Source of the DNA: Bacillota bacterium
GTDB lineage: Bacteria > Bacillota > Limnochordia > Limnochordales > DUMU01
Direction: 5' to 3'
NCBI GenBank assembly: GCA_012839805.1
Contig: DUMU01000010.1
Span: 1-64,000, forward strand
DNA: 64,000 nucleotides
The translations under genes and the position numbers were made by a program. The notes under the pieces are model-generated. The model ran no database searches. It was not told the DNA's origin and saw nothing but the letters and a program-made list of their open reading frames with translations. Of this stretch, positions 1 to 64,000 are shown piece by piece. Within the stretch, counting starts at the first letter, position 1, and every line of letters starts with the position of its first letter.

Positions 1-4
1 AAAC

Positions 5-80
5 TGGTGGACCTGAAGGGATTCGAACCCTCGACCTCTGCGATGCGAACGCAGCGCTCTCCCAACTGAGCTACAGGCCC
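5..80 (-). tRNA. tRNA-Ala (anticodon CGC)
   Basis: A complete tRNA cloverleaf reads on the minus strand. The acceptor arm begins GGGCCTG and pairs, with one G-U, with CAGGTCC before an encoded CCA end. The anticodon loop TTCGCAT gives anticodon CGC, which reads GCG alanine codons, and the T-loop GGTTCGAATCC is canonical. It is transcribed away from the ABC exporter genes, from its own promoter just upstream. Confidence 0.95.
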
Positions 81-101
81 ACGCAAACCGGCGTCTCCTG
101 T

Positions 102-130
102 ATTATACCCGACGCCCCCCGCACCAGCAA
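102..130 (-). promoter_or_regulatory. Sigma-A-type promoter for tRNA-Ala
   Basis: On the minus strand TTGCTG and a perfect TATAAT are separated by 17 bp and lie about 20 bp upstream of the tRNA-Ala 5' end. This is seen directly. The start point is inferred. Confidence 0.7.
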
Positions 131-140
131 GAGGCTCCGG

Positions 141-2042
141 CTACGCGACCGGGCGGCCGGCGGCGAGGCCGGCGAACTGGCTGTTGTACAACTCGGCATA
201 GAAGCCGCCTCGGGCCAGCAACTCCCGGTGCGTCCCGGTCTCGATGACGCGGCCGCGGTTCATCACCAGGATCAAGTCGGCGTTTCGGATGGTCGACAGG
301 CGGTGGGCAATCACGAAACTGGTACGGCCCCGCATTAGTTCCGCCATCGCCTTCTGGACGAGGAGCTCCGTGCGGGTATCAACGCTGCTGGTCGCCTCAT
401 CCAGGATAAGCATGGGCGGGTCGGCCAGAAAGGCCCGGGCGATGGTAAGCAATTGTCGTTCTCCCTGGGAAAGGGAGGAGGCTTCTTCGTTCAACACGGT
501 GTCATAGCCGGCGGGTAACGCCCGGATGAAATGATCGGCTTGCGCCGCTTTAGCGGCACGCACGATCTCTTCCTCTGACGCCCCCTCCCGGCCATAGGCG
601 ATGTTCTCCCGGATCGTCCCATTGAACAACCAGGTATCCTGGAGTACCATTCCAAACAGCCGGCGGAGGGTCTCTCGCGGAATGGTTCGGATATCGACGC
701 CGTCGATCGTGATCCGGCCGGCATCGACATCGTAGAAACGCATGAGCAGGTTGACCAGCGTGGTCTTGCCCGCCCCGGTCGGGCCCACGATGGCGACCGT
801 CTGACCGGGCCGAACTTCTATATTGAGGTCCTCGATCAGCGGAACGTCCTTTCGGTAGCTGAACCGCACTCCCTCAAACCGCACCTCACCCCGCACCGGT
901 AGCGCGATGGTCCCGGTCGCGTCCGTATCCGGCGTCTCCTCTTCCTCATCCAGCACCTCAAACACCCGCTCGGCGGAAGCGATCATCGACTGCAAAATGT
1001 TGACGATATTGGCCGTCTGGGCGATGGGCATCGCAAACATTCTCTGGTACTGGATGAAGGCGGTAATATCGCCCAGTTCAATCTGGCGCCGGGTCACCAT
1101 GATTCCGCCCACCACGGAGATCAAGACGTAACCGATGTTGTTGATGAAATTCATCAACGGGAAAATGATGCCCGATATGAACTGCGCGCGCCATGATGCT
1201 TCGTAAAGACGTTCATTTATGGAGTCAAAGTCGGCTATAGCCTTGCTTTCGTGGCCAAACGCTTTTACGATCTTGTGACCGGTGAACATCTCCTCGACAT
1301 GGCCGTTCAGCGCACCCAGCGCCGCCTGCTGGGCCGCAAAATTTTGCTGGGAACGTTTAGCAATTGTCGCGGTGACCGCTAACGATACCGGCAAAGTGAG
1401 TATGCTGACCAGCGTCAATTTCCAGCTGATACTAAACATCATGATAATCGCACCCGCAATACCCACCACCGATGTGATGAGCTGGCCCAGGCTCTGTTGC
1501 AGTGCCATGCTAATGTTATCGATATCGTTGGTCATGCGGCTCATGATCTCGCCGTGCGTGCGCCCATCGAAGAACCGGAGCGGCAGGCGGGAGAGCTTCT
1601 CGTTGAGGTCCCGGCGCATGGCATAGACAGTTTTCTGGGAGACCCCGGCCAGGATGTAGTGCGTGGCATAGTTGAAAAGCGAGCTCGCAACGTACAAACC
1701 GGCCAGCCACAAGCAAAGGCGGCTGACGTACGGGAAATCCACCCGGGCGGGCATTCCCGTGAACCGGAGAGCAAACGTTTGACCGAGGCTGGTGATCGCC
1801 CTTCCCATGACCTTCGGAGCCGCAATGTTCAAGAGGGTGCTCGCTATGGCCGCGAACAGCACCACGCCCAAAAGCAGCCACATCGGGCGCAGGTAGATAA
1901 CCAAACGCCGTAAAGTGCCCCGCAAATCCCGGGGCTTTTCCATCACCCGTCCGAACCCGTGCGGCCCCCCGAAGCCTCCGAGAGGAGGCCGGCGGGGCGG
2001 CAGGCCGGCGACCGGGCCGCTATTACCCTGCCTGGCGCTCAC
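141..2042 (-). CDS. ABC exporter, membrane-ATPase fusion, canonical half (YfiC/MdlB-like)
   Basis: A 633-residue type I ABC exporter half-transporter. An N-terminal membrane domain (about residues 45-330) is followed by an ATPase domain with Walker A GPTGAGKTT, signature LSQGERQ, Walker B LILDEATSSVD with the catalytic Glu, and switch His in IAHRLST. It starts with GTG, which overlaps the stop of the upstream exporter gene by 4 bp (GTGA), so the two are translationally coupled and most likely form a heterodimer. The partner has a degenerate ATPase site, so this subunit probably carries the catalytic Walker B residues. Related pairs export drugs or lipids; the substrate is not evident here. 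The N-terminal 35 residues are Gly/Pro/Arg-rich and probably disordered. Confidence 0.93.
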   Translation of the reverse strand: MSARQGNSGPVAGLPPRRPPLGGFGGPHGFGRVMEKPRDLRGTLRRLVIYLRPMWLLLGVVLFAAIASTLLNIAAPKVMGRAITSLGQTFALRFTGMPARVDFPYVSRLCLWLAGLYVASSLFNYATHYILAGVSQKTVYAMRRDLNEKLSRLPLRFFDGRTHGEIMSRMTNDIDNISMALQQSLGQLITSVVGIAGAIIMMFSISWKLTLVSILTLPVSLAVTATIAKRSQQNFAAQQAALGALNGHVEEMFTGHKIVKAFGHESKAIADFDSINERLYEASWRAQFISGIIFPLMNFINNIGYVLISVVGGIMVTRRQIELGDITAFIQYQRMFAMPIAQTANIVNILQSMIASAERVFEVLDEEEETPDTDATGTIALPVRGEVRFEGVRFSYRKDVPLIEDLNIEVRPGQTVAIVGPTGAGKTTLVNLLMRFYDVDAGRITIDGVDIRTIPRETLRRLFGMVLQDTWLFNGTIRENIAYGREGASEEEIVRAAKAAQADHFIRALPAGYDTVLNEEASSLSQGERQLLTIARAFLADPPMLILDEATSSVDTRTELLVQKAMAELMRGRTSFVIAHRLSTIRNADLILVMNRGRVIETGTHRELLARGGFYAELYNSQFAGLAAGRPVA

Positions 2043-3766
2043 GCGATCGCCTCCTCCGAAAGCTGCGACGAGACGATTTCGCGGTAGACCTCGCAGTTTT
2101 CTAGCAACTCCCGGTGAGTACCGATGCCCGCTACCCGTCCTTCGTCGAGAACCACGATCCGATCGGCATCCATAACCGTGCTAACTCTCTGGGCAACAAC
2201 GAACACCGTGGCCCCGGCCGTCTCCCTCTTGAGCGCCGCCCGCAAGCGGGCTTCGGTCTTGAAATCCAGAGCCGAGAAGCTGTCGTCGAAAACGTAGATT
2301 TCGGGACGCCGGACGATGGCCCGGGCAATCGCCAGCCGCTGCTTTTGACCTCCCGACAGGTTCGTCCCGCCCTGGGCAACCACGGAGTTAAGCCCATCTT
2401 TCATCTCCGACACGAAATCGGCTGCCTGGGCTGCCTCCAGCGCCTGCCAGATCTCTTGATCGGTGGCGTTTTCCTTGCCGTAGTGTATGTTGTCGGCCAC
2501 CGTTCCGGAGAAAAGTACTCCCTGCTGAGGCACGAACCCGATTTTGGCCCGCAAGTCTGCCTGGCTCATTTCCCGGATGTCGACGCCATCGATCAAGATC
2601 GCCCCTGCCGTCGCATCGTAGAACCGGGGGATCAAGTTTACCAGCGTCGACTTGCCGGAACCGGTGCCCCCGATGATCGCCACGAATTCTCCCGGTCTTG
2701 CCTCAAAAGAAACGTCGCGCAGCACCGGCTCTTCCGCCCCCGGGTACTGGAACCAAACGTGGTCAAATACAACGTGCCCCTTCCCGGAGGTCGCCTTCGA
2801 GCCGGCGGGCGGGTCTTTGATTGCGGGTTCAATTGAAAGAACCTCACTTATCCGGTCGGCCGAGGCTTGCGCCCGGGGAATCATGACCAGCAGCATGGAG
2901 GCCATCAAGAGCGCCATCATGATTTGCATTGCATACTGGAAGAAGGCCATCATGTTCCCGATCGGTAACGTCCCTTGGTCAATCCTGATGGCCCCGAACC
3001 AGATAATGGCTACTATCGTTCCATTCATTATTAGCATCATGCTCGGCATCATGAGAGCCATGAGCCGGTTCACTCGAATGGAGGCTTGGGTCAAGTCAAG
3101 GTTGGCCGCCTGGAAGCGTTCATTCTCGTGGCGGGTCCGGTTGAAGGCCCGGATTACCCGGACACCTTCTAGCTCCTCCCGTAAGATCAAGTTTACCCGG
3201 TCAATCTTCTTTTGGATGGAACGAAATAGCGGCAAACCTTTCGTAGAAATGACAATCACCAGAGCGGCAAGGATGGGTAGCGCTAAAGCCAAGATCCAGG
3301 CCAGTTCTCTGTCCTTAGACAAGGCCATAATGATGCCGCCAATAAACATGATTGGAGCACTAATCATCATTCTCAAGATGACCATGGTGACCATCTGAAC
3401 CTGGGTAACATCATTAGTATTGCGGATGACAAGCGACGGCGTACCGAGCCGGTCTACCTCATGCAGAGAAAACTGCTCCACTCGTCGAAAGATCTCGGCG
3501 CGCAGGACTTTGCCAAATCCCATGGCAGTCCGAGCAGAAAGAAAAGCGCCGGAGATCGCACAAAGCGTTCCTCCGAGCGTAACTAGAAGCATCCAAAGAC
3601 CTGCCCGCCAAATATAGCCAACATCATTCCGCATGATCCCGTTGTTAACAATGTCTGACATCAGAGTCGGTAGGTAAAGCTCGGATAGCGTCTGTAGGAA
3701 GACGAGACCTACGATGATCCCGATCTGGACCCGATAGGGTCGCAAGAATTTGAACAACTTCGTCAC
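2039..3766 (-). CDS. ABC exporter, membrane-ATPase fusion, degenerate half (YfiB/MdlA-like)
   Basis: A 575-residue ABC exporter half-transporter with six predicted membrane segments and then an ATPase domain: Walker A GGTGSGKST, signature LSGGQKQ, Walker B YVFDDSFSALD. The catalytic Glu after Walker B is replaced by Asp, and the switch His is Gln (VVAQRVST). These are the hallmarks of the non-catalytic half of asymmetric heterodimeric exporters such as TM287/288 and BmrCD. It lies between the AbrB-type regulator and the canonical half in a minus-strand operon. Assignment to the exporter family is firm; the transported substrate is unknown. Confidence 0.93.
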   Translation of the reverse strand: MTKLFKFLRPYRVQIGIIVGLVFLQTLSELYLPTLMSDIVNNGIMRNDVGYIWRAGLWMLLVTLGGTLCAISGAFLSARTAMGFGKVLRAEIFRRVEQFSLHEVDRLGTPSLVIRNTNDVTQVQMVTMVILRMMISAPIMFIGGIIMALSKDRELAWILALALPILAALVIVISTKGLPLFRSIQKKIDRVNLILREELEGVRVIRAFNRTRHENERFQAANLDLTQASIRVNRLMALMMPSMMLIMNGTIVAIIWFGAIRIDQGTLPIGNMMAFFQYAMQIMMALLMASMLLVMIPRAQASADRISEVLSIEPAIKDPPAGSKATSGKGHVVFDHVWFQYPGAEEPVLRDVSFEARPGEFVAIIGGTGSGKSTLVNLIPRFYDATAGAILIDGVDIREMSQADLRAKIGFVPQQGVLFSGTVADNIHYGKENATDQEIWQALEAAQAADFVSEMKDGLNSVVAQGGTNLSGGQKQRLAIARAIVRRPEIYVFDDSFSALDFKTEARLRAALKRETAGATVFVVAQRVSTVMDADRIVVLDEGRVAGIGTHRELLENCEVYREIVSSQLSEEAIA

Positions 3767-3823
3767 GACTGATGGCCTCCTGAGTCACCGCAAAGGCAAG
3801 CCGATGACCTGCTACAATCTGCT

Positions 3824-4102
3824 TTAGTCATCTGTACTGGGAGTACCCGAATAATCGTCCGACATTTGGAGCAGCTTCTCCAGGGCATGAGTACGCTCGG
3901 CCAGTTTTACGAGCAACTTGTTGATCGCTTCCGCTTTGATCATAATCAAGCCGTGACCGCCGAAGCCGGCACTTATGACCAGCATCTTGTCGCCCGGCCG
4001 GATTCCCTGCGCTTCGCGGGCCTTCTGCGGGATGACCACCTGGCCACGTTCACCTACCGTAACGGCACCATAAAAGACGGGCTCGTGCCCGCACTCGCTC
4101 AT
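3824..4102 (-). CDS. AbrB/SpoVT-type swapped-hairpin transcription regulator
   Basis: A 92-residue protein whose first half matches the AbrB/MazE swapped-hairpin fold (VGERGQVVIPQKAREAQGI then RPGDKMLVI). The rest is a helical tail likely used for oligomerisation. A good ribosome site (GGAGGGTGAGG) precedes the ATG. It is the first gene of an operon with the two exporter genes, so it probably controls them and itself. Just upstream (about 4140-4165) ACATGC occurs twice, three bases apart, within a dyad, a plausible operator. The family call is secure; the target is inferred from position. Confidence 0.85.
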   Translation of the reverse strand: MSECGHEPVFYGAVTVGERGQVVIPQKAREAQGIRPGDKMLVISAGFGGHGLIMIKAEAINKLLVKLAERTHALEKLLQMSDDYSGTPSTDD

Positions 4103-4241
4103 ATCCTCACCCTCCGCCCAGCCGGCACGTTTTGTATGAATGACATGCTTTACATGCTCGGTATGATAGCACGCTCCACGACCGGCCGCAAGGCTTCGGC
4201 CCTACCTCGCTAAGGCCGGCTCACCTCGATGGTCGGAGTCC

Positions 4242-4571
4242 TCACCGCTCCCGAAACCGTTCCTGCATGGGCCGGGCGAAGTACTCGGTCCAGAGCTGGC
4301 GAGCGGTGGATACCGCGGCGATGATCGGGTCGAGGAGCCTCGCCGCCTCGGGGGGCAAGGCGGCTTTGGTCCGGGCGCGTGACAAACCTTGCTCGAAGGC
4401 GGCCAGGGCGGCGCGAAGGCCGGCATCCAGCTCTGCACACCCCTGCCTGCCCAGCGCATCCCAGCTCCGTTCATCGACCCCCATCTCCTGCAGCGCTTCC
4501 TGAGCCTGCTGGAAAACCCGTTGTGAACGGTATAACGCCGCGCCCAGCGTGGCCCTTCGCTTCAGGTCCAT
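4242..4571 (-). CDS. Hypothetical small helical protein
   Basis: A 109-residue protein of unknown function starting MDLKRRATLG. The sequence is Ala/Leu/Gln/Glu/Arg-rich, predicted almost wholly alpha-helical, with no signal peptide or membrane segment. The internal ATG at 4571 was chosen over an upstream start because it is preceded by GGCGGAAAGAG and because the extra N-terminal stretch is Arg/Gly-rich and unlike protein. It is on the same strand as, and downstream of, the lipoprotein gene. No family is recognised. Confidence 0.55.
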   Translation of the reverse strand: MDLKRRATLGAALYRSQRVFQQAQEALQEMGVDERSWDALGRQGCAELDAGLRAALAAFEQGLSRARTKAALPPEAARLLDPIIAAVSTARQLWTEYFARPMQERFRER

Positions 4572-4718
4572 CTCTTTCCGCCACCTTCCGGCACCCTTCC
4601 CCGCCGATCGCCGGCCGCGGAGCCCCTGGCTGTCGCGGGGAAGCCGCAAGCCGCACGGCCTGCTCCCCGTATCCTATGCGCCCGACCCGGCGACGGATCG
4701 CGACGGCAGCGGCACCGG

Positions 4719-5621
4719 CTACTCCACGAACCGGAAGCGGCGGACCGGCGAGATGGCAAGGCTCACCGAATCATACTGGCTTCGCCCGGGCTCATACAGC
4801 GGTAAAGTGCTCAAGGCAAGAACGTACCACCGGTACGAACCGGGCTGCACCACCGCAGCTCCCGCCGCCCGGTCCAGATCCAGGCGGGTTCCGGTGGTGA
4901 AACCGCTCCATACGGGCGACGAAGACGAAGAACCTTCGGGGAAAACCTCCACCACATAACCGTGCGCCTCCGGCACCTCGCTCCAGGTCAGAACCGGCAG
5001 CCGGGTCACCTCGGCCCCGTCGGCCGGTCCGGTGAGGGCGGGATCGGTGAGGAACGGTAAGGGTTCAACCGTGATCGCCCCGCTGAACGGCCCTCGTGCT
5101 GTCCCCCGCTTGGCCGCCACCCGGTACGTCACCTTGCTGCCGGCCGCAAGCGAACCGGAGCCATCACTCCAGGCAAAGGTAAGGAGAGGCGAAGAGGCCT
5201 CATGGCCTCCCAACGAATACGGGATCTCAGCAATCCAAGTGCCGTTCCGCTGCACGACGAAGGAGTCCACCGGCCCGCCGGCCTGCGGATCCCATTGCCA
5301 GCGCAAGCCGGCGTACATCTGTGGACCCTGGCTCTGAGCGGGGCGCACGTAAGCCGGGACGGCTCCGGCCGGGACCGCTGCTGCTCCTCCTGGATTCGCC
5401 TGAAGCCAGGCGCGGGCCGCCCCCGTCAGCGTAACCGCCGTTACCTGGAAATTCGACGGGGCGCTTCGCGGTGCTTCCGCCCCGCCCTGATCGCCGGGAT
5501 CGATGGGGTTCACCGGCTGGCTCACCCCGCCGCCGCACCCTGCCGTGACCAACGCTATTCCCAGCAGGATCATGACCGTGATGACCCTCGCCCGCCGGCT
5601 CCCGTTCTGCTCACGTCTCAT
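4719..5621 (-). CDS. Secreted lipoprotein with fibronectin-III-like repeats
   Basis: A protein of about 300 residues with a basic N-terminus, a hydrophobic stretch and a lipobox ending VTAGC, so it should be a lipid-anchored lipoprotein. After a Pro/Gly linker come two predicted beta-sandwich segments resembling fibronectin type III domains (LRWQWDPQ...VDSFVVQRN and LTWSEVPEAHGYVVEV). It ends in VRRFRFVE. The start at 5621 (GAGGTGGCACGG upstream) gives a normal lipoprotein signal; a GTG at 5651 is an alternative. It is divergent from the secreted beta-rich pair at 5832-8445, suggesting a shared cell-surface role. The binding partner is unknown. Confidence 0.75.
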   Translation of the reverse strand: MRREQNGSRRARVITVMILLGIALVTAGCGGGVSQPVNPIDPGDQGGAEAPRSAPSNFQVTAVTLTGAARAWLQANPGGAAAVPAGAVPAYVRPAQSQGPQMYAGLRWQWDPQAGGPVDSFVVQRNGTWIAEIPYSLGGHEASSPLLTFAWSDGSGSLAAGSKVTYRVAAKRGTARGPFSGAITVEPLPFLTDPALTGPADGAEVTRLPVLTWSEVPEAHGYVVEVFPEGSSSSSPVWSGFTTGTRLDLDRAAGAAVVQPGSYRWYVLALSTLPLYEPGRSQYDSVSLAISPVRRFRFVE

Positions 5622-5831
5622 CCGTGCCACCTCAACCTCGACCTCGTTCACAAGTTTCTTTCCTTTTGCTCCCTGCTTACCGCAGGAGGAAAAAACCGCT
5701 TTTGAACGGAATTCATTTTCGGTGAACCAGCTTCCTGCCGTTCACGTCGAATCGAGTCCGGACCGGTAATCCTCATCCCAGGAAAAGCGACGGTTGGCGG
5801 GTAATCAAACCGCGCGGGGAGGAGAAAGACG

Positions 5832-7208
5832 ATGAGACAGGCTACCCGTTCTTTTCTAGCGCGGGCGGGAGCCTTCCCGGCGCTGCTCTTGTCGACCTTA
5901 GGATTTATGCCCGTCCAGGCGGCCACGCCCGGGTTACCACCTCTCACCCTCCGCGGCGAGTTCAGGCTGCGGGCGACATCATATCATGGCGCGTTGTCGC
6001 CCAGCGCGCCCGGTACTCTTCCCGATCTCTTGCGGGAAGCCCAGCGGCGCGAGATAGCCCGGGGGGCGGACGGGATCGGGGTTCAGCAGACCGCCCGGCT
6101 CGAGCTCACTTTGTACCCGGCTTCCGAGGCGGCCATTCGTCTCGGGCTGCGGGGTACCGGTTGGTGGGGCGTTGACCGGTACACCTCCGGGACTTACGGC
6201 GCCCCCGTTTTCTTAAGTGACCCCCTTCAGGTAGAGGAGCTGTACGCGACCTTTCCCGTGGCGTCGGGCCAGCTTTACCTCGGCCAGCAGATGCTTCGCT
6301 TCGGACCGCTGGGGCTGCTCGTGGCGACGCCCTCCCACCCCGACCTGGAGCCGTCGCCCCTCGCCGCCGCCCTGTGGGAGGGGAGCTTCTGGGCCGTGCT
6401 GGCCGGCCGGGCGGCGGTGCTGGCCGAGCCCGCTGCCGACCCTGGTACGGGCGGCGGCAATGCCGACCACGGCCATGGTAACGGCAATGGCCTCGGCGGC
6501 AGCGGTGGCGGCGAGGCCAGCGGCCAGGAGGGCGGCAGTGAGACCTCAGGTCAACGCCTGGTGGCCCACGACATCGTCGCCCTCCGGGTGACCAAGCCGC
6601 TCGAGCGCGCCTTCGCCCGCCAGGTGATCGGGCTCAACCTGTTGTTGCTCGGGCCGGATGGAGAACAGGGTCTCAGCCTGGACATGAGCAGCGAACGAGA
6701 CGATGGTTCCGGCTGGGCAGCCGAACTGGCCCTCGCCCGGCGCTCGGGTTCACCCCGATGGGTAGGCGCGGCGGCGGGCCACTGGCAGTGGCCGCTGCCG
6801 GCTGCGCCTGCGCCCGTGACCCGGCCCGAGCTTGAGCACGAACCCGGACCGGGCCAGGTGCCGGCGGCCTTACCCCGCCTCCGTCTGGAGCTTACCCTGG
6901 GCGCAATCAACGCCGAATACGCTCCGGCCCTGGCCGAACTCCGTTCCTCGGGCGGTCGCCTTCCCCTTGCCCCCGGCGACGCCGGCGGTGAACTGCGTCT
7001 TCGTCACCTTTTCCGCCAGGCGACCACCGATCTCGCCTGGGGGTACCGGGCCTCCCTGGCCGCCGCCGCGCCGCCTCGCCAGTCGCTCGCGGCCGGCATC
7101 ACCTGGGAGGCGGCCCCGTCGCTTCGCCTGCGAACCGCCTATGAACACTGGTGGGAAAGCCCCGGCGACTACGGCCGCTGGGTCTTGGAGGTAAGCTATG
7201 GTTTCTAG
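5832..7208 (+). CDS. Secreted beta-rich protein, possible outer-membrane-type beta-barrel
   Basis: A 458-residue exported protein. An N-terminal signal peptide (hydrophobic core AFPALLLSTLGFMPVQA) is followed by many alternating hydrophobic/polar strands such as LTLRGEFRLRATSYHG and ARLELTLYPASEAAIRLGLRG. The chain ends VLEVSYGF, a terminal Phe after an amphipathic strand as in outer-membrane barrels. A Gly/Asn/His-rich low-complexity stretch (about residues 210-240) may be a surface loop. It overlaps the next gene, a similar protein, by 11 bp. Barrel identity is inferred from pattern only, and an S-layer-associated or spore-surface protein is an alternative. Confidence 0.6.
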   Translation: MRQATRSFLARAGAFPALLLSTLGFMPVQAATPGLPPLTLRGEFRLRATSYHGALSPSAPGTLPDLLREAQRREIARGADGIGVQQTARLELTLYPASEAAIRLGLRGTGWWGVDRYTSGTYGAPVFLSDPLQVEELYATFPVASGQLYLGQQMLRFGPLGLLVATPSHPDLEPSPLAAALWEGSFWAVLAGRAAVLAEPAADPGTGGGNADHGHGNGNGLGGSGGGEASGQEGGSETSGQRLVAHDIVALRVTKPLERAFARQVIGLNLLLLGPDGEQGLSLDMSSERDDGSGWAAELALARRSGSPRWVGAAAGHWQWPLPAAPAPVTRPELEHEPGPGQVPAALPRLRLELTLGAINAEYAPALAELRSSGGRLPLAPGDAGGELRLRHLFRQATTDLAWGYRASLAAAAPPRQSLAAGITWEAAPSLRLRTAYEHWWESPGDYGRWVLEVSYGF

Positions 7209-8445
7209 TCGCGCCACCCGCCCGGCCGGCCGCCGCCCTGCCGGAGCAGCCATTCTCGCTTGCCTGGCCTGTCTGCTCGCCGTCGTCGCCGGTATAACCG
7301 GCCGGCCGGTGGCCGCCCGGGCGGCCGAACCCGGTGCTTCCCCGGTCCCGCCGCCCGCCCCCTTCGCCCTCCACGGCCAATGGCAAGGCGGGCTCTCCTG
7401 GCATTCGCCGAGCCCCGACCGTCCCTCCCTGCGGCCGTGGCAGGAACTCAGCCTTTCCCTCTCCGCCTCCCGGCCGGCCGGCTCGTGGCTGGCCACGGTA
7501 GAGCTGCAGGGACTCCACCGGGAGGAGGCCGGATTCGCCGGTGACGCCGGCCCGTCCTCGACCCCCTTCTTCTATACCGGTGAAGCCTCCCTCACCTTGA
7601 GTTCGGCGGCGGGGTTTTCGATCCGGGGCGGGCGGATCCATTTCCAGCTAGGGCCGGTCGGGCTCCTCGCCGCCAACCCGTTTGACGCCCTCACCGGCAT
7701 CTCCCTGAACCTGCCCCTGACCTTGCCCTTGGCTGCCTTTCCAGGCGAGGTGGAAGCCGTCTACGCGCGGCTGGACACCAGTTTCGTCACCTACCTGCCC
7801 TACGTCTATGACACCGACGATTACCTGGCCTTCCGGGTCAGCTTCCCGGGCGCACGCCCGGGTTTGCCGCCATCTTCCCCGGCCTCCTCTGCCGCCCGGG
7901 CCGACCGCCAAACTGCAGGCATCGGGAGTAACGTGACCTGGGGCTTGACCTGGCTCCGCGATGGGCTGGCCGGCGAGATGGGCATCGCGCTCGACTGGCA
8001 GCGGCACGCACCCCGCCACTCCCTGGTGGGAGAACTCGCCGCTTTCCGTGCGAGTCCCACCGCGGACAACTTCCAGGGGTGGGTGCTCGGCGGTATCGGC
8101 AGCGTTGACCTCTGGCAGGGCCCGGATTACCTGGTCAACCTGAACTTCGGTTCCGTCCATCCCGGCTTCACCCCGCTTGCTTCCAACCTCGCTTCCGCGG
8201 GTGGGAACCTCAACTTCGCCAACGGTTCAACCGGAGTGGAACTCAACCTCACCTGGCAACCCCGGCGCGACCTGCTCTGGGAGAGCGAGCTCTCCTGCCT
8301 TTGGCGGTTCGGCCAACCCGACCACCGGGCGGTCCTGCGAGTGACGAAAGCTTTGCAGCGCGGGCTGGAGGCGGTCTGGACCGGGGAATGGCGACCGCCC
8401 TCCGGCCGGTTGGTCTCCGCTGTAAAGTTCGTGGCCCGGTTTTAG
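7198..8445 (+). CDS. Secreted beta-rich protein, second member of pair
   Basis: A 415-residue exported protein with a hydrophobic signal (AILACLACLLAVVAGI) and an AxA cleavage region. It then has repeated amphipathic beta-strands (FALHGQWQGGLSWHS, LSLSLSASRPAGSWLATVEL) and a C-terminal strand ending VKFVARF, again with terminal Phe. It has the same design as the preceding protein and overlaps it by 11 bp, so they are co-translated. The phrases LGPVGLLAANPFD here and FGPLGLLVATPSHPD there suggest common ancestry. The function is not recognised. Location between a lipoprotein and a wall amidase supports an envelope role. Confidence 0.6.
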   Translation: MVSSRATRPAGRRPAGAAILACLACLLAVVAGITGRPVAARAAEPGASPVPPPAPFALHGQWQGGLSWHSPSPDRPSLRPWQELSLSLSASRPAGSWLATVELQGLHREEAGFAGDAGPSSTPFFYTGEASLTLSSAAGFSIRGGRIHFQLGPVGLLAANPFDALTGISLNLPLTLPLAAFPGEVEAVYARLDTSFVTYLPYVYDTDDYLAFRVSFPGARPGLPPSSPASSAARADRQTAGIGSNVTWGLTWLRDGLAGEMGIALDWQRHAPRHSLVGELAAFRASPTADNFQGWVLGGIGSVDLWQGPDYLVNLNFGSVHPGFTPLASNLASAGGNLNFANGSTGVELNLTWQPRRDLLWESELSCLWRFGQPDHRAVLRVTKALQRGLEAVWTGEWRPPSGRLVSAVKFVARF

Positions 8446-8477
8446 CCGGCTAACTTCAGCTCAACGTACTAGGAGGG

Positions 8478-9239
8478 ATGCCCGTGCCCGTGCTGAACCG
8501 CCTGCTTCCCGCTCGCTTTCCCGCCGTTCCCGCCGCTTGGTTCGTACTCACCGTGGCAGCTTTGATCGTGTTCCTGCCGGCCGGCGGGTTTTGGGGCCCT
8601 GACGAGGCCGCGGCCGGCGGCCCCCTCACCGGGGTCAGTTTCGTGGTCGACCCCGGACACGGAGGCAGTGATCCCGGCGCCGTCGGCCCCACGGGGCTAC
8701 AGGAAAAGGTGGTGAATCTACGGGTGGGGCTCGCTTTGCGCGAGGCCCTCGTCACGTACGGAGGCGCCACCGTCTACCTGACCCGCAGTGACGATAAAGG
8801 CGTAGAGCTTGCCCAGCGCGTTGCTCTCGCCAACGAGCTGGGAGTGGACGTCTTCGTCTCGGTTCACCACAATGCCGCCACGAACCGTGACGCGAATGGT
8901 ACGGAGACCTACTCCCGGCTTGGCTCGGACGCCACCACGAGAAGCCTCCGGGATCACGTTCACCAGGAGCTCGTCCGCTTCACCCGCCTGCCCGATCGCG
9001 GAGTTAAGGAGGCTAACTTTTACGTCTTGAGGTATACCAACATGCCGGCGATTCTGACGGAGGCTTCCTTCATCTCCAATCCTTACCAGGAGGCCCGCCT
9101 CCGGCAGGAGAACTATACCTCGCGGGAAGCACTGGCCATTTACAAGGGCATCCTCGCTCACTTCGGCAAGACGGACGTACTACCGGTGTCCTCCGCCCGT
9201 GACCAGTTCCGCTTCTTGCTCCGGTTCCCCGTGCCGTAA
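8478..9239 (+). CDS. N-acetylmuramoyl-L-alanine amidase (Amidase_3 family)
   Basis: A 253-residue peptidoglycan hydrolase with an N-terminal membrane or signal segment (about residues 18-35). The Amidase_3 zinc-enzyme motifs follow: first zinc ligand in VVDPGHGGSDPGAVG, Glu in LQEKVVNLRV, second His in FVSVHHNAATN, and catalytic Glu in ILTEASFISNP. It cleaves the amide bond between MurNAc and L-Ala. CwlD-type enzymes of spore cortex maturation belong to this family, but the sequence alone does not separate CwlD from vegetative amidases. AGGAGGG lies at the right distance from the start. It follows the secreted pair by 32 bp. Confidence 0.9.
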   Translation: MPVPVLNRLLPARFPAVPAAWFVLTVAALIVFLPAGGFWGPDEAAAGGPLTGVSFVVDPGHGGSDPGAVGPTGLQEKVVNLRVGLALREALVTYGGATVYLTRSDDKGVELAQRVALANELGVDVFVSVHHNAATNRDANGTETYSRLGSDATTRSLRDHVHQELVRFTRLPDRGVKEANFYVLRYTNMPAILTEASFISNPYQEARLRQENYTSREALAIYKGILAHFGKTDVLPVSSARDQFRFLLRFPVP

Positions 9240-9296
9240 CCCCGAGCGGTCCCATGCCCGCCCACCGGGCTCGATACCTCAACCCTGCTCAGGAAG

Positions 9297-9330
9297 GCGG
9301 GAACGAGCCGGGCCGCCGGCCGTTCCCCGC
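9297..9330. terminator. Possible bidirectional terminator between amidase and SASP genes
   Basis: A GC-rich inverted repeat (GCGGGAACG and CGTTCCCCGC, with one bulged base) lies between two convergent genes. It lacks a clear T-run on either side, so it is only a moderate candidate. Confidence 0.35.
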
Positions 9331-9375
9331 CCTCCTTCCCAGGCATCCCGCCGGCGCCGGAGGCGGAACGTCGCC

Positions 9376-9591
9376 CTACCGCTCGGCCGGTTCGGGAAGA
9401 TACGGACGCCCCCGACCCGCTCCCCCGGCCATGGCCGCCTCGGCCCGGGCGATGGCCGCTCGTACCAGCAGGCCTGCCTGCCGGGTCGTGATGTTCCCCC
9501 AGTCGCCGTCCTGGACCCGGTCAAGAAAGCCCAGTTCCTTGGCCAATTCGTACTTGAGCTCTTCCGACATGACGCCCCGACGGCGTGGCAT
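9376..9591 (-). CDS. Alpha/beta-type small acid-soluble spore protein
   Basis: A 71-residue protein with the SASP alpha/beta core: SEELKYELAKELGF followed by GDWGNITTRQAGLLVRAAI. The conserved glutamates and Gly-Trp-Gly region fit the family that coats spore DNA and protects it from UV and heat; the germination protease site lies in the first conserved segment. ATG 9591 has GGGGAGTGATG upstream. The tail (GGAGRGRPYLPEPAER) is longer than usual. Such genes are normally made in the forespore under SigG, whose gene is in this window; I could not see a convincing SigG promoter. Confidence 0.85.
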   Translation of the reverse strand: MPRRRGVMSEELKYELAKELGFLDRVQDGDWGNITTRQAGLLVRAAIARAEAAMAGGAGRGRPYLPEPAER

Positions 9592-9651
9592 CGGTCATCA
9601 CTCCCCGGTTAGTCTCCGGCCACCGGGGCCGTGATATGCGGTATGCAGGAG

Positions 9652-9681
9652 TTGAAGAAACCGGCCGCCCTGTGCTACCAT
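9652..9681 (+). promoter_or_regulatory. Possible promoter of thrC
   Basis: TTGAAG and TACCAT are separated by 18 bp, about 110 bp upstream of the thrC start, in the 197-bp gap between the divergent SASP and thrC genes. It is a moderate match to the sigma-A consensus. No T-box or riboswitch was recognised in the leader. Confidence 0.4.
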
Positions 9682-9788
9682 GCGGGCATACCTCGCACCA
9701 GGCCCGGTGCCGGTCTGCCCGCCCGTGCCGGGCCAACGGTTGGCCCGGAGGCGCCAGGAGCCGAACGAAATGAGGGAAGTGGGGATAG

Positions 9789-11429
9789 ATGGTTTCGCAA
9801 TCCATCCATTACGTTAGCACCCGAGATTTACGGGGTTTCGAAGATACCGTCGACTCGCTCACCGCCATCCGCCGGGGTATTGCTCCCGATGGCGGGCTTT
9901 ACGTTCCCACCTCCCTGCCCCGGTTCGACCGGGATTTCCTTGCCTCCCTCCTGCCGCTCGGCTACGCGGAACGGGCCGAGAGAATCCTTGCTCCCTTTTT
10001 ACCGGAAATTGCTCAAAGTAGCGATACCGGCTCTGCGGGTGAACTGCATTCCATGCTCCTCGACGCCTACGGTCCACAATGGGATACCACCGCCGTCGCC
10101 CCGGTTCGACCTTTCGAGGGGCTGGCTTTTCTCGAACTCTGGCACGGGCCGACGTGCGCGTTCAAGGACCTGGCCCTGCAGCTCTTGCCCCACCTGCTCA
10201 AGGCTGCCGCCCGGCAGGCCCGTTCCCGGGCGGAGATCGTCGTGCTGGTGGCCACCTCCGGCGACACCGGCAAGGCCGCGCTGGCCGGCTTCGCCGATGT
10301 TCCGGGTACGCGCATCATCGTCTTCTACCCGAAGGACGGGGTCAGCCAGATACAGGAACGGCAGATGACGACGCAGACCGGAAGCAACGTCCACGTCATA
10401 GGTGTGCGCGGTAACTTCGACGACGCCCAGGCAGGCGTCAAGGCTATTTTTACGGACGAAGGCCTCCGGCAAGAGCTCGAGCAGGCCGGTAAAGAGTTCT
10501 CCTCCGCCAATTCCATCAACTGGGGGCGCCTCGTACCCCAGATCGCTTACTACTTCAGCGCTTACGCCGACCTGGTCGCCACCGGCCGGGTCAGGCTGGG
10601 AGAACCCATCAACGTGGTCGTCCCCAGCGGTAATTTCGGCAACATCCTGGCCGCGCACTACGCCCGCCGGATGGGACTGCCGGTGGCCCGTCTGATCTGT
10701 GCCTCCAACTTAAACCACGTGCTCACCGACTTCATACGCACCGGGATCTACGACCGGCGCCGGGAGTTCCATCGAACGAGCTCGCCTTCCATGGACATCC
10801 TCATCTCCAGCAACGTTGAACGGCTCCTCTACGAACTGGTGGATGGCGACCCGGCGGTCGTCCGGCGTCTGCTCGGCTCTTTGGTCGAAGAAGGATATTA
10901 CGAACTCCCCGATGCGGCCCGGTCCCGGCTGGCCGAAGAGTTTTGGGGCGCCTTCGCCACCGAAGCCGAGACCGGCGCCGCCCTGGCCTGGGCTTTTCGA
11001 GAACTCGGATACGTGGTCGACCCGCACACGGCCGTGGCGGTTCACGTGTACCGGCAATACGTGGCCGAAACGGGTGATCGCACTTATGCGCTGATCGCCG
11101 CCACGGCCAGCCCCTTCAAGTTCACCCGTACGGTAGTAGAGGCCCTCTTCGGGCCGGAGTCCCTCCCTGCCCCGGACGGCCAGGACTCCCGGCCGGTCCG
11201 GCCCGGAGTTCGGCCAGACATCCTGCTTGAGGGCCGGCTCGACGCCGACGACTTCACCCTTCTCGATTACCTGGCTTCCCGCCTGGACCAGCCCCTTCCC
11301 GCCGGGCTCGCGGGCCTTAAGCACCGGCCGGTGCTCCATCGTACGGTTTGCGGGCCGGGTCGTAGCGAGATGACCGCGGTGGTTCGGCAGCTCCTGGGCC
11401 TGGCCGGACCGCCCGGCCGGACCGCGTAG
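9789..11429 (+). CDS. thrC: Threonine synthase
   Basis: A 546-residue PLP enzyme converting O-phospho-L-homoserine to L-threonine in the cytoplasm. The N-terminal family domain (YVSTRDLRG...APDGGLYVP) precedes the PLP lysine in FKDLALQLLPH (about residue 126). The phosphate-binding loop ATSGDTGKAAL and SGNFGNILAAH follow. The length fits the long, E. coli/yeast-like class rather than the 350-residue Bacillus type. The last 50 residues after the catalytic domain are Pro/Arg-rich and less conserved. It stands alone, with no hom or thrB beside it. Start: ATG after a purine-rich GGGAAGTGGGGA. Confidence 0.93.
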   Translation: MVSQSIHYVSTRDLRGFEDTVDSLTAIRRGIAPDGGLYVPTSLPRFDRDFLASLLPLGYAERAERILAPFLPEIAQSSDTGSAGELHSMLLDAYGPQWDTTAVAPVRPFEGLAFLELWHGPTCAFKDLALQLLPHLLKAAARQARSRAEIVVLVATSGDTGKAALAGFADVPGTRIIVFYPKDGVSQIQERQMTTQTGSNVHVIGVRGNFDDAQAGVKAIFTDEGLRQELEQAGKEFSSANSINWGRLVPQIAYYFSAYADLVATGRVRLGEPINVVVPSGNFGNILAAHYARRMGLPVARLICASNLNHVLTDFIRTGIYDRRREFHRTSSPSMDILISSNVERLLYELVDGDPAVVRRLLGSLVEEGYYELPDAARSRLAEEFWGAFATEAETGAALAWAFRELGYVVDPHTAVAVHVYRQYVAETGDRTYALIAATASPFKFTRTVVEALFGPESLPAPDGQDSRPVRPGVRPDILLEGRLDADDFTLLDYLASRLDQPLPAGLAGLKHRPVLHRTVCGPGRSEMTAVVRQLLGLAGPPGRTA

Positions 11430-11585
11430 GCAGCCCGCAGGGGTTAGGCGGCGCCCGGAGACGGGGCGGGCCGGCCGGGCCCGGGCGAAGCGGCGATCAG
11501 ACGGCGGGCGCTCTCGACGCCCGGCCGTGCCGGAAGGAGGGGGGTAGACAGGCCGGAGTATACTGGAGTTGAGGGGGGAGCAAAG

Positions 11586-12350
11586 ATGGCAGGGGAGTGG
11601 CTACGGACCCGCCTCACCGAGGCCGATCTGGCTTTCGTGGTGGAGGCGGGAGCACCGCACCGGCCCGACCCGGAAAGGGTCGCCCGCATGCTGCGGGAGA
11701 ACCCCGATTTCGTCGACCCTCTGCTGGAAAAAGACGAAGTCTTCCAGTTCGTGATGGGCCAGCGGGAGCGCTTGCTCAAGCTCTCGCCTTTCCTGCTCTT
11801 TTACATCCTCCTGTTGCGGGTGCGCAACGACCTGCGCCGGCATCCCCATACCCCGGAGCTGGTAGGGCACGAAAGGCTCCTCCTCTTCGACGGGGCGGCA
11901 GTGGCCCGCTTGCTCAGCGACGAGCGTACCCGGGTCTACCTGGCGGAAATGCTGGCCTCCTTCGCGCGCAGCCGGCAGTTCCTCGTCTATCGTCTCGAGG
12001 CGGACGGGAAGGTCCGGCCCCGGGTTTATAGCGACACCCGGGTCGAGGACTTGATCGAGCTTCTAGGCGCGGTCCCCCAGGCCAGCCGCTATCCCATCTA
12101 CCGGCGCCTCGGTGACCTGTGCCTGCTCCTTACCGGTCTCTTCCCGGAGTCCACGCCGGAGGAAACCCGGACCCAGCTCACCGCGGTGGGCACCGAATCC
12201 TACCGCCGCGCTGCCCGTACCGCCCGGGCCGAGGAGACCGGGTATCGCCCGATTCTCGAAGGGCTTGCCGACCAGTTCGACCTGGCCCGCAAACCTTTGC
12301 ACCTTCTGCGCCACCAGTACCTGGCGGGAGTCTTCGGCCCGCTCAACTGA
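11586..12350 (+). CDS. Hypothetical protein upstream of SNF2 ATPase
   Basis: A 254-residue soluble protein, Arg/Leu-rich and mostly alpha-helical, with a strong ribosome site (GAGGGGGGAG). It has no recognised catalytic motif. One moderately hydrophobic segment (LSPFLLFYILLLRVR, residues 61-75) might be buried rather than membrane-spanning. It lies 157 bp upstream of the SNF2-family ATPase on the same strand and may belong to the same DNA-processing group. I do not recognise the family. Confidence 0.7.
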   Translation: MAGEWLRTRLTEADLAFVVEAGAPHRPDPERVARMLRENPDFVDPLLEKDEVFQFVMGQRERLLKLSPFLLFYILLLRVRNDLRRHPHTPELVGHERLLLFDGAAVARLLSDERTRVYLAEMLASFARSRQFLVYRLEADGKVRPRVYSDTRVEDLIELLGAVPQASRYPIYRRLGDLCLLLTGLFPESTPEETRTQLTAVGTESYRRAARTARAEETGYRPILEGLADQFDLARKPLHLLRHQYLAGVFGPLN

Positions 12351-12452
12351 CCGCGCCTTTCGCAGCCCAAGCGTGCCTTCGAAGGGGGCAGGAGTTCACG
12401 GCGGCCGGGCCGGACGACGATGCATCCGGCGGGATGGGGACGTGCACACACT

Positions 12453-12508
12453 AAGGGATAGGCGACTTCGGAGGAAGTAAGCGACTTCGGAGGAAGGAGA
12501 CCTATCCT
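12453..12508 (+). repeat. Duplicated ribosome-binding segment inside an inverted repeat before the SNF2 gene
   Basis: GCGACTTCGGAGGAAG occurs twice, at 12462 and 12481 (19-bp period), each with a Shine-Dalgarno core. The pair is flanked by AAGGGATAGG and CCTATCCTT, nearly perfect inverted copies. The right arm ends at the TTG start codon, so the leader RNA could fold with both ribosome sites in the loop. Confidence 0.55.
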
Positions 12509-14487
12509 TGGCCACTTTGCCACCTGCTTCCACCGGACTTCTCACCAGCTGGCCGCCGATCACCGTGCCTATCATGACGTTCACCTTGCCCGGCTGGGCA
12601 CCGGCCCCCAGCCCGCCCCGCCCCGAGCGCTGGACCGCCGCCGAGCCCCTCTTCCCCCGCGTGTGCCCGTCGACCCCGGCTGCGGTTGCCTCCACGGCCC
12701 CAAGGCCCGGGCCGCCACCCGGCCCGGCCGGAGCTCTGGCCGCCTGGAAGGTCCGCTGGTCGCGAACAGATTTCGCGGCCATCCTGAACCAGCTGCGCCA
12801 CGGTCTCTTCGACCCTCTGCGCTGGTGGAGGTTGGGGCAGCAGACCTACGAAGACTGGTGCCTGCCGCTGCCGGGGGAAGGGAACCTCCTCGTGACCCGC
12901 TTTCTTTCCGACCGCTTCCGCCGGGCCGGCGTGGTGCTCTACCCCCACCAGCTCGCCACCGTCCGCCGCGTCATCTCCGACCTCGGCGGCCGGGCGCTCC
13001 TTGCCGACGAGGTGGGGCTCGGCAAAACCATCGAGGCTGCCCTTATCCTCAGAGAATACCAGCTCCGCGAAGGTATATCCCGTATCCTCATTCTCGTCCC
13101 TTCGTCGCTGGTCTGGCAGTGGTATCGCGAGCTCTCCGACAAATTCGGCCTGTTCCCGGTGCTGCAGCGGACCGCCTTCGACTGGCAACGCCCCGGGGTG
13201 ATCCTCGCCTCCCTGGATACCGCCAAGCGGGCCGAGCACCGGGACATCCTGGAGTCGCTGGAGTGGGATCTCGTCATCGTCGATGAAGCTCACCGGCTGA
13301 AGAACGAGCGGACCCTCAACTGGCAGCTGGTGAACCGGCTGCGTAAACGCTACCTGCTGCTGCTTACCGCCACGCCCGTTCAAAACGACCTGAAGGAACT
13401 CTTCAACCTGGTGCGCCTGCTGCATCCCGGCGGCTGGGGTACCTGGTCTTCTTTCCGGCGCCGCTTCCTTTCCCCCGACGGTCGTAACCCCCGGGACGAA
13501 CAGGCTGCGGCTTCCCTGCAAAGGCTTCTGGCCCAAACGATGATTCGCCACCGGCACGGGCCCGAAACGGTCATCCTGCCGCCGCGGCACGTTCACCGGA
13601 TCGACGTTCACCTGCGGGAAGACGAATGGCAGCTTTACGACGCCGTGAGGGGTTGGGTGCGGCGCATCTACCGGGAGCGAGGATACCTGGATGCCCACGT
13701 CTTCGCCCTGCTCACGTTGGAACGGGAAATCTGCAGCAGCCCGGCCGCGGCCGCCCTCACCCTCGCCCGCATCACCCGGACCGACCCCGGCGACCCGCAA
13801 GTCTTCGCCGCCCTGCAGGTACTGTTGCAACAAGGATTCGGGAGCAAACTCCAGTCCCTGGTTCATCTGATTCGCTCGCTCGACCGGCAGCTGGTGGTCT
13901 TCACCGAATACGTCGCCTCCCAGGCTCAGATCCTGAGTATCCTGCGCCAGGCCGGCATCGCCGCCTTCCCGTTCGACGGTTCCATGCGACCGGGGCGCAA
14001 GGAGTGGGTCAAACGGATGTTCGAGCAGCGGGGGCAGGTGCTCGTCTCCACCGAATCCGGGGGTGAGGGCATCAACCTGCAGTTCTGCAACACCCTGGTA
14101 AACTACGACCTGCCCTGGAACCCCATGCGGGTAGAACAGCGCATCGGGCGTCTCCACCGGCTGGGCCAGACCAGGCCGGTGGAGATCTACAACCTGGTTA
14201 CCGTGGGCACGGTGGAAGAACACATCTTTTACCTGCTACACGAGAAGATCCGCCTGTTCGAAAACGTGGTCGGCGAACTGGACGGCATCCTCGGTACCCG
14301 TTCCGGCCTTGAGCAGTTCCAGCGGTCGCTCTTCACGATCCTCGTCGACTGGCCGGGAGCGCGCCAGGGGCGGCAGGCGCTGGATGTGCTGGCTCAAAGC
14401 CTCCTTGCCGCCGCCCGGGAGCGCCGGCGCGAGCCCGGCCGGGAACTCACCCCCGGGCTCTTGGGAAAGAAGGCGATACCACCGTGA
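12508..14487 (+). CDS. SNF2-family DNA-dependent ATPase (SF2 helicase-like, YqhH-like)
   Basis: A 659-residue Swi2/Snf2 protein. After a Pro/Ala-rich N-terminus of about 80 residues come motif I LADEVGLGKTIEA, motif II VIVDEAHRLKN, motif III LLTATPVQND, motif V STESGGEGINLQFC and motif VI RIGRLHRLGQ. These proteins translocate on or remodel duplex DNA-protein complexes. The predicted TTG start is uncertain, and a later start would remove the low-complexity part. It overlaps the next gene by 4 bp (GTGA). B. subtilis has a similar yqhH-yqhG pair, and the DISARM component DrmD is another SNF2 relative, but no methylase is nearby. Confidence 0.88.
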   Translation: MATLPPASTGLLTSWPPITVPIMTFTLPGWAPAPSPPRPERWTAAEPLFPRVCPSTPAAVASTAPRPGPPPGPAGALAAWKVRWSRTDFAAILNQLRHGLFDPLRWWRLGQQTYEDWCLPLPGEGNLLVTRFLSDRFRRAGVVLYPHQLATVRRVISDLGGRALLADEVGLGKTIEAALILREYQLREGISRILILVPSSLVWQWYRELSDKFGLFPVLQRTAFDWQRPGVILASLDTAKRAEHRDILESLEWDLVIVDEAHRLKNERTLNWQLVNRLRKRYLLLLTATPVQNDLKELFNLVRLLHPGGWGTWSSFRRRFLSPDGRNPRDEQAAASLQRLLAQTMIRHRHGPETVILPPRHVHRIDVHLREDEWQLYDAVRGWVRRIYRERGYLDAHVFALLTLEREICSSPAAAALTLARITRTDPGDPQVFAALQVLLQQGFGSKLQSLVHLIRSLDRQLVVFTEYVASQAQILSILRQAGIAAFPFDGSMRPGRKEWVKRMFEQRGQVLVSTESGGEGINLQFCNTLVNYDLPWNPMRVEQRIGRLHRLGQTRPVEIYNLVTVGTVEEHIFYLLHEKIRLFENVVGELDGILGTRSGLEQFQRSLFTILVDWPGARQGRQALDVLAQSLLAAARERRREPGRELTPGLLGKKAIPP

Positions 14488-15455
14488 GCTCGTCTTCTCC
14501 CGGGCCGGCTGCGCGCGCCGGCCCGGTTTCCTGCCCGGGACCGGCCGCCCACGCCGGCGTTCTACCCTGGGTGAACTGGCTGCGAGAACTCCTCGACCTG
14601 CTCGGCATCGCCCGGCAGGAAGAAGAGCCCTCCGTCTGGCGGCTCACCCTGCGGGACGAGGAGGCCCGCCTCTTCGGCCTGCGCCATGCTCAGACCCTGC
14701 TCTGGGTACTCGACCCCGACAGGCTCTCCGCCTACCCCCAGGCCGAACTCGTCATGCCGGGAAGTGAACGTTTCCGTCGCCTGCTCGACCTCGCCCGCCG
14801 GCGTTCCCGGCTGGCCCGCCTGTTCCTGCCCCCGCCCGTCCCGGATCCGCACGTTCCGGGCCCGCACGCCGGCGGAGCCGGTCCCCCGGCCGGCGGTGAC
14901 ACGGGAGCAGGAGACCTGCGTCTTTGCCCCGTGGCGGTCTTCTTCTTCCAGGTGGAACGAACAAGGCCTTCGCCTGTGCAGTCCTCGGATCTCCTCCTCG
15001 ATGTCGCAGTAGACCTTCTATCCGGCGAAACCCGGCCCCGGGCCTGGTCAACCTCCTGGAAAGAGCTCCCCTGGCAAGAAGAAGCCCCGCCCTGGCCGCC
15101 CCGGGAACGCCGGCGCCTCGGTTTCCGGGCGGCCTTCCAGCAGGCGGCCGCCGCCGCCCGCGACCTGCTGGCAACTACCCTGCTTCGCGGTGACGTGAGC
15201 CGGTTTGAACACGAAACCCGGAAGCGCCAGGCCGAGGAAGAGCTTATCCATGCTTACTTCGACAGCCTGGCCCGGGAAGAAAGGGCCCTGCGCCGGGAGG
15301 AAGAGCGCCGCCACCACCTGTTGGAAGTTGACCGGCGCCATCCGCTGGTCCTGGACGGTCGCCTCGTTTCCCTCCTTCTCCTCTGGCGTCCTCTCATCGT
15401 CAAAGGCGAGACCTTCCCTCCCGGTGTTGCTGCCGCAGTTCGCCGGCGAGAGTAG
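14484..15455 (+). CDS. Hypothetical partner of SNF2 ATPase (YqhG-like position)
   Basis: A 323-residue protein, GTG start, coupled by GTGA overlap to the SNF2 gene. After an Ala/Pro/Gly-rich leader, residues 30-130 appear alpha/beta. Residues 215-290 form a charged coiled coil (RKRQAEEELIHAYFDSLARE). No enzyme motif is visible. By analogy to the B. subtilis yqhG-yqhH pair it is likely an accessory subunit of the ATPase, but homology to YqhG is not shown here. Its last 56 bp overlap the convergent helicase gene. Confidence 0.7.
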   Translation: MSSSSPGPAARAGPVSCPGPAAHAGVLPWVNWLRELLDLLGIARQEEEPSVWRLTLRDEEARLFGLRHAQTLLWVLDPDRLSAYPQAELVMPGSERFRRLLDLARRRSRLARLFLPPPVPDPHVPGPHAGGAGPPAGGDTGAGDLRLCPVAVFFFQVERTRPSPVQSSDLLLDVAVDLLSGETRPRAWSTSWKELPWQEEAPPWPPRERRRLGFRAAFQQAAAAARDLLATTLLRGDVSRFEHETRKRQAEEELIHAYFDSLAREERALRREEERRHHLLEVDRRHPLVLDGRLVSLLLLWRPLIVKGETFPPGVAAAVRRRE

Positions 15456-17976
15456 CGAGCTTTTGCCGCAGTCGCGACTCGAGGGCGGGGTGGAGCGGGT
15501 GCAGGACTTTGGGCCACTCCACCTCGGGCCGATCTTGATCACGAGCCGCCGCGGCCTCCACCTCCATCATGCCGGTTCCGGCTCCCGGACGGGAAAGCCG
15601 GCCGACCGGGGCGGGCTCGGGGCTGCGTGCCGCCGGCGCGGGCTCGGGCAGCGGCGTCCTGGGTGTCCGGCCGGTAAGTTGCGCGAGGAGCAGCAGGGCC
15701 GCGAGCTTGTCCGGCACGAGCCCGGCCGTGTCGCCCACGAGCGGCGCCGGCCCCGGCAAAGGTGCACCTACGCACGAGGGGCAGCCGTCCCGGCAGGGGC
15801 AGCCGTCGATCAGTTCCAGCGCGCTCTCTAGCGCCTCGGGTAACAGGTTGAACATCCGCTCGCTAAAACCCAGCCCGCCCGGGTACTGATCGAAGAGGAA
15901 GACCGCCGGGCGACCGCCCTCCCCCGGGCCGATGGCCGTGCCGATGTCCTGGGGATCGCACATGGCGTAGAGAGGCACGACCTCGGCCAGCACGTTGGCC
16001 AGGCCCAGGAGCCCGGCGGCCGCGGTGCGCCCCGCCGCCTCCACCGCCGCTCGCACCTCGGCCGCCGGCTCGATCCAGAGCCCCATGGTGTGCAAGGTGC
16101 GGGAGGGCAGCGAGATCCGGCCGTAACCCACGTTCTCCCGGGTAGAAAAGCGGATCTTCTTGAACATGTAGGGCAAAAAGAGCACGCTGACCGGGCCGAA
16201 ACCGGTAGCGGCTTGCGGCGATACTTGCCTGGTATCTACCTCTTCGATTTCGACTCGCCGTTCCGCAATAGCCTGGGTGTAATAATCCAGCTCTTCCCGG
16301 TGCACCCGGGCCACCCGTTCGGTCAGGTTCAGTTCATCCACGAAATAACTCTCCCCGCCGTGCAGGTAAACCGCCTCCGGGTGCAGCTCCAGGAAAGCGT
16401 TGATTTCGTCGGTCGTGCCCAGCACCTGCGGGGGTTGCCCCTCTTCGCAATTGAGTATCGTATAGGTAACGTCGTCCAGGGTCCGTAGCCCGAACTGCGT
16501 ACTGGGCTGGCCGCCCCCCCGCCAGTAGGCTCGACCCCCCCGGCGCACCGCCTCTCCCTTTTCCTCCAGAAGTTCGAGGAGTGCCGGGGCATAGCGGCCG
16601 AAAAGACGCAGCTCGTCCGGCCGCAGGGGCGCTTCGGCCAGGGCCGCCCGCAAATGATTAAGAGCTATGTAAGGATTGTCGGGGTCGATGATGGCATGTT
16701 CGGGTGAACGTTCAAAAAAGTAGTCGGGATGGCGGACCAGGTACTGGTCGATCGGCCCCGGCTGGGCGATCAACACCGAGAGGGAGGCCTCCTCCCGCCG
16801 GCCCGCCCGGCCCGCCTGTTGCCAGGTGCTGGCAATCGACCCGGGGTAACCCACGAGGATGCTCGCGTCGAGCGCCCCCACGTCAATACCCAGTTCCAGG
16901 GCGCTGGTGGCCGAGACCGCCAGCAGCTCCCCCTTAAAGAGCGCCTGCTCGATCTCCCGTCGTTCCTCGGGCCGGTAACCCGCGCGGTAGGCGCGCACCA
17001 GGCGAGCGAGGCGAGGGGAGTATCGTTCCAGTGCTTCCCGGGTATAGCGATAGAGGAGCTCTGCACCCCCCCGGGTCCGGCTGAACGCGATGGTGTTTAC
17101 CCCCTCTTTCACCAGCTCGACGAGGAGGTCACGGGCCTCCAGGACGCTGCTGCGGCGCAGTTCCCCCTGATTACCGGCATCGATAGGCGGAGGATTCCAG
17201 AATAAGAACGTACGCGGGCCCCGCGGTGCACCGTCGTCGGCCACCACTTCGACTTCACGGTCAAAGAGCTTGGAGGCGAGTTCACCCGGGTTGGCCACGG
17301 TGGCGGAGGCCGCCAAGAACTGGGGCTTGGCTCCGTAGAGGGAAGTTACCCGCAGCAGCCGGCGCAGCAGGAAGGCGAGGTTTGAACCGAAGACGCCCCG
17401 GTAGGTATGGATCTCGTCCACGACCACCCAGCGCAAGCGGGAAAGAAAGTGCGCAAATCCGCCGTGGTTGGGCAGGATGCCGGCGTGAAGCATATCGGGG
17501 TTTGTCAGTATCACCTGGGCCGAAGCCCGCAGGCGCCTCCGCGCTTCCGGCGGCGTGTCCCCGTCGTAAGTCCCCGCTACCACCTGCAAACCAGGAGTGG
17601 CTTGTACGAGTCGTTCCAGCGCTCGCATCTGGTCCTGCGCCAGCGCCTTGGTGGGAAAAAGGTACAAGGCGCGGTGGTCGGGGTGAGCCAGCAAGTCCTC
17701 GAGTACCGGCAGGTTGTAAGCCAGGCTCTTGCCGCTGGCCGTGCCGGTGACCACCACCAGGTCTTTGCCCTGGCGGGCCAGATCGATAGCCCGGGCCTGG
17801 TGGGTGAAGAGCCGTTCGATACCGAGCGCCGCCAGGGCCTGGGCCAGCGCTTCGGGCAAAGGCTCCGCCGGCTCCCCGTAGCGGGGCGGGCGGGGCGGAA
17901 TCTCCCGGCGATGAACGATCTGCCCGCGATAGCCGGGAAGGGCGGTGAGAAGTTGCAGGAAGCGGTCGACCTTCAA
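15400..17976 (-). CDS. MrfA/YprA-like DEAH-type helicase with C-terminal DUF1998 domain
   Basis: An 858-residue SF2 helicase. Motif I is VVTGTASGKSLAY (about residue 75), motif II VVVDEIHTYRG, motif III ASATVANP and motif VI QQAGRAGRREE. The C-terminal DUF1998 region carries four Cys (YAMCDPQDIG then CPCRDGCPSC), as in B. subtilis MrfA, which repairs mitomycin adducts with the exonuclease MrfB. No mrfB-like gene is present here. The tail after residue 780 is Pro/Ala-rich. Its ATG overlaps the murC stop (ATGA), so it is translated with murC, and its 3' end overlaps the convergent SNF2-partner gene. Confidence 0.87.
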   Translation of the reverse strand: MKVDRFLQLLTALPGYRGQIVHRREIPPRPPRYGEPAEPLPEALAQALAALGIERLFTHQARAIDLARQGKDLVVVTGTASGKSLAYNLPVLEDLLAHPDHRALYLFPTKALAQDQMRALERLVQATPGLQVVAGTYDGDTPPEARRRLRASAQVILTNPDMLHAGILPNHGGFAHFLSRLRWVVVDEIHTYRGVFGSNLAFLLRRLLRVTSLYGAKPQFLAASATVANPGELASKLFDREVEVVADDGAPRGPRTFLFWNPPPIDAGNQGELRRSSVLEARDLLVELVKEGVNTIAFSRTRGGAELLYRYTREALERYSPRLARLVRAYRAGYRPEERREIEQALFKGELLAVSATSALELGIDVGALDASILVGYPGSIASTWQQAGRAGRREEASLSVLIAQPGPIDQYLVRHPDYFFERSPEHAIIDPDNPYIALNHLRAALAEAPLRPDELRLFGRYAPALLELLEEKGEAVRRGGRAYWRGGGQPSTQFGLRTLDDVTYTILNCEEGQPPQVLGTTDEINAFLELHPEAVYLHGGESYFVDELNLTERVARVHREELDYYTQAIAERRVEIEEVDTRQVSPQAATGFGPVSVLFLPYMFKKIRFSTRENVGYGRISLPSRTLHTMGLWIEPAAEVRAAVEAAGRTAAAGLLGLANVLAEVVPLYAMCDPQDIGTAIGPGEGGRPAVFLFDQYPGGLGFSERMFNLLPEALESALELIDGCPCRDGCPSCVGAPLPGPAPLVGDTAGLVPDKLAALLLLAQLTGRTPRTPLPEPAPAARSPEPAPVGRLSRPGAGTGMMEVEAAAARDQDRPEVEWPKVLHPLHPALESRLRQKLATLAGELRQQHREGRSRL

Positions 17977-19532
17977 TCCCTAGTCCCCCCGTCCCCGGTC
18001 CCGGACCGATCCGCGCCGGACGCCCGTTTCCCGCTCGGCGTCCCCGCGTCGCCGGCGGCCGTGGCGTCGCCGGCCGCGCTGCCGGTCCGTACCTCGCTCG
18101 CCGGCCGCGCGCCGCTCGCCAGCCGCCGTCCTATTTCCCGGGCCGCCCAGGTGATGTCCCCCGCCCCCATGCAAAGTACCAGGTCCCCCGGGCGTACGTT
18201 GGCAAGCACGAAATCGATCACTTCCGGTAGGGTGGGCAAGTAATGGATCTTACGCTGCAGTACCTTCTCCACCTCTTGCGCGAGCAACTCGCCGTTCACC
18301 CCCGGCCAGGGTGGCTCGGCCGGAGGAGAGTAAATGTCGGTGAGGACTATTACGTCTGCCTCCCGGAAAGCCGCGGGGAAGTCGTGCAGCAGGTAATGAG
18401 TCCTGGCGAAACGATGGGGCTGGAAGACCGCCCAAAGCCTCCCCGGATTAAGGGAACGGGCGGCGGCAATGGTCTCCCGGATCTCGCTGGGATGATGGGC
18501 ATAATCGTCCACTACCCTTACCCCGGCCCCCTCTCCCACCGGCTCGAAGCGGCGGCGTGCTCCCGGGAAACGGGCCAGCGCCGCGAAGACCGCTTCGAGG
18601 TCGGCTCCTGCCCACCGGGCCACGGCCAGCGCGGCCAGCGCGTTCACCACGTTGTGTCGCCCGGGGATGATTAGACGTAATTCCCCGGCGGCCCGCCCGT
18701 GATGGAAGACGACGGCGCGACTGCCCGCCCCCAATTCCTCTATTCGGGCAGTCCAGTCGGGCTCACCGGCGGGGTCGAGACCGTAGCGGACCAGCGGGCG
18801 AGGCCAGTCCCGGACGACCTCCCGGAGCGCCGGTGAGTCTACGCCCACCACTCCCATTCCTTCCGAGCGAACCTGGCCAAGGAAGCGCCGGTAGGCGTCG
18901 ACCAGCCGCGCGAACGATCCCTCGTAATGCTCCAGATGATCGGGCTCGATGTTGGTGACGACCGCCACGAGGGGATGGTAGTAGAGAAACGAGCCGTCAC
19001 TCTCGTCGGCCTCCGCCACCACCCAGCTGCCCCCCGGCCTTTTCGGCTCCCTGCTTGCCGGCCCGGTTTCTACCCCGGACGGCCAATACGGATGACCGTC
19101 CCCCGGCAGGCCGCCCCGAACTTCCCCTCCGATGACCGGCTGAACGTCAAACCCCGCCTGTAGCAACGATAGGGCGATCATGGAGGTAACCGTGGTCTTT
19201 CCATGCGCGCCCGTAACCGCCACCGAGGCAGTCGCGTCGATCAACCGGGCAAGGAGCTGGGCCCGGTGGATGACCGGAATGCCCCGGGCCCTGGCCGCTA
19301 CCACCTCCGGATTGTCCGGCGGGACCGCGGCCGATACCACCACCTCGTCGGCCCCGTCCACATACTCTGAACGGTGCCCCTGGTAGATCCTGGCCCCGAG
19401 CCGTTCCAGTTCCCCTGTTATCTCTGATAGGTACAAGTCGGAGCCGGATACCGTCTCCCCGCGAGCGAGCAGGAGGCGCGCCAGCGCGCTCATCCCTACC
19501 CCGCCGACACCAATAAAATGGACGTGGCTCAT
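17973..19532 (-). CDS. murC: UDP-N-acetylmuramate--L-alanine ligase
   Basis: The Mur ligase that adds L-Ala to UDP-MurNAc in the cytoplasm. The N-terminal nucleotide domain starts HFIGVGGVGMSALA, the ATP P-loop is VTGAHGKTTVTSM, the central domain has EADESDGSF, and VVDDYAHHPSEI marks the C-terminal domain. The start at 19532 gives the standard N-terminus with AAGGGGAAGGGG upstream. Two features are unusual. There is a roughly 20-residue insertion after VIGGEVRGG, and a tail of about 45 residues rich in Gly/Ala/Ser/Thr. The gene is detached from the rest of the dcw cluster and coupled to the helicase gene. Confidence 0.95.
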   Translation of the reverse strand: MSHVHFIGVGGVGMSALARLLLARGETVSGSDLYLSEITGELERLGARIYQGHRSEYVDGADEVVVSAAVPPDNPEVVAARARGIPVIHRAQLLARLIDATASVAVTGAHGKTTVTSMIALSLLQAGFDVQPVIGGEVRGGLPGDGHPYWPSGVETGPASREPKRPGGSWVVAEADESDGSFLYYHPLVAVVTNIEPDHLEHYEGSFARLVDAYRRFLGQVRSEGMGVVGVDSPALREVVRDWPRPLVRYGLDPAGEPDWTARIEELGAGSRAVVFHHGRAAGELRLIIPGRHNVVNALAALAVARWAGADLEAVFAALARFPGARRRFEPVGEGAGVRVVDDYAHHPSEIRETIAAARSLNPGRLWAVFQPHRFARTHYLLHDFPAAFREADVIVLTDIYSPPAEPPWPGVNGELLAQEVEKVLQRKIHYLPTLPEVIDFVLANVRPGDLVLCMGAGDITWAAREIGRRLASGARPASEVRTGSAAGDATAAGDAGTPSGKRASGADRSGTGDGGTRD

Positions 19533-19638
19533 GCCACTGGCCCCTTCCCCTTTCAGTACCACCCGTACCGGGACGTTTTCCCCGCTGAAGGCCCTTGCTC
19601 CTGCTGCGAACGGGTGGTGCAAGAAGGGCTACGGCACG

Positions 19639-20469
19639 TTAGCCCTCCACCCCGGCGCCGGTGGTTCCCTGGCCCTTCAAGGCTTCCGCCAGCACCGCCG
19701 CCAGCGCCGCCGCCCCCCGTTTCGCCTCCTCCAGCGTATTGTCCGTGTAATCACCCATGAACACCGTCAGATGGTTCGGATGCAGATGCCCGTTATACTC
19801 GGTGTGCAGGATTTTCAAGCCCCGCGAGAGGTCCGGGTACAGCCGGTTGAGGCCGGTCCGGATCTGTTCCGCGAAGGCCAGATTGCTGTCAAGCTCCGGG
19901 TTTTCCAGATCTCCCACCACCAGTAGGATTTTGGCCGCCGGTTCACCATTTATGAGCGCGGTGGTGTATCCGTCCGGCTTGCCGGCCAGCCCGTCACGGT
20001 GTATGTCGATCACCGCCGCCAGGTTCGGCGTCGACTGGATTACCGGTTGAACCACCGAGGCCGCCACCTGGTAGGCTTCGTTGTAACGGGGCCAATCGTT
20101 GACGTTACGAAGATGGATCGCCTTGATCCCTTTCGCCTCCAGCTGGCGGGCCAGCTCGGCCCCTACCTCGACCACGTCACCCGCCCGGCCCTGGGTGCTG
20201 TGGCTTTCGTTGGGTGAGTAGTTCTCACTCGCGTGGGCGTGGTAGATGATCACGGCCGGCCGGCCGGCTTCATTCGGCGTTCTGGCCTCTGGGGTACCGG
20301 AAGGCGTACCGGGTAAACCTACGTCCACCCGTGGCAGGTTCTGCGCCGTATCCTCCGTCGCGGGCCGATACCAGATGAACCTCGCGGCGACGACCCCCAC
20401 AATCAGCAAGACGACGATGACGAAAAGAATCCCCGGCCCTTTCGATTCCCGCTCGATGGACTTGACCAA
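19639..20469 (-). CDS. spoIIP: Stage II sporulation protein P family (peptidoglycan hydrolase)
   Basis: A 276-residue membrane-anchored protein. One N-terminal transmembrane segment (GILFVIVVLLIVGVVAARFI) and a linker precede a SpoIIP-type amidase domain: VIIYHAHASENYSP, then GDVVEVGAELARQLEAKGI, AVIDIHRDGL and ILHTEYNGHLHPN. SpoIIP acts with SpoIID and SpoIIM in the mother cell to thin septal peptidoglycan and drive engulfment. Many family members have HTHTSE where HAHASE occurs here. Its place beside sporulation genes supports the call; gpr is not adjacent. Confidence 0.85.
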   Translation of the reverse strand: MVKSIERESKGPGILFVIVVLLIVGVVAARFIWYRPATEDTAQNLPRVDVGLPGTPSGTPEARTPNEAGRPAVIIYHAHASENYSPNESHSTQGRAGDVVEVGAELARQLEAKGIKAIHLRNVNDWPRYNEAYQVAASVVQPVIQSTPNLAAVIDIHRDGLAGKPDGYTTALINGEPAAKILLVVGDLENPELDSNLAFAEQIRTGLNRLYPDLSRGLKILHTEYNGHLHPNHLTVFMGDYTDNTLEEAKRGAAALAAVLAEALKGQGTTGAGVEG

Positions 20470-20592
20470 CGTGGACCGCCTCCCTTCGGCATCACGCTTA
20501 TGCCGAAGGGGACCGGCTTAGACCGCTTGATCCCACGCCACCCGGCCGGCAACCGGGCCGGCTTAGCTCGAGCCCCGGGCCGTTCGTGCAGG

Positions 20593-21513
20593 CTATCCCC
20601 CGGCCAATCCGTGCAGGAGTTCGCTGAGCTCGGCCCGGTCGAACCGGTACTTCTCCCCGCAGAACCGGCAGACCAGCTCCGCCTGGCCGTCCTCGGTGAT
20701 GATCTGCTTTAGGGCTTGCTCTCCCAGACTCTGCAATGCCCCGGCGAGTCTTTCCCGGGAACAGCCACAACGGAAGTATACCGGGCGCTCGGCGATCACC
20801 TGGAATTCCAGCGGACCCAGGAGCGTGTGCAGCATCTCCTCCGGCCCATGCCCCTGGTCGAGCTGGGTGGTAACGGCAGCCATCCCCCGGGCCCGCTCCT
20901 CGATCCCGGCTAATTCTTCATCCCGCGCCCCCGGAAGGGCCTGCAATAGCAGCCCCCCCGCGTTATGTACACTACCGTCGCTCTCGAGGGAAACCCCAAG
21001 GGCTACCAAAGAGGGCGTCTGTTCGGAGCGGGCCAGATAATAAGCCAGATCTTTCGCGATCTCGCCTGACACCAAAGGTACACTACTGCGGTACGGTTCA
21101 CGGAGACCAAGGTCTCTCACGACCCAGAGCGTGCCTTTTCCCACCGCTTCTCCCACGGCGAGTTTCCCCTGAGGGGTCCTGGGCAGGTCGGTATGGGGAT
21201 TCTGAACATAACCCCGCACTTCGCCGGTGGCGGTCGCCTCCGCCACGACCAAACCCAGCGGCCCGTCCCCGGCCAGCTCCAGCATGACCCGCTGCCGTTC
21301 CTCTTTGAGCAATGCACCAAGGAGGAGTACCCCGGTGAGGGCTCGTCCCAGGGCGGCCGTGGCCGTCGGCCAGGTGTCGTGCCGGCGTCTCGCCTCCTCG
21401 ACCACCCCACGGGTACTCGCAGCCACCGCCATCAAAGTCCCCTGGGCGGCCACCGCATGCAACAAATGATCCGGCATTCGATCCGGCGTATGATCCGGCA
21501 TGCTCCCCCTCAC
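20593..21513 (-). CDS. hslO: Hsp33 redox-regulated chaperonin
   Basis: A 306-residue cytosolic holdase chaperone. The N-terminal substrate-binding domain contains [23 protein letters not shown]. The C-terminal zinc switch has RCGCSRERL and [12 protein letters not shown], giving the CxC...CxxC set that releases zinc and forms disulfides under oxidative stress. The second cysteine pair and preceding linker are complete, so it should be functional. Several ATGs lie within the first 13 codons, so the start is uncertain by about 12 residues. Its start overlaps the ftsK stop by 4 bp, placing it in the same operon. Confidence 0.93.
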
Positions 21514-24248
21514 CCCCCCCGGCGGCTTTCGCCCGTGCGACCGAGCCGCTGGCCGATCAGGATCTCCCGGGGCTTGCTCCCCTGCGGAGGGCCGATGATC
21601 CCCTCTTGTTCCATCAGGTCGATCAGCCGGGCGGCGCGGCTATATCCAATACGGAACCTTCGCTGCAACAGGGAGATGGAGGCCTGCCCCATCTCCACCA
21701 CCAGGCGGACCGCCTCATCAAAGAGCGGATCGTCCGGCTCGGCGACGATTCCCTCGTCCTCCTCCACCGGCTTGGTGACGTCCACCTCGTACTCTGGCTC
21801 AGCCTGCCGTTTCCAAAACTCCACCAGATTCTCCACGTCGCGGTCGTAGATGAGCGCTCCCTGGGCCCGCAAGGGCTTGCTTGCACCCACCGGGAAAAAG
21901 AGCATGTCGCCTCGTCCTAAAAGTCGCTCGGCGCCCGTTTGATCCAGGATTACCCGGGAATCGGTCTGAGACGAGACGGCGAACGCAATGCGGGAAGGAA
22001 TATTCGCCTTGATCACCCCGGTGATTACGTCCACGGACGGCCGCTGGGTGGCGATCACAAGGTAGATACCGGCTGCTCTGGCCATCTGAGCCAGCCGCCA
22101 GATAGCATCTTCGACGTCGGCGGCGGCCACCAGCATCAGGTCGGCCAGCTCGTCGATGATGACCACGAGGTAAGGCAGGGGTGCCGGTGGAAAGACAATG
22201 GGTTCACCCTCTCCCGCGCCTTCTCGACCGGCTGCCTCTTCGCCTCCTCCGGCCGGGATCCGGCGGTGCTCAGGGAAAACGGGAGCCGGAATCGCGGTGG
22301 GACCCACTTCCAACCCCCCCGCCGCTTTGCCCGCCCCATAAACCTTGCCCGTCCCCGCCGGCCCGCCCACCTCGGGGGCTTCGTTCGCTCCTCCCACTTC
22401 GCCCTCTCCGGTCGTGGTCGCCCCGCTCGCCGTCCCCCCGGACGTCTTCATCCCGGCCGGCTTGATCCCGGCGGCCGCCGGCCCGGCCTCCGGCAGAGCC
22501 CGGGCGACGTGACTCCGGGTCGCCAATTCGCCCCGAACCAGGGCCTCGTTGAACCCTTCGATGTTCCGGACCCCGGCCGCGGCAAACAACTCGTAACGCT
22601 CCTCCATCTCCCGTACCGCCCAGCGCAGCGCGACCGCCGCCTGCTTGGGATCGGTGATCACCGGCGTGATGAGGTGCGGGATCCCGTCGAAGGTGCTGAG
22701 CTCCACCCGCTTGGGATCGATCATCAGGAGCCTGACTTCCGCCGGGCTCGCCTTGCAGAGCAAGCTCGAGATGAGGCCGTTGAGACAGACGCTCTTTCCG
22801 GATCCGGTCGCGCCGGCAATCAAGAGATGGATCATCTTGCGCAGGTCGGCCACCACCGGTTCTCCGGCCAGGTCCTTCCCGATCGCCAGGGTGAGCGGCG
22901 ATGGGCTCCGCTGGAAGGCCTCACTCTCGACTACTTCCCGGAAATATACGGTTTCCGGCTCCGGGTTGGAGACCTCGATGCCCACGGCCCGCTTACCCGG
23001 TATGGGACCTTCGATCCGAACCCCGGGAGCCGCCAGGGCCAAGGCAATGTCATCTGCCAGGCCGACGATACGACTCACCTTTACTCCGGGAGCCGGCTGC
23101 AGTTCATAACGGGTAACGGTGGGCCCCCGGTGAACTGCCACCACGCTCGCCTGCACTCCGAAGCTGCGAAAGGCCTCTTCGAGAAGCTGCGACTGGTCGA
23201 GGGGGACTTCCTTGCGCCCCCGTAGCGGCCGGGAGGGCCGGGAAAGCAACGAGGTGGGCGGCAGGCGAAAAGTGCGTACCCGCGGCACTCCGTGCCGGCT
23301 TCCTTCCGTCCTTTCTCCCTCGGCCGGCAAGGGTACTCCCACCGCCGGAAAGAGCGGCCGCTGGAGCGGAAGCCCCAGGCGTTCCCCCGGTCGCTGCTCC
23401 TGCCCGCCTGACCCCTGCCCTTCCTGCCCCCGTTCGTGGTCCCGTTCTCGCTCCCGCTCCTGTTCGAGTGCTAGGTCTCGAACCGCGAACTCCAGGGTGT
23501 CCTCGAGATTGGTAGTGTTCCCCTCCGGGCGCGCTTCGTGACGTTCGTCAGACTGCCGCGGCCGGCGTTCTTCGTGCCGCCGGCGCTCCTCTGGTTCGGA
23601 CCGGTCCCGTAGCCGCCCGTAGAGTTCCCAAGCTCCCCGCCCTACCGCTGCTACCCCACGGCCCACGGCCACTACCAATCGCCGGCAGCCGAGGCTTCCC
23701 CAGCGCACTACGGGGAGCCAGCGGGCATACGCCGGTCCTACCACCAGAAGGAGGCCGATCAAGACCACCGCGGGGAGCACGATCCAGGCTCCGGTACGAC
23801 CGACCGCGAGCTGGATCGCCCAGGCGAGCACGGCTCCCAGCGCCCCGCTTCCCTGGACCAGAGCCCGGGGCATGGCGGCCGGTGGCTCCTGGGGATGGTA
23901 CTCGAGCGGCGGCAGGACTAACCGGCCCCCATCGGCAGCAGGTGAGGGTGCCAGCAGTTGCCCGATGGCCAGCCCCCCGAGGAGAGTAAGAAGAAGGCCG
24001 ATGCGCTGCCCGCGCCCTACCCGCCGCCAGAGGCCCGGCCAGAAAGTGAAGATGGCCGCCGCCACCAGGAGCAAAGGCGCGAGCCAAGCCGCTCTCCCCA
24101 GCGCCCACACCAGCCACCCGGCGAGGGATCGCCCGAGGGTGCCGCTGGCTTCGGAAACGAGGCTCGCGGCGGCAAAAGCTCCCGTGGCGAGCAGTATGAT
24201 TCCGGCCACCAGCGAGTCCAGTCTGGATCTTGCACTCTCTTTGCTCAT
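21510..24248 (-). CDS. spoIIIE: FtsK/SpoIIIE-family DNA translocase with large linker insertion
   Basis: A 912-residue septal DNA pump that moves chromosome into the forespore or resolves trapped DNA at division. Four N-terminal membrane segments (residues 12-170) and a charged linker are followed by the motor: Walker [14 protein letters not shown] (about residue 483), Walker [13 protein letters not shown] (about 698) and the winged-helix gamma domain (about 835-895). Between Walker A and B, residues about 570-690, there is an insertion of roughly 120 residues rich in Gly/Ala/Thr/Glu where relatives have a short loop. It is in an operon with hslO, beside sporulation genes; FtsK and SpoIIIE cannot be separated by sequence alone. 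Confidence 0.93.
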
Positions 24249-24319
24249 GCCACTTGGGCTCCTCCGGAGCTAAGAATACGGCACGGCAAGGGAAATCCCC
24301 TCCCCGGGGGCCGAGCTCT

Positions 24320-25177
24320 TCAGGGGCGGTAGATAAGTGCCGCCATCCGCCCGGTGGGGAAGCCGGCCCGGCGATGCGAAAAGAAAAGGTCGGCCCGGCA
24401 GCGGGTGCAAAGGCGGGCTTCTACGATCCGGTCCGGGGCTACTCCGGCTCGAAGGAGGAGCTCCCGGTTAGCAGCGGCCAGGTCAAGGTATCGCGGGCCT
24501 GGAGAGACTCCCGTCCCCAAACGGCGGTTGAACTCGTTCCACAGCTCTTCACTCACTTCATAGCAGCAGGGACCGATCGCGGGCCCGATACCTACCCAGA
24601 CTTCGGAAGGTTCGATTCCGAATCGTTGCCGCAAGGCCTCCAGGGTGCTCACGGCAATCCCGGAGAGCGTCCCCCGCCAGCCGGCATGAGCCAGGCCCAC
24701 CGCGCCGGGACCGGCGAAGAAAAGCGGCACGCAATCGGCAAAGAAGAGGGCCAGGGTAACGCCCCGGGCCGCGGTGATCAGGGCGTCGGTGGCCGGAAGC
24801 ACCCGTCCCCCGTCGCTTTCGGCTCCGTCCACCACGCCCACCCGCGCCCCGTGAACCTGTTCGGCAGTAACCCACGGGTTGGGAGGCAGCCCGAGACCGG
24901 CCGTCACCCGTTCGCGGTTGATGCGGACCCGTTCGGGATCGTCCTGAACGTGTAAGCCCAGGTTGAGGCTCTCCCACGGCGGAGGGGAAACGCCGCCGCG
25001 GCGGCTCGTAAAGTAAGCGACCGCTCCCGGCAACTCCGGTTTCCACGCCACCAGCCGGCGTTCGGCATTATCGTCTTCGTTTCCAGCCCCGGCGCCTTGG
25101 CCCCGCCGGTCACGAGCACTCTCCGGGGCCCCTTGGAGAAACTTGCTTCGGTTCTCTTTCTCTCCTGGGTTCGACAT
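24320..25177 (-). CDS. pgeF: Purine nucleoside phosphorylase / multicopper polyphenol oxidase-type (YlmD/PgeF)
   Basis: A protein of up to 285 residues of the YfiH/LACC1/PgeF family. Characteristic segments are FTSRRGGVSPPPWESLNLGLHV, read here in parts, WVTAEQVHGARV, LFFADCVPLFF, VGLAHAGWRGTL and GPCCYEVSEEL, supplying the zinc-binding Cys/His residues. Members cleave purine nucleosides, and PgeF edits a peptidoglycan precursor that carries L-Ser instead of L-Ala. The first 35 residues are not conserved and overlap ylmC by 68 bp, so the true start may be internal. Its place beside ylmC and sigG matches the ylm neighbourhood of other Bacillota. Confidence 0.88.
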   Translation of the reverse strand: MSNPGEKENRSKFLQGAPESARDRRGQGAGAGNEDDNAERRLVAWKPELPGAVAYFTSRRGGVSPPPWESLNLGLHVQDDPERVRINRERVTAGLGLPPNPWVTAEQVHGARVGVVDGAESDGGRVLPATDALITAARGVTLALFFADCVPLFFAGPGAVGLAHAGWRGTLSGIAVSTLEALRQRFGIEPSEVWVGIGPAIGPCCYEVSEELWNEFNRRLGTGVSPGPRYLDLAAANRELLLRAGVAPDRIVEARLCTRCRADLFFSHRRAGFPTGRMAALIYRP

Positions 25178-25499
25178 GGAATTCGCGGGTAGTTCCCGCC
25201 TCTTTTGCTTCCCGCCCCTCCCCGGCCGGCCGGCGGTGAAGGGACATATAGGATGGGTCTGCCAATTCGGGTGATTCCACCAGGATATAGTCTACACCGA
25301 TCATTACCACCTGGGACCAGGGGATCTGCACTTCGTTGACCCGCCGCCAGAAGAAGCGTCCTTCGATCTCGGGAAGAATGAGGGCCCGGATCTCACCGGT
25401 ATCGGGAGCAAGTTCGAGATCGTAGAGCGTGCCGAGCCGGCGGCCATCCACGAGGTTGACAACTTCCCGTTGCCGCAATTCGGAACTGGTGATGAGCAT
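25110..25499 (-). CDS. ylmC: YlmC/YmxH-family PRC-barrel sporulation-associated protein
   Basis: A 129-residue protein starting MLITSSELRQREVVN. A PRC-barrel domain (residues 1-85) contains GRRLGTLYDLELAPDTGEI and QIPWSQVVMIGVDYILV. Family members in spore formers run 80-90 residues; this one has an extra basic, Arg/Glu-rich tail of about 40 residues that overlaps pgeF. Start 25499 was picked for AAGGCGGG six bases upstream and for the family N-terminus. The function is poorly defined in the family; SigE-associated expression of ymxH is reported in Bacillus. Confidence 0.85.
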   Translation of the reverse strand: MLITSSELRQREVVNLVDGRRLGTLYDLELAPDTGEIRALILPEIEGRFFWRRVNEVQIPWSQVVMIGVDYILVESPELADPSYMSLHRRPAGEGREAKEAGTTREFHVEPRREREPKQVSPRGPGECS

Positions 25500-25588
25500 G
25501 GGCATCCCGCCTTGCTTGGGTACGCTCCATTCTATGCTCCCAAGTCTATGCTCCCAAGCTGAACGGTTTGCCCGCCCGGTCCGGCTGG

Positions 25589-26332
25589 CTAGCGCCCGCC
25601 ACCGAAGAGCCGCCGGACCCGCTCCCACCAGTCATCAGGAAGCCATTTCCATCCGATCCTTATCCCTGGCTTCCCAACCGGCTTTCCGTCGCCCTTGGTC
25701 TCTTCACGGGAAATGCGCGCCGACGACTGGGGGGAGTGGGCGGCCGCCCTGGCCACCTGGGCTCCTTCAGCCACCGAAGAGCTGGCCGGCAGGGGGGCAA
25801 AGTCGAAACAGAGAGGGGGAAAGAGCACACACCACCAGTTGGCTCCCTTCCCCTCGCCAAGCACCACCCGCACGGCCCGGTAGACGCCGGCGGGAAGCGT
25901 GAGGTTGCCGTAGGTCCGCTCGGGGAAGACTGTGTCACCGATCTCCAGGTGAACGGGATACCGGGCCCCGGCTTCCCACACGGTACGCTGGAGGAGTGCT
26001 GCCAGTTCCGCCGAGTACACGCGAACTACCCATTCGGCCTCTTCGGCACTGCGCACCAGCTGGAACAGGGGCCGGGTGACTTCGAGCAGCTCATCCCGGA
26101 CCCGCAATTTCGTGCGCTGGTCTTCCACCCGATCGCTATTGGCCACCACGTGCAGGCGCAGGAGGTTGCGGGGGTTGTAGGCCAGGACCGCGCGATCGCG
26201 GCCTCCCGGGATACTGCCGGTTCCGTCCTCCCCCGCTACCACCGTTCTACCTGCTAGGGTCAGGGTGATGACGGCCATGGTCAGAGCAGCCATGAGAACG
26301 AAAGCCGCCACCCAGCTTGCCCGTGGTCTCAA
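25589..26332 (-). CDS. spoIIR: Stage II sporulation protein R
   Basis: A 247-residue exported signalling protein. An N-terminal hydrophobic signal (FVLMAALTMAVITLTLAG) is followed by family motifs LLRLHVVANSDRVEDQ, KLRVRDELL and NWWCVLFPPLCFDF. SpoIIR is made in the forespore, crosses to the intermembrane space and activates the SpoIIGA protease, which cleaves pro-SigE. The C-terminus continues with an Ala/Ser/Lys-rich segment. Placement next to sigG and close to spoIIGA-sigE puts the activator with its target pathway, which is not the B. subtilis arrangement. Confidence 0.93.
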   Translation of the reverse strand: MRPRASWVAAFVLMAALTMAVITLTLAGRTVVAGEDGTGSIPGGRDRAVLAYNPRNLLRLHVVANSDRVEDQRTKLRVRDELLEVTRPLFQLVRSAEEAEWVVRVYSAELAALLQRTVWEAGARYPVHLEIGDTVFPERTYGNLTLPAGVYRAVRVVLGEGKGANWWCVLFPPLCFDFAPLPASSSVAEGAQVARAAAHSPQSSARISREETKGDGKPVGKPGIRIGWKWLPDDWWERVRRLFGGGR

Positions 26333-26404
26333 ACGCTTTCGATCCGTACCGTGTCCCTCCTAATCACTCCGTCGTTCCCCCTGGCTCGCCGTCCCAGCGA
26401 CCGG

Positions 26405-27181
26405 TTAGCTCACCATGAACCGCCTGAGGCTCTTGAGCGCTGCCTTTTCCAGACGGGAGACCTGAGCCTGGGAGATGCCGATCTCCTGGGCTACCTCCAT
26501 CTGGGTACGCCCATCGAAGAAACGTTTGTGGAGGATGAGTCGTTCCCGATCGCTCAACTTCTGCATGGCTTCTTTTATGGACAACTCGTCAAGCCAGTTG
26601 TTATCTTGGTTTTTCTCGTCTCCCAGCTGATCCATGACGTAGATGGGATCACCGCCATCGTGGTAGATCGGCTCAAAGAGAGAAATGGGCTCTTGTATCG
26701 CGTCCAGGGCAAAAACCACCTCTTCCCTGGGCATCTTCAATTCCTCCGCAATTTGAGCGACGGTCGGCTCTTTGGCATACTTGTTGGTGAGCTGATCCCG
26801 GACCTGGAGCGCCTTATAGGCGATGTCCCGCAGTGACCGGCTCACGCGGATCGGGTTGTTGTCCCGCAGATACCGGCGGATCTCGCCGATGATCATGGGC
26901 ACGGCATAAGTAGAGAACTTGACGTCCTGGTTGAGGTCGAAGTTATCGATCGCCTTCATGAGACCGATGCAGCCCACCTGGAAGAGGTCGTCGGCTTGTT
27001 CGCCCCGGTTGCTGAAGCGCTGGATCACGCTGAGGACGAGCCGGAGGTTTCCCTGGATCAACTCGTTCCTGGCTTCCTTGTCTCCCGCCCGCATGCGGGC
27101 GAGGAGTTCCCGCATACGAGCGTTGGTGAGAACGGGAAGCTTGGACGTATTGACCCCGCAGATCTCTACTTTGTTGCTCAT
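26405..27181 (-). CDS. sigG: RNA polymerase sporulation sigma factor SigG
   Basis: A 258-residue sigma-70 factor of the late forespore. The N-terminus KVEICGVNTSKLPVLTN is diagnostic. Region 2 has NLRLVLSVIQRFSNRGEQ and DLFQVGCIGLMKAIDNFD, region 3 PTVAQIAEELKM, and region 4 EVAQEIGISQAQVSRLEKAAL. It directs spore DNA protection and germination genes, presumably including the SASP gene in this window. Start 27181 was chosen for the conserved N-terminus and GGGAGGGACC upstream. It is divergent from spoIIGA with 129 bp between them. Confidence 0.97.
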   Translation of the reverse strand: MSNKVEICGVNTSKLPVLTNARMRELLARMRAGDKEARNELIQGNLRLVLSVIQRFSNRGEQADDLFQVGCIGLMKAIDNFDLNQDVKFSTYAVPMIIGEIRRYLRDNNPIRVSRSLRDIAYKALQVRDQLTNKYAKEPTVAQIAEELKMPREEVVFALDAIQEPISLFEPIYHDGGDPIYVMDQLGDEKNQDNNWLDELSIKEAMQKLSDRERLILHKRFFDGRTQMEVAQEIGISQAQVSRLEKAALKSLRRFMVS

Positions 27182-27310
27182 CCTGGTCCCTCCCGCACGC
27201 CTAACCACAGTATGGACCGGCAGCAGGAGGTCTATTCCAAGGAGCGTCATGAGGAATGCAGCCGCGGGTTCCGGCATAGAGTGAAGGAACCGAGGAAGGG
27301 AGCGGTTCTC

Positions 27311-28318
27311 GTGGAGGGTCAGATCCGCTACCTGTACCTGGATGAACTCGCCCTGCACGCGTTGTTGAATTTCCTGGCCGACTATTTGTTACTTTTCGCC
27401 AGCACCCGGGGCGCCGGCGCCGAGCCCGCTCGCTGGCGACTCGGCCTGGGGGCGGCGGTGGGAACGACCTACTATGTCTTCTACCGGCTGGCGGCCGTCG
27501 GGCTCCTCGCTTCCTCTTTTCCCTGGCGCAGCTGGCTGCTTTTGCCTTTGATCGCCCTTTTGATGCTGGCCGTCACTCTTCTCCCCGTCTCCCGGCGGCG
27601 CTATACCCATGTCCTCGCGCTTTTCTCGATGCTCTCGTTCTTCTCGGCAGGCCTGGCCATGACCGTCGCCTATCTCCTCGGTGAGCCGGGTACGCCGAAC
27701 TGGACGGGCGGTTCGTTCACCTTCCTGGTGGCCGTTCCTCTCACCGCCCGAGCGGCCTGGAAGGCGTTCGCGGCCAGCATGTGGACCCATTTCTACCGCC
27801 TTCGGGTCACCATCCGGCTGGGTGAACGGCAGGCGGAGCTACCCGGGCTCCTCGACACGGGTAACCAGTTGCGAGACCCTTTCCTGGACCGACCCGTCCT
27901 CGTGGCCGAAGCCGCGGCCCTCGGCCGGCTTTTCCCCACCGGCGTACAGCCCTGGATGGAAAGGCTGGCTTCCGGGGATGTCTGCGCGGCAACTTCGCCC
28001 TTGTTCAGCCCGTGGCGGCACCGTTTCCAGGTTATTCCTTTCTCGAGCTTGGGGCAGGAGGGCGGGCTCCTCTGGGCCTTCCGTCCCGATGAGGTGATAT
28101 TGCGCGTGGGAGAACGGGTTCACCGGAGTTCGTCTTGCCTGGTGGCCTTCACCCGTGGTCCCTTGTCCGCCGAGGAAAGCTATCGGGTCCTGGTTCCGGC
28201 CGCCCTCCTTCCGCCGCCGCTTCCCCGTGCGCCCGCCTTTCGCCCCCGGCCCGCTGATTCCTCGATTTCTTCACGCGCAGGAGGTGCCTCTGGCCATGCT
28301 TCGGTGCGCTATGCGTAA
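27311..28318 (+). CDS. spoIIGA: Sporulation sigma-E factor-processing peptidase SpoIIGA
   Basis: A 335-residue membrane aspartic protease. Five or so hydrophobic segments occupy residues 10-150 ([34 protein letters not shown]). A soluble domain follows with the catalytic motif [15 protein letters not shown] (about residue 180). It cleaves the propeptide of SigE at the septum when SpoIIR signals. GTG 27311 was chosen because it yields the family N-terminus and follows GAGGAAGGGAG. Its 3' end overlaps sigE by 23 bp. The C-terminal 30 residues are Pro/Arg-rich. The pair is inverted relative to ftsZ and sigG. Confidence 0.93.
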
Positions 28319-29069
28319 GATCGTCCGACTGCTTTATGGCATCATCGTGAGCCTCGGGAATACCCTGGGCGTCATCCGGAAAGCGATACGGCGTAACCCG
28401 CGCCTTACCCGTGCCACCCCGGTCTTTCATGTGGACAGCCGGCCCGCCCTTCCCCCGCCGCTCACCGCGAGTGAAGAGGCCGAACTGCTGCACCGGCTGG
28501 CCGCGGGCGACCGGGAGGTACGCACCGCCCTGATCGAGCGAAACCTCCGGTTGGTCGTCTACATTGCCCGCAAGTTCGAAAACACCGGTATACCGGTAGA
28601 AGACCTCTTCTCCATCGGTACTATTGGGCTCATTAAGGCCGTGCAGACTTTCGACCCGGCCAAGAGGATCAAGCTGGCCACTTACGCGTCCAAATGCATC
28701 GAGAACGAGATCCTCATGTACTTGCGGCGCAACAGCAAAACCCGGGCGGAAATATCCATCGACGAGCCCCTGACCACGGACTGGGAGGGCAACGAACTGC
28801 GCCTCTCCGATGTGCTCTGGACGGAGAGCAACGTTTACAAACGGATCGACGACGAGGTGGAGAGGACGCTCCTCAACCACGCGCTCGCCCGGCTGAACCA
28901 GAGGGAACAGCTCATCATGGAGCTCCGTTTCGGCCTGCGAGACGGCGAAGAGAAGACGCAAAAGGAGGTGGCCGATCTCCTGGGCATCTCGCAAAGCTAC
29001 ATCTCCCGGCTGGAAAAACGAATCCTGAAAAAACTTCGCCGGGAGATGAGTCACGCTGCCAACTGGTGA
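28296..29069 (+). CDS. sigE: RNA polymerase sporulation sigma factor SigE (pro-protein)
   Basis: A 257-residue mother-cell sigma factor. A hydrophobic/basic N-terminal pro-sequence ([20 protein letters not shown]) anchors it to the membrane before SpoIIGA cleavage. Region 2 has [17 protein letters not shown] and [15 protein letters not shown], and region 4 [28 protein letters not shown] lies 10-12 bases before ATG 28296; ATG 28311 is an alternative. The start lies inside spoIIGA, so the two are coupled. It is convergent with ftsZ, only 19 bp from the ftsZ stop. Confidence 0.96.
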
Positions 29070-29088
29070 AAAAGAACCTGGCCCGGCA

Positions 29089-30141
29089 TCACCGGCGGCG
29101 CAGGAAAGCGGGGATGTCGAGCTCGTCGCCGCTGAACGGCCGGATATCCAACCCTTCCCTGGCCCCCTCGGCATGGTCCTCGGAGACTCGCGCCTCGAAG
29201 CCGGTGGCGATCACCGTGACCCGGATTTCGTCCTGAAGGTTTTCGTCGATCACGGCTCCAAAGATGATGTTCGCCTCCGGATCCGCCGCTTCGGCCACTA
29301 TCTCCGCCGCTTCGTTCACCTCGAAGAGGCCCAGGTTGGAGCTGCCGGTAATGTTGAGCAGGATCCCCTTCGCCCCTTCGATCGAGGCTTCCAGCAGGGG
29401 ACTGGAGATGGCCGCCCGGGCTGCCTTCACGGCCCTATCTTCGCCCGTGGCTCGCCCGATTCCCATCAGCGCCGACCCGGCGTTGGTCATGATCGTTCTC
29501 ACGTCGGCAAAATCCAGGTTGATCAAGCCGGGGACCGTGATCAGGTCGGAAATCCCCTGCACCCCCTGCCGCAGGACATCGTCGGCCACCCGGAAGGCAT
29601 CGAGAATCGACGTTTTTTTATCCACGACCTGCAGCAGCCGGTCGTTGGGAATGGTGATCAGCGTATCTACGTTCTTCTTGAGCGCCTCGGTTCCCCGCTC
29701 CGCCTGCATCGCCCGCCGGCGCCCCTCGAACGAGAAAGGTTTGGTAACCACCCCTACGGTCAGCGCGTTGAGCTCCCGGGCTATCTCGGCCACGATGGGA
29801 CAGCCGCCGGTCCCCGTGCCGCCCCCCATGCCGGCGGTGATGAAGACCATGTCCGCCCCGGCCAGCGCTTCCCGAATCGCTTCCCGGCTCTCTTCGGTTG
29901 CCTTAGCTCCAACCTCGGGATTGGAGCCGGCTCCCAGACCACGGGTCAGCTTGCTACCCAGCTGGATCTTGATCTCGGCCTTGCAGGCCGCCAGGGCCTG
30001 GGCGTCGGTATTCATGGCGATGAACTGCACTCCCGCCAAACCCGCGTCGATCATCCGGTTGACGGCGTTGCTGCCCCCGCCGCCCACCCCGGCCACCTTG
30101 ATCTGGGCGAAATGAGTGTTCTCTTTTTCGAGTTCCAACAA
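29089..30141 (-). CDS. ftsZ: Cell division protein FtsZ
   Basis: The tubulin-like GTPase that forms the division ring. It has [16 protein letters not shown], the GTP signature [17 protein letters not shown]7-loop [11 protein letters not shown] and a C-terminal conserved peptide [10 protein letters not shown]. The 350-residue length is typical. A TTG start at 30141 (MLELEKEN) fits family N-termini and has GGGGGGAG five bases upstream; a GTG at 30156 is the alternative. The usual variable linker is very short here (about 25 residues). It is the last gene of the dcw run, with no ftsA upstream. Confidence 0.97.
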
Positions 30142-30216
30142 CGTCGCTCCCCCCACCGTCGACCCGGGTCTTCCGGACCTGCCCGCCCAATGACCTAGTC
30201 CCCTTTATCTTGCTTT

Positions 30217-31041
30217 TCATTCCACAGAGCCTTGAGTCTTTCCTTCCTCCCGGCGAAGCACCACCCCCCGTGAAGACGACAGATCCACCACCCACCCGGC
30301 CCCCCGGGTGGAGATCTCGGGCCAGACCGCGGCCAACATGGATAAAGCCTTGGGAAACTCCTCCGGGGCCGCCGGAAGATCAATGGCCAAAAGCGAAGAG
30401 AGATAGAGCCGAACCCGCGCGGCCGGGCCCTCACCGGTAACATGTACTTCGGCGACCTTACCGGCCAGGGCCGCCGGCAAGGCCGTCACCGCCGCCAAAG
30501 CCACCTTGAGCTCCGGGTGTGTCAGAGGCACGCCCATGGTAGGAATCGGCAGCTCAAGTCCGGTGATAATGGGTAACTCCTTCTCTTTAGCCGGATCGGC
30601 CAGACCAAAAGGTATCCCCGCCTGATCCAGCGCGAGGAAAATGCTACCCGCGGGCAGCAAAGCCACCGCTTCCCGCTCGGTCACCCGGATGATGACCCGC
30701 GCGGGCCACTCTCGCTTTACCTCAGCCCTTAGAATCCGGGGATGAAGAAGAAGCCGCTCTCGGATCCGGGCTTCATCCAGCAAGACGATGGACTGGCCTG
30801 GCCGGACCCGTGCCAGCTCCCGCACCTGGGTGGCGGACAATACCCGTGTGCCCTCCACTACGATCTCACGCACCCCGAAGAGTGGTGAAACCAGGACGAG
30901 CAGCACCGCGACGAGCAAGACAAAAGAAGCGAGGGTAAGCCGCCACCCCGGGCTTGTACCACCGGAGGTCCTGGGCTCGGCGCCCGCCATCTTCCCTCCC
31001 GGAACCGCATGCAGGCCTTTTTCCTCTCCGACCTTGCTCAT
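30217..31041 (-). CDS. ftsQ: Cell division protein FtsQ/DivIB
   Basis: A 274-residue bitopic divisome protein. A cytoplasmic tail of about 35 residues and one membrane segment (LASFVLLVAVLLVLVSPLFG) are followed by the POTRA domain starting FGVREIVVEGTRVLSATQVREL, read in parts, then the beta domain REAVALLPAGSIFLALDQAG. It recruits FtsL/DivIC partners to the septum. Start 31041 has AGGAGGACACC at optimal distance; ATG 31071 also exists. It sits between murA and ftsZ, where murB and ftsA often lie in relatives. Confidence 0.92.
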   Translation of the reverse strand: MSKVGEEKGLHAVPGGKMAGAEPRTSGGTSPGWRLTLASFVLLVAVLLVLVSPLFGVREIVVEGTRVLSATQVRELARVRPGQSIVLLDEARIRERLLLHPRILRAEVKREWPARVIIRVTEREAVALLPAGSIFLALDQAGIPFGLADPAKEKELPIITGLELPIPTMGVPLTHPELKVALAAVTALPAALAGKVAEVHVTGEGPAARVRLYLSSLLAIDLPAAPEEFPKALSMLAAVWPEISTRGAGWVVDLSSSRGVVLRREEGKTQGSVE

Positions 31042-31115
31042 CCCTGGTGTCCTCCTGACACCCTCCTGCATAGGACCTCTGCGGCTTCAGGCCACCGGTC
31101 GCGGCAGTGCCGAAG

Positions 31116-32438
31116 TCATACTTCTACGCGGGCAATGCGTGCCCCCACCCCGGCCAACCGTTCCTCCAACCGTGCATAGCCCCGGTAGAGGTGGGTAGCC
31201 CCTTCGATCAGGCTTTCCCCTTCGGCCGCCAGAGCGGCGACGATCAGTGCCGCCCCTCCCCGCAGGTCCGCCGCCGCCACTTGCGCCCCCGTGAGGCGCT
31301 TTACCCCCCGCACCACCGCGGTACGGCCGTCGGTCCAGATGTCGGCGCCCATCCGGCGCAGCTCGCCCACGTATCCGAAACGGGCGGAGTGGACTTCGTC
31401 CGACACCATGCTCGTCCCCCGGGCCATGGCCAGCAGGGCGGTCATGGGGGGTTGTACGTCGGTCGGGAAACCCGGATATGGTAAGGCCCGGACCCGGGCC
31501 GGGCGGTAGCCCTCTTCGACCGCTCCCGCACCCCACACCCGCAAGGTTTCCCGATCCGGCCTCTCCCAGTGAACACCGATCTCGGTCATCTTGCTCAACA
31601 CCGCCTCCAGGCAGTATACCGGAGCCGGCCGGAGCGCCAGGTCACCTCCGGCCGCCGCCCCGGCCAGAAGAAAGGTCGCGGTTTCGATCCGGTCCGGCAT
31701 CACCCGGTATCTCCCGCCCCGCAAGCCCTCGACTCCCTCCACCCGGATGACTCCGGTGCCCGCACCGCTGACACGGGCCCCGCACTGGTTCAGGAACCGT
31801 TGCGCGTCCTCGATCTCCGGCTCCCGGGCCGCGTTGTGGATTACGGTTACCCCCTCGGCCAGCACGGCCGCCATCATCAGGTTCTCCGTCGCTCCCACGC
31901 TTGGAAAGTCGAGATAGATGTCAGTCCCGCGGAGCCGTTCGGCCTCTACCCGGATGAACCCAAACTCCTCAGCAACTTGTGCGCCCATCGCCCGCAGACC
32001 CTGCAAATGAAAGTCGATGGGGCGGGGGCCCAGCGAACAGCCTCCGGGCTGGAAGATCCGGATCCGCCCCCGGCGCGCTACCACCGGCCCCATCACCTGG
32101 ATACCGGCTCGCATCTCCCGTACCGGCTCTACGGGCGTCTCCTCCCCCAGTTCCCGGGCCACGATCCTCAGTTGATCTCCTTCCCGGGTCACCTCAGCAC
32201 CCAGCCCGGTCAGGATCTCGATCATCATCCGCACGTCCCGGATGTCCGGCACATTCTCCAAAACACACGGTTCAGCCGTCAAAAGGGCCGCCGCCATCAA
32301 CTTGAGCGCCGAGTTCTTGGCTCCCTGGATCTCCACTGTCCCCCGAAGCGGGCTGCCGCCCCGAATCCAGATGGCCTGCAAGGGCCAGCCACCCCCGTCG
32401 GCCGGCATTTCCCCTGCCGGCATACCTGACCGGCCCAT
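31116..32438 (-). CDS. murA: UDP-N-acetylglucosamine 1-carboxyvinyltransferase
   Basis: A 440-residue enzyme adding enolpyruvate from PEP to UDP-GlcNAc, the first committed step of peptidoglycan synthesis. It has the family start IQGAKNSALKLMAAALL and the catalytic Cys in the loop GGCSLGPRPIDFHLQG (fosfomycin-sensitive type). SVGATENLMMAAVLA and FPTDVQPPMTALLA follow. An unconserved leader of about 20 residues precedes the domain, so the start may be a little downstream. It occupies the slot between murG and ftsQ. Confidence 0.96.
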   Translation of the reverse strand: MGRSGMPAGEMPADGGGWPLQAIWIRGGSPLRGTVEIQGAKNSALKLMAAALLTAEPCVLENVPDIRDVRMMIEILTGLGAEVTREGDQLRIVARELGEETPVEPVREMRAGIQVMGPVVARRGRIRIFQPGGCSLGPRPIDFHLQGLRAMGAQVAEEFGFIRVEAERLRGTDIYLDFPSVGATENLMMAAVLAEGVTVIHNAAREPEIEDAQRFLNQCGARVSGAGTGVIRVEGVEGLRGGRYRVMPDRIETATFLLAGAAAGGDLALRPAPVYCLEAVLSKMTEIGVHWERPDRETLRVWGAGAVEEGYRPARVRALPYPGFPTDVQPPMTALLAMARGTSMVSDEVHSARFGYVGELRRMGADIWTDGRTAVVRGVKRLTGAQVAAADLRGGAALIVAALAAEGESLIEGATHLYRGYARLEERLAGVGARIARVEV

Positions 32439-32463
32439 TGTATGCAGCGCTAACTCTTTTGGC

Positions 32464-33651
32464 TCAAGACCGCGCCGCCATCCGGTGGGCCAGCTCCAAA
32501 ATGGCCTCGGTCGCCCGGGGACGGGCCATGCCCGCGGCCGCCTCCTTCATGCGCTCGAGGGTACCCGGCTGATCCAGGAGCGACTGGATCTCTCTTGCCA
32601 GCCGTTCACCGGAGAGCTCCTCATCGGCGACCAGGCGAGCGGCCCCCCCTTTTGCCAGCACCTCCGCGTTACGGCTTTGATGATCGTCGGCAGCAAATGG
32701 ATAGGGTACCAGGATGGCCGGCACCGCCTGCACCAGCAGCTCAGCCAGGGATAGTGCTCCCGCCCGGCTCACGGCCAGGTCAGCCGCGGCCAGGGCCAGG
32801 GGCATGGCTTCGAGGAAAGGTGCGATCAGCACGTTGCGGCTGCGAGTAAAACGTTGTTCACCTGTACCGGTGGGAACCCTCTCCTCATTGACTGCTCCCC
32901 GTGGGCCCTTACGGGAACGTTGGGCTTCTGCCCTCAAGGCCTGTACTACCTCCCCATAAGCGCGCTCCCCGGTAGCCCAGATCACTTGCAGGTCCGGCCG
33001 GCCTAGAAACCAGGGTAACGCTTCCTGAACGGCCCGGTTGATCCGCTGGGCTCCCTGGCTGCCTCCTGCGACCAGGAGCGTGCGGCAGCGACCGTCCAGG
33101 CGGAAAAAGCGCAGGCCCTCCTCACGACGAGCTGCCCGGACCTCCGGGCGTACCGGGTTACCGGTAACGACGAGCCGATCTCGCCAGGCCGCCGGGAAGT
33201 ATGAAATGGCCTCCTCGAAACCCAGCGCCACGTACCGGGCATACCGGGCGAGATACCGGCTCGTCCTCCCCGGCACCGCGTTCTGTTCTTGTAAAAGCAG
33301 GGGAACGTGACGCATGGCGGCGGCCAGTCCCACCGGCCCGCATACGTAGCCTCCGGTGGCGATCACCAGATCGGGACGGAACTGCCTAAGGAGCCGGAAC
33401 GCCTGACCCAGACCTCCACCGGCCGCCATCACGGTGCCCACGATGCTCCACGGCCGGGTACGGTGGAACGGCCGGCTGATCACGGTAGCGAAGGGAATGC
33501 CGGCCGCGGGCACCACCCGGGCCTCCAGCCCCCGTGCCGTTCCCACGTAGAGCACTTCGCTGCCCTCCCGGCGCAGCGCTTGCGCCAAGGTGAGTGCCGG
33601 GTACACGTGACCCCCGGTGCCACCACCGGTCACGATGACGCGCGGGCTCAC
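32464..33651 (-). CDS. murG: UDP-GlcNAc transferase (lipid II synthase) MurG
   Basis: A 395-residue GT-B glycosyltransferase that converts lipid I to lipid II on the inner membrane face. The N-terminal loop VTGGGTGGHVYPALTLA, second loop VIATGGYVCGPVGLAA and C-terminal VAGGSQGAQRINRAV and SRAGALSLAEL motifs are present. The GTG start at 33651 overlaps the ftsW stop (GTGA) and gives the conserved N-terminus. An Arg/Lys-rich insertion of about 25 residues (around residues 255-280) precedes NVLIAPFLEAMP. Confidence 0.96.
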   Translation of the reverse strand: MSPRVIVTGGGTGGHVYPALTLAQALRREGSEVLYVGTARGLEARVVPAAGIPFATVISRPFHRTRPWSIVGTVMAAGGGLGQAFRLLRQFRPDLVIATGGYVCGPVGLAAAMRHVPLLLQEQNAVPGRTSRYLARYARYVALGFEEAISYFPAAWRDRLVVTGNPVRPEVRAARREEGLRFFRLDGRCRTLLVAGGSQGAQRINRAVQEALPWFLGRPDLQVIWATGERAYGEVVQALRAEAQRSRKGPRGAVNEERVPTGTGEQRFTRSRNVLIAPFLEAMPLALAAADLAVSRAGALSLAELLVQAVPAILVPYPFAADDHQSRNAEVLAKGGAARLVADEELSGERLAREIQSLLDQPGTLERMKEAAAGMARPRATEAILELAHRMAARS

Positions 33652-34865
33652 GAGGTGTCTCCCCCTTGTCGAGCTATGTTCAATAACACTCCGGTGGCGG
33701 CCAGAGTCGTCACCAGCGAAGAGCTCCCGTAGCTCAGGAAGGGCAGCGTGATGCCGGTGACCGGCAAAAGGCCCGTTACCACACCGATATTGAGAAAGGC
33801 TTGCACTCCTACGAGTCCGGTCAGCCCCGCCGCCAGCATCGTCCCGAAGAAGTCGGGGGCACGTAAGGCAGCCCGCAAGCCGCGCCAGCAGTACAGGAAG
33901 AAGAGGATCACCACCAGCGAGGCCCCGAGAAAGCCGAGTTCCTCGCCGACGATCCCGAAGATGAAGTCCGTATGTTGTTCGGGCAGGTAGAAATACTTTT
34001 GCCGGCTCTGCCCGAGCCCGCTGCCGAAAAGACCCCCCGACCCCACGGCGAGGAGCGATTGAATGGTCTGGAAGCCCGTGCCCAGCGGGTCGGCCCAGGG
34101 ATCGAGAAAGCCGATGATCCGCCGCCAACGATACGGTTCCACCTTGATCAAGACAAAGATTGCCGGCACGGCCGCAAGGCCGGTAAGCCCCAAATGAAAC
34201 CCGTTAGCCCCGGCCGCAAACAGCATGACGGCGGTCAAAGCCCCGAGGGTGAGCCCGGTGCCTAAGTCGGGCTCCAGCATCACCAGACCGAACAAAACCC
34301 CGGTAATCAGAAGCGGAGGCAGATACCCCCGCCAGAATGACCCTATCTCCGGTCGCCGCCAGTCGAGCCAATGGGCCAGGAAGACTGCCAGGGCCAGCTT
34401 GGTAACCTCCGAAGGCTGGAGGTTCCACCCGCCCAAAGGGATCCACCGCTTGGCGCCGGCTATCTCCCTCCCCAAGAAAAGAACGGCGATGAGCAAAACG
34501 ACGGCGGTAGCCAGACCCGGCCAGGCCAACCTCCGCAGCCGGCGATAGTCGACCCGGTACAGCACGAACAGCGCGGCGAGGCCCAGAATCACCCCGACGA
34601 ACTGTCGCTTGGCATAGTACAACGGATCTCCCGTCTCCGTCCACGCCTGCACGGAACTGGCAGAGAAGACCATGACGAGGCCGATGGTGAGCAGTCCGAA
34701 GCTGGAAAGGAGGAGCAACGGATCGACCCGGCCCGGGACCGACCGGGCCGGCCGCAGGGCCAGCCCGGCTCCGGTTGCCCCGGCCCGCTCGAGGTCACCG
34801 GCCGGCCGCCGGTGACCGGCTGGAGCCGGGGAACCAACCATCCCTCCTCTCCGTACCGCCACCAT
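33648..34865 (-). CDS. ftsW: Peptidoglycan polymerase FtsW/SpoVE
   Basis: A 405-residue SEDS-family glycosyltransferase with about ten membrane segments. Key segments are FSASSVQAW, FVGVILGLAALFVLYRVDY, GAKRWIPLGGWNLQPSE, VMLEPDLGTGLTLG and LPFLSYGSSSLVTTL. It polymerises glycan strands with its partner class B PBP, here the SpoVD-like gene upstream. The first 45 residues are Arg/Pro-rich and variable. SpoVE and FtsW cannot be told apart on sequence alone. It is separated from mraY by 72 bp of repeats, where murD is usually found. Confidence 0.94.
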   Translation of the reverse strand: MVAVRRGGMVGSPAPAGHRRPAGDLERAGATGAGLALRPARSVPGRVDPLLLLSSFGLLTIGLVMVFSASSVQAWTETGDPLYYAKRQFVGVILGLAALFVLYRVDYRRLRRLAWPGLATAVVLLIAVLFLGREIAGAKRWIPLGGWNLQPSEVTKLALAVFLAHWLDWRRPEIGSFWRGYLPPLLITGVLFGLVMLEPDLGTGLTLGALTAVMLFAAGANGFHLGLTGLAAVPAIFVLIKVEPYRWRRIIGFLDPWADPLGTGFQTIQSLLAVGSGGLFGSGLGQSRQKYFYLPEQHTDFIFGIVGEELGFLGASLVVILFFLYCWRGLRAALRAPDFFGTMLAAGLTGLVGVQAFLNIGVVTGLLPVTGITLPFLSYGSSSLVTTLAATGVLLNIARQGGDTS

Positions 34866-34875
34866 AGAGTCCTCC

Positions 34876-34911
34876 CTTGTTTCTCTTGTTTCTCTCGTTT
34901 CTCTCGTTTCT
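34876..34911. repeat. Short tandem repeat (TTTCTCKTG-like) between mraY and ftsW
   Basis: Four tandem 9-10-bp units of TTGTTTCTC/TCGTTTCTC fill the gap just upstream of ftsW (GAGAAACGA-type on the coding strand). They lie where murD is absent relative to the common gene order. Confidence 0.7.
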
Positions 34912-34937
34912 GGCCGGCGTTCTGGTTCGCCGGTGCC

Positions 34938-35909
34938 CTAGCGCCCGAAGCCGTAGTATGCCAGGAGCCCGGTTACGGCGAAGAGAACGGCCACGATCCA
35001 GAACCGGACGACGACCACCGGCTCCGGCCGGCCGGCGAGCTCGAAGTGATGGTGGATGGGGGTCATCCGGAAGACTCGCCGGTGGAACGTCTTGAACGTG
35101 AACACTTGGATCATGACCGACAGGGTTTCCACAACGAAGATTCCACCGATGAGCGCCAGGTAAAGCGGCAGGCCTCCTAATACCGCCAGGCTCCCCAGGG
35201 CTCCCCCCAAAGCCAGCGATCCCGTATCGCCCATGAAGACCCTCGCCGGGTAGCCGTTGAACCACAGGAAACCCACGCACGCCCCCGCCAGGGCAAAGGC
35301 GAAAACCGCACCGGTCGGTTCGTGGCGCTCCCCGAGTAGCACTCCGAGGGCAAGGGCGCCAATGGCCGACGTTCCCGCGGCCAGCCCGTCCAGGCCGTCG
35401 GTCAGGTTGACGGCGTTGGAGGCGCCGACCACCACCAAGACCGAGAAGGGGAAATACAACCAGATCGGCAGCACCCATTCCTGGCCGCTGAAGGGAACGA
35501 GGATCGCCAGGGCATGAGCTCCCTGCTCCTGCAGGACCCAAAAAGCAGGCAGGAAGCCAAGTACCACCTGCCACAGAAACTTGACCCGGGCCCGTATTCC
35601 CAGCGACCGGTGATAGACGGCTTTCAGGAAATCATCGGTGATCCCCACCAGCCCGTACCCGAGCATGACCATCAGCAGCACCGCCGCCCGGGTCAGGTCA
35701 GGAGCCAGGAGGATGGTGGCGAGAGAGGTCGCAAGCAGCATGAGCACGCCGCCCATGGTGGGCGTTCCGGTTTTCTGATAGTGAGAGGTAGGGCCTTCCT
35801 GGCGCACCGTCTGGCGAGCCTTAAGACGGCGGAGAAAACCGATGGTAGCCGGCCCGAGGAACAGGACGATCAAAAGCGAGAGGACGAAAGCTGCCAGCAT
35901 CGGACCCAT
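34938..35909 (-). CDS. mraY: Phospho-N-acetylmuramoyl-pentapeptide transferase
   Basis: A 323-residue integral membrane enzyme with about ten helices that makes lipid I from UDP-MurNAc-pentapeptide and undecaprenyl phosphate. Signature elements are KTGTPTMGGVLML, DDFLKAVYHRSLGI (catalytic Asp pair), NAVNLTDGLDGLAAG and MGDTGSLALGGALG. TPIHHHFELAGRPE is the triple-His motif near the C-terminus. It is 6 bp downstream of murF on the minus strand. Confidence 0.97.
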   Translation of the reverse strand: MGPMLAAFVLSLLIVLFLGPATIGFLRRLKARQTVRQEGPTSHYQKTGTPTMGGVLMLLATSLATILLAPDLTRAAVLLMVMLGYGLVGITDDFLKAVYHRSLGIRARVKFLWQVVLGFLPAFWVLQEQGAHALAILVPFSGQEWVLPIWLYFPFSVLVVVGASNAVNLTDGLDGLAAGTSAIGALALGVLLGERHEPTGAVFAFALAGACVGFLWFNGYPARVFMGDTGSLALGGALGSLAVLGGLPLYLALIGGIFVVETLSVMIQVFTFKTFHRRVFRMTPIHHHFELAGRPEPVVVVRFWIVAVLFAVTGLLAYYGFGR

Positions 35910-35915
35910 CTCATC

Positions 35916-37481
35916 TCACTCCCCCGGCTCCTGCGGCTCCCCCGGCTCCGCCGGCTCCCCCGGCCCACCGCTCTCGCCCCGGCTTAACTCGGGCCGCCCG
36001 TCGCCGCCGCTTCCGCCGCTTCCGCCGCTTCCGCCGCCCCTGCCGCCCTCCTGGCTTGCGCCCGTCGAGCGCAGGTGGTCCGTTACGGTCTCCAGGGTCA
36101 TTGCCCGCGACCCCTTCACCAAAACCACGTCTCCCGGCCGCAGCAGTTCGCCGATACGCGCCGCGGCCGCCTCACTACTCCCGTGATGCTCCCAGCTCAG
36201 CCCCGCCGAAGCACGCCGGGCTTCTTCCCCGGTGAGCCGGCTCCACTCGCCGACGGTGATGAGGAGATCCACCTGCTGCCGGGCCACCTCCCGGCCCAGC
36301 TCCCGGTGGGCTTCCTCGCTCAACGTTCCGAGCTCTTTCATGTCGCCCAGTACCGCCACCCGGCGGCGCCGGCCGGAGGCGAGCACGGCGAGCGTTTCCA
36401 AAGCTACCCGCATCGAGGCGGGGCTGGCATTGTAGACATCCTCGATCAGCGTGATCCCCGGCGGAAGCTCGATGATCTGCAACCGCCGGGCGGGTGGCTC
36501 CATCCTTGCCAACCCGGCCTGGATGGCCGGCGCAGGAATTCCCAAGGCCAGGGCGGCGGCGGCCGCGGCCAGCGAATTCCAAAGCGCTGCCCTTCCCGGC
36601 AGGGGCACGCGGATGGGCAGGAGGGGCTTACCCCGGAAAACCAGCCGGTACTCCGTTTCCCGCCCGTCTCTCCAATCGACCTTCTCGGCGTAGACGTCAC
36701 TGCCGGCCTTTAGCCCAAAAAAGAGCACCTGCGCACCCCGGGCCGCCGGAGCCATGGCCGCCACCCGGGGGTCGTCGCCGTTTAGCACCGCCGTCCCACC
36801 TTCGGGCAGCGCTTCTATCAACTCCTGCTTGGCGCGGGCGATCGCCTCCATGGTTCCCAGAATCTCCAGGTGAACCGGTCCCACATTGGTGACCACCCCT
36901 ACCTCCGGCTCGGCGATGGCAGCCAGGCGCCGGATCTGACCGCTTCCCCGCATCGCCATCTCTACCACCAGGAAACGGTGCTGCGTCGAGAGTTCGCAAA
37001 GGGTGAGAGGTAGGCCGATCTCCGTATTGTAATTGCCGCTGGAACGGTGAGTGGGCGCCACCTGGCTCAGGATCGAGGCGATCATCTCTTTGGTCGTGGT
37101 CTTTCCGTTGCTCCCCGTCACGGCTACTACGACGGGGGCAACCTTTCGTTTGTACCAGCGAGCCAGCTCCCCGAGGGCATGGAGCGGCTGGGCCACGACC
37201 ACGCCGGCGGCCGGTGGCCGGCCCAGAGCTTCCCAGGCTTCGATCCAAAGCTGCTCTTTTCCCCGCTCCACCAGGCAGGCCACCGCGCCCGCCCCCAACG
37301 CCTGGCGCAGGAAAAGATGGCCGTCGGTACGCTCTCCCACCAGGGCCACGAAGAGGCTGTCCGGGGTGGCCGAGCGACTATCCACCGTCACGCTTTTCAC
37401 TTCGAGCTCCCCGGCACCGGGGGCCCCGATGAGCACCCCGCCGGTGGCCGCGGCTACGTCAGCGACCCGTACCCCTTGCAT
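35916..37481 (-). CDS. murF: UDP-MurNAc-tripeptide--D-Ala-D-Ala ligase
   Basis: A 521-residue Mur ligase that completes the pentapeptide. It has VAVTGSNGKTTTKEM (ATP loop), NYNTEIGLPLTL, VVTNVGPVHLEILG and LIEDVYNASPASMRVAL. Start 37481 restores the family N-terminus (VRVADVAAATGG) and has AAAGGCGG upstream. The last 45 residues are an unusual Gly/Ser-Gly/Pro tail built from 9-bp DNA repeats (about 35,925-36,045), probably recent slippage expansion. The start overlaps murE by 23 bp. Confidence 0.96.
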   Translation of the reverse strand: MQGVRVADVAAATGGVLIGAPGAGELEVKSVTVDSRSATPDSLFVALVGERTDGHLFLRQALGAGAVACLVERGKEQLWIEAWEALGRPPAAGVVVAQPLHALGELARWYKRKVAPVVVAVTGSNGKTTTKEMIASILSQVAPTHRSSGNYNTEIGLPLTLCELSTQHRFLVVEMAMRGSGQIRRLAAIAEPEVGVVTNVGPVHLEILGTMEAIARAKQELIEALPEGGTAVLNGDDPRVAAMAPAARGAQVLFFGLKAGSDVYAEKVDWRDGRETEYRLVFRGKPLLPIRVPLPGRAALWNSLAAAAAALALGIPAPAIQAGLARMEPPARRLQIIELPPGITLIEDVYNASPASMRVALETLAVLASGRRRRVAVLGDMKELGTLSEEAHRELGREVARQQVDLLITVGEWSRLTGEEARRASAGLSWEHHGSSEAAAARIGELLRPGDVVLVKGSRAMTLETVTDHLRSTGASQEGGRGGGSGGSGGSGGDGRPELSRGESGGPGEPAEPGEPQEPGE

Positions 37482-39207
37482 CCCCTTCCGCCTTTCCCTC
37501 GAGGATTTGCCGTGCCACCTCGACGTCATCGAAATGAATACGCCCGTGGGCGAACTCCTGATAAGTCTCGTGCCCCTTGCCCGCGATCACCACCAGATCG
37601 CCGGGGCGGGCCTCCTCTATCGCCTGCCGGATCGCCTCGCGCCGGTCCACGATGACCCGGTATCCCTCGGACTGTCGTTGCGTTTCCTGCACGTACCCCT
37701 GTTCTATCTCCCGGCAGATGGCCTCCGGGTCCTCGCTCCTCGGATTGTCCGAAGTGATATAGACCCGGTTCGCGAGCCGGGCCGCCACGGCCCCCATCAG
37801 CGGGCGCTTTCCCCGGTCCCGGTCACCGCCGCAGCCGAAGACGACCAGAAGCCGGCGGGGATGGAGCTCCCGGGCGGCCTGCAAGACCTGAGCGAGGCTG
37901 TCAGGGGTGTGCGCGTAGTCCACCACCACCTCGAAGGGGTGACCCGGTAAGACCCTCTGGAAGCGCCCGGGGATTCCCGGTACACGTTCGAGTCCCGCCA
38001 CCACCAGCTCGAGGGGGAGCCCGAGGCCAAGACCAACCGTGGCGGCGGCCAGGGAATTGTAAACGTTGAACTTGCCAATTAGCTGTAAAACCAGTGGTAT
38101 CTCTACAGGAGTCGCTCCTGCCTCCGCGGCTGGCACCGCTCGCGCCACTCCCGGCGACCCCGCCCCTAGCGCCGACTCCGCTGCCACCGGGCCCGCCACC
38201 CCGGCCGGCCCCCCCACTTCCGGCGAGTCCCCCGCTCCCACCGGCCACGGTTTCGGGATTCGGAGCTTCACCAACGTCCCGTTCAACGCGATGCGTTCGA
38301 TGGTCGCCTGTACATCCGCTTCTTTGCTGTCGATGCCAAAGGTGTAGATGGGTACACCGGCAGCCGCCTGTGCCACCTCGTGCCAGACGGGACTATCCCG
38401 GTTGATGACCGCGAACCTCGTACCTTTGCCCACACCGCCCGTGGCTTCCCGGCCGCGGGCGAGGCTACGAAAAAGGAGCTTTTTGGCTTCCAGATACTCG
38501 TGGAAGCTCTGGTGGAAGTCGAGATGGTCCCGGCCGATGTTGGTGAACACACCCACATCGAAAGAGACGTCCGCCACGCGGTGCAGGCTCAAGGCGTGGG
38601 AGGATACCTCCATCACCACGCTGTCGACGCCACGGTCGGCCATCCGGCGCAGGAGACTTTGCAGATCGGCAGACTCGGGAGTGGTCCGGTGGGCGGGCAA
38701 GATCTCGTCCCCGATGAGGTTTCTGATGGTCCCGATCAGACCGACCTTTTCCCCCGCAGCTTCGAGCACCGCCTTGATGAGATAGGTGGTACTCGTCTTC
38801 CCTTTGGTGCCCGTCACCCCGATCACCCGGAGTTTTCGCGACGGCCAGCCGAAGAACGCCGCCGAGAGCCGGCTGAGCGCCAGGCGGCTGTCAGGGACGA
38901 TCACTTGCACTACTCCGGGCGGAACTGCCACCGGCTCCTCCCCCACCACCGCCACCGCGCCCCGGCTGACCGCCTCGGGCGCGTAGCGATGCCCGTCGTC
39001 GCGGGTACCACGAACCGCCACGAAAAGCTCGCCCGGGCGCACCGCCCGTGAATCATAAGCAATCCCGGTGACCTCGACACCGGCCAACGCGGCCAATGCG
39101 TCGCCGGCCCCGGCGAGGGCCTGAACCTCCGGCCGCCCCTCCACCCGCCATTCGTCCAGGGCAGCCAGCAGAGTACGCAGTTGAGCTTTCTCTTCACTGG
39201 GAGCCAT
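37459..39207 (-). CDS. murE: UDP-MurNAc-dipeptide--diaminopimelate ligase
   Basis: A 582-residue Mur ligase adding the third stem amino acid. It has VIGVTGTKGKTSTTYLI, HRTTPESADLQSLL, EVSSHALSLHRVAD, VDYAHTPDSLAQVL and the C-terminal SDNPRSEDPEAI, whose Asn/Arg/Glu pattern indicates meso-diaminopimelate as substrate. Residues about 320-367 are a Gly/Ala/Pro/Val-rich insertion absent from relatives, just before PLVLQLIGKFNVYN. It overlaps the PBP gene by 14 bp and murF by 23 bp. Confidence 0.96.
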   Translation of the reverse strand: MAPSEEKAQLRTLLAALDEWRVEGRPEVQALAGAGDALAALAGVEVTGIAYDSRAVRPGELFVAVRGTRDDGHRYAPEAVSRGAVAVVGEEPVAVPPGVVQVIVPDSRLALSRLSAAFFGWPSRKLRVIGVTGTKGKTSTTYLIKAVLEAAGEKVGLIGTIRNLIGDEILPAHRTTPESADLQSLLRRMADRGVDSVVMEVSSHALSLHRVADVSFDVGVFTNIGRDHLDFHQSFHEYLEAKKLLFRSLARGREATGGVGKGTRFAVINRDSPVWHEVAQAAAGVPIYTFGIDSKEADVQATIERIALNGTLVKLRIPKPWPVGAGDSPEVGGPAGVAGPVAAESALGAGSPGVARAVPAAEAGATPVEIPLVLQLIGKFNVYNSLAAATVGLGLGLPLELVVAGLERVPGIPGRFQRVLPGHPFEVVVDYAHTPDSLAQVLQAARELHPRRLLVVFGCGGDRDRGKRPLMGAVAARLANRVYITSDNPRSEDPEAICREIEQGYVQETQRQSEGYRVIVDRREAIRQAIEEARPGDLVVIAGKGHETYQEFAHGRIHFDDVEVARQILEGKAEGDARGTGR

Positions 39208-41383
39208 CGGTCATGTCGTCTTCTTTCCTCGGTGGTTCGAACCAGACGGTCACCGTCTCCCCCCGCCTGAGCAGGGTTCCCGCCGCCGGATCTTGCCGTA
39301 CCGCCGCCCCGCTACCGTAGACCCGCATCTCGAGGCCTATTTCCGAGAGGGTGATCGCGGCCTCCCGCACCCCCACCCCCACCAGGTCCGGCACCCGCAC
39401 GGTGGCCAGGGTTTCCGCACTGCGGGAGAGACCATCCAGGTACAGGTTGATCGCCGTACCCGCCGGCACCCTCGCTCCCGGTTGAGGCACTTGCTCCATC
39501 ACCACCTCGCCCTCACCGATGATCTGGTAACCAAGCCCGGCCTCCCGCAGGAGCGGCAGCGCGTCACCCAGCGGGAAGTTACGCACGTTGGGAACCTTCA
39601 CCCCGGCGCCGCTTGCGTCCGATCCGCCGGGCACCTCCCCTGCGGCGCCAGGGCTGCCGCCCTCTTCGACTCGGGGCTCGACCCCCAGGTACGGGAGGAC
39701 ATCCTCCATGATCGCCCGGAAAACGGGCGCCGCCCAGGTACCCCCGTAAGCCGGCCGAACTCCCACATTATACAGCACCACGATGCCGGCGATACGGGGC
39801 GCGTCTACCGGAGCAAACCCCAGGAAAGAGGCGATGCGCTTGTCCGAATACCTCCCGCCTTCGGCCACCTCCGCCGTCCCGGTCTTCCCGGCCACCCGGT
39901 AGCCGGGCAGTTCCGCCCGTCCCCCGGAGCCGTTGACTACTACCGAACGCATAATGCGGGCGTATTCCCGGGCGGCCGCCTCGGGCAAGACCCGGCGGAC
40001 CACCTCCGGCGGAAACTCCTGCACCACCCTCCCGCTCGGATCCCTGATCTCTTTCACATAGTGCGGGCGCAGGAGAGTTCCCCCGTTGGCGATCACGCTG
40101 GCCGCCAGCACCAGCTGGAGCGGGGTGACGGTTACTCCCTGCCCGAAGCCGACCGTGGCCCAGGCTACGTTGGCCCCCCAACGGACCTTTCCGGGGACCG
40201 GAACGACCCCGGGAGCCTCGCCCGGGAAATCTACTCCGGTACGTTCACCGAAACCAAAGGCCCGGATGTACCGGTAAAACCGCTCGGGTCCCAGGCGATA
40301 CAAGGACAGCTGGGCATAAACCACGTTACAGGAGACCTCGGTAGCCTGCGTAAAATCGATCGAACCATGTCCCCCGGGCCGGACACAGTGTATGGTTTCC
40401 CCGTCTATGGTGATGAAACCCGGGTCGAAGAAACTCTCGTCCGGTCGAACCACCCCTTCCGCCAGGGCTGCTGCGCCGGTCACGATCTTAAAGGTAGATC
40501 CCGGTTCATACTGATCCGTCACCGCCCGGTTGCGGCGCTGTTCTACCGGGAAGCGCCCGTAATCGTTGGGATCATACCCGGGGTAGACCGCATTGGCCAG
40601 GATCTCGCCTGTGTTCGGGTCGATGGCGATGAAGACTCCCCGTTCCGCCTGGGCCTCCTGAACTCCACGCGCCAGCTCCCGCTCCGCGACGTACTGGATC
40701 AACCGGTCCAGGGTCAGTACCACGGTCATACCGTTTTCAGGCGGGACGAAACGCCGCTCGCCCCCGGGGATACTGCGGTTGCTCGCGTCCTTCTCCTGCA
40801 GCACCCGCCCGGGCTTCCCTCGTAACCACTGGTCGTAATAGAATTCGAGTCCTTCCAATCCCTGGTTATCAATGCCGGCGAAGCCCAGCACCGGCGCGGC
40901 CAGAGGACCGTTGGGGTAGAAGCGCTCCGGGCGCTCCACCAGCTGAATTCCTTTGAACTGCAAGCGCCTGATCTCCCGAGCCGCTTCCAGCGGAAGCCGG
41001 CGGGCCAGCCAAACGCTGCCCACCCGGCGGTTGGAAATCTTTTCTAGAAGTTCGCCGGCATCCTGGCCGAGCAGGGGAGCGAGTACCGCGGCGGTGCGGG
41101 CCGGATCCTCGATCTCGGCCGGGATGGCCAGGACCGCATCCGCACTGATGCTGGTAGCCAGCGTCTCACCCCGCCGGTCCACGATGTCTCCTCGCTGGGG
41201 CGCTACCGGCATGTACCGCAGACGTTGTTTGGCCGCCTCGCGTCGCCAGAACGCGCCCTCGACCAGCTGCACGTAGGCGAGCCGCCCGACCAGGATCACC
41301 GCCAGACCGGTAAACAGCAGCAGCAAAACCGCAATCCGCCGGCGAACCCGGACGAGAGGAGGTGGGCGACGGGTACGGCGCAC
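39194..41383 (-). CDS. spoVD: SpoVD/FtsI-type class B penicillin-binding transpeptidase with PASTA domains
   Basis: A 729-residue bitopic protein. One membrane helix (residues 16-37) and a dimerisation domain (RGDIVDRRGETLATSI) are followed by the transpeptidase with YEPGSTFKIVTG (SxxK), VSCNVVYAQ (SxN) and YRVAGKTGTAEV (KTG). Two C-terminal PASTA domains (VKVPNVRNFPLGDAL and VRVPDLVGVGVREAA) are typical of SpoVD rather than vegetative FtsI in Bacillus. Clostridia often have a single enzyme in this slot, so it may serve both division and cortex synthesis. It partners FtsW/SpoVE. Confidence 0.95.
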   Translation of the reverse strand: MRRTRRPPPLVRVRRRIAVLLLLFTGLAVILVGRLAYVQLVEGAFWRREAAKQRLRYMPVAPQRGDIVDRRGETLATSISADAVLAIPAEIEDPARTAAVLAPLLGQDAGELLEKISNRRVGSVWLARRLPLEAAREIRRLQFKGIQLVERPERFYPNGPLAAPVLGFAGIDNQGLEGLEFYYDQWLRGKPGRVLQEKDASNRSIPGGERRFVPPENGMTVVLTLDRLIQYVAERELARGVQEAQAERGVFIAIDPNTGEILANAVYPGYDPNDYGRFPVEQRRNRAVTDQYEPGSTFKIVTGAAALAEGVVRPDESFFDPGFITIDGETIHCVRPGGHGSIDFTQATEVSCNVVYAQLSLYRLGPERFYRYIRAFGFGERTGVDFPGEAPGVVPVPGKVRWGANVAWATVGFGQGVTVTPLQLVLAASVIANGGTLLRPHYVKEIRDPSGRVVQEFPPEVVRRVLPEAAAREYARIMRSVVVNGSGGRAELPGYRVAGKTGTAEVAEGGRYSDKRIASFLGFAPVDAPRIAGIVVLYNVGVRPAYGGTWAAPVFRAIMEDVLPYLGVEPRVEEGGSPGAAGEVPGGSDASGAGVKVPNVRNFPLGDALPLLREAGLGYQIIGEGEVVMEQVPQPGARVPAGTAINLYLDGLSRSAETLATVRVPDLVGVGVREAAITLSEIGLEMRVYGSGAAVRQDPAAGTLLRRGETVTVWFEPPRKEDDMTDGSQ

Positions 41384-41387
41384 GCTC

Positions 41388-41810
41388 TTACCTCCCGCCT
41401 TGCGTCTCCGGTACGAACTGGATCACCGGCTCGTCAACCATTCCCAGCTGCTCCCGGGCAACCCGTTCGACGCGCGCCAGGGACCGGGCCTCGCGCAGCT
41501 GTTCCTCCAACCGGGCGTTGATTCGCTGGGCTTCCACTAGCTCGCTCTTGAGCCTTTCCAGTTCATAACCCCGGGCGGTTACCTGGAACTGCAGCCAGGT
41601 ATACCCATACCCGACGGCCACCAGCAGAACCGAAACCACCAGTATCGCCCGGGCCGATAACCGGTAGCGGACGACCGGCTCCCGGCGCCCGGCCGGCACC
41701 GGCTCCTGCTGCCAGCGCTCCGAACGCCTCGCCTCCTCCGGCCGGCCCCCCCGCTCCGGCCGGACGTCGGGGGCAGCTGAACCATCTACATACCAGCCCT
41801 TTTCCTCCAA
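41388..41810 (-). CDS. ftsL: Cell division protein FtsL
   Basis: A 140-residue small bitopic divisome protein. An Arg/Glu/Pro-rich cytoplasmic tail (about 50 residues) is followed by one membrane helix (AILVVSVLLVAVGYGYTWL). A leucine-zipper-like coiled coil comes next (LERLKSELVEAQRINARLEEQL) and the family end LGMVDEPVIQFVP. It bridges FtsQ/DivIB and DivIC and supports FtsW activity. The call is based on topology and position between rsmH and the PBP gene, since FtsL sequences diverge. Confidence 0.88.
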   Translation of the reverse strand: MEEKGWYVDGSAAPDVRPERGGRPEEARRSERWQQEPVPAGRREPVVRYRLSARAILVVSVLLVAVGYGYTWLQFQVTARGYELERLKSELVEAQRINARLEEQLREARSLARVERVAREQLGMVDEPVIQFVPETQGGR

Positions 41811-41812
41811 CC

Positions 41813-42778
41813 TTATTCCGCCTCCTCCGATACCATGACCTTAACTGCCGCCCGCAACCGGGCCGAGCGAGCCCGCGGGTTGGCTTCGACTTCCGGCCCG
41901 GCGGGGACCACCGCCCGCCGGGTCAACACCCTGAGCTCTGCCTGTCTCCCGCAGGCACAGACGGGCAGGCCGGGTGGGCATACGCACCCCCGGGATCTCT
42001 CCTGGAAAAACCGCTTTACCAGCCGGTCTTCCAGAGAATGAAAACTGATCACCACGAGCCGCCCCCCGGGAGCCAGCAGCCGGCAGGCAGCGGCCAACCC
42101 CCGTTCCAGTGAACGGAGTTCGTCGTTCACCGCGATCCGCAGCGCCTGAAAGGTCCGCCGGGCGGGATGTCCACCTTCCCGGCGGCCACCGGCCGGGATG
42201 GCCGCCTTGATGATTTCCACCAGTTGCATGGTGGTAACGATCGGTTCCCGGCGCCGGGCGGCCACAATGAACCGGCTGATCCGGGAAGCCCATCTTTCCT
42301 CCCCGTACTCTCTCAAAATGCGGGTGAGCTCGGCTTCGCTCGCCTGGTTGACCAGGTCGGCCGCGGTTTGCTTAATTGAAGGGTCCATCCTCATATCCAG
42401 GGGCGCCTCGTGCTGATAGCTAAAGCCGCGCCCCGGGGTGTCCAGCTGGGGCGAAGAGACCCCCAGGTCGAGCAGTATGCCGTTCGCTTCGTACCACCCC
42501 GCCGCCATGGCCAGGTCTTCCATCTGGGCGAAATTACCCCTCACCAGGGTAACCCGCTCGGCGTAGGGAGCTAGCCGCTCTGCCGCCGCGCGTAAAGCCT
42601 GCGGGTCACGGTCGATACCGAGCAGCCGGCCATCGGGACGAGAGGCCTCCAGGATCGCGACCGCGTGGCCGGCTCCGCCTACGGTGCCGTCAATGTAGCG
42701 CCCGCCAGGGCGACAGGCCAGGTGGCGGATGACCTCGGCTGCGAGCACCGGAGTGTGTTCGTAGGCCTTAACGTTCAC
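41813..42778 (-). CDS. rsmH: 16S rRNA (cytosine1402-N4)-methyltransferase
   Basis: A 321-residue SAM-dependent methyltransferase acting on 16S rRNA in the ribosomal P site. It has HTPVLAAEVIRHL, the SAM loop IDGTVGGAGHAVAIL, GILLDLGVSSPQLD, and the C-terminal GGRLVVISFHSLEDRLVKRFF. The usual Cys-rich region CVCPPGLPVCACG is present. Length and gene order (mraZ-rsmH-ftsL) are standard. Confidence 0.97.
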   Translation of the reverse strand: MNVKAYEHTPVLAAEVIRHLACRPGGRYIDGTVGGAGHAVAILEASRPDGRLLGIDRDPQALRAAAERLAPYAERVTLVRGNFAQMEDLAMAAGWYEANGILLDLGVSSPQLDTPGRGFSYQHEAPLDMRMDPSIKQTAADLVNQASEAELTRILREYGEERWASRISRFIVAARRREPIVTTMQLVEIIKAAIPAGGRREGGHPARRTFQALRIAVNDELRSLERGLAAACRLLAPGGRLVVISFHSLEDRLVKRFFQERSRGCVCPPGLPVCACGRQAELRVLTRRAVVPAGPEVEANPRARSARLRAAVKVMVSEEAE

Positions 42779-42794
42779 CGCCGCCCTACCTCAC

Positions 42795-43232
42795 TCATAG
42801 AGGCATGTCCACCATCTCTTCCGCGAGCTTGGCGAAGTCGGCAGACGCTTCGTTGGTGTAGGCCGTCCACCGGCTCACGCTCCAGATCTCGACCCGTTGC
42901 GAAACGCCGACCACCACGGCCTCCTTCTCTTCTTCCAGGCCCGCATAGGCCCGCAAAGGCTGAGGAAGAAGGATCCTCCCCTGCCGGTCTGGCTCACACT
43001 CGGACGCCCCCGAGAAAAGCAGCCGGCTGAACGCCCGGCTCGCCGCCCGGTTCACCGGCAACGCGGCCAGACGCTCTTCCACTACTTTCCAGGTGTCGGA
43101 GGGGAAAAGGAAAAGGCAGCCGTCCAGCCCGCGGGTGATGACGAAGCTCGGGCCAAGTCTCTCCCGGAAGCGGGCCGGGATGAATAGGCGCCCTTTCTCG
43201 TCGAGGCTGTGGCGATACTCCCCCATGAACAT
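42795..43232 (-). CDS. mraZ: Transcriptional regulator MraZ
   Basis: A 145-residue protein with two tandem AbrB-like SpoVT domains: FMGEYRHSLDEKGRLFIPARF at the N-terminus (given in parts) and CEPDRQGRILLPQPLRAYAG in the second. It forms a ring that binds repeats upstream of its own gene and regulates the dcw operon. Start 43232 (MFMGEYRH) matches family members. TGGG occurs several times in the upstream 200 bp on the coding strand, but with irregular spacing, so I do not claim an MraZ box. A TTGACG about 95 bp upstream lacks a clear -10. Confidence 0.95.
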   Translation of the reverse strand: MFMGEYRHSLDEKGRLFIPARFRERLGPSFVITRGLDGCLFLFPSDTWKVVEERLAALPVNRAASRAFSRLLFSGASECEPDRQGRILLPQPLRAYAGLEEEKEAVVVGVSQRVEIWSVSRWTAYTNEASADFAKLAEEMVDMPL

Positions 43233-43332
43233 GCGCCATCGGCCCCCACTTTCCCCCACCTATCACCACCGAACCATTCGCCCCGGGAACGACAACTCCT
43301 GCTGCTTTACGCGCAAGATTTCCGTCAACTCG

Positions 43333-43367
43333 AAAAGAAAAAGGGAGAAAGCTCTTCGCCTTCTCCC
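43333..43367 (-). terminator. Intrinsic terminator between the small 43.4-kb gene and mraZ
   Basis: On the minus strand a GGGAGAA/TTCTCCC stem with an 11-base loop is followed by TTTTTCTTTT. It ends transcription from rnpB or the small gene before the dcw operon. Confidence 0.85.
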
Positions 43368-43425
43368 AAGTTCCGTTACCGCCCAAGGACCGGCTATTGG
43401 TTCTCGAGCGAAGCCCAGATGCTAG

Positions 43426-43650
43426 CTAGGCCCCATTGTTCCGTTCCCACCCGCTTCCGAAACCAGCACTGTAAACCTCGGGATCCCAGGAGTCCCAATC
43501 CACCTTGGGATCTCCCGCGTCGTGCGCACTGCCCAAAAGCCCGGTCCGGCGCGACCCGGCCGCCCGCTTTACCCGCCGCCCTGCTTTGCTCCGGCCCGGA
43601 TCGCTGCCGATCAACTCGCTCTCTTCCTGATCTCTCTGACCGAACCGCAC
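43426..43650 (-). CDS. Small hypothetical protein between rnpB and mraZ
   Basis: A 74-residue candidate gene. The GTG start at 43650 has a very strong AAAGGAGG nine bases upstream, and a clear intrinsic terminator lies 60 bp beyond the stop. The protein begins MRFGQRDQEESELIGSD, has a basic middle and ends with an aromatic, acidic tail (VDWDSWDPEVYSAGFGSGW). No family is recognised. The ribosome site and terminator are seen; that it is translated is inferred. The remainder of the 580-bp gap between mraZ and rnpB holds only the two terminators. Confidence 0.5.
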   Translation of the reverse strand: MRFGQRDQEESELIGSDPGRSKAGRRVKRAAGSRRTGLLGSAHDAGDPKVDWDSWDPEVYSAGFGSGWERNNGA

Positions 43651-43774
43651 GCCGCCGCGCCTCCTTTCCGCACCGTCTGCAACCGTCCCGCACCCGCCCG
43701 AACCCGCGCCGCTCAAACCATTTCGGCATGTCTGCTACGAGACCACACCGCGGTGCTTGGATTTGCTCGTAACG

Positions 43775-43808
43775 AAAAAACCGCGGTTGCGTATGCATGC
43801 TCCCGCGG
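43775..43808 (-). terminator. rnpB terminator
   Basis: On the minus strand CCGCGG pairs with a second CCGCGG across a loop that itself contains a GCATGC dyad, then TTTTTTCG follows. It lies just after the RNase P RNA 3' end. Confidence 0.75.
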
Positions 43809-43813
43809 CCGGG

Positions 43814-44174
<361 letters not shown>

Positions 44175-44195
44175 ACTATTCCTACTGTGCCTCCG

Positions 44196-44224
44196 ATTAT
44201 ACCGGCCGATCCCGCCCTGGTCAA
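44196..44224 (-). promoter_or_regulatory. Sigma-A promoter of rnpB
   Basis: On the minus strand TTGACC and TATAAT are separated by 17 bp, with the -10 ending 22 bp before the RNase P RNA P1 helix. Confidence 0.85.
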
Positions 44225-44363
44225 CCGCCCGTTATCCCCCCGCACCCACACCTGCCGACCACCGCCGGGAGCTCGCTCATCTCAAGGGCGACGACGGCTT
44301 CGGCTTCGGCTTCGGCAACGCCCACGAGAAAAGCAAACCGCCGGGAAACCCCGGCGGGAAAAC

Positions 44364-44410
44364 TGGTGGGCCCTGCAGGATTCGAACCTGCGACCAATGG
44401 ATTATGAGTC
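44364..44410 (-). repeat. attL: 47-bp tRNA-Ile2 3' fragment
   Basis: Identical over 47 bp to 58,913-58,959, covering the CCA end, T-arm, variable loop and the anticodon arm up to just past the anticodon loop. Beyond this the sequence differs, so this is a displaced tRNA remnant rather than a gene. Confidence 0.95.
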
Positions 44411-44514
44411 TCATACAGGTGTTCGCCTTGGTTCCCTTGAGTGCCCGGAAATCCCGTCTAGATGCGGTTCCCGGCGTTTGGTAGTATCACCCAGTACCCC
44501 TTTTTCCCGCCAAG

Positions 44515-44547
44515 TGTTGATCAAAGTGTTGATCAAAGTGTTGATCA
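44515..44547 (+). repeat. Three TGTTGATCA repeats near attL (candidate integrase arm sites)
   Basis: TGTTGATCA occurs at 44,515, 44,527 and 44,539, with 12-bp period, 105 bp inside attL. The same word occurs twice near attR, as expected for arm-type sites of a tyrosine integrase. Confidence 0.75.
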
Positions 44548-44635
44548 CTCACCCGCGCCGGAGGGGCGCGCGGGCAGGGCGGGCCGCCGCGGGGACTCCC
44601 AGGAGACCCCGGAGGGAACCGGGTGTGCAATCCAC

Positions 44636-44713
44636 CGTCACCATCGTCACAACCGTCACACCGCCGATGAGAAGCCCGTCTTGCCCGTGACGATCATCGC
44701 CGGGAGTCGTCAC
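44636..44713 (+). repeat. Word array A0 (CGTCAC)
   Basis: CGTCAC starts at 44,636, 44,645 and 44,654 (9-bp period), then inverted GTGACG at 44,687 (33 bp on) and direct CGTCAC at 44,708 (21 bp on). The centre contains AGAAGCC, also seen in arrays E and H. The 829-bp stretch 44,411-45,239 holds this array, A1, the arm sites, a dyad, a promoter and iterons, but no convincing gene over 10 codons. Confidence 0.85.
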
Positions 44714-44746
44714 ACCCATCGGAGGGGAACGATCCCGCGGATTCTG

Positions 44747-44826
44747 CGTCCCTTTCGTCCCTAGCGTCCCTAACCCCGCCTGAGCTGGACTTCTGCAGGG
44801 ACGCTAACGACCGGCCCTGCGTCCCT
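44747..44826 (+). repeat. Word array A1 (CGTCCCT)
   Basis: CGTCCCT starts at 44,747, 44,756 and 44,765 (9-bp period). Inverted AGGGACG follows at 44,797 (32 bp on), then direct CGTCCCT at 44,820 (23 bp on). Confidence 0.88.
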
Positions 44827-45003
44827 AGACGGAGGATCCCTCGTCCCCGGAGCGCCGGCCGAAAGGGTCCGGGCGAACATCCCGCGACCGCGACATGCTT
44901 TTCTGAAAATTGCTCGAAATTTAAATTTTGTGGCGGCGCGGAAGCTGGTTAGCGGAATGTTAGCAGCGCTTTGGATACCGCATCACAAGCTTATTTCACA
45001 GGT

Positions 45004-45028
45004 GTTGCCGAACATGATATTCGGCAAC
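45004..45028. promoter_or_regulatory. Perfect dyad upstream of the replication operon promoter
   Basis: GTTGCCGAA and TTCGGCAAC are exact inverted copies around a 7-base loop, 13 bp upstream of a -35 box. It is a likely operator; there is no T-run. An AT-rich stretch (GAAATTTAAATTTTG, around 44,915) lies shortly before it. Confidence 0.65.
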
Positions 45029-45041
45029 GCGGTGCTCGCGC

Positions 45042-45069
45042 TTGACGGCCCGTTTTTTTGTGGTATAAG
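45042..45069 (+). promoter_or_regulatory. Promoter of the element's replication operon
   Basis: TTGACG and TATAAG are separated by 16 bp. Downstream, GGAGGTGACG precedes a seven-codon reading frame (GTG 45,109 to TAG 45,129, peptide MHTWPE), then the iterons and the HTH gene, giving a leader of about 165 bases. Confidence 0.7.
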
Positions 45070-45142
45070 TGCCGCGAAGGTCAAAAAAACCGCCGGAGGT
45101 GACGATAAGTGCACACTTGGCCCGAATAGCGAGTGTATGGGT

Positions 45143-45181
45143 TTGGTGTACAGCATTGGTGTACGCGATTGTTGTACAGTA
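45143..45181 (+). repeat. Three 13-bp tandem iterons (TTGGTGTAC type)
   Basis: Units start at 45,143, 45,156 and 45,169: TTGGTGTACAGCA, TTGGTGTACGCGA and TTGTTGTACAGTA. A partial copy (TTGGTGTGC) lies at 45,196. They lie in the leader of the HTH gene and could be an operator or replication iterons. Confidence 0.75.
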
Positions 45182-45239
45182 AGCGCGAGTGGCGTTTGGT
45201 GTGCTAGCCAAAGCAACATGTGCCCGGAGGTGCGTAACC

Positions 45240-45458
45240 TTGCGCGACAAGGTGACAAGCTGGGACCAGTTGCCTGTACTTTTAACCGTTTGGCCCGAGA
45301 CCGCGGCTATACTGCGCGTTAACAAAACCCGCGCATATGCGATGGCCCGCGAAGGCGCGATACCGGGGCTAATTAAGCTTGGCCGGAGGCGCTACCGGGT
45401 ATCGCGCGATGTTTTGCGGCGGTGGCTTGAGGGTGGCGGGCAGGAGGCGGTGCGATGA
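45240..45458 (+). CDS. Excisionase-like helix-turn-helix protein
   Basis: A 72-residue protein with a MerR/HTH_17-type winged helix: AAILRVNKTRAYAMAREGAI, then IKLGRRRYRVSRDVLRRWLEG. Such proteins act as excisionases or early regulators in integrative elements. The TTG start at 45,240 is chosen for GGAGGTG seven to eight bases upstream; longer frames run through the iterons. It is the first gene of the operon and overlaps the next by 4 bp (ATGA). Whether it drives excision, replication control or both is not visible. Confidence 0.75.
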   Translation: MRDKVTSWDQLPVLLTVWPETAAILRVNKTRAYAMAREGAIPGLIKLGRRRYRVSRDVLRRWLEGGGQEAVR

Positions 45459-46015
45459 GGGTGCAAAAAAGCCCGGCCGTTGCCGCGACCGGGCCCGAGA
45501 CCACGAAAAAACCGTTCACTGCTAGTGTACCCCAAACCTGTACACCTTGCAATACGCCTGCCGCGCTTGATGTGTTGCTCGCCAGGCTGCAAGCGGTGCG
45601 CCGTACCCGGCGGGGCTGGCTGGCCCGGTGCCCTGGGCACCGCGACCAGCGGCCTTCGCTCTCAATCGCCTTGGCAGATAATGGCAAGGTGCTGCTACAC
45701 TGCTTCGCCGGCTGCCCCCCCGAGGCGGTGCTGGCCGCGGTGGGGCTGACCTGGCGCGACATAAGCCGTCCCGCGACCCGGGAAGAGCGGCTGGAGGCGC
45801 ACTTGCGCCGGCAGCTTGACAAGGCGTGCTTCCGGGCGGCCGCGAGGCTGGCGGAGTGGGCCCGCCTGCTTGACGTTACCACCTACCACCAGCGCTACTA
45901 TCTTGCCAAATATTTACATTGGCCCGATTACCTAGACTGGCTGCGCGAACGCCTGTTTGCCGACGACCCGGAGACCAGGCTTCAAGCCCTCAAGGAGGCG
46001 GAACCATGGCTGTAA
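45455..46015 (+). CDS. Primase-type zinc-finger (CHC2-like) protein
   Basis: A 186-residue protein whose middle resembles the DnaG/phage primase zinc finger: GWLARCPGHRDQRPSLSI then KVLLHCFAGCPPEAVLAAVGL, giving Cys-His...Cys-Cys ligands. No TOPRIM or other catalytic domain follows. The C-terminal half is helical and rich in Arg/Trp/Tyr. It probably provides the DNA-binding part of a split primase working with the ATPase encoded next. It overlaps the next gene by 10 bp. Confidence 0.8.
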   Translation: MRVQKSPAVAATGPETTKKPFTASVPQTCTPCNTPAALDVLLARLQAVRRTRRGWLARCPGHRDQRPSLSIALADNGKVLLHCFAGCPPEAVLAAVGLTWRDISRPATREERLEAHLRRQLDKACFRAAARLAEWARLLDVTTYHQRYYLAKYLHWPDYLDWLRERLFADDPETRLQALKEAEPWL

Positions 46016-47835
46016 CATCACCCACCCCTATCACAAACGCTGTTAAAAACGACCCTGCCCTGGCCCGGCTGCTGGGGTTGCCTCCTGGCGGCGATGAAGG
46101 CTCGGGCAAAAAACCAGGCAAAAAAGCCAAAGCTGAGGTTTTGGTCGAGCTCGCGCTGGAGGCAACCGACCTTTGGCACGACCCGGAGGGTGAGCCGTGG
46201 GCCACGATTTACCCTGACGACGGCCACCGGGAGCATTGGCCGCTCAGGAGCCGCGCCTTTAGGCGCTACTTGGGCCGGCTGTTCCACCAACACACCGGCG
46301 GCGGGGCGCCCGGGAGCAAGACGATCCAAGATGCGCTTGACGTGCTTGAGGGCGTGGCCCTATGGGACGGCCCGGAACATCCCGTCTTCACGCGGGTGGC
46401 CGAGCTGGGCGGCTACCTCTACCTGGACCTAGCCGATGAGAGGTGGCAGGCCGTGGAGATCGGGCCGGACGGGTGGCGGGTCCTGCCCGCGGAGGCCGTA
46501 CCTATACGGTTTCGACGGCCCCGTGGGATGCTTCCCCTACCGGAGCCGACCCGGGGCGAGAGCCTTGGGCTACTGCGGCCCTACCTTAACCTGCCCGACG
46601 AAGAAGCCTGGCTGCTGCTGCGGGGCTGGCTAGTGGGTGCGCTCCACCCCCGCGGGCCGTACCCAGTCCTGGCGGTGATGGGAGAGCAAGGCACCGGAAA
46701 AAGCCTGCTGGTGCGGTTCCTACGCTACCTGCTGGACCCCAACACTGCCCCCCTACGGACAAGCCCGCGGGACGAAGGCGACTTGATTATCGCGGCCCGA
46801 AACGGCTGGGTAATCGCCTTGGACAACCTTTCCGGGCTACCCCAGTGGCTAAGCGACGCGGTCTGCCGGGTAGCGACCGGCGGTGGGCTAGGCAAACGAG
46901 AGCTTTACACGGACCTAGACGAGGTACTGGTGGACGTCCGGCGGCCCGTGATTCTCAACGGCATTGACGACCTCACTACCCGCGACGACCTACGGGACCG
47001 GTCCATCGCGCTCACTCTGCCCACGCTCCCGGAAGACGAGCGGCGAGAGGAAAGCGAGCTTTGGGCAGCGTTTGAGCAGGACCGTCCCGCGATCCTCGGT
47101 GCGCTGCTGGATGCGGTAGCCGCGGCCATGCGCCACCGGGAGGAAACGAAGCTGGACCGGCTGCCTCGGATGGCCGACTTTGCGAGGTGGGCGGCCGCGG
47201 CGGGGCGGGCAGCCGGCTGGACGCCGGAGGAGTTCATGGCTGCGTATACGGGCAACCGCCAGGAGGCGGCGGAGGCCGGCGTGGAGGCGTCTCCCATCGG
47301 CCACGCAATCCTGCGGCTTGTGGGAGCCAGGGGCACCTGGGAAGGAACCGCGACCGACCTGCTTAACGCTTTACGTCAGGTGGTGGGCGAAGACGACCGG
47401 ACGCTGCCCAAAGCGCCGGAGACCTTGTCTAACCACGTGCGGCGGCTGGCGCCAGCGCTACGGGTGGCCGGCATTGACGTACAAAGCTACCGCGAGCCGG
47501 GTGGCACCACCGGCAAGCGGAGGAGAATGCTCCGACTTACCCACATGGGGAACAAAGCTGCAAATCCCGCGTCCCTGCCGTCCCTACCGTCCCTAAACGC
47601 CTCTGAGCAGGCGTTTTGCAGGGACGGCGACAGGGACGGTGACTCTCGGGCCGCGTCCCTAGACCGGCAGTTCACCGTCCCTAGGGACGCAGCAGGGACG
47701 AAGCAGGGACGCGGCAGGGACGCGGAGGCCGACCTCGCAAACCCGCTTCAGAACGGCATTAGGGACGCAGGGACGCGTAGGGACGCGGATTTGCACATCT
47801 GTTCCCCTTGCGACGATGAAGCCCCATGGGATTGA
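46006..47835 (+). CDS. Phage/plasmid-type replication ATPase (SF3-like helicase)
   Basis: A 609-residue protein. The N-terminal 210 residues resemble primase-helicase linker regions. The ATPase domain has Walker A MGEQGTGKSLLVRFL (about residue 226), Walker B GWVIALDNLS (about 267) and VILNGIDDL (about 316), as in replicative helicases of satellites and plasmids. AAGGAGGCGG precedes ATG 46,006. The last 85 residues are encoded by word array B (repeated SLP and RDG units), so they are probably unstructured. With the upstream zinc-finger protein it forms a primase-helicase pair, which implies autonomous replication of the excised element. Confidence 0.82.
   Translation: MAVTSPTPITNAVKNDPALARLLGLPPGGDEGSGKKPGKKAKAEVLVELALEATDLWHDPEGEPWATIYPDDGHREHWPLRSRAFRRYLGRLFHQHTGGGAPGSKTIQDALDVLEGVALWDGPEHPVFTRVAELGGYLYLDLADERWQAVEIGPDGWRVLPAEAVPIRFRRPRGMLPLPEPTRGESLGLLRPYLNLPDEEAWLLLRGWLVGALHPRGPYPVLAVMGEQGTGKSLLVRFLRYLLDPNTAPLRTSPRDEGDLIIAARNGWVIALDNLSGLPQWLSDAVCRVATGGGLGKRELYTDLDEVLVDVRRPVILNGIDDLTTRDDLRDRSIALTLPTLPEDERREESELWAAFEQDRPAILGALLDAVAAAMRHREETKLDRLPRMADFARWAAAAGRAAGWTPEEFMAAYTGNRQEAAEAGVEASPIGHAILRLVGARGTWEGTATDLLNALRQVVGEDDRTLPKAPETLSNHVRRLAPALRVAGIDVQSYREPGGTTGKRRRMLRLTHMGNKAANPASLPSLPSLNASEQAFCRDGDRDGDSRAASLDRQFTVPRDAAGTKQGRGRDAEADLANPLQNGIRDAGTRRDADLHICSPCDDEAPWD
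47570..47785 (+). repeat. Word array B (CGTCCCT), inside the replication ATPase gene
   Basis: CGTCCCT at 47,570, 47,579 and 47,588; inverted AGGGACG at 47,620 and 47,632; direct at 47,654 and 47,676. A run of AGGGACG follows at 47,683, 47,694, 47,705, 47,716, 47,761, 47,769 and 47,779. The centre holds the dyad AAACGCC/GGCGTTT. Its first 90 bp are repeated, inverted, in array C. Confidence 0.9.
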
Positions 47836-47849
47836 GGAGGCGACCGGAC

Positions 47850-48047
47850 GTGCAAACGCTGATAGCTGTTCGCTGCCTATCTTGCGGGCGGCTCTTGACG
47901 GAAACCCTTCCTCGAGCCCGGGTCTACTGCCCGGCCTGCGGCCGCTGGTGTGAAGCTGAAGACCCCGGGAACCGCCCCCGCCTGCCCGCGGGGAAGCAAC
48001 AGGCCGCAAAACACCGCAAAACGGCGAAGAATGGCGAGGTGAGCTGA
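47850..48047 (+). CDS. Small zinc-ribbon protein (Com-like)
   Basis: A 65-residue protein with two Cys pairs: VRCLSCGRLLTE and VYCPACGRWCEAE, a zinc ribbon as in the Mu Com and other small phage regulators. The basic tail (AAKHRKTAKNGE) suggests nucleic-acid binding. GTG 47,850 has AGGAGG nine bases upstream; an in-frame ATG at 47,826 overlaps the replication gene. The role is unknown. Confidence 0.7.
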   Translation: MQTLIAVRCLSCGRLLTETLPRARVYCPACGRWCEAEDPGNRPRLPAGKQQAAKHRKTAKNGEVS

Positions 48048-48048
48048 C

Positions 48049-48291
48049 ATGGCGAAGCACTACCGTGGGAGGGAGGAGACGCCAAAGACGGCGGAGACCC
48101 CGCGGCTGGCCGTCCGCTACTACCCCAAGGCGGGCAAGCTCCAGCTCCTCAAGCGCTGGAAGGACAGGGAGGGGAACTACCAGGTGGGGCCCGGCGTGAC
48201 CCTTGACGCCGAGGACCTTCAGCTCGCGGCTGAGGCCCTCGAGCTGATTGAGGAGTTTGTCGGGAGTCTAGGGAGAGGAGGCCGGCCATGA
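48049..48291 (+). CDS. Hypothetical element protein
   Basis: An 80-residue protein (MAKHYRGREET...). A basic N-terminus and a predicted beta-hairpin (LAVRYYPKAGKLQLLKRW) are followed by a C-terminal helix (DLQLAAEALELIEEFVG). It starts one base after the previous stop and overlaps the next gene by 4 bp, so it belongs to the operon. No family is recognised. Confidence 0.65.
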   Translation: MAKHYRGREETPKTAETPRLAVRYYPKAGKLQLLKRWKDREGNYQVGPGVTLDAEDLQLAAEALELIEEFVGSLGRGGRP

Positions 48292-48785
48292 ACCTGACGC
48301 TGACAAGGCTATCCGAGAGCGAGGCGGCCCGCAAGCTCGGGCGGCACCGGCAGCTAGAGCCCGAAGATTGCCTGTTCCTCTTTGCCCCCGCGACGGGCCG
48401 GGGCATCACCGTTGTGTTTGGAGTCGAGGAAGCGGCCGACCTCGCGGACGGCCTGGACTACCGCTACCTATTCGAGGCGGCCACCCCGTCCCGACTGACC
48501 GGTGGACGACCGGCTCTTTGCTTCACTCTCACCACCCAAAGCCCCCGGCGATCGGTGCGCTTGCTCTTCCCGCCCGACGCGGTTCCCTTGCTGTTGCAGT
48601 CTGACTTCCTGCTCCTCCTCGCGGCCGACGCGGCCACCTGCGAGGCCCTGACAAGTGTCTCGGACCTGGTCTCCCTGTCACGCCGCGGCTTTATCAGCGT
48701 TGACCTGCGGGAGGACGAGGACCTACGGATACTCGGCGCGGCGGTGGCAGCGGCCGACAGCCTGACAAGGGGGTTTCAGGGATGA
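48288..48785 (+). CDS. Hypothetical element protein
   Basis: A 165-residue alpha/beta protein with no recognised motif. Hydrophobic strands (LFLFAPATGRGITVVFGV, FLLLLAADAAT) and an acidic C-terminal region (VDLREDEDLRIL) suggest a soluble globular fold. It is coupled at both ends by 4-bp overlaps (ATGA), good evidence that it is translated. The function is unknown. Confidence 0.65.
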   Translation: MNLTLTRLSESEAARKLGRHRQLEPEDCLFLFAPATGRGITVVFGVEEAADLADGLDYRYLFEAATPSRLTGGRPALCFTLTTQSPRRSVRLLFPPDAVPLLLQSDFLLLLAADAATCEALTSVSDLVSLSRRGFISVDLREDEDLRILGAAVAAADSLTRGFQG

Positions 48786-48961
48786 GCCCTTTGCCCAATA
48801 TCTGCCTGTCTTGCGGCATCCACATGGTTGACGCCCCGCGGTGCAACCGGTGGACGCGGGCGAAACCCGCCCCCGAGAAGCGGCCGACCCGGCCCCCTTG
48901 GCCGGCGGCTAAACTTCAGGCGCGGAGGCTGGCCCTCCTCGCCGGGAACGAAAGGGGATAG
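48782..48961 (+). CDS. Very small Cys-containing protein
   Basis: A 59-residue protein beginning MSPLPNICLSCGIHMVD. The CxxC plus a later Cys (APRCNRW) could form a partial zinc knuckle; the rest is basic and Pro-rich. Its ATG overlaps the stop of the preceding gene (ATGA), and it ends 4 bp before the RemA-like gene. It is too short for routine detection, but the coupling supports it. Confidence 0.55.
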   Translation: MSPLPNICLSCGIHMVDAPRCNRWTRAKPAPEKRPTRPPWPAAKLQARRLALLAGNERG

Positions 48962-48965
48962 CTCC

Positions 48966-49253
48966 ATGCCAACGCTTCACCTGGGCTTCGGTACCTGGAC
49001 GAGGGCCGAACACGTGTTGCTTGTGGTCCCGGTCTCCTCGAGCGTGCGGGTTAAACGACTGCTCAATACCCTGAGCGAAGCCGGCCGCGTGATCGACTTG
49101 ACCCGTGGTCGCAAGCGACGCTCCCTCGTACTCTTGAGCGGCGAATGGCTGATCATCTCTGCGGTGCGCGCGAAGAGCCTGAGACGGCGGCTCGCCGCGG
49201 CGGAGGGCAATACCGGAGGGGGTATGCTCCATGAAGAGCAAGACCAGCCTTAA
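48966..49253 (+). CDS. RemA-like DNA-binding regulator (DUF370 family)
   Basis: A 95-residue protein matching the RemA/DUF370 pattern along its length: LHLGFGTWTRAEHVLLVVPVSS, then RVKRLLNTLSEAGRVIDLT, GRKRRSLVLLSGEWLIISAV and KSLRRRLAAAE. RemA of Bacillus is an oligomeric DNA-binding activator of biofilm genes that recognises repeated sites; host copies usually sit beside gmk. This copy is on a mobile element and has a longer tail. It overlaps an ImmA-like gene by 23 bp, recalling regulator/antirepressor pairs such as ImmR-ImmA. Its DNA target may be the element's repeat arrays, but that is only a hypothesis. Confidence 0.8.
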   Translation: MPTLHLGFGTWTRAEHVLLVVPVSSSVRVKRLLNTLSEAGRVIDLTRGRKRRSLVLLSGEWLIISAVRAKSLRRRLAAAEGNTGGGMLHEEQDQP

Positions 49254-49833
49254 CGCTTTGCTCCGCAGGGCAACGGACGAAGGGATCAGCGTGGTGTTCA
49301 CCCGTGAACCCCTGCCGGAGCCCGGCACCTTCAGCGTTGACGAGGGCATCCCGTTGATCCTCCTCCAGGCCGACCTGGTGGACGACCCCCGGTCCCTCCG
49401 TCTCGCCCTCGCCCACGCGCTCGGGCATCACTTCTTCTGGAAGGACCTTGCAAAGCCCAGTGTTTCCTGCTGGGGGGCCGAGCTATGGGCAAAAGACCTG
49501 CTCACCGGTCCTATGCTCCTCCGCCGGCGGCTCCGGCGCTGGATCCTTCGCCAGGCGCTCGAACAAGGAGTCGAACCACCTGTCGAAGGGGAGCTCGCGG
49601 CAACCCTTGCCTGGGAGTGGGCCCTGCGCACCGGCTGGCGCTACGGCGTTCCACCCGAAAAGATCCTGGATTGGGTGGTCTTGGAGAATCGGTGCGCGGA
49701 TATGATCAGCCGGCAACTCGGGCGAATGTCGCGACAGAAGCGCCGACTCGCGGCCCGGATCGGTTACCTCGAGCGCTCTAAGCACGGAGCCAGCCAACCC
49801 TGGGACTGGGTTTGGAAACCCGGCGCTGTATAA
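49231..49833 (+). CDS. ImmA/IrrE-like (DUF955) protein with altered metalloprotease motif
   Basis: A 200-residue protein. ALAHALGHHFFW (about residue 61) lies where ImmA/IrrE peptidases have HExGH; here the catalytic Glu is Ala. A second zinc-ligand region may be EWALRTGWRYGVPPE with the helix following. The family cleaves phage or ICE repressors upon a signal. Loss of the Glu suggests a non-catalytic binder or a diverged active site. It is coupled to the RemA-like gene. The assignment is moderate, since similarity is limited to the motif and overall layout. Confidence 0.6.
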   Translation: MKSKTSLNALLRRATDEGISVVFTREPLPEPGTFSVDEGIPLILLQADLVDDPRSLRLALAHALGHHFFWKDLAKPSVSCWGAELWAKDLLTGPMLLRRRLRRWILRQALEQGVEPPVEGELAATLAWEWALRTGWRYGVPPEKILDWVVLENRCADMISRQLGRMSRQKRRLAARIGYLERSKHGASQPWDWVWKPGAV

Positions 49834-49948
49834 ACCCTTCTGTACCGGGCTTCTAGGCTCGCGGGTATGATGGGCTGGGGAGAGGGTTTAGAAAGCGACA
49901 TGCGTATAAACCGCTCTACAAGCGGCCTGCGGGCTCTCCGGCTCGAAG

Positions 49949-49968
49949 ATACCCCCTGGGGTATTTTC
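49949..49968 (+). terminator. Possible terminator after the early operon
   Basis: ATACCC/GGGTAT stem with a short loop followed by TTTTC, 116 bp after the ImmA-like stop. The 311-bp gap 49,834-50,144 otherwise holds two TGATCAACA repeats and no gene. Confidence 0.45.
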
Positions 49969-50039
49969 GGGGGGACGACCAATGGATTCTCAATCCTATG
50001 GCACTCCGCAAGGCCGCTTCTAGAGCCGGTTCTGGGCAA

Positions 50040-50060
50040 TGATCAACAGTTTGATCAACA
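50040..50060 (-). repeat. Two inverted-orientation copies of TGTTGATCA in the element centre
   Basis: TGATCAACA starts at 50,040 and 50,052 (12-bp period), the reverse complement of the end repeats, 85 bp upstream of the terminase small-subunit gene. Confidence 0.7.
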
Positions 50061-50144
50061 GTTACCTAGGGCGACCGCCACCGTCTCAGGCGGTGCCCGA
50101 CCCAGCACGGAACCCGCCTCATTCGTACAAGGGCAGGTGGTCTT

Positions 50145-50744
50145 ATGGACGAAGTGAACGAGAAGCAGCCCCTTTCGGAGCGAAAACGGCAAGCCATTCT
50201 GGTGAACCTGGCAAAGGCACGGGAGGCCAAGACGAAACCTGGAAAGCCAGGGGGACCTCCACCGGTACTAGGGCTGAAACAGGTGGCGGCGACCTCGCCG
50301 GCGGTGAAGGAGACGGCGGCCGAACTAGCCGCGCTCCTGCAAAGCGACGGGTTAACCCCGGTGCGGCCGGTTGACCGAGTGGCGCTCGAGCAGGCTTCCA
50401 TCGCCATTGAAAAGGTGCGTACCCTGGATCGGTATCTGAGGAAACATGGCATGGTACGGCCGAAGAAAGGCGAGGTAAGACCGGCGGCCGAACTGCTGCT
50501 CAAGTACCTGCGGGAGGCCCGGGAGTGGTTGGGAGAGCTAGGAGCCACCCCGAAGGCGCGGGCGGCCCTAGGGCTGGACGTGGCCCGGCAGGTGGATGTG
50601 GCCGTCCGCCTGGCAGAACTGCGGGCCGAGCGACCGAAGCCGATAGATGGCAAGCTGGTGGCCGACCCGGGGCCGGAGACCGCTCCTGGACCGCAGGACC
50701 GTGACACCTCACCCGGTGAAGAGCCGGGGCCGACCGATCCCTGA
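50145..50744 (+). CDS. Phage terminase small subunit (P27-like)
   Basis: A 199-residue DNA-recognition subunit of a packaging motor. The centre fits P27-family small terminases: LDRYLRKHGMV, RPAAELLLKYLREAREWLGELGATPKARAALGLD (in parts). The N-terminal 50 residues are basic and likely bind DNA; the C-terminal 35 are Pro/Asp/Glu-rich. It would pick the packaging site and pass DNA to the large subunit encoded 2 kb downstream. Such genes are usually adjacent to the large subunit; here a regulatory stretch and two other genes intervene. Confidence 0.72.
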   Translation: MDEVNEKQPLSERKRQAILVNLAKAREAKTKPGKPGGPPPVLGLKQVAATSPAVKETAAELAALLQSDGLTPVRPVDRVALEQASIAIEKVRTLDRYLRKHGMVRPKKGEVRPAAELLLKYLREAREWLGELGATPKARAALGLDVARQVDVAVRLAELRAERPKPIDGKLVADPGPETAPGPQDRDTSPGEEPGPTDP

Positions 50745-50909
50745 GCTGACCGCGGGCGCCGGAGACCGGGCGTGAGCGACACGACCCGCCCGGGCGGGGC
50801 TCCGGCGGCCGGTACGTCTTCCACCACCCCGGAGCAGGCCGCCCGCGCGGGGCTTAACTCCTCCCCACCCCGCCGCGCGATGCTAAACCGGCCCGTTAGC
50901 AAAAGCCCG

Positions 50910-50947
50910 TCTAGCTGGGGAAACGACAACGCTTCTAGCTGGGGAAA
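50910..50947 (+). repeat. TCTAGCTGGGGAAA direct repeat
   Basis: A 14-bp word at 50,910 and 50,934 (24-bp period); its exact reverse complement is at 56,938-56,951 in the centre of array G. A degenerate copy (TCTAAGTGGGGAAC) is near 51,091. The 843-bp stretch 50,745-51,587 contains this, a short possible gene, two promoters and a stem. Confidence 0.65.
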
Positions 50948-51063
50948 TCCTATCCGGCGTTTTTAGAGGCCGTAGGACGGGCGGGAATGTCGCCGGACGT
51001 ACCTCTAAACCCCTTTGCCCTCTTCTGACCGGCCCTAGAGAGGCCAGCAGGCGGCCACCGTTC

Positions 51064-51207
51064 ATGCAAGGGCAGCGCTCGAGCAACGCTCTAAGTGGGG
51101 AACTGAGCAGAGAAAGCTTGCAGAAGCTCAAGCTGGCGCGGGCGTGGCTATCCAGGCGCTTGCAGGAGGTCCTTTCGGGAACCACTCACCTTACCCCGCG
51201 GTATTAA
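51064..51207 (+). CDS. Possible small helical protein
   Basis: A 47-codon frame whose product (MQGQRSSNALSG...) contains an amphipathic helix (RESLQKLKLARAWLSRRLQ). AGGCGG lies ten bases upstream. There is no homology or coupling to support it, so it is a weak candidate in an otherwise non-coding stretch. Confidence 0.3.
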   Translation: MQGQRSSNALSGELSRESLQKLKLARAWLSRRLQEVLSGTTHLTPRY

Positions 51208-51256
51208 CATGAAAACTGATCATCTTGGGCCGACTTCACAGCGATCGCGGGGACCC

Positions 51257-51285
51257 TTGACAAGCTTTCTTCGACATGGTAGCAT
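51257..51285 (+). promoter_or_regulatory. Strong promoter in the terS-xkdF gap
   Basis: TTGACA and TAGCAT are separated by 17 bp. No gene with a ribosome site follows for 300 bp, so it may drive a regulatory RNA or the late operon leader. Confidence 0.65.
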
Positions 51286-51291
51286 GTATGA

Positions 51292-51400
51292 TGGTTAAGT
51301 GTGAGTTCTTGGTCCGGTCCCAGAGACTCACCTCCGTCCTGCAGCCCTAGCGCTGGGGCCGCCGTTATTGCGGCGGCTCCACCGCCTTTCAAGCGCCGGC
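51292..51400 (+). ncRNA. Candidate structured leader or small RNA
   Basis: Downstream of the 51,257 promoter a stem of ten pairs (GGGGCCGCCG, 51,355-51,364, with CGGCGGCTCC, 51,371-51,380; one G-U) closes a six-base loop. There is no clear T-run, so the 3' end is unknown. The call rests only on promoter plus stem plus lack of coding signal. Confidence 0.3.
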
Positions 51401-51541
51401 AAGGCCGCCTCAGAAATTACAAGCGCTGGAAACCGGCGAGGACGCTCGCTCGGGTTAGTTCACACACAACCGCCTCTTTTGTTTCCCGTATCTCTTCACC
51501 ACTCACGCTGACTCTCAAGAACTCAAGTAACATTAGCGTTT

Positions 51542-51569
51542 TTGACCGCCTTGTCGCCTGTAGTATACT
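51542..51569 (+). promoter_or_regulatory. Promoter of the packaging operon
   Basis: TTGACC and TATACT are separated by 16 bp, ending 18 bp before the XkdF-like start codon, with AGGAGGTG between. Confidence 0.75.
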
Positions 51570-51587
51570 GTTCCAGGAGGTGAAGCG

Positions 51588-51995
51588 ATGGAGACTGTTT
51601 TGAAAGTGGATCCTCAGCTCCGCATCGTCTACGGATGGGTAGCGTTGACCCGCTTTAACGGTCAGCCTTACGTTGATCTCCAAGGCGATGTGGTAGAAGC
51701 AGAATCTCTTCAGAAAGCCTTGCGCGATTTTATGCTCAAGGGTGCTAACGCGGGGGTTATGCACGCACGCGACGAGAGCGGCAGGCCCGTAGTAGTAGGC
51801 AAGGTGGTCGAAGCTCTCTTGCTTACCGATGAAAAGCTAGAAGTGATGTTTCCGGGCAATGTTGACCTGCCGGACTCACCGAGAGGCTTATTCGTGGGCA
51901 TTCACATTCAGGATGACCGCGTATGGGAGAAGATAAAGCGCGGCGAGCTACGTGGCTTTTCGCTGGCTGGCAAGGGCGTTAGACGGGAGGTATAG
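51588..51995 (+). CDS. XkdF-like phage prohead serine protease
   Basis: A 135-residue protein resembling XkdF and other prohead proteases: IVYGWVALTRFNGQPYVDLQGDVVE, read in parts, LRDFMLKGANAGVMHARDE with the candidate catalytic His, VVEALLLTDEKLEV, and FVGIHIQDDRVWEKIKRGELRGFSLAGKG with the candidate Ser. In phages it matures the procapsid by cleaving scaffold and capsid proteins. Here no capsid gene is present, so its substrate would come from elsewhere. It starts the packaging operon behind a strong promoter and AGGAGGTG, 2 bp from the scaffold-like gene. Confidence 0.7.
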   Translation: METVLKVDPQLRIVYGWVALTRFNGQPYVDLQGDVVEAESLQKALRDFMLKGANAGVMHARDESGRPVVVGKVVEALLLTDEKLEVMFPGNVDLPDSPRGLFVGIHIQDDRVWEKIKRGELRGFSLAGKGVRREV

Positions 51996-51997
51996 CC

Positions 51998-52708
51998 ATG
52001 GCCAAACTCCTCAAGATCGAAGAGCTGGAAGAGATAAGCTTGGTGGACCGGCCAGCGCAGGAACCGGCCTTGATACGGCTGGCGAAGCGGGCTGAGACGA
52101 AGGAGGCCGAAAGCCGGGCGGCGGCCGAGCTCGCGAAGAAGCTGGCCGAGCTGGAGACCGAACTGGGATCGCTGGACCTGGCCGTCCTGAAGATGGAGGC
52201 GGCCGTCGAAGCGGCGCGGGCGGCCCGGCGGCCGGAGAGCGTATGGGAGGAGATTCAATCGCTCGCCAGGGCGATCAAGCGGCCCGACGAGACCCGCGAG
52301 CAAGCCATCGAACGAGTCCTCGAGGAAAACCCGGAACTCGAGAAGGCGTACCGGACGGCGCAAAACCCGCCGACGGAGGCCCGGAAGCGCTACGCGGAAG
52401 CCCTGGCCCTGGCCGAGATCGCGCCGGTGGTCGAGGCCCTGAAGGCGGAGGACATGGACGACCGCGAAGCGCTGATGAAAGCCGTCGAGATCCTCCCCTG
52501 GTGGCCCGATCGGGCCCGGGCGCTCGAGGCCGCGGCGCTGGAGGACGTGGACAAGGCGGCGCGGGGGCACGAGACCCGGCTGGCGCTCACCCGGGCGCTG
52601 GTGGCCGCGGCCAAGGGCCGGGTGAACAAGGCGGCCGGCATAACCCTCGAGGCCGCGCTGGCCGAGGAGTTTAGCCGGCCGAGTGCCCGAGCGACCCTGG
52701 GAGGGTGA
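51998..52708 (+). CDS. Scaffold-like coiled-coil protein
   Basis: A 236-residue, Ala/Glu/Arg-rich helical protein. Its start (LLKIEELEEISLVDRPAQEPALI) resembles the C-terminal segment that follows the protease domain in XkdF proteins, which often ends in VSLVDRPA. A coiled coil spans residues 25-75. The pair therefore looks like a protease-scaffold protein split into two genes. It could remodel or fill a procapsid supplied by a helper. The identification is inferential. Confidence 0.55.
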   Translation: MAKLLKIEELEEISLVDRPAQEPALIRLAKRAETKEAESRAAAELAKKLAELETELGSLDLAVLKMEAAVEAARAARRPESVWEEIQSLARAIKRPDETREQAIERVLEENPELEKAYRTAQNPPTEARKRYAEALALAEIAPVVEALKAEDMDDREALMKAVEILPWWPDRARALEAAALEDVDKAARGHETRLALTRALVAAAKGRVNKAAGITLEAALAEEFSRPSARATLGG

Positions 52709-52714
52709 ACGGGC

Positions 52715-54160
52715 GTGACCAAGCTGGAGGCGACCCTGCGGCGCTGGCGCGAGGACCGGATGGCATTCATTGGTGATCTTGTACTCGACGATGGCCGAAA
52801 GCTAGAAAAAGCGCTCACCCCGTGGCAGCGGGAGATGCTGGCCGGTGTCCACCGTCACCCCTATAGCTACCTGGAGCTGCCACGCGGCAGCGGCAAGACC
52901 ACCCTGGTGGCCGCGGAGGCCGTAGCCGAACTCTTCCTGGGCAAGCCGAACGCAAGGCTTTATGTTGCCGCGAGCGACCGGGAGCAAGCCGGGCTCCTCC
53001 ATGAAGCGGCGGCCGGGTTTATCATGCGTTCACCCTTCCTCGCGGCGTCAAGCGAGATAGAGCGCTGGCGGATCAAGGTGCCCGGGACGGGTAGCCGGCT
53101 CGAGGTATTGTCTGCGGACGGCGCGTCCGCCCTGGGGCTCGCACCGGATCTCATTATGTGCGACGAGCTGGCCGTATGGCCCGATCGGTCGCTCTGGGAC
53201 GCGCTCTGGACCGCGGCGGGCAAGCGGCGCGGCTGCCGGGTGGTCATTCTCTCCACCCCGGGCGGTGACCTGTCTCACTTCAGCAAGGCGATCCGTGACC
53301 GGGCAACCGAAGGCCCCCCATGGTTTTACTTCACCCGCAACGAACCTCCCGAGTGGATGAGCAGGGAATACCTGGAGGAGCAGAGGCGGACGCTCCCGCC
53401 GGAGGTGTTTGCCCGGTTCTTCGAGGCCCGGTGGGTGCCCGGGGGCGGCCAGGTGATCACCGAGGAGGACCTCAAGCATTTCTTTGACCCGGAGCTGAGG
53501 CCGGCACCCCGGGGCAAGGGACTGGGCTACGTGGTGGGCGTGGACCTGGGGCTGATGCGTGACCGAACGGCGATCGTAGTCTGCCACCGGGAAAGAGACG
53601 GGAGCGTAATCGTGGACCTTATGGACGGGTACGAGGCCGTCGAGGATTCCCGGGTACTCTTCGCCGACGTGAGCCAGGCCCTCCTGCGCATCTACCGCGA
53701 CTTCGCGAACCCGGTCTTTGTGGTTGATGTATGGCAGGCGTTCAAGCTGGTCGAGGACCTGCGGAAGGAGGGCTTGCGCTTCGAGGAGGCGGTTTTCTCC
53801 CCTAGCTACCGCCACAAGATCGACAGTACGCTGCTCCGGTTGCTCAAGGACCGGCAGATACGGTGCTACTCGGGAACGCGAGAGGCGCACGCGCTTCGCC
53901 TGGAGATGCTGGCCCTCCAGGTGGAGGTGAAATCGGGCGGGTGGCGCATGAACCACGGATACGGAGGCCACGACGACTTCTGGACCGCGCTGGCGATGGC
54001 GGCGACCCGGGCCCTCGAGACCACCATGGTACAAATGGACGAACGGGCATTCGAGAAACTCATGACCCTGAATGATTCCTTTTGGCACGCGAGCGTGGCC
54101 AGGGAGATAGGGGCCGAGGACATCTGGGAACGAAACACCTATCGCGAGTGGGGGGATTAA
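52715..54160 (+). CDS. Phage terminase large subunit
   Basis: A 481-residue packaging ATPase/nuclease. ATPase: Walker A ELPRGSGKTTLVA (about residue 54), Walker B PDLIMCDELAVW (about 146) and coupling motif VVILSTPGG (about 180). RNase H-like nuclease: VVGVDLGLMRDRTAIVV (about 272), VVDVWQAFKLVEDLR (about 337) and GGHDDFWTALAMA (about 420) supply the metal-binding Asp residues. All key residues are present, so the motor looks intact. GTG start with GGAGGGTG upstream. Retention of a complete motor with no capsid genes is the main oddity. Confidence 0.9.
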   Translation: MTKLEATLRRWREDRMAFIGDLVLDDGRKLEKALTPWQREMLAGVHRHPYSYLELPRGSGKTTLVAAEAVAELFLGKPNARLYVAASDREQAGLLHEAAAGFIMRSPFLAASSEIERWRIKVPGTGSRLEVLSADGASALGLAPDLIMCDELAVWPDRSLWDALWTAAGKRRGCRVVILSTPGGDLSHFSKAIRDRATEGPPWFYFTRNEPPEWMSREYLEEQRRTLPPEVFARFFEARWVPGGGQVITEEDLKHFFDPELRPAPRGKGLGYVVGVDLGLMRDRTAIVVCHRERDGSVIVDLMDGYEAVEDSRVLFADVSQALLRIYRDFANPVFVVDVWQAFKLVEDLRKEGLRFEEAVFSPSYRHKIDSTLLRLLKDRQIRCYSGTREAHALRLEMLALQVEVKSGGWRMNHGYGGHDDFWTALAMAATRALETTMVQMDERAFEKLMTLNDSFWHASVAREIGAEDIWERNTYREWGD

Positions 54161-54163
54161 CCC

Positions 54164-54781
54164 ATGACGGTCGAAGAGGCACAAGCGGCGATCGAGCAAT
54201 GGCGGCAAGTAGTCTCTACCCTCGAGGAGCAGCTAAAGGCCGCGGAAAAGGCGCTGGAGGAGGCGACTCAGGCGCGTACCCAGGCGATGCTAGAGCAGGC
54301 CGCGGGCAAGGGCTCAGCCAAGAGCGTGGCCGAGGCGATCAAGGCGCAGGCGACCGCTCGGAACGAGGTAGAGTCGATCAAGCTGGCGCTACCCGAGGCA
54401 CGCCAGAAGCTCGCGGCGGCCGAAGCGGAGCTGGTAAAGGCTAAGCAGGCGGAGGCTCGAAAGCGCTTCAACGTGCTGGCGGCCGAGCGGCAAAGGATCG
54501 CCAAGGAGATAGACCGCATGCTCGCCGACCTCGCCGAGGCCATGATCCAGTATTACCGGGTGGACGAGGAGCAAGGAGTGGCGGCCCGGCAGGGCGGTCT
54601 ACCCTGGAGCCGGGACGCCAAGGAGCTGCTCACCGACGCCGTAGCCTGGTATCTGGGCCCGTACGGGAGCCGGCCGGACATACCCAACAGCGGACTTGTC
54701 GAGCTGGCCGCCGGGCCCTCGCGCCGGGGCGGTGTGCTCGCCAATGACCCGTATGCCAGGCCCGAGCGCGCCGACGGGTGA
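54164..54781 (+). CDS. Hypothetical coiled-coil protein downstream of terminase
   Basis: A 205-residue protein. Residues 1-130 form a long Ala/Glu/Gln/Lys coiled coil (VSTLEEQLKAAEKALEEA, AEAELVKAKQAEARKRFNVL). The C-terminal 75 residues are globular or extended (LPWSRDAKELLTDAVAWYLGP). It starts 3 bp after the terminase stop, in the same operon. It could be a second scaffold, decoration or adaptor protein, but nothing specific is recognised. Confidence 0.6.
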   Translation: MTVEEAQAAIEQWRQVVSTLEEQLKAAEKALEEATQARTQAMLEQAAGKGSAKSVAEAIKAQATARNEVESIKLALPEARQKLAAAEAELVKAKQAEARKRFNVLAAERQRIAKEIDRMLADLAEAMIQYYRVDEEQGVAARQGGLPWSRDAKELLTDAVAWYLGPYGSRPDIPNSGLVELAAGPSRRGGVLANDPYARPERADG

Positions 54782-54787
54782 GGCGCC

Positions 54788-55726
54788 GTGGACGAGCTAA
54801 TCCCGATAAGGCGCTATATCGCGCAGGCCAAGACCCTGGCCGGCAGGTCCGACGATCTGGTTGAACGATGGATCATGCTCCCGGTCAAGGTGGCCCGGGA
54901 GTTCATCAGGCGGGGCGTACCCTTCGAAGAGCTGGTGGCCGAAGGGAACCTGGCGCTGGTCCGGGCCGCCCGGGACTATCCGTCGAGCAAAGCGAAGGCG
55001 AACGGCGTACCCTTCGGGGCTTACGCGAGCCGGGCCATAAGGTTGCACCTCGAGGACCGCATCCGGCGGGAAGAACCGTTCAAGGTGCCACCCAAGGTGT
55101 GGCGCAAGCTCCAAGCCTACCAGGAGACGGCGGGTGACATGTACCGGGAGACCGGCGAGGTGGACGAACAAGCTCTGGCCGACCAACTCGGGCTGAGCCG
55201 CGAGGAGGTAGCGCTCCTCCGTCACCTGGCGCGCACGCGAAAGCGGGTCTACTCCCTGGAAGAAGAGCTGAACGACGAAGACCGGGACCCAGACACCCGG
55301 GCGGACGTGATCCCGACCGAGACCACGGCCGAGGACGAGGCCCTCGCGCAGATTGAGCAAGAGGAGAAGCGGGAGCGGGTAAAGGCCCTGCTCGCCAAGC
55401 TCCCGCCGGGGCTGCGGCGGGCGCTATCCCTGAACTGCGGCTATCCTCTGGACGAAACCTGGCGGTTTGAAGATCTCCTCCGGTTGGCCCCGGCATTGAA
55501 CACCATGGCTGTAAGGGCAAGGCGCGTGATCAGGCAGCAGGAGGCTGGTGCGGGTGTTCTATCCGGCGGCGGGAACCTGGGATCAGACACAAAGGGTCGA
55601 ATGGGCTCTGTTCATGGCACCTACGCTCCTCTTGGAATTACGTCGCAGGCGCGAAAGCGCATCGTTGCGGACATCTGGGATCGCCTTGCTCGCCACGCGC
55701 GGCCGGCGGTGGACGCCGCGGGATAG
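54788..55726 (+). CDS. Sigma-70-family factor of the element
   Basis: A 312-residue protein. Region 2 is recognisable: RRGVPFEELVAEGNLALVRAARDYP and FGAYASRAIRLHLEDRIRREEPF (in parts). Region 3 is VDEQALADQLGLSREEVALLRHL. Region 4 is incomplete: LAKLPPGLRRALSLNCGY starts it, but a clear recognition helix is missing. The last 75 residues are Gly/Ala/Arg-rich and overlap another frame that encodes a helical HTH-like protein. A frameshift or a split sigma factor is possible. It probably directs RNA polymerase to element or late promoters. Confidence 0.72.
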   Translation: MDELIPIRRYIAQAKTLAGRSDDLVERWIMLPVKVAREFIRRGVPFEELVAEGNLALVRAARDYPSSKAKANGVPFGAYASRAIRLHLEDRIRREEPFKVPPKVWRKLQAYQETAGDMYRETGEVDEQALADQLGLSREEVALLRHLARTRKRVYSLEEELNDEDRDPDTRADVIPTETTAEDEALAQIEQEEKRERVKALLAKLPPGLRRALSLNCGYPLDETWRFEDLLRLAPALNTMAVRARRVIRQQEAGAGVLSGGGNLGSDTKGRMGSVHGTYAPLGITSQARKRIVADIWDRLARHARPAVDAAG

Positions 55727-55967
55727 TAGCGTCGAAGAGCAATGGGTTTGCCGAAACGAAAAGGATATAGACCTCGCGGTGAATATCCTGCGCTCCCTGC
55801 GCAACATGGAGCTTGATTGGCTTGAGAGCATGGTTTTGGTTCATTGCTACTGGAACGGCCGCGACCTCGAGGAGCTGGCGGGCATAGCCGACCGGTCGCT
55901 GGGCGAGATTAACGCGGCCAAGCGAAGCCTCTTGGACAAAGCCCGGGCCCGGCTGTCCTGGCTGTAA
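55548..55967 (+). CDS. HTH/sigma-region-4-like protein overlapping the sigma gene
   Basis: Up to 139 residues. The C-terminal 65 resemble ArpU/region-4-type regulators: ILRSLRNMELDWLESMVLVHCYWNGRDLEELAGIADRSLGEINAAK (in parts) with a helix-turn-helix near the end. GTG 55,548 or 55,554 follows AGGAGG, but overlaps the sigma gene by about 175 bp in another frame. Either the proteins overlap, or the sigma frame has shifted and this is its true region 4. An ATG at 55,614 would give a shorter protein. Array C begins 13 bp after the stop. Confidence 0.55.
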   Translation: MRVFYPAAGTWDQTQRVEWALFMAPTLLLELRRRRESASLRTSGIALLATRGRRWTPRDSSVEEQWVCRNEKDIDLAVNILRSLRNMELDWLESMVLVHCYWNGRDLEELAGIADRSLGEINAAKRSLLDKARARLSWL

Positions 55968-55979
55968 CAGGACAGCGAC

Positions 55980-56080
55980 AGGGACGATGGATTACCCGTC
56001 CAGGGACGCGGCCCGAGAGTCACCGTCCCTGCAAAACGCCTGCTCAGAGGCGTTTAGGGACGGTAGGGACGGCAGGGACG
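55980..56080 (-). repeat. Word array C (CGTCCCT), inverted copy of array B
   Basis: On the minus strand CGTCCCT at 56,080, 56,071 and 56,062 (9-bp period), inverted copy at 56,024-56,030 (32 bp), direct at 56,002-56,008 and 55,980-55,986 (22 bp each). It matches 47,566-47,660 in reverse almost exactly, lacking one 12-bp unit. The 1,290-bp stretch 55,968-57,257 holds five further repeat sets and one predicted RNA but no convincing gene. Confidence 0.9.
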
Positions 56081-56108
56081 CGGGATCCGCCTTCTTGTTC
56101 CCCACCTC

Positions 56109-56137
56109 TTGCGCGCGGCGGCAAGCGAGTGTATTAT
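56109..56137 (+). promoter_or_regulatory. Promoter of the three-hairpin RNA
   Basis: TTGCGC and TATTAT are separated by 17 bp, ending 10 bp before the first hairpin repeat. Confidence 0.6.
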
Positions 56138-56143
56138 CACGAT

Positions 56144-56373
56144 AGGCGCCTGCGGCGAGGCTTTGTATCGCCGAGGAGAGGGAAGCGTCTCGCTCCACAT
56201 ATGTTTAACGTGCCTGCGGAGAGGCTTTGTATCTCCGACGAGGAGCCGCCGCGCGGCGAGGACTACGAGCCAGCACGTTTAACATGCCTGCGGAGAGGCT
56301 TTCTATCTCCGACATGCCGCGAGAGTCGACCAAGCGGCATTGGGCCGCCCCATGCGGGCGGCCCTTCGCTTTG
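56144..56373 (+). ncRNA. Predicted small RNA with three 27-bp hairpin repeats
   Basis: Three 27-bp repeats (56,148-56,174; 56,212-56,238; 56,286-56,312) share GCCTGCGG and the loop GGCTTTGTA or GGCTTTCTA. Each forms a stem: CGGCGA with TCGCCG in the first, CGGAGA with TCTCCG in the other two, a compensatory pair change. A promoter lies just upstream and a 9-bp terminator stem follows. Copies 2 and 3 share a longer unit with GTTTAAC in front. No ribosome site or open frame of interest is present. It is predicted only, and the function is unknown. Confidence 0.6.
56342..56373 (+). terminator. Terminator of the three-hairpin RNA
   Basis: GGGCCGCCC and GGGCGGCCC are perfect inverted copies around the loop CATGC, followed by TTCGCTTTG. 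Strong stem, weak T-run. Confidence 0.6.
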
Positions 56374-56417
56374 CCCCGGGGGCAGAGCTTTGGCGTCCAT
56401 TCCCGCGGGTACTTTTG

Positions 56418-56500
56418 GCGTTAATAGCGTTAATGGCGTAGCTGCGTAGCTTAGTTCCCGGCTAGGGGCTTATGTCGTTAATGTCGTTTTTGTCGTATTT
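56418..56500 (+). repeat. Word array D (CGTTAAT-type)
   Basis: GCGTTAAT at 56,418 and 56,427 and GCGTAGCT at 56,436 (9-bp period). GTCGTTAAT, GTCGTTTTT and GTCGTATTT follow at 56,474, 56,483 and 56,492 (9-bp period). There is no inverted copy, so it is a divergent member. Confidence 0.6.
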
Positions 56501-56551
56501 CATAGGCCGCAACCTTTCGCGCGTGGGCATTTCTGCCCCCCCTGCCGACCG

Positions 56552-56653
56552 GGTGACGGATCAGGTGACGATAGGTGACGATCCCCGCGCGATCATCGTC
56601 ACCCCCCAAACTGGCTTCTGGTGGGCGCGGTGACGATGGTGACGCAGGTGACG
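56552..56653 (-). repeat. Word array E (CGTCACC)
   Basis: Plus-strand GGTGACG at 56,629, 56,638 and 56,647 (9-bp period), inverted CGTCACC at 56,597 (32 bp), direct copies at 56,574, 56,564 and 56,552. The centre has CCAGAAGCC on the minus strand. Same word as A0 in opposite orientation. Confidence 0.85.
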
Positions 56654-56700
56654 ATCCTTTGCAGGTGTGTTCCCCTCTGTCTTCTGCTGAGCTTTTGCCA

Positions 56701-56800
56701 CCGACGGTCAACCGGCGATCACCGACGATACGCGGCGGGCGATCGTCGGTAGCCGGAGCCCGTTGCGATGCGCTTTCCGACGATGCCGACGATACCGACG
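56701..56800 (-). repeat. Word array F (CGTCGG)
   Basis: Plus-strand CCGACG at 56,777, 56,786 and 56,795 (9-bp period), inverted CGTCGG at 56,744 (33 bp), direct copies at 56,722 (22 bp) and 56,701 (21 bp). Confidence 0.85.
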
Positions 56801-56872
56801 GTATTTCGCGGCTATTTTCCCGACACCTTCTGGCTACTCCCGGGGCATGCGCGGATGGTTCACCGCCATCCT

Positions 56873-56984
56873 GCGGACGGTACGGATCGTCCGCCAGCCC
56901 GGGCGATCGTCCGCCATCGTCCGCCATGTCGCAAGTATTTCCCCAGCTAGAGACGCGTGGCGGACGAAGCGGACGAAGCGGACG
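56873..56984 (-). repeat. Word array G (CGTCCGC)
   Basis: Plus-strand GCGGACG at 56,960, 56,969 and 56,978 (9-bp period), inverted CGTCCGC at 56,918, 56,908 and 56,888, direct GCGGACG at 56,873. The centre is about 10 bp longer than in the other arrays and contains the complement of TCTAGCTGGGGAAA. Confidence 0.82.
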
Positions 56985-57041
56985 ATCTTCTGCTGACCTT
57001 TTCTTCTCCGTGTTGATCCGGGTCAACCTGTCAGAAGCCTG

Positions 57042-57141
57042 CGTCAGCCATTCCGTGGTTGCTGACGATCGGCTGACGATGGCCCGGAAGGATCGTCAGC
57101 CTGAAAAGCGGCTTCTGGAGCGGCTTCTGACGATGCTGACG
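57042..57141 (-). repeat. Word array H (CGTCAGC)
   Basis: Plus-strand CTGACG at 57,127 and 57,136 (9-bp period), inverted CGTCAGC at 57,094 (33 bp from 57,127), direct GCTGACG at 57,072 (22 bp) and 57,061, and another inverted CGTCAGC at 57,042. The centre contains CCAGAAGCC on the minus strand, as in E. Confidence 0.82.
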
Positions 57142-57208
57142 ATGCGTTGCGCTCCTGTTCCCCTTCCACTCTTGTTATCTCCTACGTCTTCGGCACCATG
57201 GCACCATG

Positions 57209-57237
57209 TTGACAGGAAGACCGCGCTATGGTAGGAT
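57209..57237 (+). promoter_or_regulatory. Promoter of the RHH-integrase operon
   Basis: TTGACA and TAGGAT are separated by 17 bp, followed by GGAGGTGAGG and the RHH start codon 20 bp later. Confidence 0.8.
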
Positions 57238-57257
57238 CATCTTGGAGGTGAGGCGAC

Positions 57258-57491
57258 ATGGCCGAGGGCACTCCAAGGCTGGGGGTGCGGGTCCCGGAAG
57301 CTCTCCTCCGGGCGGTGAAGAGCCAGGCGGTAGAGCGGGGGATCAGCTTGCAGGACCTGATTGTCGGATTCTTGCGGGAATGGGTCGAGCCCGACCGCCT
57401 GGAGCGCATGGAGCGGGCGTTGCAGAAGGAAAAGGAAACCGTACAGGCTAAGGCGGCACGGGCAAGGGCTGGAAGGCAGGAGACCCGGTAA
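57258..57491 (+). CDS. Ribbon-helix-helix-type DNA-binding protein
   Basis: A 77-residue protein with an Arc/CopG-like pattern: a short strand (PRLGVRVPEALLRAV), then helices (KSQAVERGISLQDLIVGFLREWV), followed by a charged tail (ERMERALQKEKETVQAKAAR). RHH dimers bind short palindromes and often control integrase or partition genes. It has its own strong promoter and ribosome site and lies 31 bp upstream of the integrase, so it probably regulates integration or acts in excision. Confidence 0.75.
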   Translation: MAEGTPRLGVRVPEALLRAVKSQAVERGISLQDLIVGFLREWVEPDRLERMERALQKEKETVQAKAARARAGRQETR

Positions 57492-57522
57492 GGCTACTCA
57501 GGGCAAGGCGGAGGTGGCAGGG

Positions 57523-58725
57523 ATGGCTTCGAAGCTCTACCGGTATCGGAAGAATAGCTGGCGCTTCGCGGTATCGCAGGGGTTTACTAAGGTGACCGAC
57601 CCCGTGACCGGCAAGACGCGGCTGAAGCGAAACCAGAAGTGGTTCACCATCACCGCCCGGACCCGCAAAGAGGCCGAGGCGAAGATGGCCGAGATCCTGG
57701 ACCAGCTAAACAAAGGGACCTACGTTGAGCCGAGCAAGAAGACCCTGGCGGAATTCTTGCGGGAAGACTTCATCCCTCACCTGCAGGCAAAGGGACGGTC
57801 GCCATCAACCGTAAGGGGCTATCAGATAAATATCGAGCAGCACATTATCCCGCACCTTGGTGACCTGCCCCTGGAGAAGATCGCACCGATCCACATTGAA
57901 GGCTGGCTGAACACCGTAACCCTGACGAACGGTGGGCGGCCGACGGCCCGTAGCCTCCAGTACTGGCGCGCCATCCTTCACCGGGCGCTCGAGTACGCGG
58001 TGGAGATGGACCTGCTGCCCAGGAATCCCGTGGATAAGGTGAAACCCCCCAAGGTGGAGCGGCGCAAGCCCGAGTCTTTTAGCCGCGAGGAGCTGGAAAA
58101 GATACTCGACGCGGCCAAAAGCTCCCGGTACTACGCGCTAATAGCGACCGCGGCGATGACCGGGGCCCGGCTGGGCGAGCTGCTGGCCCTCCGCTGGGAT
58201 GCGGTTGACTTCGAGCAGGGAACGATCACGATCAGGCGTACCCTTCTTGACACCGGAAACCAGCGAACCGGGCGAGAGCCCTTTTTCAAGGAGACCACCA
58301 AGGATAACGAGATCCGGGTGGTGCCCATGGCAGCTCCCCTGGTGTCGATCCTGAAGAACTGGCGCAAGCGCTGGATCGAAGAGCGGATGGCCATCGGTGG
58401 CGGGTACTTTGACCGGTTCAACCTGGTCTTCCCCACCGAGACCGGGTGGCCGATGAGCGAGTCCAACATCAACAGGGACTGGAAAGTGATCTTCGAGAAG
58501 GCGGGAGTGCGCAAGCTCTCTCCCCACAAGCTCCGCCACTCTTTTGCGACCCGCGCCTTGGATGCCGGCGCTGACCTGGACACTGTGGCCGCGATCCTGG
58601 GTCACTCGAGCGTTCTGGTCACCAAGCAATTCTACGTGGACTCCCGGGAGGAGGCAAAGAAATCGGCAGTCAACCGCCTGGCCGACTTCTTGCTCTCCAC
58701 CGGTTCGCTCGACGCCAGGAGCTGA
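57523..58725 (+). CDS. int: Tyrosine site-specific integrase
   Basis: A 400-residue phage-type integrase. The N-terminal arm-binding domain (YRKNSWRFAVSQGFTK) and the core-binding SAM-like domain (TLAEFLREDFIPHLQAKG) precede the catalytic domain with Arg in TGARLGELLALRW (about residue 214), HKLRHSFATRAL (about 335), LGHSSVLVTKQFY (about 360) and the nucleophile Tyr in FYVDS. All catalytic residues are present. ATG 57,523 has GGAGGTGGC upstream. It ends 188 bp before attR and the intact tRNA, the usual position, and is followed by an intrinsic terminator. The arm domain should bind the TGTTGATCA repeats at both ends. Confidence 0.96.
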   Translation: MASKLYRYRKNSWRFAVSQGFTKVTDPVTGKTRLKRNQKWFTITARTRKEAEAKMAEILDQLNKGTYVEPSKKTLAEFLREDFIPHLQAKGRSPSTVRGYQINIEQHIIPHLGDLPLEKIAPIHIEGWLNTVTLTNGGRPTARSLQYWRAILHRALEYAVEMDLLPRNPVDKVKPPKVERRKPESFSREELEKILDAAKSSRYYALIATAAMTGARLGELLALRWDAVDFEQGTITIRRTLLDTGNQRTGREPFFKETTKDNEIRVVPMAAPLVSILKNWRKRWIEERMAIGGGYFDRFNLVFPTETGWPMSESNINRDWKVIFEKAGVRKLSPHKLRHSFATRALDAGADLDTVAAILGHSSVLVTKQFYVDSREEAKKSAVNRLADFLLSTGSLDARS

Positions 58726-58745
58726 CTGCCGAAACCCGCCCTGGA

Positions 58746-58781
58746 AGCCGCCGGGAAACCGGCCCGGCGGCTCCTTCTTTT
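58746..58781 (+). terminator. Integrase terminator
   Basis: AGCCGCCGGG and CCCGGCGGCT form a perfect 10-bp stem with a seven-base loop, followed by CCTTCTTTT. Confidence 0.88.
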
Positions 58782-58822
58782 ACTTGCCCATGCCAAACGC
58801 CTGTTTCATGGAAGCCTCTGAC

Positions 58823-58842
58823 TGTTGATCAAGTGTTGATCA
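58823..58842 (+). repeat. Two TGTTGATCA repeats near attR (candidate integrase arm sites)
   Basis: TGTTGATCA at 58,823 and 58,834 (11-bp period), 70 bp inside attR, matching the three near attL. Confidence 0.75.
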
Positions 58843-58912
58843 CAGACCGCTTTTTGACCCCTCCGTTTCCTAATCTTTTCCTGAGTCCCTGCCCTAAATC
58901 CCAGCTAAAAGG

Positions 58913-58959
58913 TGGTGGGCCCTGCAGGATTCGAACCTGCGACCAATGGATTATGAGTC
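58913..58959 (-). repeat. attR: 47-bp repeat within tRNA-Ile2
   Basis: Identical to 44,364-44,410. It starts at the encoded CCA end and stops just past the anticodon loop, so the integrated element supplies the 3' half of the working tRNA gene. Confidence 0.95.
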
Positions 58960-58988
58960 CACTGCTCTGACCGCTGAGCTAAGGGCCC
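58913..58988 (-). tRNA. tRNA-Ile2 (anticodon CAU, lysidine-type)
   Basis: A complete cloverleaf: acceptor GGGCCCT with AGGGCCC, discriminator A and encoded CCA. The anticodon loop CTCATAA gives CAU. The body (CTTAGCTCAG, GGTCGCAGGTTCGAATCC) closely follows E. coli ileX-type tRNA-Ile2 rather than initiator or elongator Met, so C34 is probably converted to lysidine to read AUA. Elongator Met is the alternative. It is the integration target of the element. Confidence 0.92.
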
Positions 58989-59123
58989 CCGGAAACCAGC
59001 TGCACTCTTTATTTTACCATGTCCGCGGCCATCGGACCAGCCCGAGTTGGCCCTCGCCCTCATCTCCTCCGTAACCCTCGGATCTCACCCGCGTCCGGCC
59101 ATACCACCACCCTGCCACGCCGG

Positions 59124-60248
59124 TTACTCCTGGAAGTCCTTCAACCGCTTGCTTCGGCTCGGGTGACGCAGCTTGCGCAGGGCTTTCGCTTCGATCTGCC
59201 GGATTCGCTCCCTGGTCACCCCGAACACCTGTCCGACCTCTTCCAGGGTTCGCTGCCTGCCGTCGTCCAGACCGTAACGGAGGCGGAGCACTTGCTGTTC
59301 ACGGGGGTTGAGCGTCTTCAGCACCTCTTCCAGCTGCTCCCGCAGCAAGGTGAAGGCCGCCGCCTCTGCCGGTGCCGGCGCGTCCTGATCTTCGATGAAG
59401 TCGCCCAGGTGGGAGTCTTCCTCTTCACCGATGGGCGTCTCCAAGGAGACTGGCTCCTGGGCGATCTTCATGATCTCCCGCACCCGCTCGGGGGGCAACT
59501 CCATTCTCTCAGCAATCTCCTCTGGAGTCGGGTCACGACCGAGCTGTTGCAGGAGCTCCCGGTGGGTCCGAATCATCTTGTTGATCGTCTCCACCATGTG
59601 AACCGGAATCCGGATCGTCCGCGCCTGGTCGGCAATGGCACGGGTTATCGCCTGCCGAATCCACCAAGTGGCATAGGTGCTGAATTTGTACCCCTTCCGG
59701 TAATCGAACTTTTCTACCGCCTTGATCAGCCCGAGGTTTCCCTCCTGTATCAGATCCAGGAAAAGCATCCCCCGGCCGACGTAACGCTTGGCAATGCTGA
59801 CCACGAGACGGAGGTTCGCCTCTATCAGCCTCCGCTTGGCCTCCTCGTCACCCTGTTCGATTCGTTTGGCCAACGCCACCTCTTCTTCGGCGGTCAGGAG
59901 CGGGATGCGCCCGATCTCTTTGAGGTACATCCGTACCGGATCATCGAGCGAGATCCCTTCGGGCACCTGGAGGTCCATGGTGACCTCTTCGGGCTCGGCG
60001 TGCTCGCCGTCGGGCATCACGTGCTCATCCTCGGGCCCGCTGCCGACGATCTCGATCCCGAGGTTGGCGAAGGCTTCGTATACCTCGTCGATCTTCTCCG
60101 GCGGCAGATCGACCTCCTGGAGAGCATCCATAATCTCCTTATAGGTCAGAGAGCCTTGCTGTTTTCCTTTACGGATCAGCTCCCGCACACTCTCGATCTC
60201 GGCCAACTCCAGCCTGCTCACCCTCTCTCCCCCCTTTCTGTCCGTCAT
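59124..60248 (-). CDS. sigA: RNA polymerase principal sigma factor SigA
   Basis: A 374-residue housekeeping sigma factor. The N-terminal region 1.1 ([16 protein letters not shown]) is followed by region 1.2 ([17 protein letters not shown]). Region 2 has [17 protein letters not shown] and [14 protein letters not shown], region 3 [22 protein letters not shown] (in parts), and region 4 [25 protein letters not shown]. All are complete. ATG 60,248 (AAGGGGGG upstream) overlaps dnaG by 80 bp; GTG 60,221 with GGGGGGAG upstream is an equally good start. The dnaG-sigA order is standard. Confidence 0.97.
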
Positions 60249-62316
60249 GGAGAAGCCCCCCCTTCATGGTGAAAGGGGCCAGCGCGGCCATCATTTCTTT
60301 ATACCGCAAAACCAAACGGTTTAAACCAGGCAGCCGGGAATGAAGCATTCGCTCCCATTCCCCTAGTTCCTGCTCAACACTCGCGATAACTCGGATTTCC
60401 GCCTCCGCTTCCAAGCGCCAAAGGAGCTCCAGCCCTTGCTCGTACACGTCTGCCCCCATCATTTCCTTTTCACGGCCGTACCTTGCAGCGGGCAGATCTG
60501 TGCGCCGTAACGCTGCCTCTGGTGTCTCTGCCTTCGGGCCCGGCCCTCGCTCCAGCGCCGCTGCTACTTCCGACGCCGCCTGGCCCGGCGCCGCCCTGAC
60601 CGCCGGCCATGTCGCTCCCGCTGCTCCGGTCTGGCTGCCCGAGGCCGCGAACGCCTCCGCCCAGGCGGCGATCTCCTCTCCCGCTACTCCCCGCAGGATT
60701 CCGGTCACGTCGCCCTCCGAGTCCCGCAGGGCCGCCACCAGCCGGCGGTAACCGGGCGTGCTGAACCATTCCGGCTGCAAGTGACCGGCCAGCGCCTTTC
60801 CTTCCCTGGGATGCCGGAAAAACCAGGCGAGGAACGCAGCCTCCCTGGCAGCCGGGTTCCGACGGTCTTCCGGCGGCCCGTCGTTAGTATGCTGCCCTTC
60901 GAGAGCTGGACGCCGCCGTTCCTTCCCCTGATGCCGGCGAAGGTGGCGTATCATGCCTTCGACCTGGTCGGCCAGGGAGAGCGGCGAGATGCCCAGGCGT
61001 GAAGCCGCCTGTTGAATGAGGACCTCTCGCTCGGCTGCCTCCCGGACCCGGGCTAAAGCCGCCGATACGCGACGGATCGCCAGACGCCTGCTTTCAGTAT
61101 CGGCAGGAATCCGCTCCCCGATCAGGCGGCGAAACCGGTAGTCCCATACCGGCAGCGCTTGCTGGAGACGGCGCCTGGCCTCATCCGGGTCCCGTCGCGC
61201 CACATCGTCGGGATCCTCCCCCGGCGGCCAGTCGGCTACCCGGACCGTTAGCCCCGCGCGCTCCAGGAGCTCGAGACCACGTTCGGTCGCGGCCTGGCCT
61301 GCCGTATCCGCATCATATGCAACGGTCACCGTGCGGGCAAACCGGCCAAGGAGAAAGACCTGATCGGTGGTGAGAGCAGTTCCCAGGGAGGCCACCACAT
61401 TCTCCACGCCCGCCTGAACCAGCGCGATACAGTCCATGTAACCCTCTACCACCACTACCTCGCCCAGGCGCCGGATGCTCTCCCGGGCCACGTCGAGGCC
61501 GTAAAGCTCCCGGCCCTTCCGGTAAAGCACGGTGTCGGGAGAGTTGAGGTACTTGGGCGCCGGTACCCAGGCATCCTGACCTCGACCCGGGCCATGCGCC
61601 GGACCCTCACCATGCCCCTGCCTTTGCCCTTGGTCAATCAACCGGCCGCCGAAGGCGATGACCTCACCGGCGCTGTTGCGAATGGGAAAGACGATCCGCC
61701 CGGCAAACCGGTCGTACCATCGCACCGACCCGCCCGGCTGCTCGCGACGGACGACCACGCCGCAGGCCGCCAGCATCTCCAGGGGGATACCGCTGCGCTC
61801 GGCCGCGGCCGGCAACACCTCCGGGGCTTCGGGAGCAAAGCCGAGGCCAAAGCGCTTGGCCGCTTCCGGTCCCACTTTCCGGCCCGCCAGATAGGCCCGG
61901 GCCGCCTCACCTTCGCGACTCCACAGCACCCGGGCGTAGAAGTCCGCCACCCACCGCTGAACTTCGAGGAGAGCCTGGCGTTCTCGGCGGCGCCGTTCTT
62001 CGGCGGCGCTCCCGGCCGGCAGTGGTATGCCGGCCCGGTCGGCCAGCCACCGGATGGCCTCTCCGAAGCTCCAGCCGTGGATCATCCGAACGAAACGGAT
62101 GACGTCGCCACCCACGCCACAACCAAAGCAGTGGAAGAACTGGCGCTCCGGGTGAACGTGGAACGAAGGGGTCTTCTCCTGGTGGAACGGGCAAAGCCCC
62201 ACGAAACCCCGTCCGCTCCGGCGCAGGGCCACGTGCTGGGATACCACGGCCACGATGTCGCTGGCCCGGCGTACCTCGTCTACCCACTCGGGCGGAAAGC
62301 CAAAGCTGCCGTCCAC
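60169..62316 (-). CDS. dnaG: DNA primase DnaG
   Basis: A 715-residue primase that makes RNA primers for replication. The zinc finger [17 protein letters not shown] with [13 protein letters not shown] gives the CHC2 ligands. The TOPRIM core follows ([21 protein letters not shown], in parts, then [14 protein letters not shown]). The C-terminal helicase-binding domain is long, with an Ala/Gly/Pro-rich segment around residues 570-620. GTG 62,316 has GGAAGGGAGGGG upstream and gives the normal N-terminus. The last 27 codons overlap sigA. Confidence 0.96.
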
Positions 62317-62467
62317 CCCGACCCCTCCCTTCCTGTCTCTTACCCATTCGCTGGCCCATTCCTCCGTTGGAGGAGACGCCCAAGCCGAAACTTTGTTCGA
62401 CCGGCCGGCCCGATTATAAGCCACCGCCGGAAACCCGGCGAGTTGCCGGCCCGACTCCGGCCGAGGT

Positions 62468-62506
62468 GACGAAGAAGCCCCGGCAGCCGGCCGGGGCTTC
62501 TTCGTC
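62468..62506. terminator. Terminator of ppdK
   Basis: A perfect 16-bp stem (GACGAAGAAGCCCCGG with CCGGGGCTTCTTCGTC) with a seven-base loop lies 17 bp after the ppdK stop. The pyrimidine-rich 3' arm supplies the T-rich segment on both strands. Confidence 0.8.
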
Positions 62507-62522
62507 AGCCGAACGAACGCCC

Positions 62523-64000
62523 CTAACGCGGGTTCTTGATCTGCGCCTGCGCCGCCGCCAGCCGGGCGATGGGCACCCGGTAAGGTGAACAGCTCACGTA
62601 ATCCAGCCCCACCCGATGGCAGAAGTCGATCGACTCGGGATCACCGCCGTGCTCCCCGCAGATGCCGGTCTTCAGCTTCGGGTTGGCCTTCTTACCCTTC
62701 TCCACGCCCATGCGTACCAGCTGTCCAACCCCATCCTGGTCCAGGGTCTGGAACGGGTCGGCAGGGAGGATCCCCTTCTCCACGTATGCGCCGAGGAACT
62801 TGCCGGCATCGTCCCGGCTGAAGCCGAACGTCATCTGAGTAAGATCGTTCGTGCCAAAGGAGAAGAAGTCCGCCACTTGCGCAATCTCGTCGGCCGTGAC
62901 CGCCGCCCGTGGCACCTCGATCATCGTACCAATGTGGTACTCGAGCTTCACACCGGCCGCGGCCATCACCTCTTCGGCCACCTTGATAGCGTTCTCCCGA
63001 AGCACCGCCAGCTCTTTCTTCGTGCCGACCAGCGGGATCATGACCTCGGGCACAATCTTCAGGCCTTCTTTTGCGAGCTCTACCGCCGCTTCGAAGATCG
63101 CCCGCACCTGCATGTTGTAGATCTCCGGATACGTGATGCCCAGCCGGCAGCCGCGGTGCCCGAGCATCGGGTTGAACTCCTTGAGGCTCTCCACCCGGTC
63201 CTTCAACTTCTCCACCGGGACCCCCATCTCGCGAGCGAGTTCCTCGATTTGCTCGTCCTCCTGCGGCAGGAACTCGTGGAGCGGCGGGTCGAGGAGACGA
63301 ATGGTAACGGGGCGACCCTGCATCTCCCGGAAGAGCCCGATGAAGTCACTCTTCTGATAGGGCAGGAGCTTGGCGAGGGCCCGCTCCCGTCCGGCCACAT
63401 CGTCGGCGAGGATCATCTCCCGTACCGCCTTGATCCGGTCCGGAGCAAAGAACATGTGTTCCGTACGGCACAGCCCTATTCCCTCGGCTCCAAACTCCCG
63501 AGCCACCTTCGCATCGCGCGGGATATCGGCGTTGGCCCGTACCCCGAGCTTGCGAATCTCGTCGGCCCAGGACATCAGTTCGCCGAACTCTCCGGCAAGT
63601 GACGGGTCGACCAAATTGACCTGGCCCAGGATGACCTCGCCCGTCGTACCGTTCAGCGTTATCCAGTCGCCTTCCCGGACTACCACGTTCCGTACCCGGA
63701 ATTGCTTGGCCTCTTCCTCGACCAGTACTTCTCCTGCCCCGGCGACGCAGCACTTGCCCATACCCCGGGCCACCACCGCGGCGTGGGAGGTCATACCGCC
63801 GCGCGAGGTGAGAATACCCTGGGCGACGTTCATGCCGCCAATGTCTTCGGGCGACGTCTCGGCCCGCACCAGGATAACCTTCTCGCCTCGCTTTGCCCAC
63901 TCTTCGGCCTCATCGGCCGTGAAAACGACCCGCCCCACCGCGGCTCCCGGTGAAGCCGGCAAGCCCTTGGTCAGCACTTCGTACTTCGCCTTGGGGTCGA
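62523..64000 (-). CDS. ppdK: Pyruvate, phosphate dikinase (C-terminal part, cut by window edge)
   Basis: A partial gene; the frame stays open through the window end ([20 protein letters not shown]), so the N-terminal ATP-grasp domain lies outside. The visible 492 residues hold the swivelling phospho-His domain ([21 protein letters not shown], in parts, His in TSHA) and the PEP/pyruvate barrel ([59 protein letters not shown]). The enzyme interconverts pyruvate, ATP and phosphate with PEP, AMP and pyrophosphate. A strong terminator follows. Confidence 0.97.

Follow-up and report, generated by a model that had tools for sequence, protein, structure and literature searches.

Putative iteron half-sites in several words within an integrated virus-like element of a Bacillota bacterium

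The arrays of short repeated words found in a virus-like element of a Bacillota bacterium are, as far as the sequences allow us to judge, likely to be iteron half-sites of replication origins, read by the family of SF3/D5-type helicases to which the product of the element's gene at 46006-47835 belongs. The element is 14.5 kb long, is integrated in a tRNA-Met gene and holds all the arrays of the window, by which we mean the whole 64-kb stretch of DNA analyzed. Binding arrays of different specificity, serving replication, were among the roles offered by the original prediction, which was made from this sequence, and the idea gains support from the many phyla in which such arrays sit at the 3' end of genes for homologous helicases. 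What emerges is an origin design apparently widespread among phages and integrated elements; since close relatives can differ in the word and yet share the layout, initiator-iteron specificity and incompatibility become directly testable.

Results

A free-word scan of the whole 64 kb, which required a 6-mer to recur at 9 bp and to have an inverted copy as well but assumed no particular word, gave clusters only at the arrays designated A0, A1, B, C, E, F, G and H. The eight clusters in the element compare with 0.16 on average, and never more than two, in 200 first-order Markov sequences of the same length, and the 49.4 kb of flank contained none. The strict common layout that had been predicted is thus real: the Markov sequences, which might have produced the same spacing and word agreement, seldom gave even one cluster, and a chance origin of the arrays was rejected. 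Measured from the first direct word, the inverted word lies exactly 51 bp on in A0, A1, B, C, E and F and 61 bp on in G, much as first described, but B turned out to be a mirrored double site of 14 copies and not a single half-site; likewise, the further direct copy expected on the distal side is present, but some arrays have several, spaced 11-12 bp wherever this is so. Across the eight arrays, 57 of the 61 CGTC cores are followed by the array's own next two letters, bearing out the claim that the words agree within an array, inverted copy included, and the shared piece AGAAGCC is indeed visible in the centers of A0, E and H.

A half-site has an A/T-rich flank, the putative melting region, followed by three words at 9 bp; after ~30 bp of spacer come an inverted word and then words at 11-12 bp, and two such half-sites face to face would form a full origin. 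In 29 half-sites, the A/T content of the 20 bp outside the 9-bp triplet exceeds that of the locus by 0.157 (16 percentage points). Pattern and BLAST searches of the window's own genome revealed no further arrays of this kind, and in a sample of 398 Bacillota genomes, none but the window's element carries more than two self-consistent arrays with this layout. A CRISPR array was rejected, the units being 6-7-bp words with 2-3-bp gaps and not repeats of at least 20 nt with unique spacers. Coding repeats of one family, raised beforehand as a possible refutation, were rejected as well: B is coding, yet E-H sit between recognized genes.

The element is bounded by a left attachment core at 44364-44410, which in alignment is identical over 47 bp to the tRNA-Met 3' end, and by a right core at 58913-58959, at the tRNA-Met gene itself (58913-58988, minus strand). 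Its recognized genes all lie on the plus strand. A primase-like gene (45455-46015) has a weak match to the CHC2 zinc ribbon (PF01807, E = 0.0016, under the curated cut-off) and a stronger one to a DNA primase family (phrog_6088, E = 3.5e-16), and it is followed by the SF3/D5-type initiator helicase (46006-47835), assigned on an AlphaFold model, Foldseek and homologues and predicted to end in a winged helix. Further along come the small terminase subunit (50145-50744; PF05119, E = 2.2e-6; phrog_83), an XkdF-like phage protease (51588-51995; PF14550, E = 4.8e-15), the large terminase subunit (52715-54160; phrog_9, E = 2.3e-43; PF03354), a sigma-70-like factor (54788-55726; PF04542; phrog_351), a ribbon-helix-helix protein (57258-57491) and a tyrosine integrase ORF (57361-58725; PF00589, E = 3.1e-31), the true start of which is probably further inside. 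Integrase, helicase, TerS, TerL and protease were thus recognized, and none of the proteins scanned matched capsid or tail genes; the element could be a PICI-like satellite or else a decayed prophage. The cumulative GC skew of the element has its minimum at 44848 and does not mark array B as origin.

Arrays on the left side of the element point right and those on the right side point left. The outermost on the left is A0 (44636-44713, plus strand), a half-site with three direct copies of CGTCAC at 9 bp, an inverted copy at +51 and a direct copy at +72, and next to it lies A1 (44747-44848, plus strand), a half-site in the element's own word, CGTCCCT. Array B together with its mirror half, B2 (47570-47790, plus strand), has 14 copies of CGTCCC(T) and falls within the helicase gene, encoding its last ~90 codons. 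All remaining arrays are on the minus strand. C (55979-56080) is a half-site in the own word and a close inverted paralogue of B; region D (56417-56500) shows, in its sequence, words at a 9-bp period and no inverted copy, as had been noted, and is atypical or decayed. Half-sites in other words follow: E (56551-56653) with CGTCACC, perfect in 7/7 copies; F (56699-56800) with CGTCGG; G (56872-56984) with CGTCCGC, a center 10 bp longer and three inverted copies; and H (57044-57150) with CGTCAGC, where the first copy is degenerate and only two intact copies thus stand ahead of the inverted one. Of the CGTC cores, 7/7 in E, 6/6 in F, 7/8 in G and 6/6 in H carry the intact word of their array.

Arrays with identical words resemble each other also outside the words: the spacers of A0 and E agree at 45 of 78 positions (z 6.3) and those of A1 and C at 46 of 78 (z 7.2). 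By their sequences, each pair consists of paralogues from opposite ends of the element, with 58-59% of non-word positions in common. Pairs with different words (E-F, E-G and E-H) are weakly alike, at z 2.9-4.2; taken together, same-word paralogy and weak different-word likeness are what one would expect if each class conserves its word and all the layouts go back to a common origin.

The prediction had also proposed structured DNA or RNA, in which the words would be covarying stems. Pairing between the inverted word and a direct word is built into the design, and good folding is seen in B, C and G (z -4.3, -3.1 and -3.7). The same statistic, however, ranges up to +1.3 for A0 and is -1.1 for H, so a stable fold is not shared; the arrays have no Rfam match, occur on either strand and inside coding sequence, and contain extra direct copies at 9 and 11 bp that are superfluous for a stem, and center stems are only slightly longer than in shuffles (4.03 versus 3.55). 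Structured RNA or single-stranded DNA is, in our opinion, a highly improbable common cause.

The association with the helicase emerged from two directions. In IMG/VR, a scan with a CGTC-only pattern produced mostly chance matches until a self-consistency filter was applied; the filtered scan then yielded three further elements, L036, L081 and L133, and in all three, the array adjoins a homologue of the window's helicase. In the reverse search, the helicase protein alone was used as the query against IMG/VR, a set with one genome per species and Bacillota genomes, and a 480-bp stretch surrounding and following the end of the helicase match was scanned with the word left free. Arrays were present in 88 of 129 helicase-homologue loci, located just after, or inside, the 3' end of the helicase gene, versus 115 of 3507 control windows (3.3%). 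The loci span Alpha- and Gammaproteobacteria, Chloroflexota, Planctomycetota, Acidobacteriota, Actinomycetota, Bacillota and others. Two observations count against the origin reading: the remaining 41 loci had no array detectable by the strict test, and CGTC-word arrays also accompany P4-type primases that are more distantly related. Half-sites in a mirrored pair like that of B recur in L148, L149 and L151, where they too are encoded by the last ~90 codons of the helicase gene, and a second, distal half-site with the same word lies several kb off in L253, L259, L260, L266, L278 and L159.

That the arrays travel with the helicase makes packaging, another role suggested at the outset, unlikely as their primary one. 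The element does encode both the small and the large terminase subunit, but across phyla, it is the helicase gene that the arrays follow; the terminase relatives found in Bacillota are distant (at most 37% identity), and none was found in IMG/VR. We regard recognition by a terminase or packaging machinery as the least probable of the explanations considered.

For the helicase itself, the AlphaFold model (pLDDT 88) consists of an N-terminal domain, a core with an SF3-like AAA+ helicase fold and a C-terminal winged-helix-like domain, and the closest solved folds by Foldseek are AsfvPrimPol, NrS-1 (CTR) and SaPI5 7ola, with TM 0.53-0.61 by target. The family has neither a Pfam nor a clear PHROG model of its own, and Pfam gave no D5_N or Primase_Cterm match. 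Any binding of the words by the helicase would probably be through the C-terminal winged helix.

The usual word in the family is CGTC followed by two or three letters, which differ between elements and agree within one; the extensions seen are CG, AC, CC, AG, AT, CA, GA and TA, and some diverged members lack CGTC, having TGTCAG, TTGCGCC, CGTTCC, TACACC or GTCCTG instead. All five words of the window are origin words near helicases of other elements: CGTCACC in L157 and L587, CGTCGG in one half of L576, CGTCCGC in L150 and many Alphaproteobacteria, CGTCCC in L586, L594 and L260 and CGTCAGC in L081, L192 and L249. Other elements usually have one word, and extra arrays with another word are rare, the candidates being L236, L245 and L256; a supposed second word in L157 was dismissed, as the CTTTGTGATC repeats are a different, unrelated-looking intergenic repeat. 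The notion that co-resident elements always differ in word failed also: words differ in four genomes and agree in one, where L189 and L197 share theirs.

These patterns make a specific reading of the word letters by the helicase likely, but a loose reader is possible, and a version of it in which the element's helicase recognizes mainly CGTC, the eight arrays being loading sites of one element whose likeness within each half-site is kept by slippage, template switching or gene conversion, deserves some, though limited, credence. CGTC is the usual constant part, and a search for a residue code by mutual information produced nothing convincing, no helicase column predicting word letters 5 or 6 across the family; nearly identical recognition helices occur with different words, and a single origin, that of L576, mixes half-sites with CGTCTG and CGTCGG, so a given helicase might accept different words. 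Against loose reading, A0 and E have the same word though they lie 12 kb apart with diverged spacers, and some family members do without CGTC altogether. When close helicase pairs that differ in word were compared domain by domain, divergence was greatest in the C-terminal domain, a result that is suggestive only and rests largely on one sequence, L192. In one metagenome-assembled genome, two elements (L173 and L193) have helicases 85% identical and words that differ.

Discussion

We propose that the helicase binds the words in its own gene, those of array B (CGTCCCT), probably with the C-terminal winged helix, and would melt the A/T-rich flank and then load as hexamers. By analogy, B is probably the element's own origin: this is the best reading of the array given the SaPI5-like fold of the helicase and the binding of iterons by SaPI Rep and Cch2 through their C-terminal domain. 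A1 and C, which we infer to be auxiliary half-sites in the same word, would assist it in the manner of the distal arrays of other elements and of crr in P4.

The most tentative step concerns A0/E, F, G and H, which bear the words of other initiators of the family. They might be sites for foreign initiators, those of a co-resident element or helper phage, which would be recruited, making the arrays extra origins, or titrated, making them decoys; we consider this conceivable rather than likely. The readers that this step requires for A0 and E-H are hypothetical, as neither a second helicase of the family nor a D5_N protein was found in the element's own genome. Mimicry of several helper phages, raised in the original prediction, is possible. 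In its full form, which we find somewhat doubtful, the proposal is of a polyglot origin: beside its own origin, a satellite-like element would keep intact half-sites in the words of four other initiator classes, such that any of several foreign initiators could start replication or be soaked up. If true, several foreign copying proteins could copy the element or suffer interference from it. As an outlier, the element would lend itself to testing whether satellites borrow the initiators of other elements or titrate them.

A rival for the foreign-initiator step, though not for the reading of the arrays as origin iterons, is that the replication module has been replaced repeatedly by recombination inside older terminal half-sites and that the extra arrays are now idle: A1 and C would belong to the present module, A0 and E to the previous one and F, G and H to older ones, their left partners lost. 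The same-word pairs are nested accordingly, A0 [A1 ... C] E, with the own-word arrays innermost; the outermost arrays, H and G, deviate most from the layout, and a single initiator gene faces five words where other elements usually have one. On the other hand, E, F, G and H have kept their words intact, which decaying sequence would not do for long; the words of A0 and E are unchanged despite a 42% difference between the spacers, although this divergence could predate capture. Such a history has a modest chance of being right.

The original statement that no known iteron form matches was too strong, as the arrays resemble, by analogy in their working, the iterons of SaPI, P4 and SCCmec; we know of no precedent for the exact layout, and literature searches for it returned nothing. 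Iteron plasmids have words repeated at about one helical turn, an A/T-rich flank and incompatibility determined by the word, and multireplicon plasmids usually have one initiator per iteron set, whereas in the window, one initiator stands against five sets. In phage lambda, the iterons lie inside the initiator gene O and differ between relatives; the position is like that of array B, but O is not a helicase, and its iterons and fold are unrelated to those of the window. The satellite phage P4 replicates with the helicase-primase initiator alpha and needs two distant iteron sites, ori and crr, in cis, to which the distal half-sites of the family are comparable; the iteron sequence is another, however, and P4 has one word where the window has five.

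The closest parallels are the Rep/ori system of SaPI and the Cch2/ori system of SCCmec (PMC7581432). The window's helicase does not belong to these families proper by homology, a PDB sequence search giving no match to SaPI Rep, Cch or Cch2, and the window's iterons differ in lying inside the 3' coding end, in the fixed layout of a 9-bp triplet, an inverted word and 11-bp spacing and in having several words. The predicted fold of the helicase nevertheless resembles SaPI5 7ola, and the overall plan is the same: an integrated element has an SF3-type initiator helicase and, in a site directly downstream of the helicase gene, short iterons. SaPI Rep and SCCmec Cch2 bind the origin iterons downstream of their own genes through the C-terminal domain (PMC7581432), the position at which a winged-helix-like fold is predicted in the window's helicase.

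The arrays are read as probable iteron half-sites of replication origins, and their repeated words, usually CGTC followed by two or three letters, can differ even within one origin. At positions 950-1260 of locus L576, the two half-sites of a single origin carry CGTCTG versus CGTCGG, and this mixed-word origin has perhaps been caught mid-transition. Two elements from one metagenome-assembled genome, L173 and L193, have helicases that are 85% identical and origin words that are different, as expected if the words keep incompatible replicons apart. In L149 and L150, the helicase reading frame reads through the array and ends in similar short peptides, FPLWSNP and FPLFSNP; this suggests that a C-terminal tail is kept after the array. 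In a diverged branch, the arrays, with TTGTGAAGG among their words, sit upstream, ~1.7 kb from the end of the helicase (L302, 1575-1815; L279, 4682-4882).

Among the genes of the integrated element itself (window 44364-58912) are those for terminase subunits, an XkdF-like protease, a sigma factor and an integrase, but none of its scanned proteins could be recognised as belonging to a capsid or tail; it may be a satellite or a decayed prophage. Repeats of GTTGATCA are found close to both element ends and, inverted, in the middle (44512-44550, 58824-58846 and 50026-50063, respectively), and are possibly arm sites of the integrase. A 37-bp unit occurs three times between arrays C and E (56139-56313), as GTTTAACGTGCCTGCGGAGAGGCTTTGTATCTCCGAC and its variants. 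The CTTTGTGATC and TTTGCGATC repeats of L157 (4880-5110 and 2130-2330), with a 9-bp period and inverted copies, are apparently a different kind of intergenic repeat.

Divergent pairs of CGTCCCT arrays adjoin P4/D5-type primase-helicases in L532 (11430-11900), L537 (3540-4000) and L538 (7800-8240). Because these primase-helicases have no match to the model of the window's helicase family, CGTC iterons extend beyond that family.
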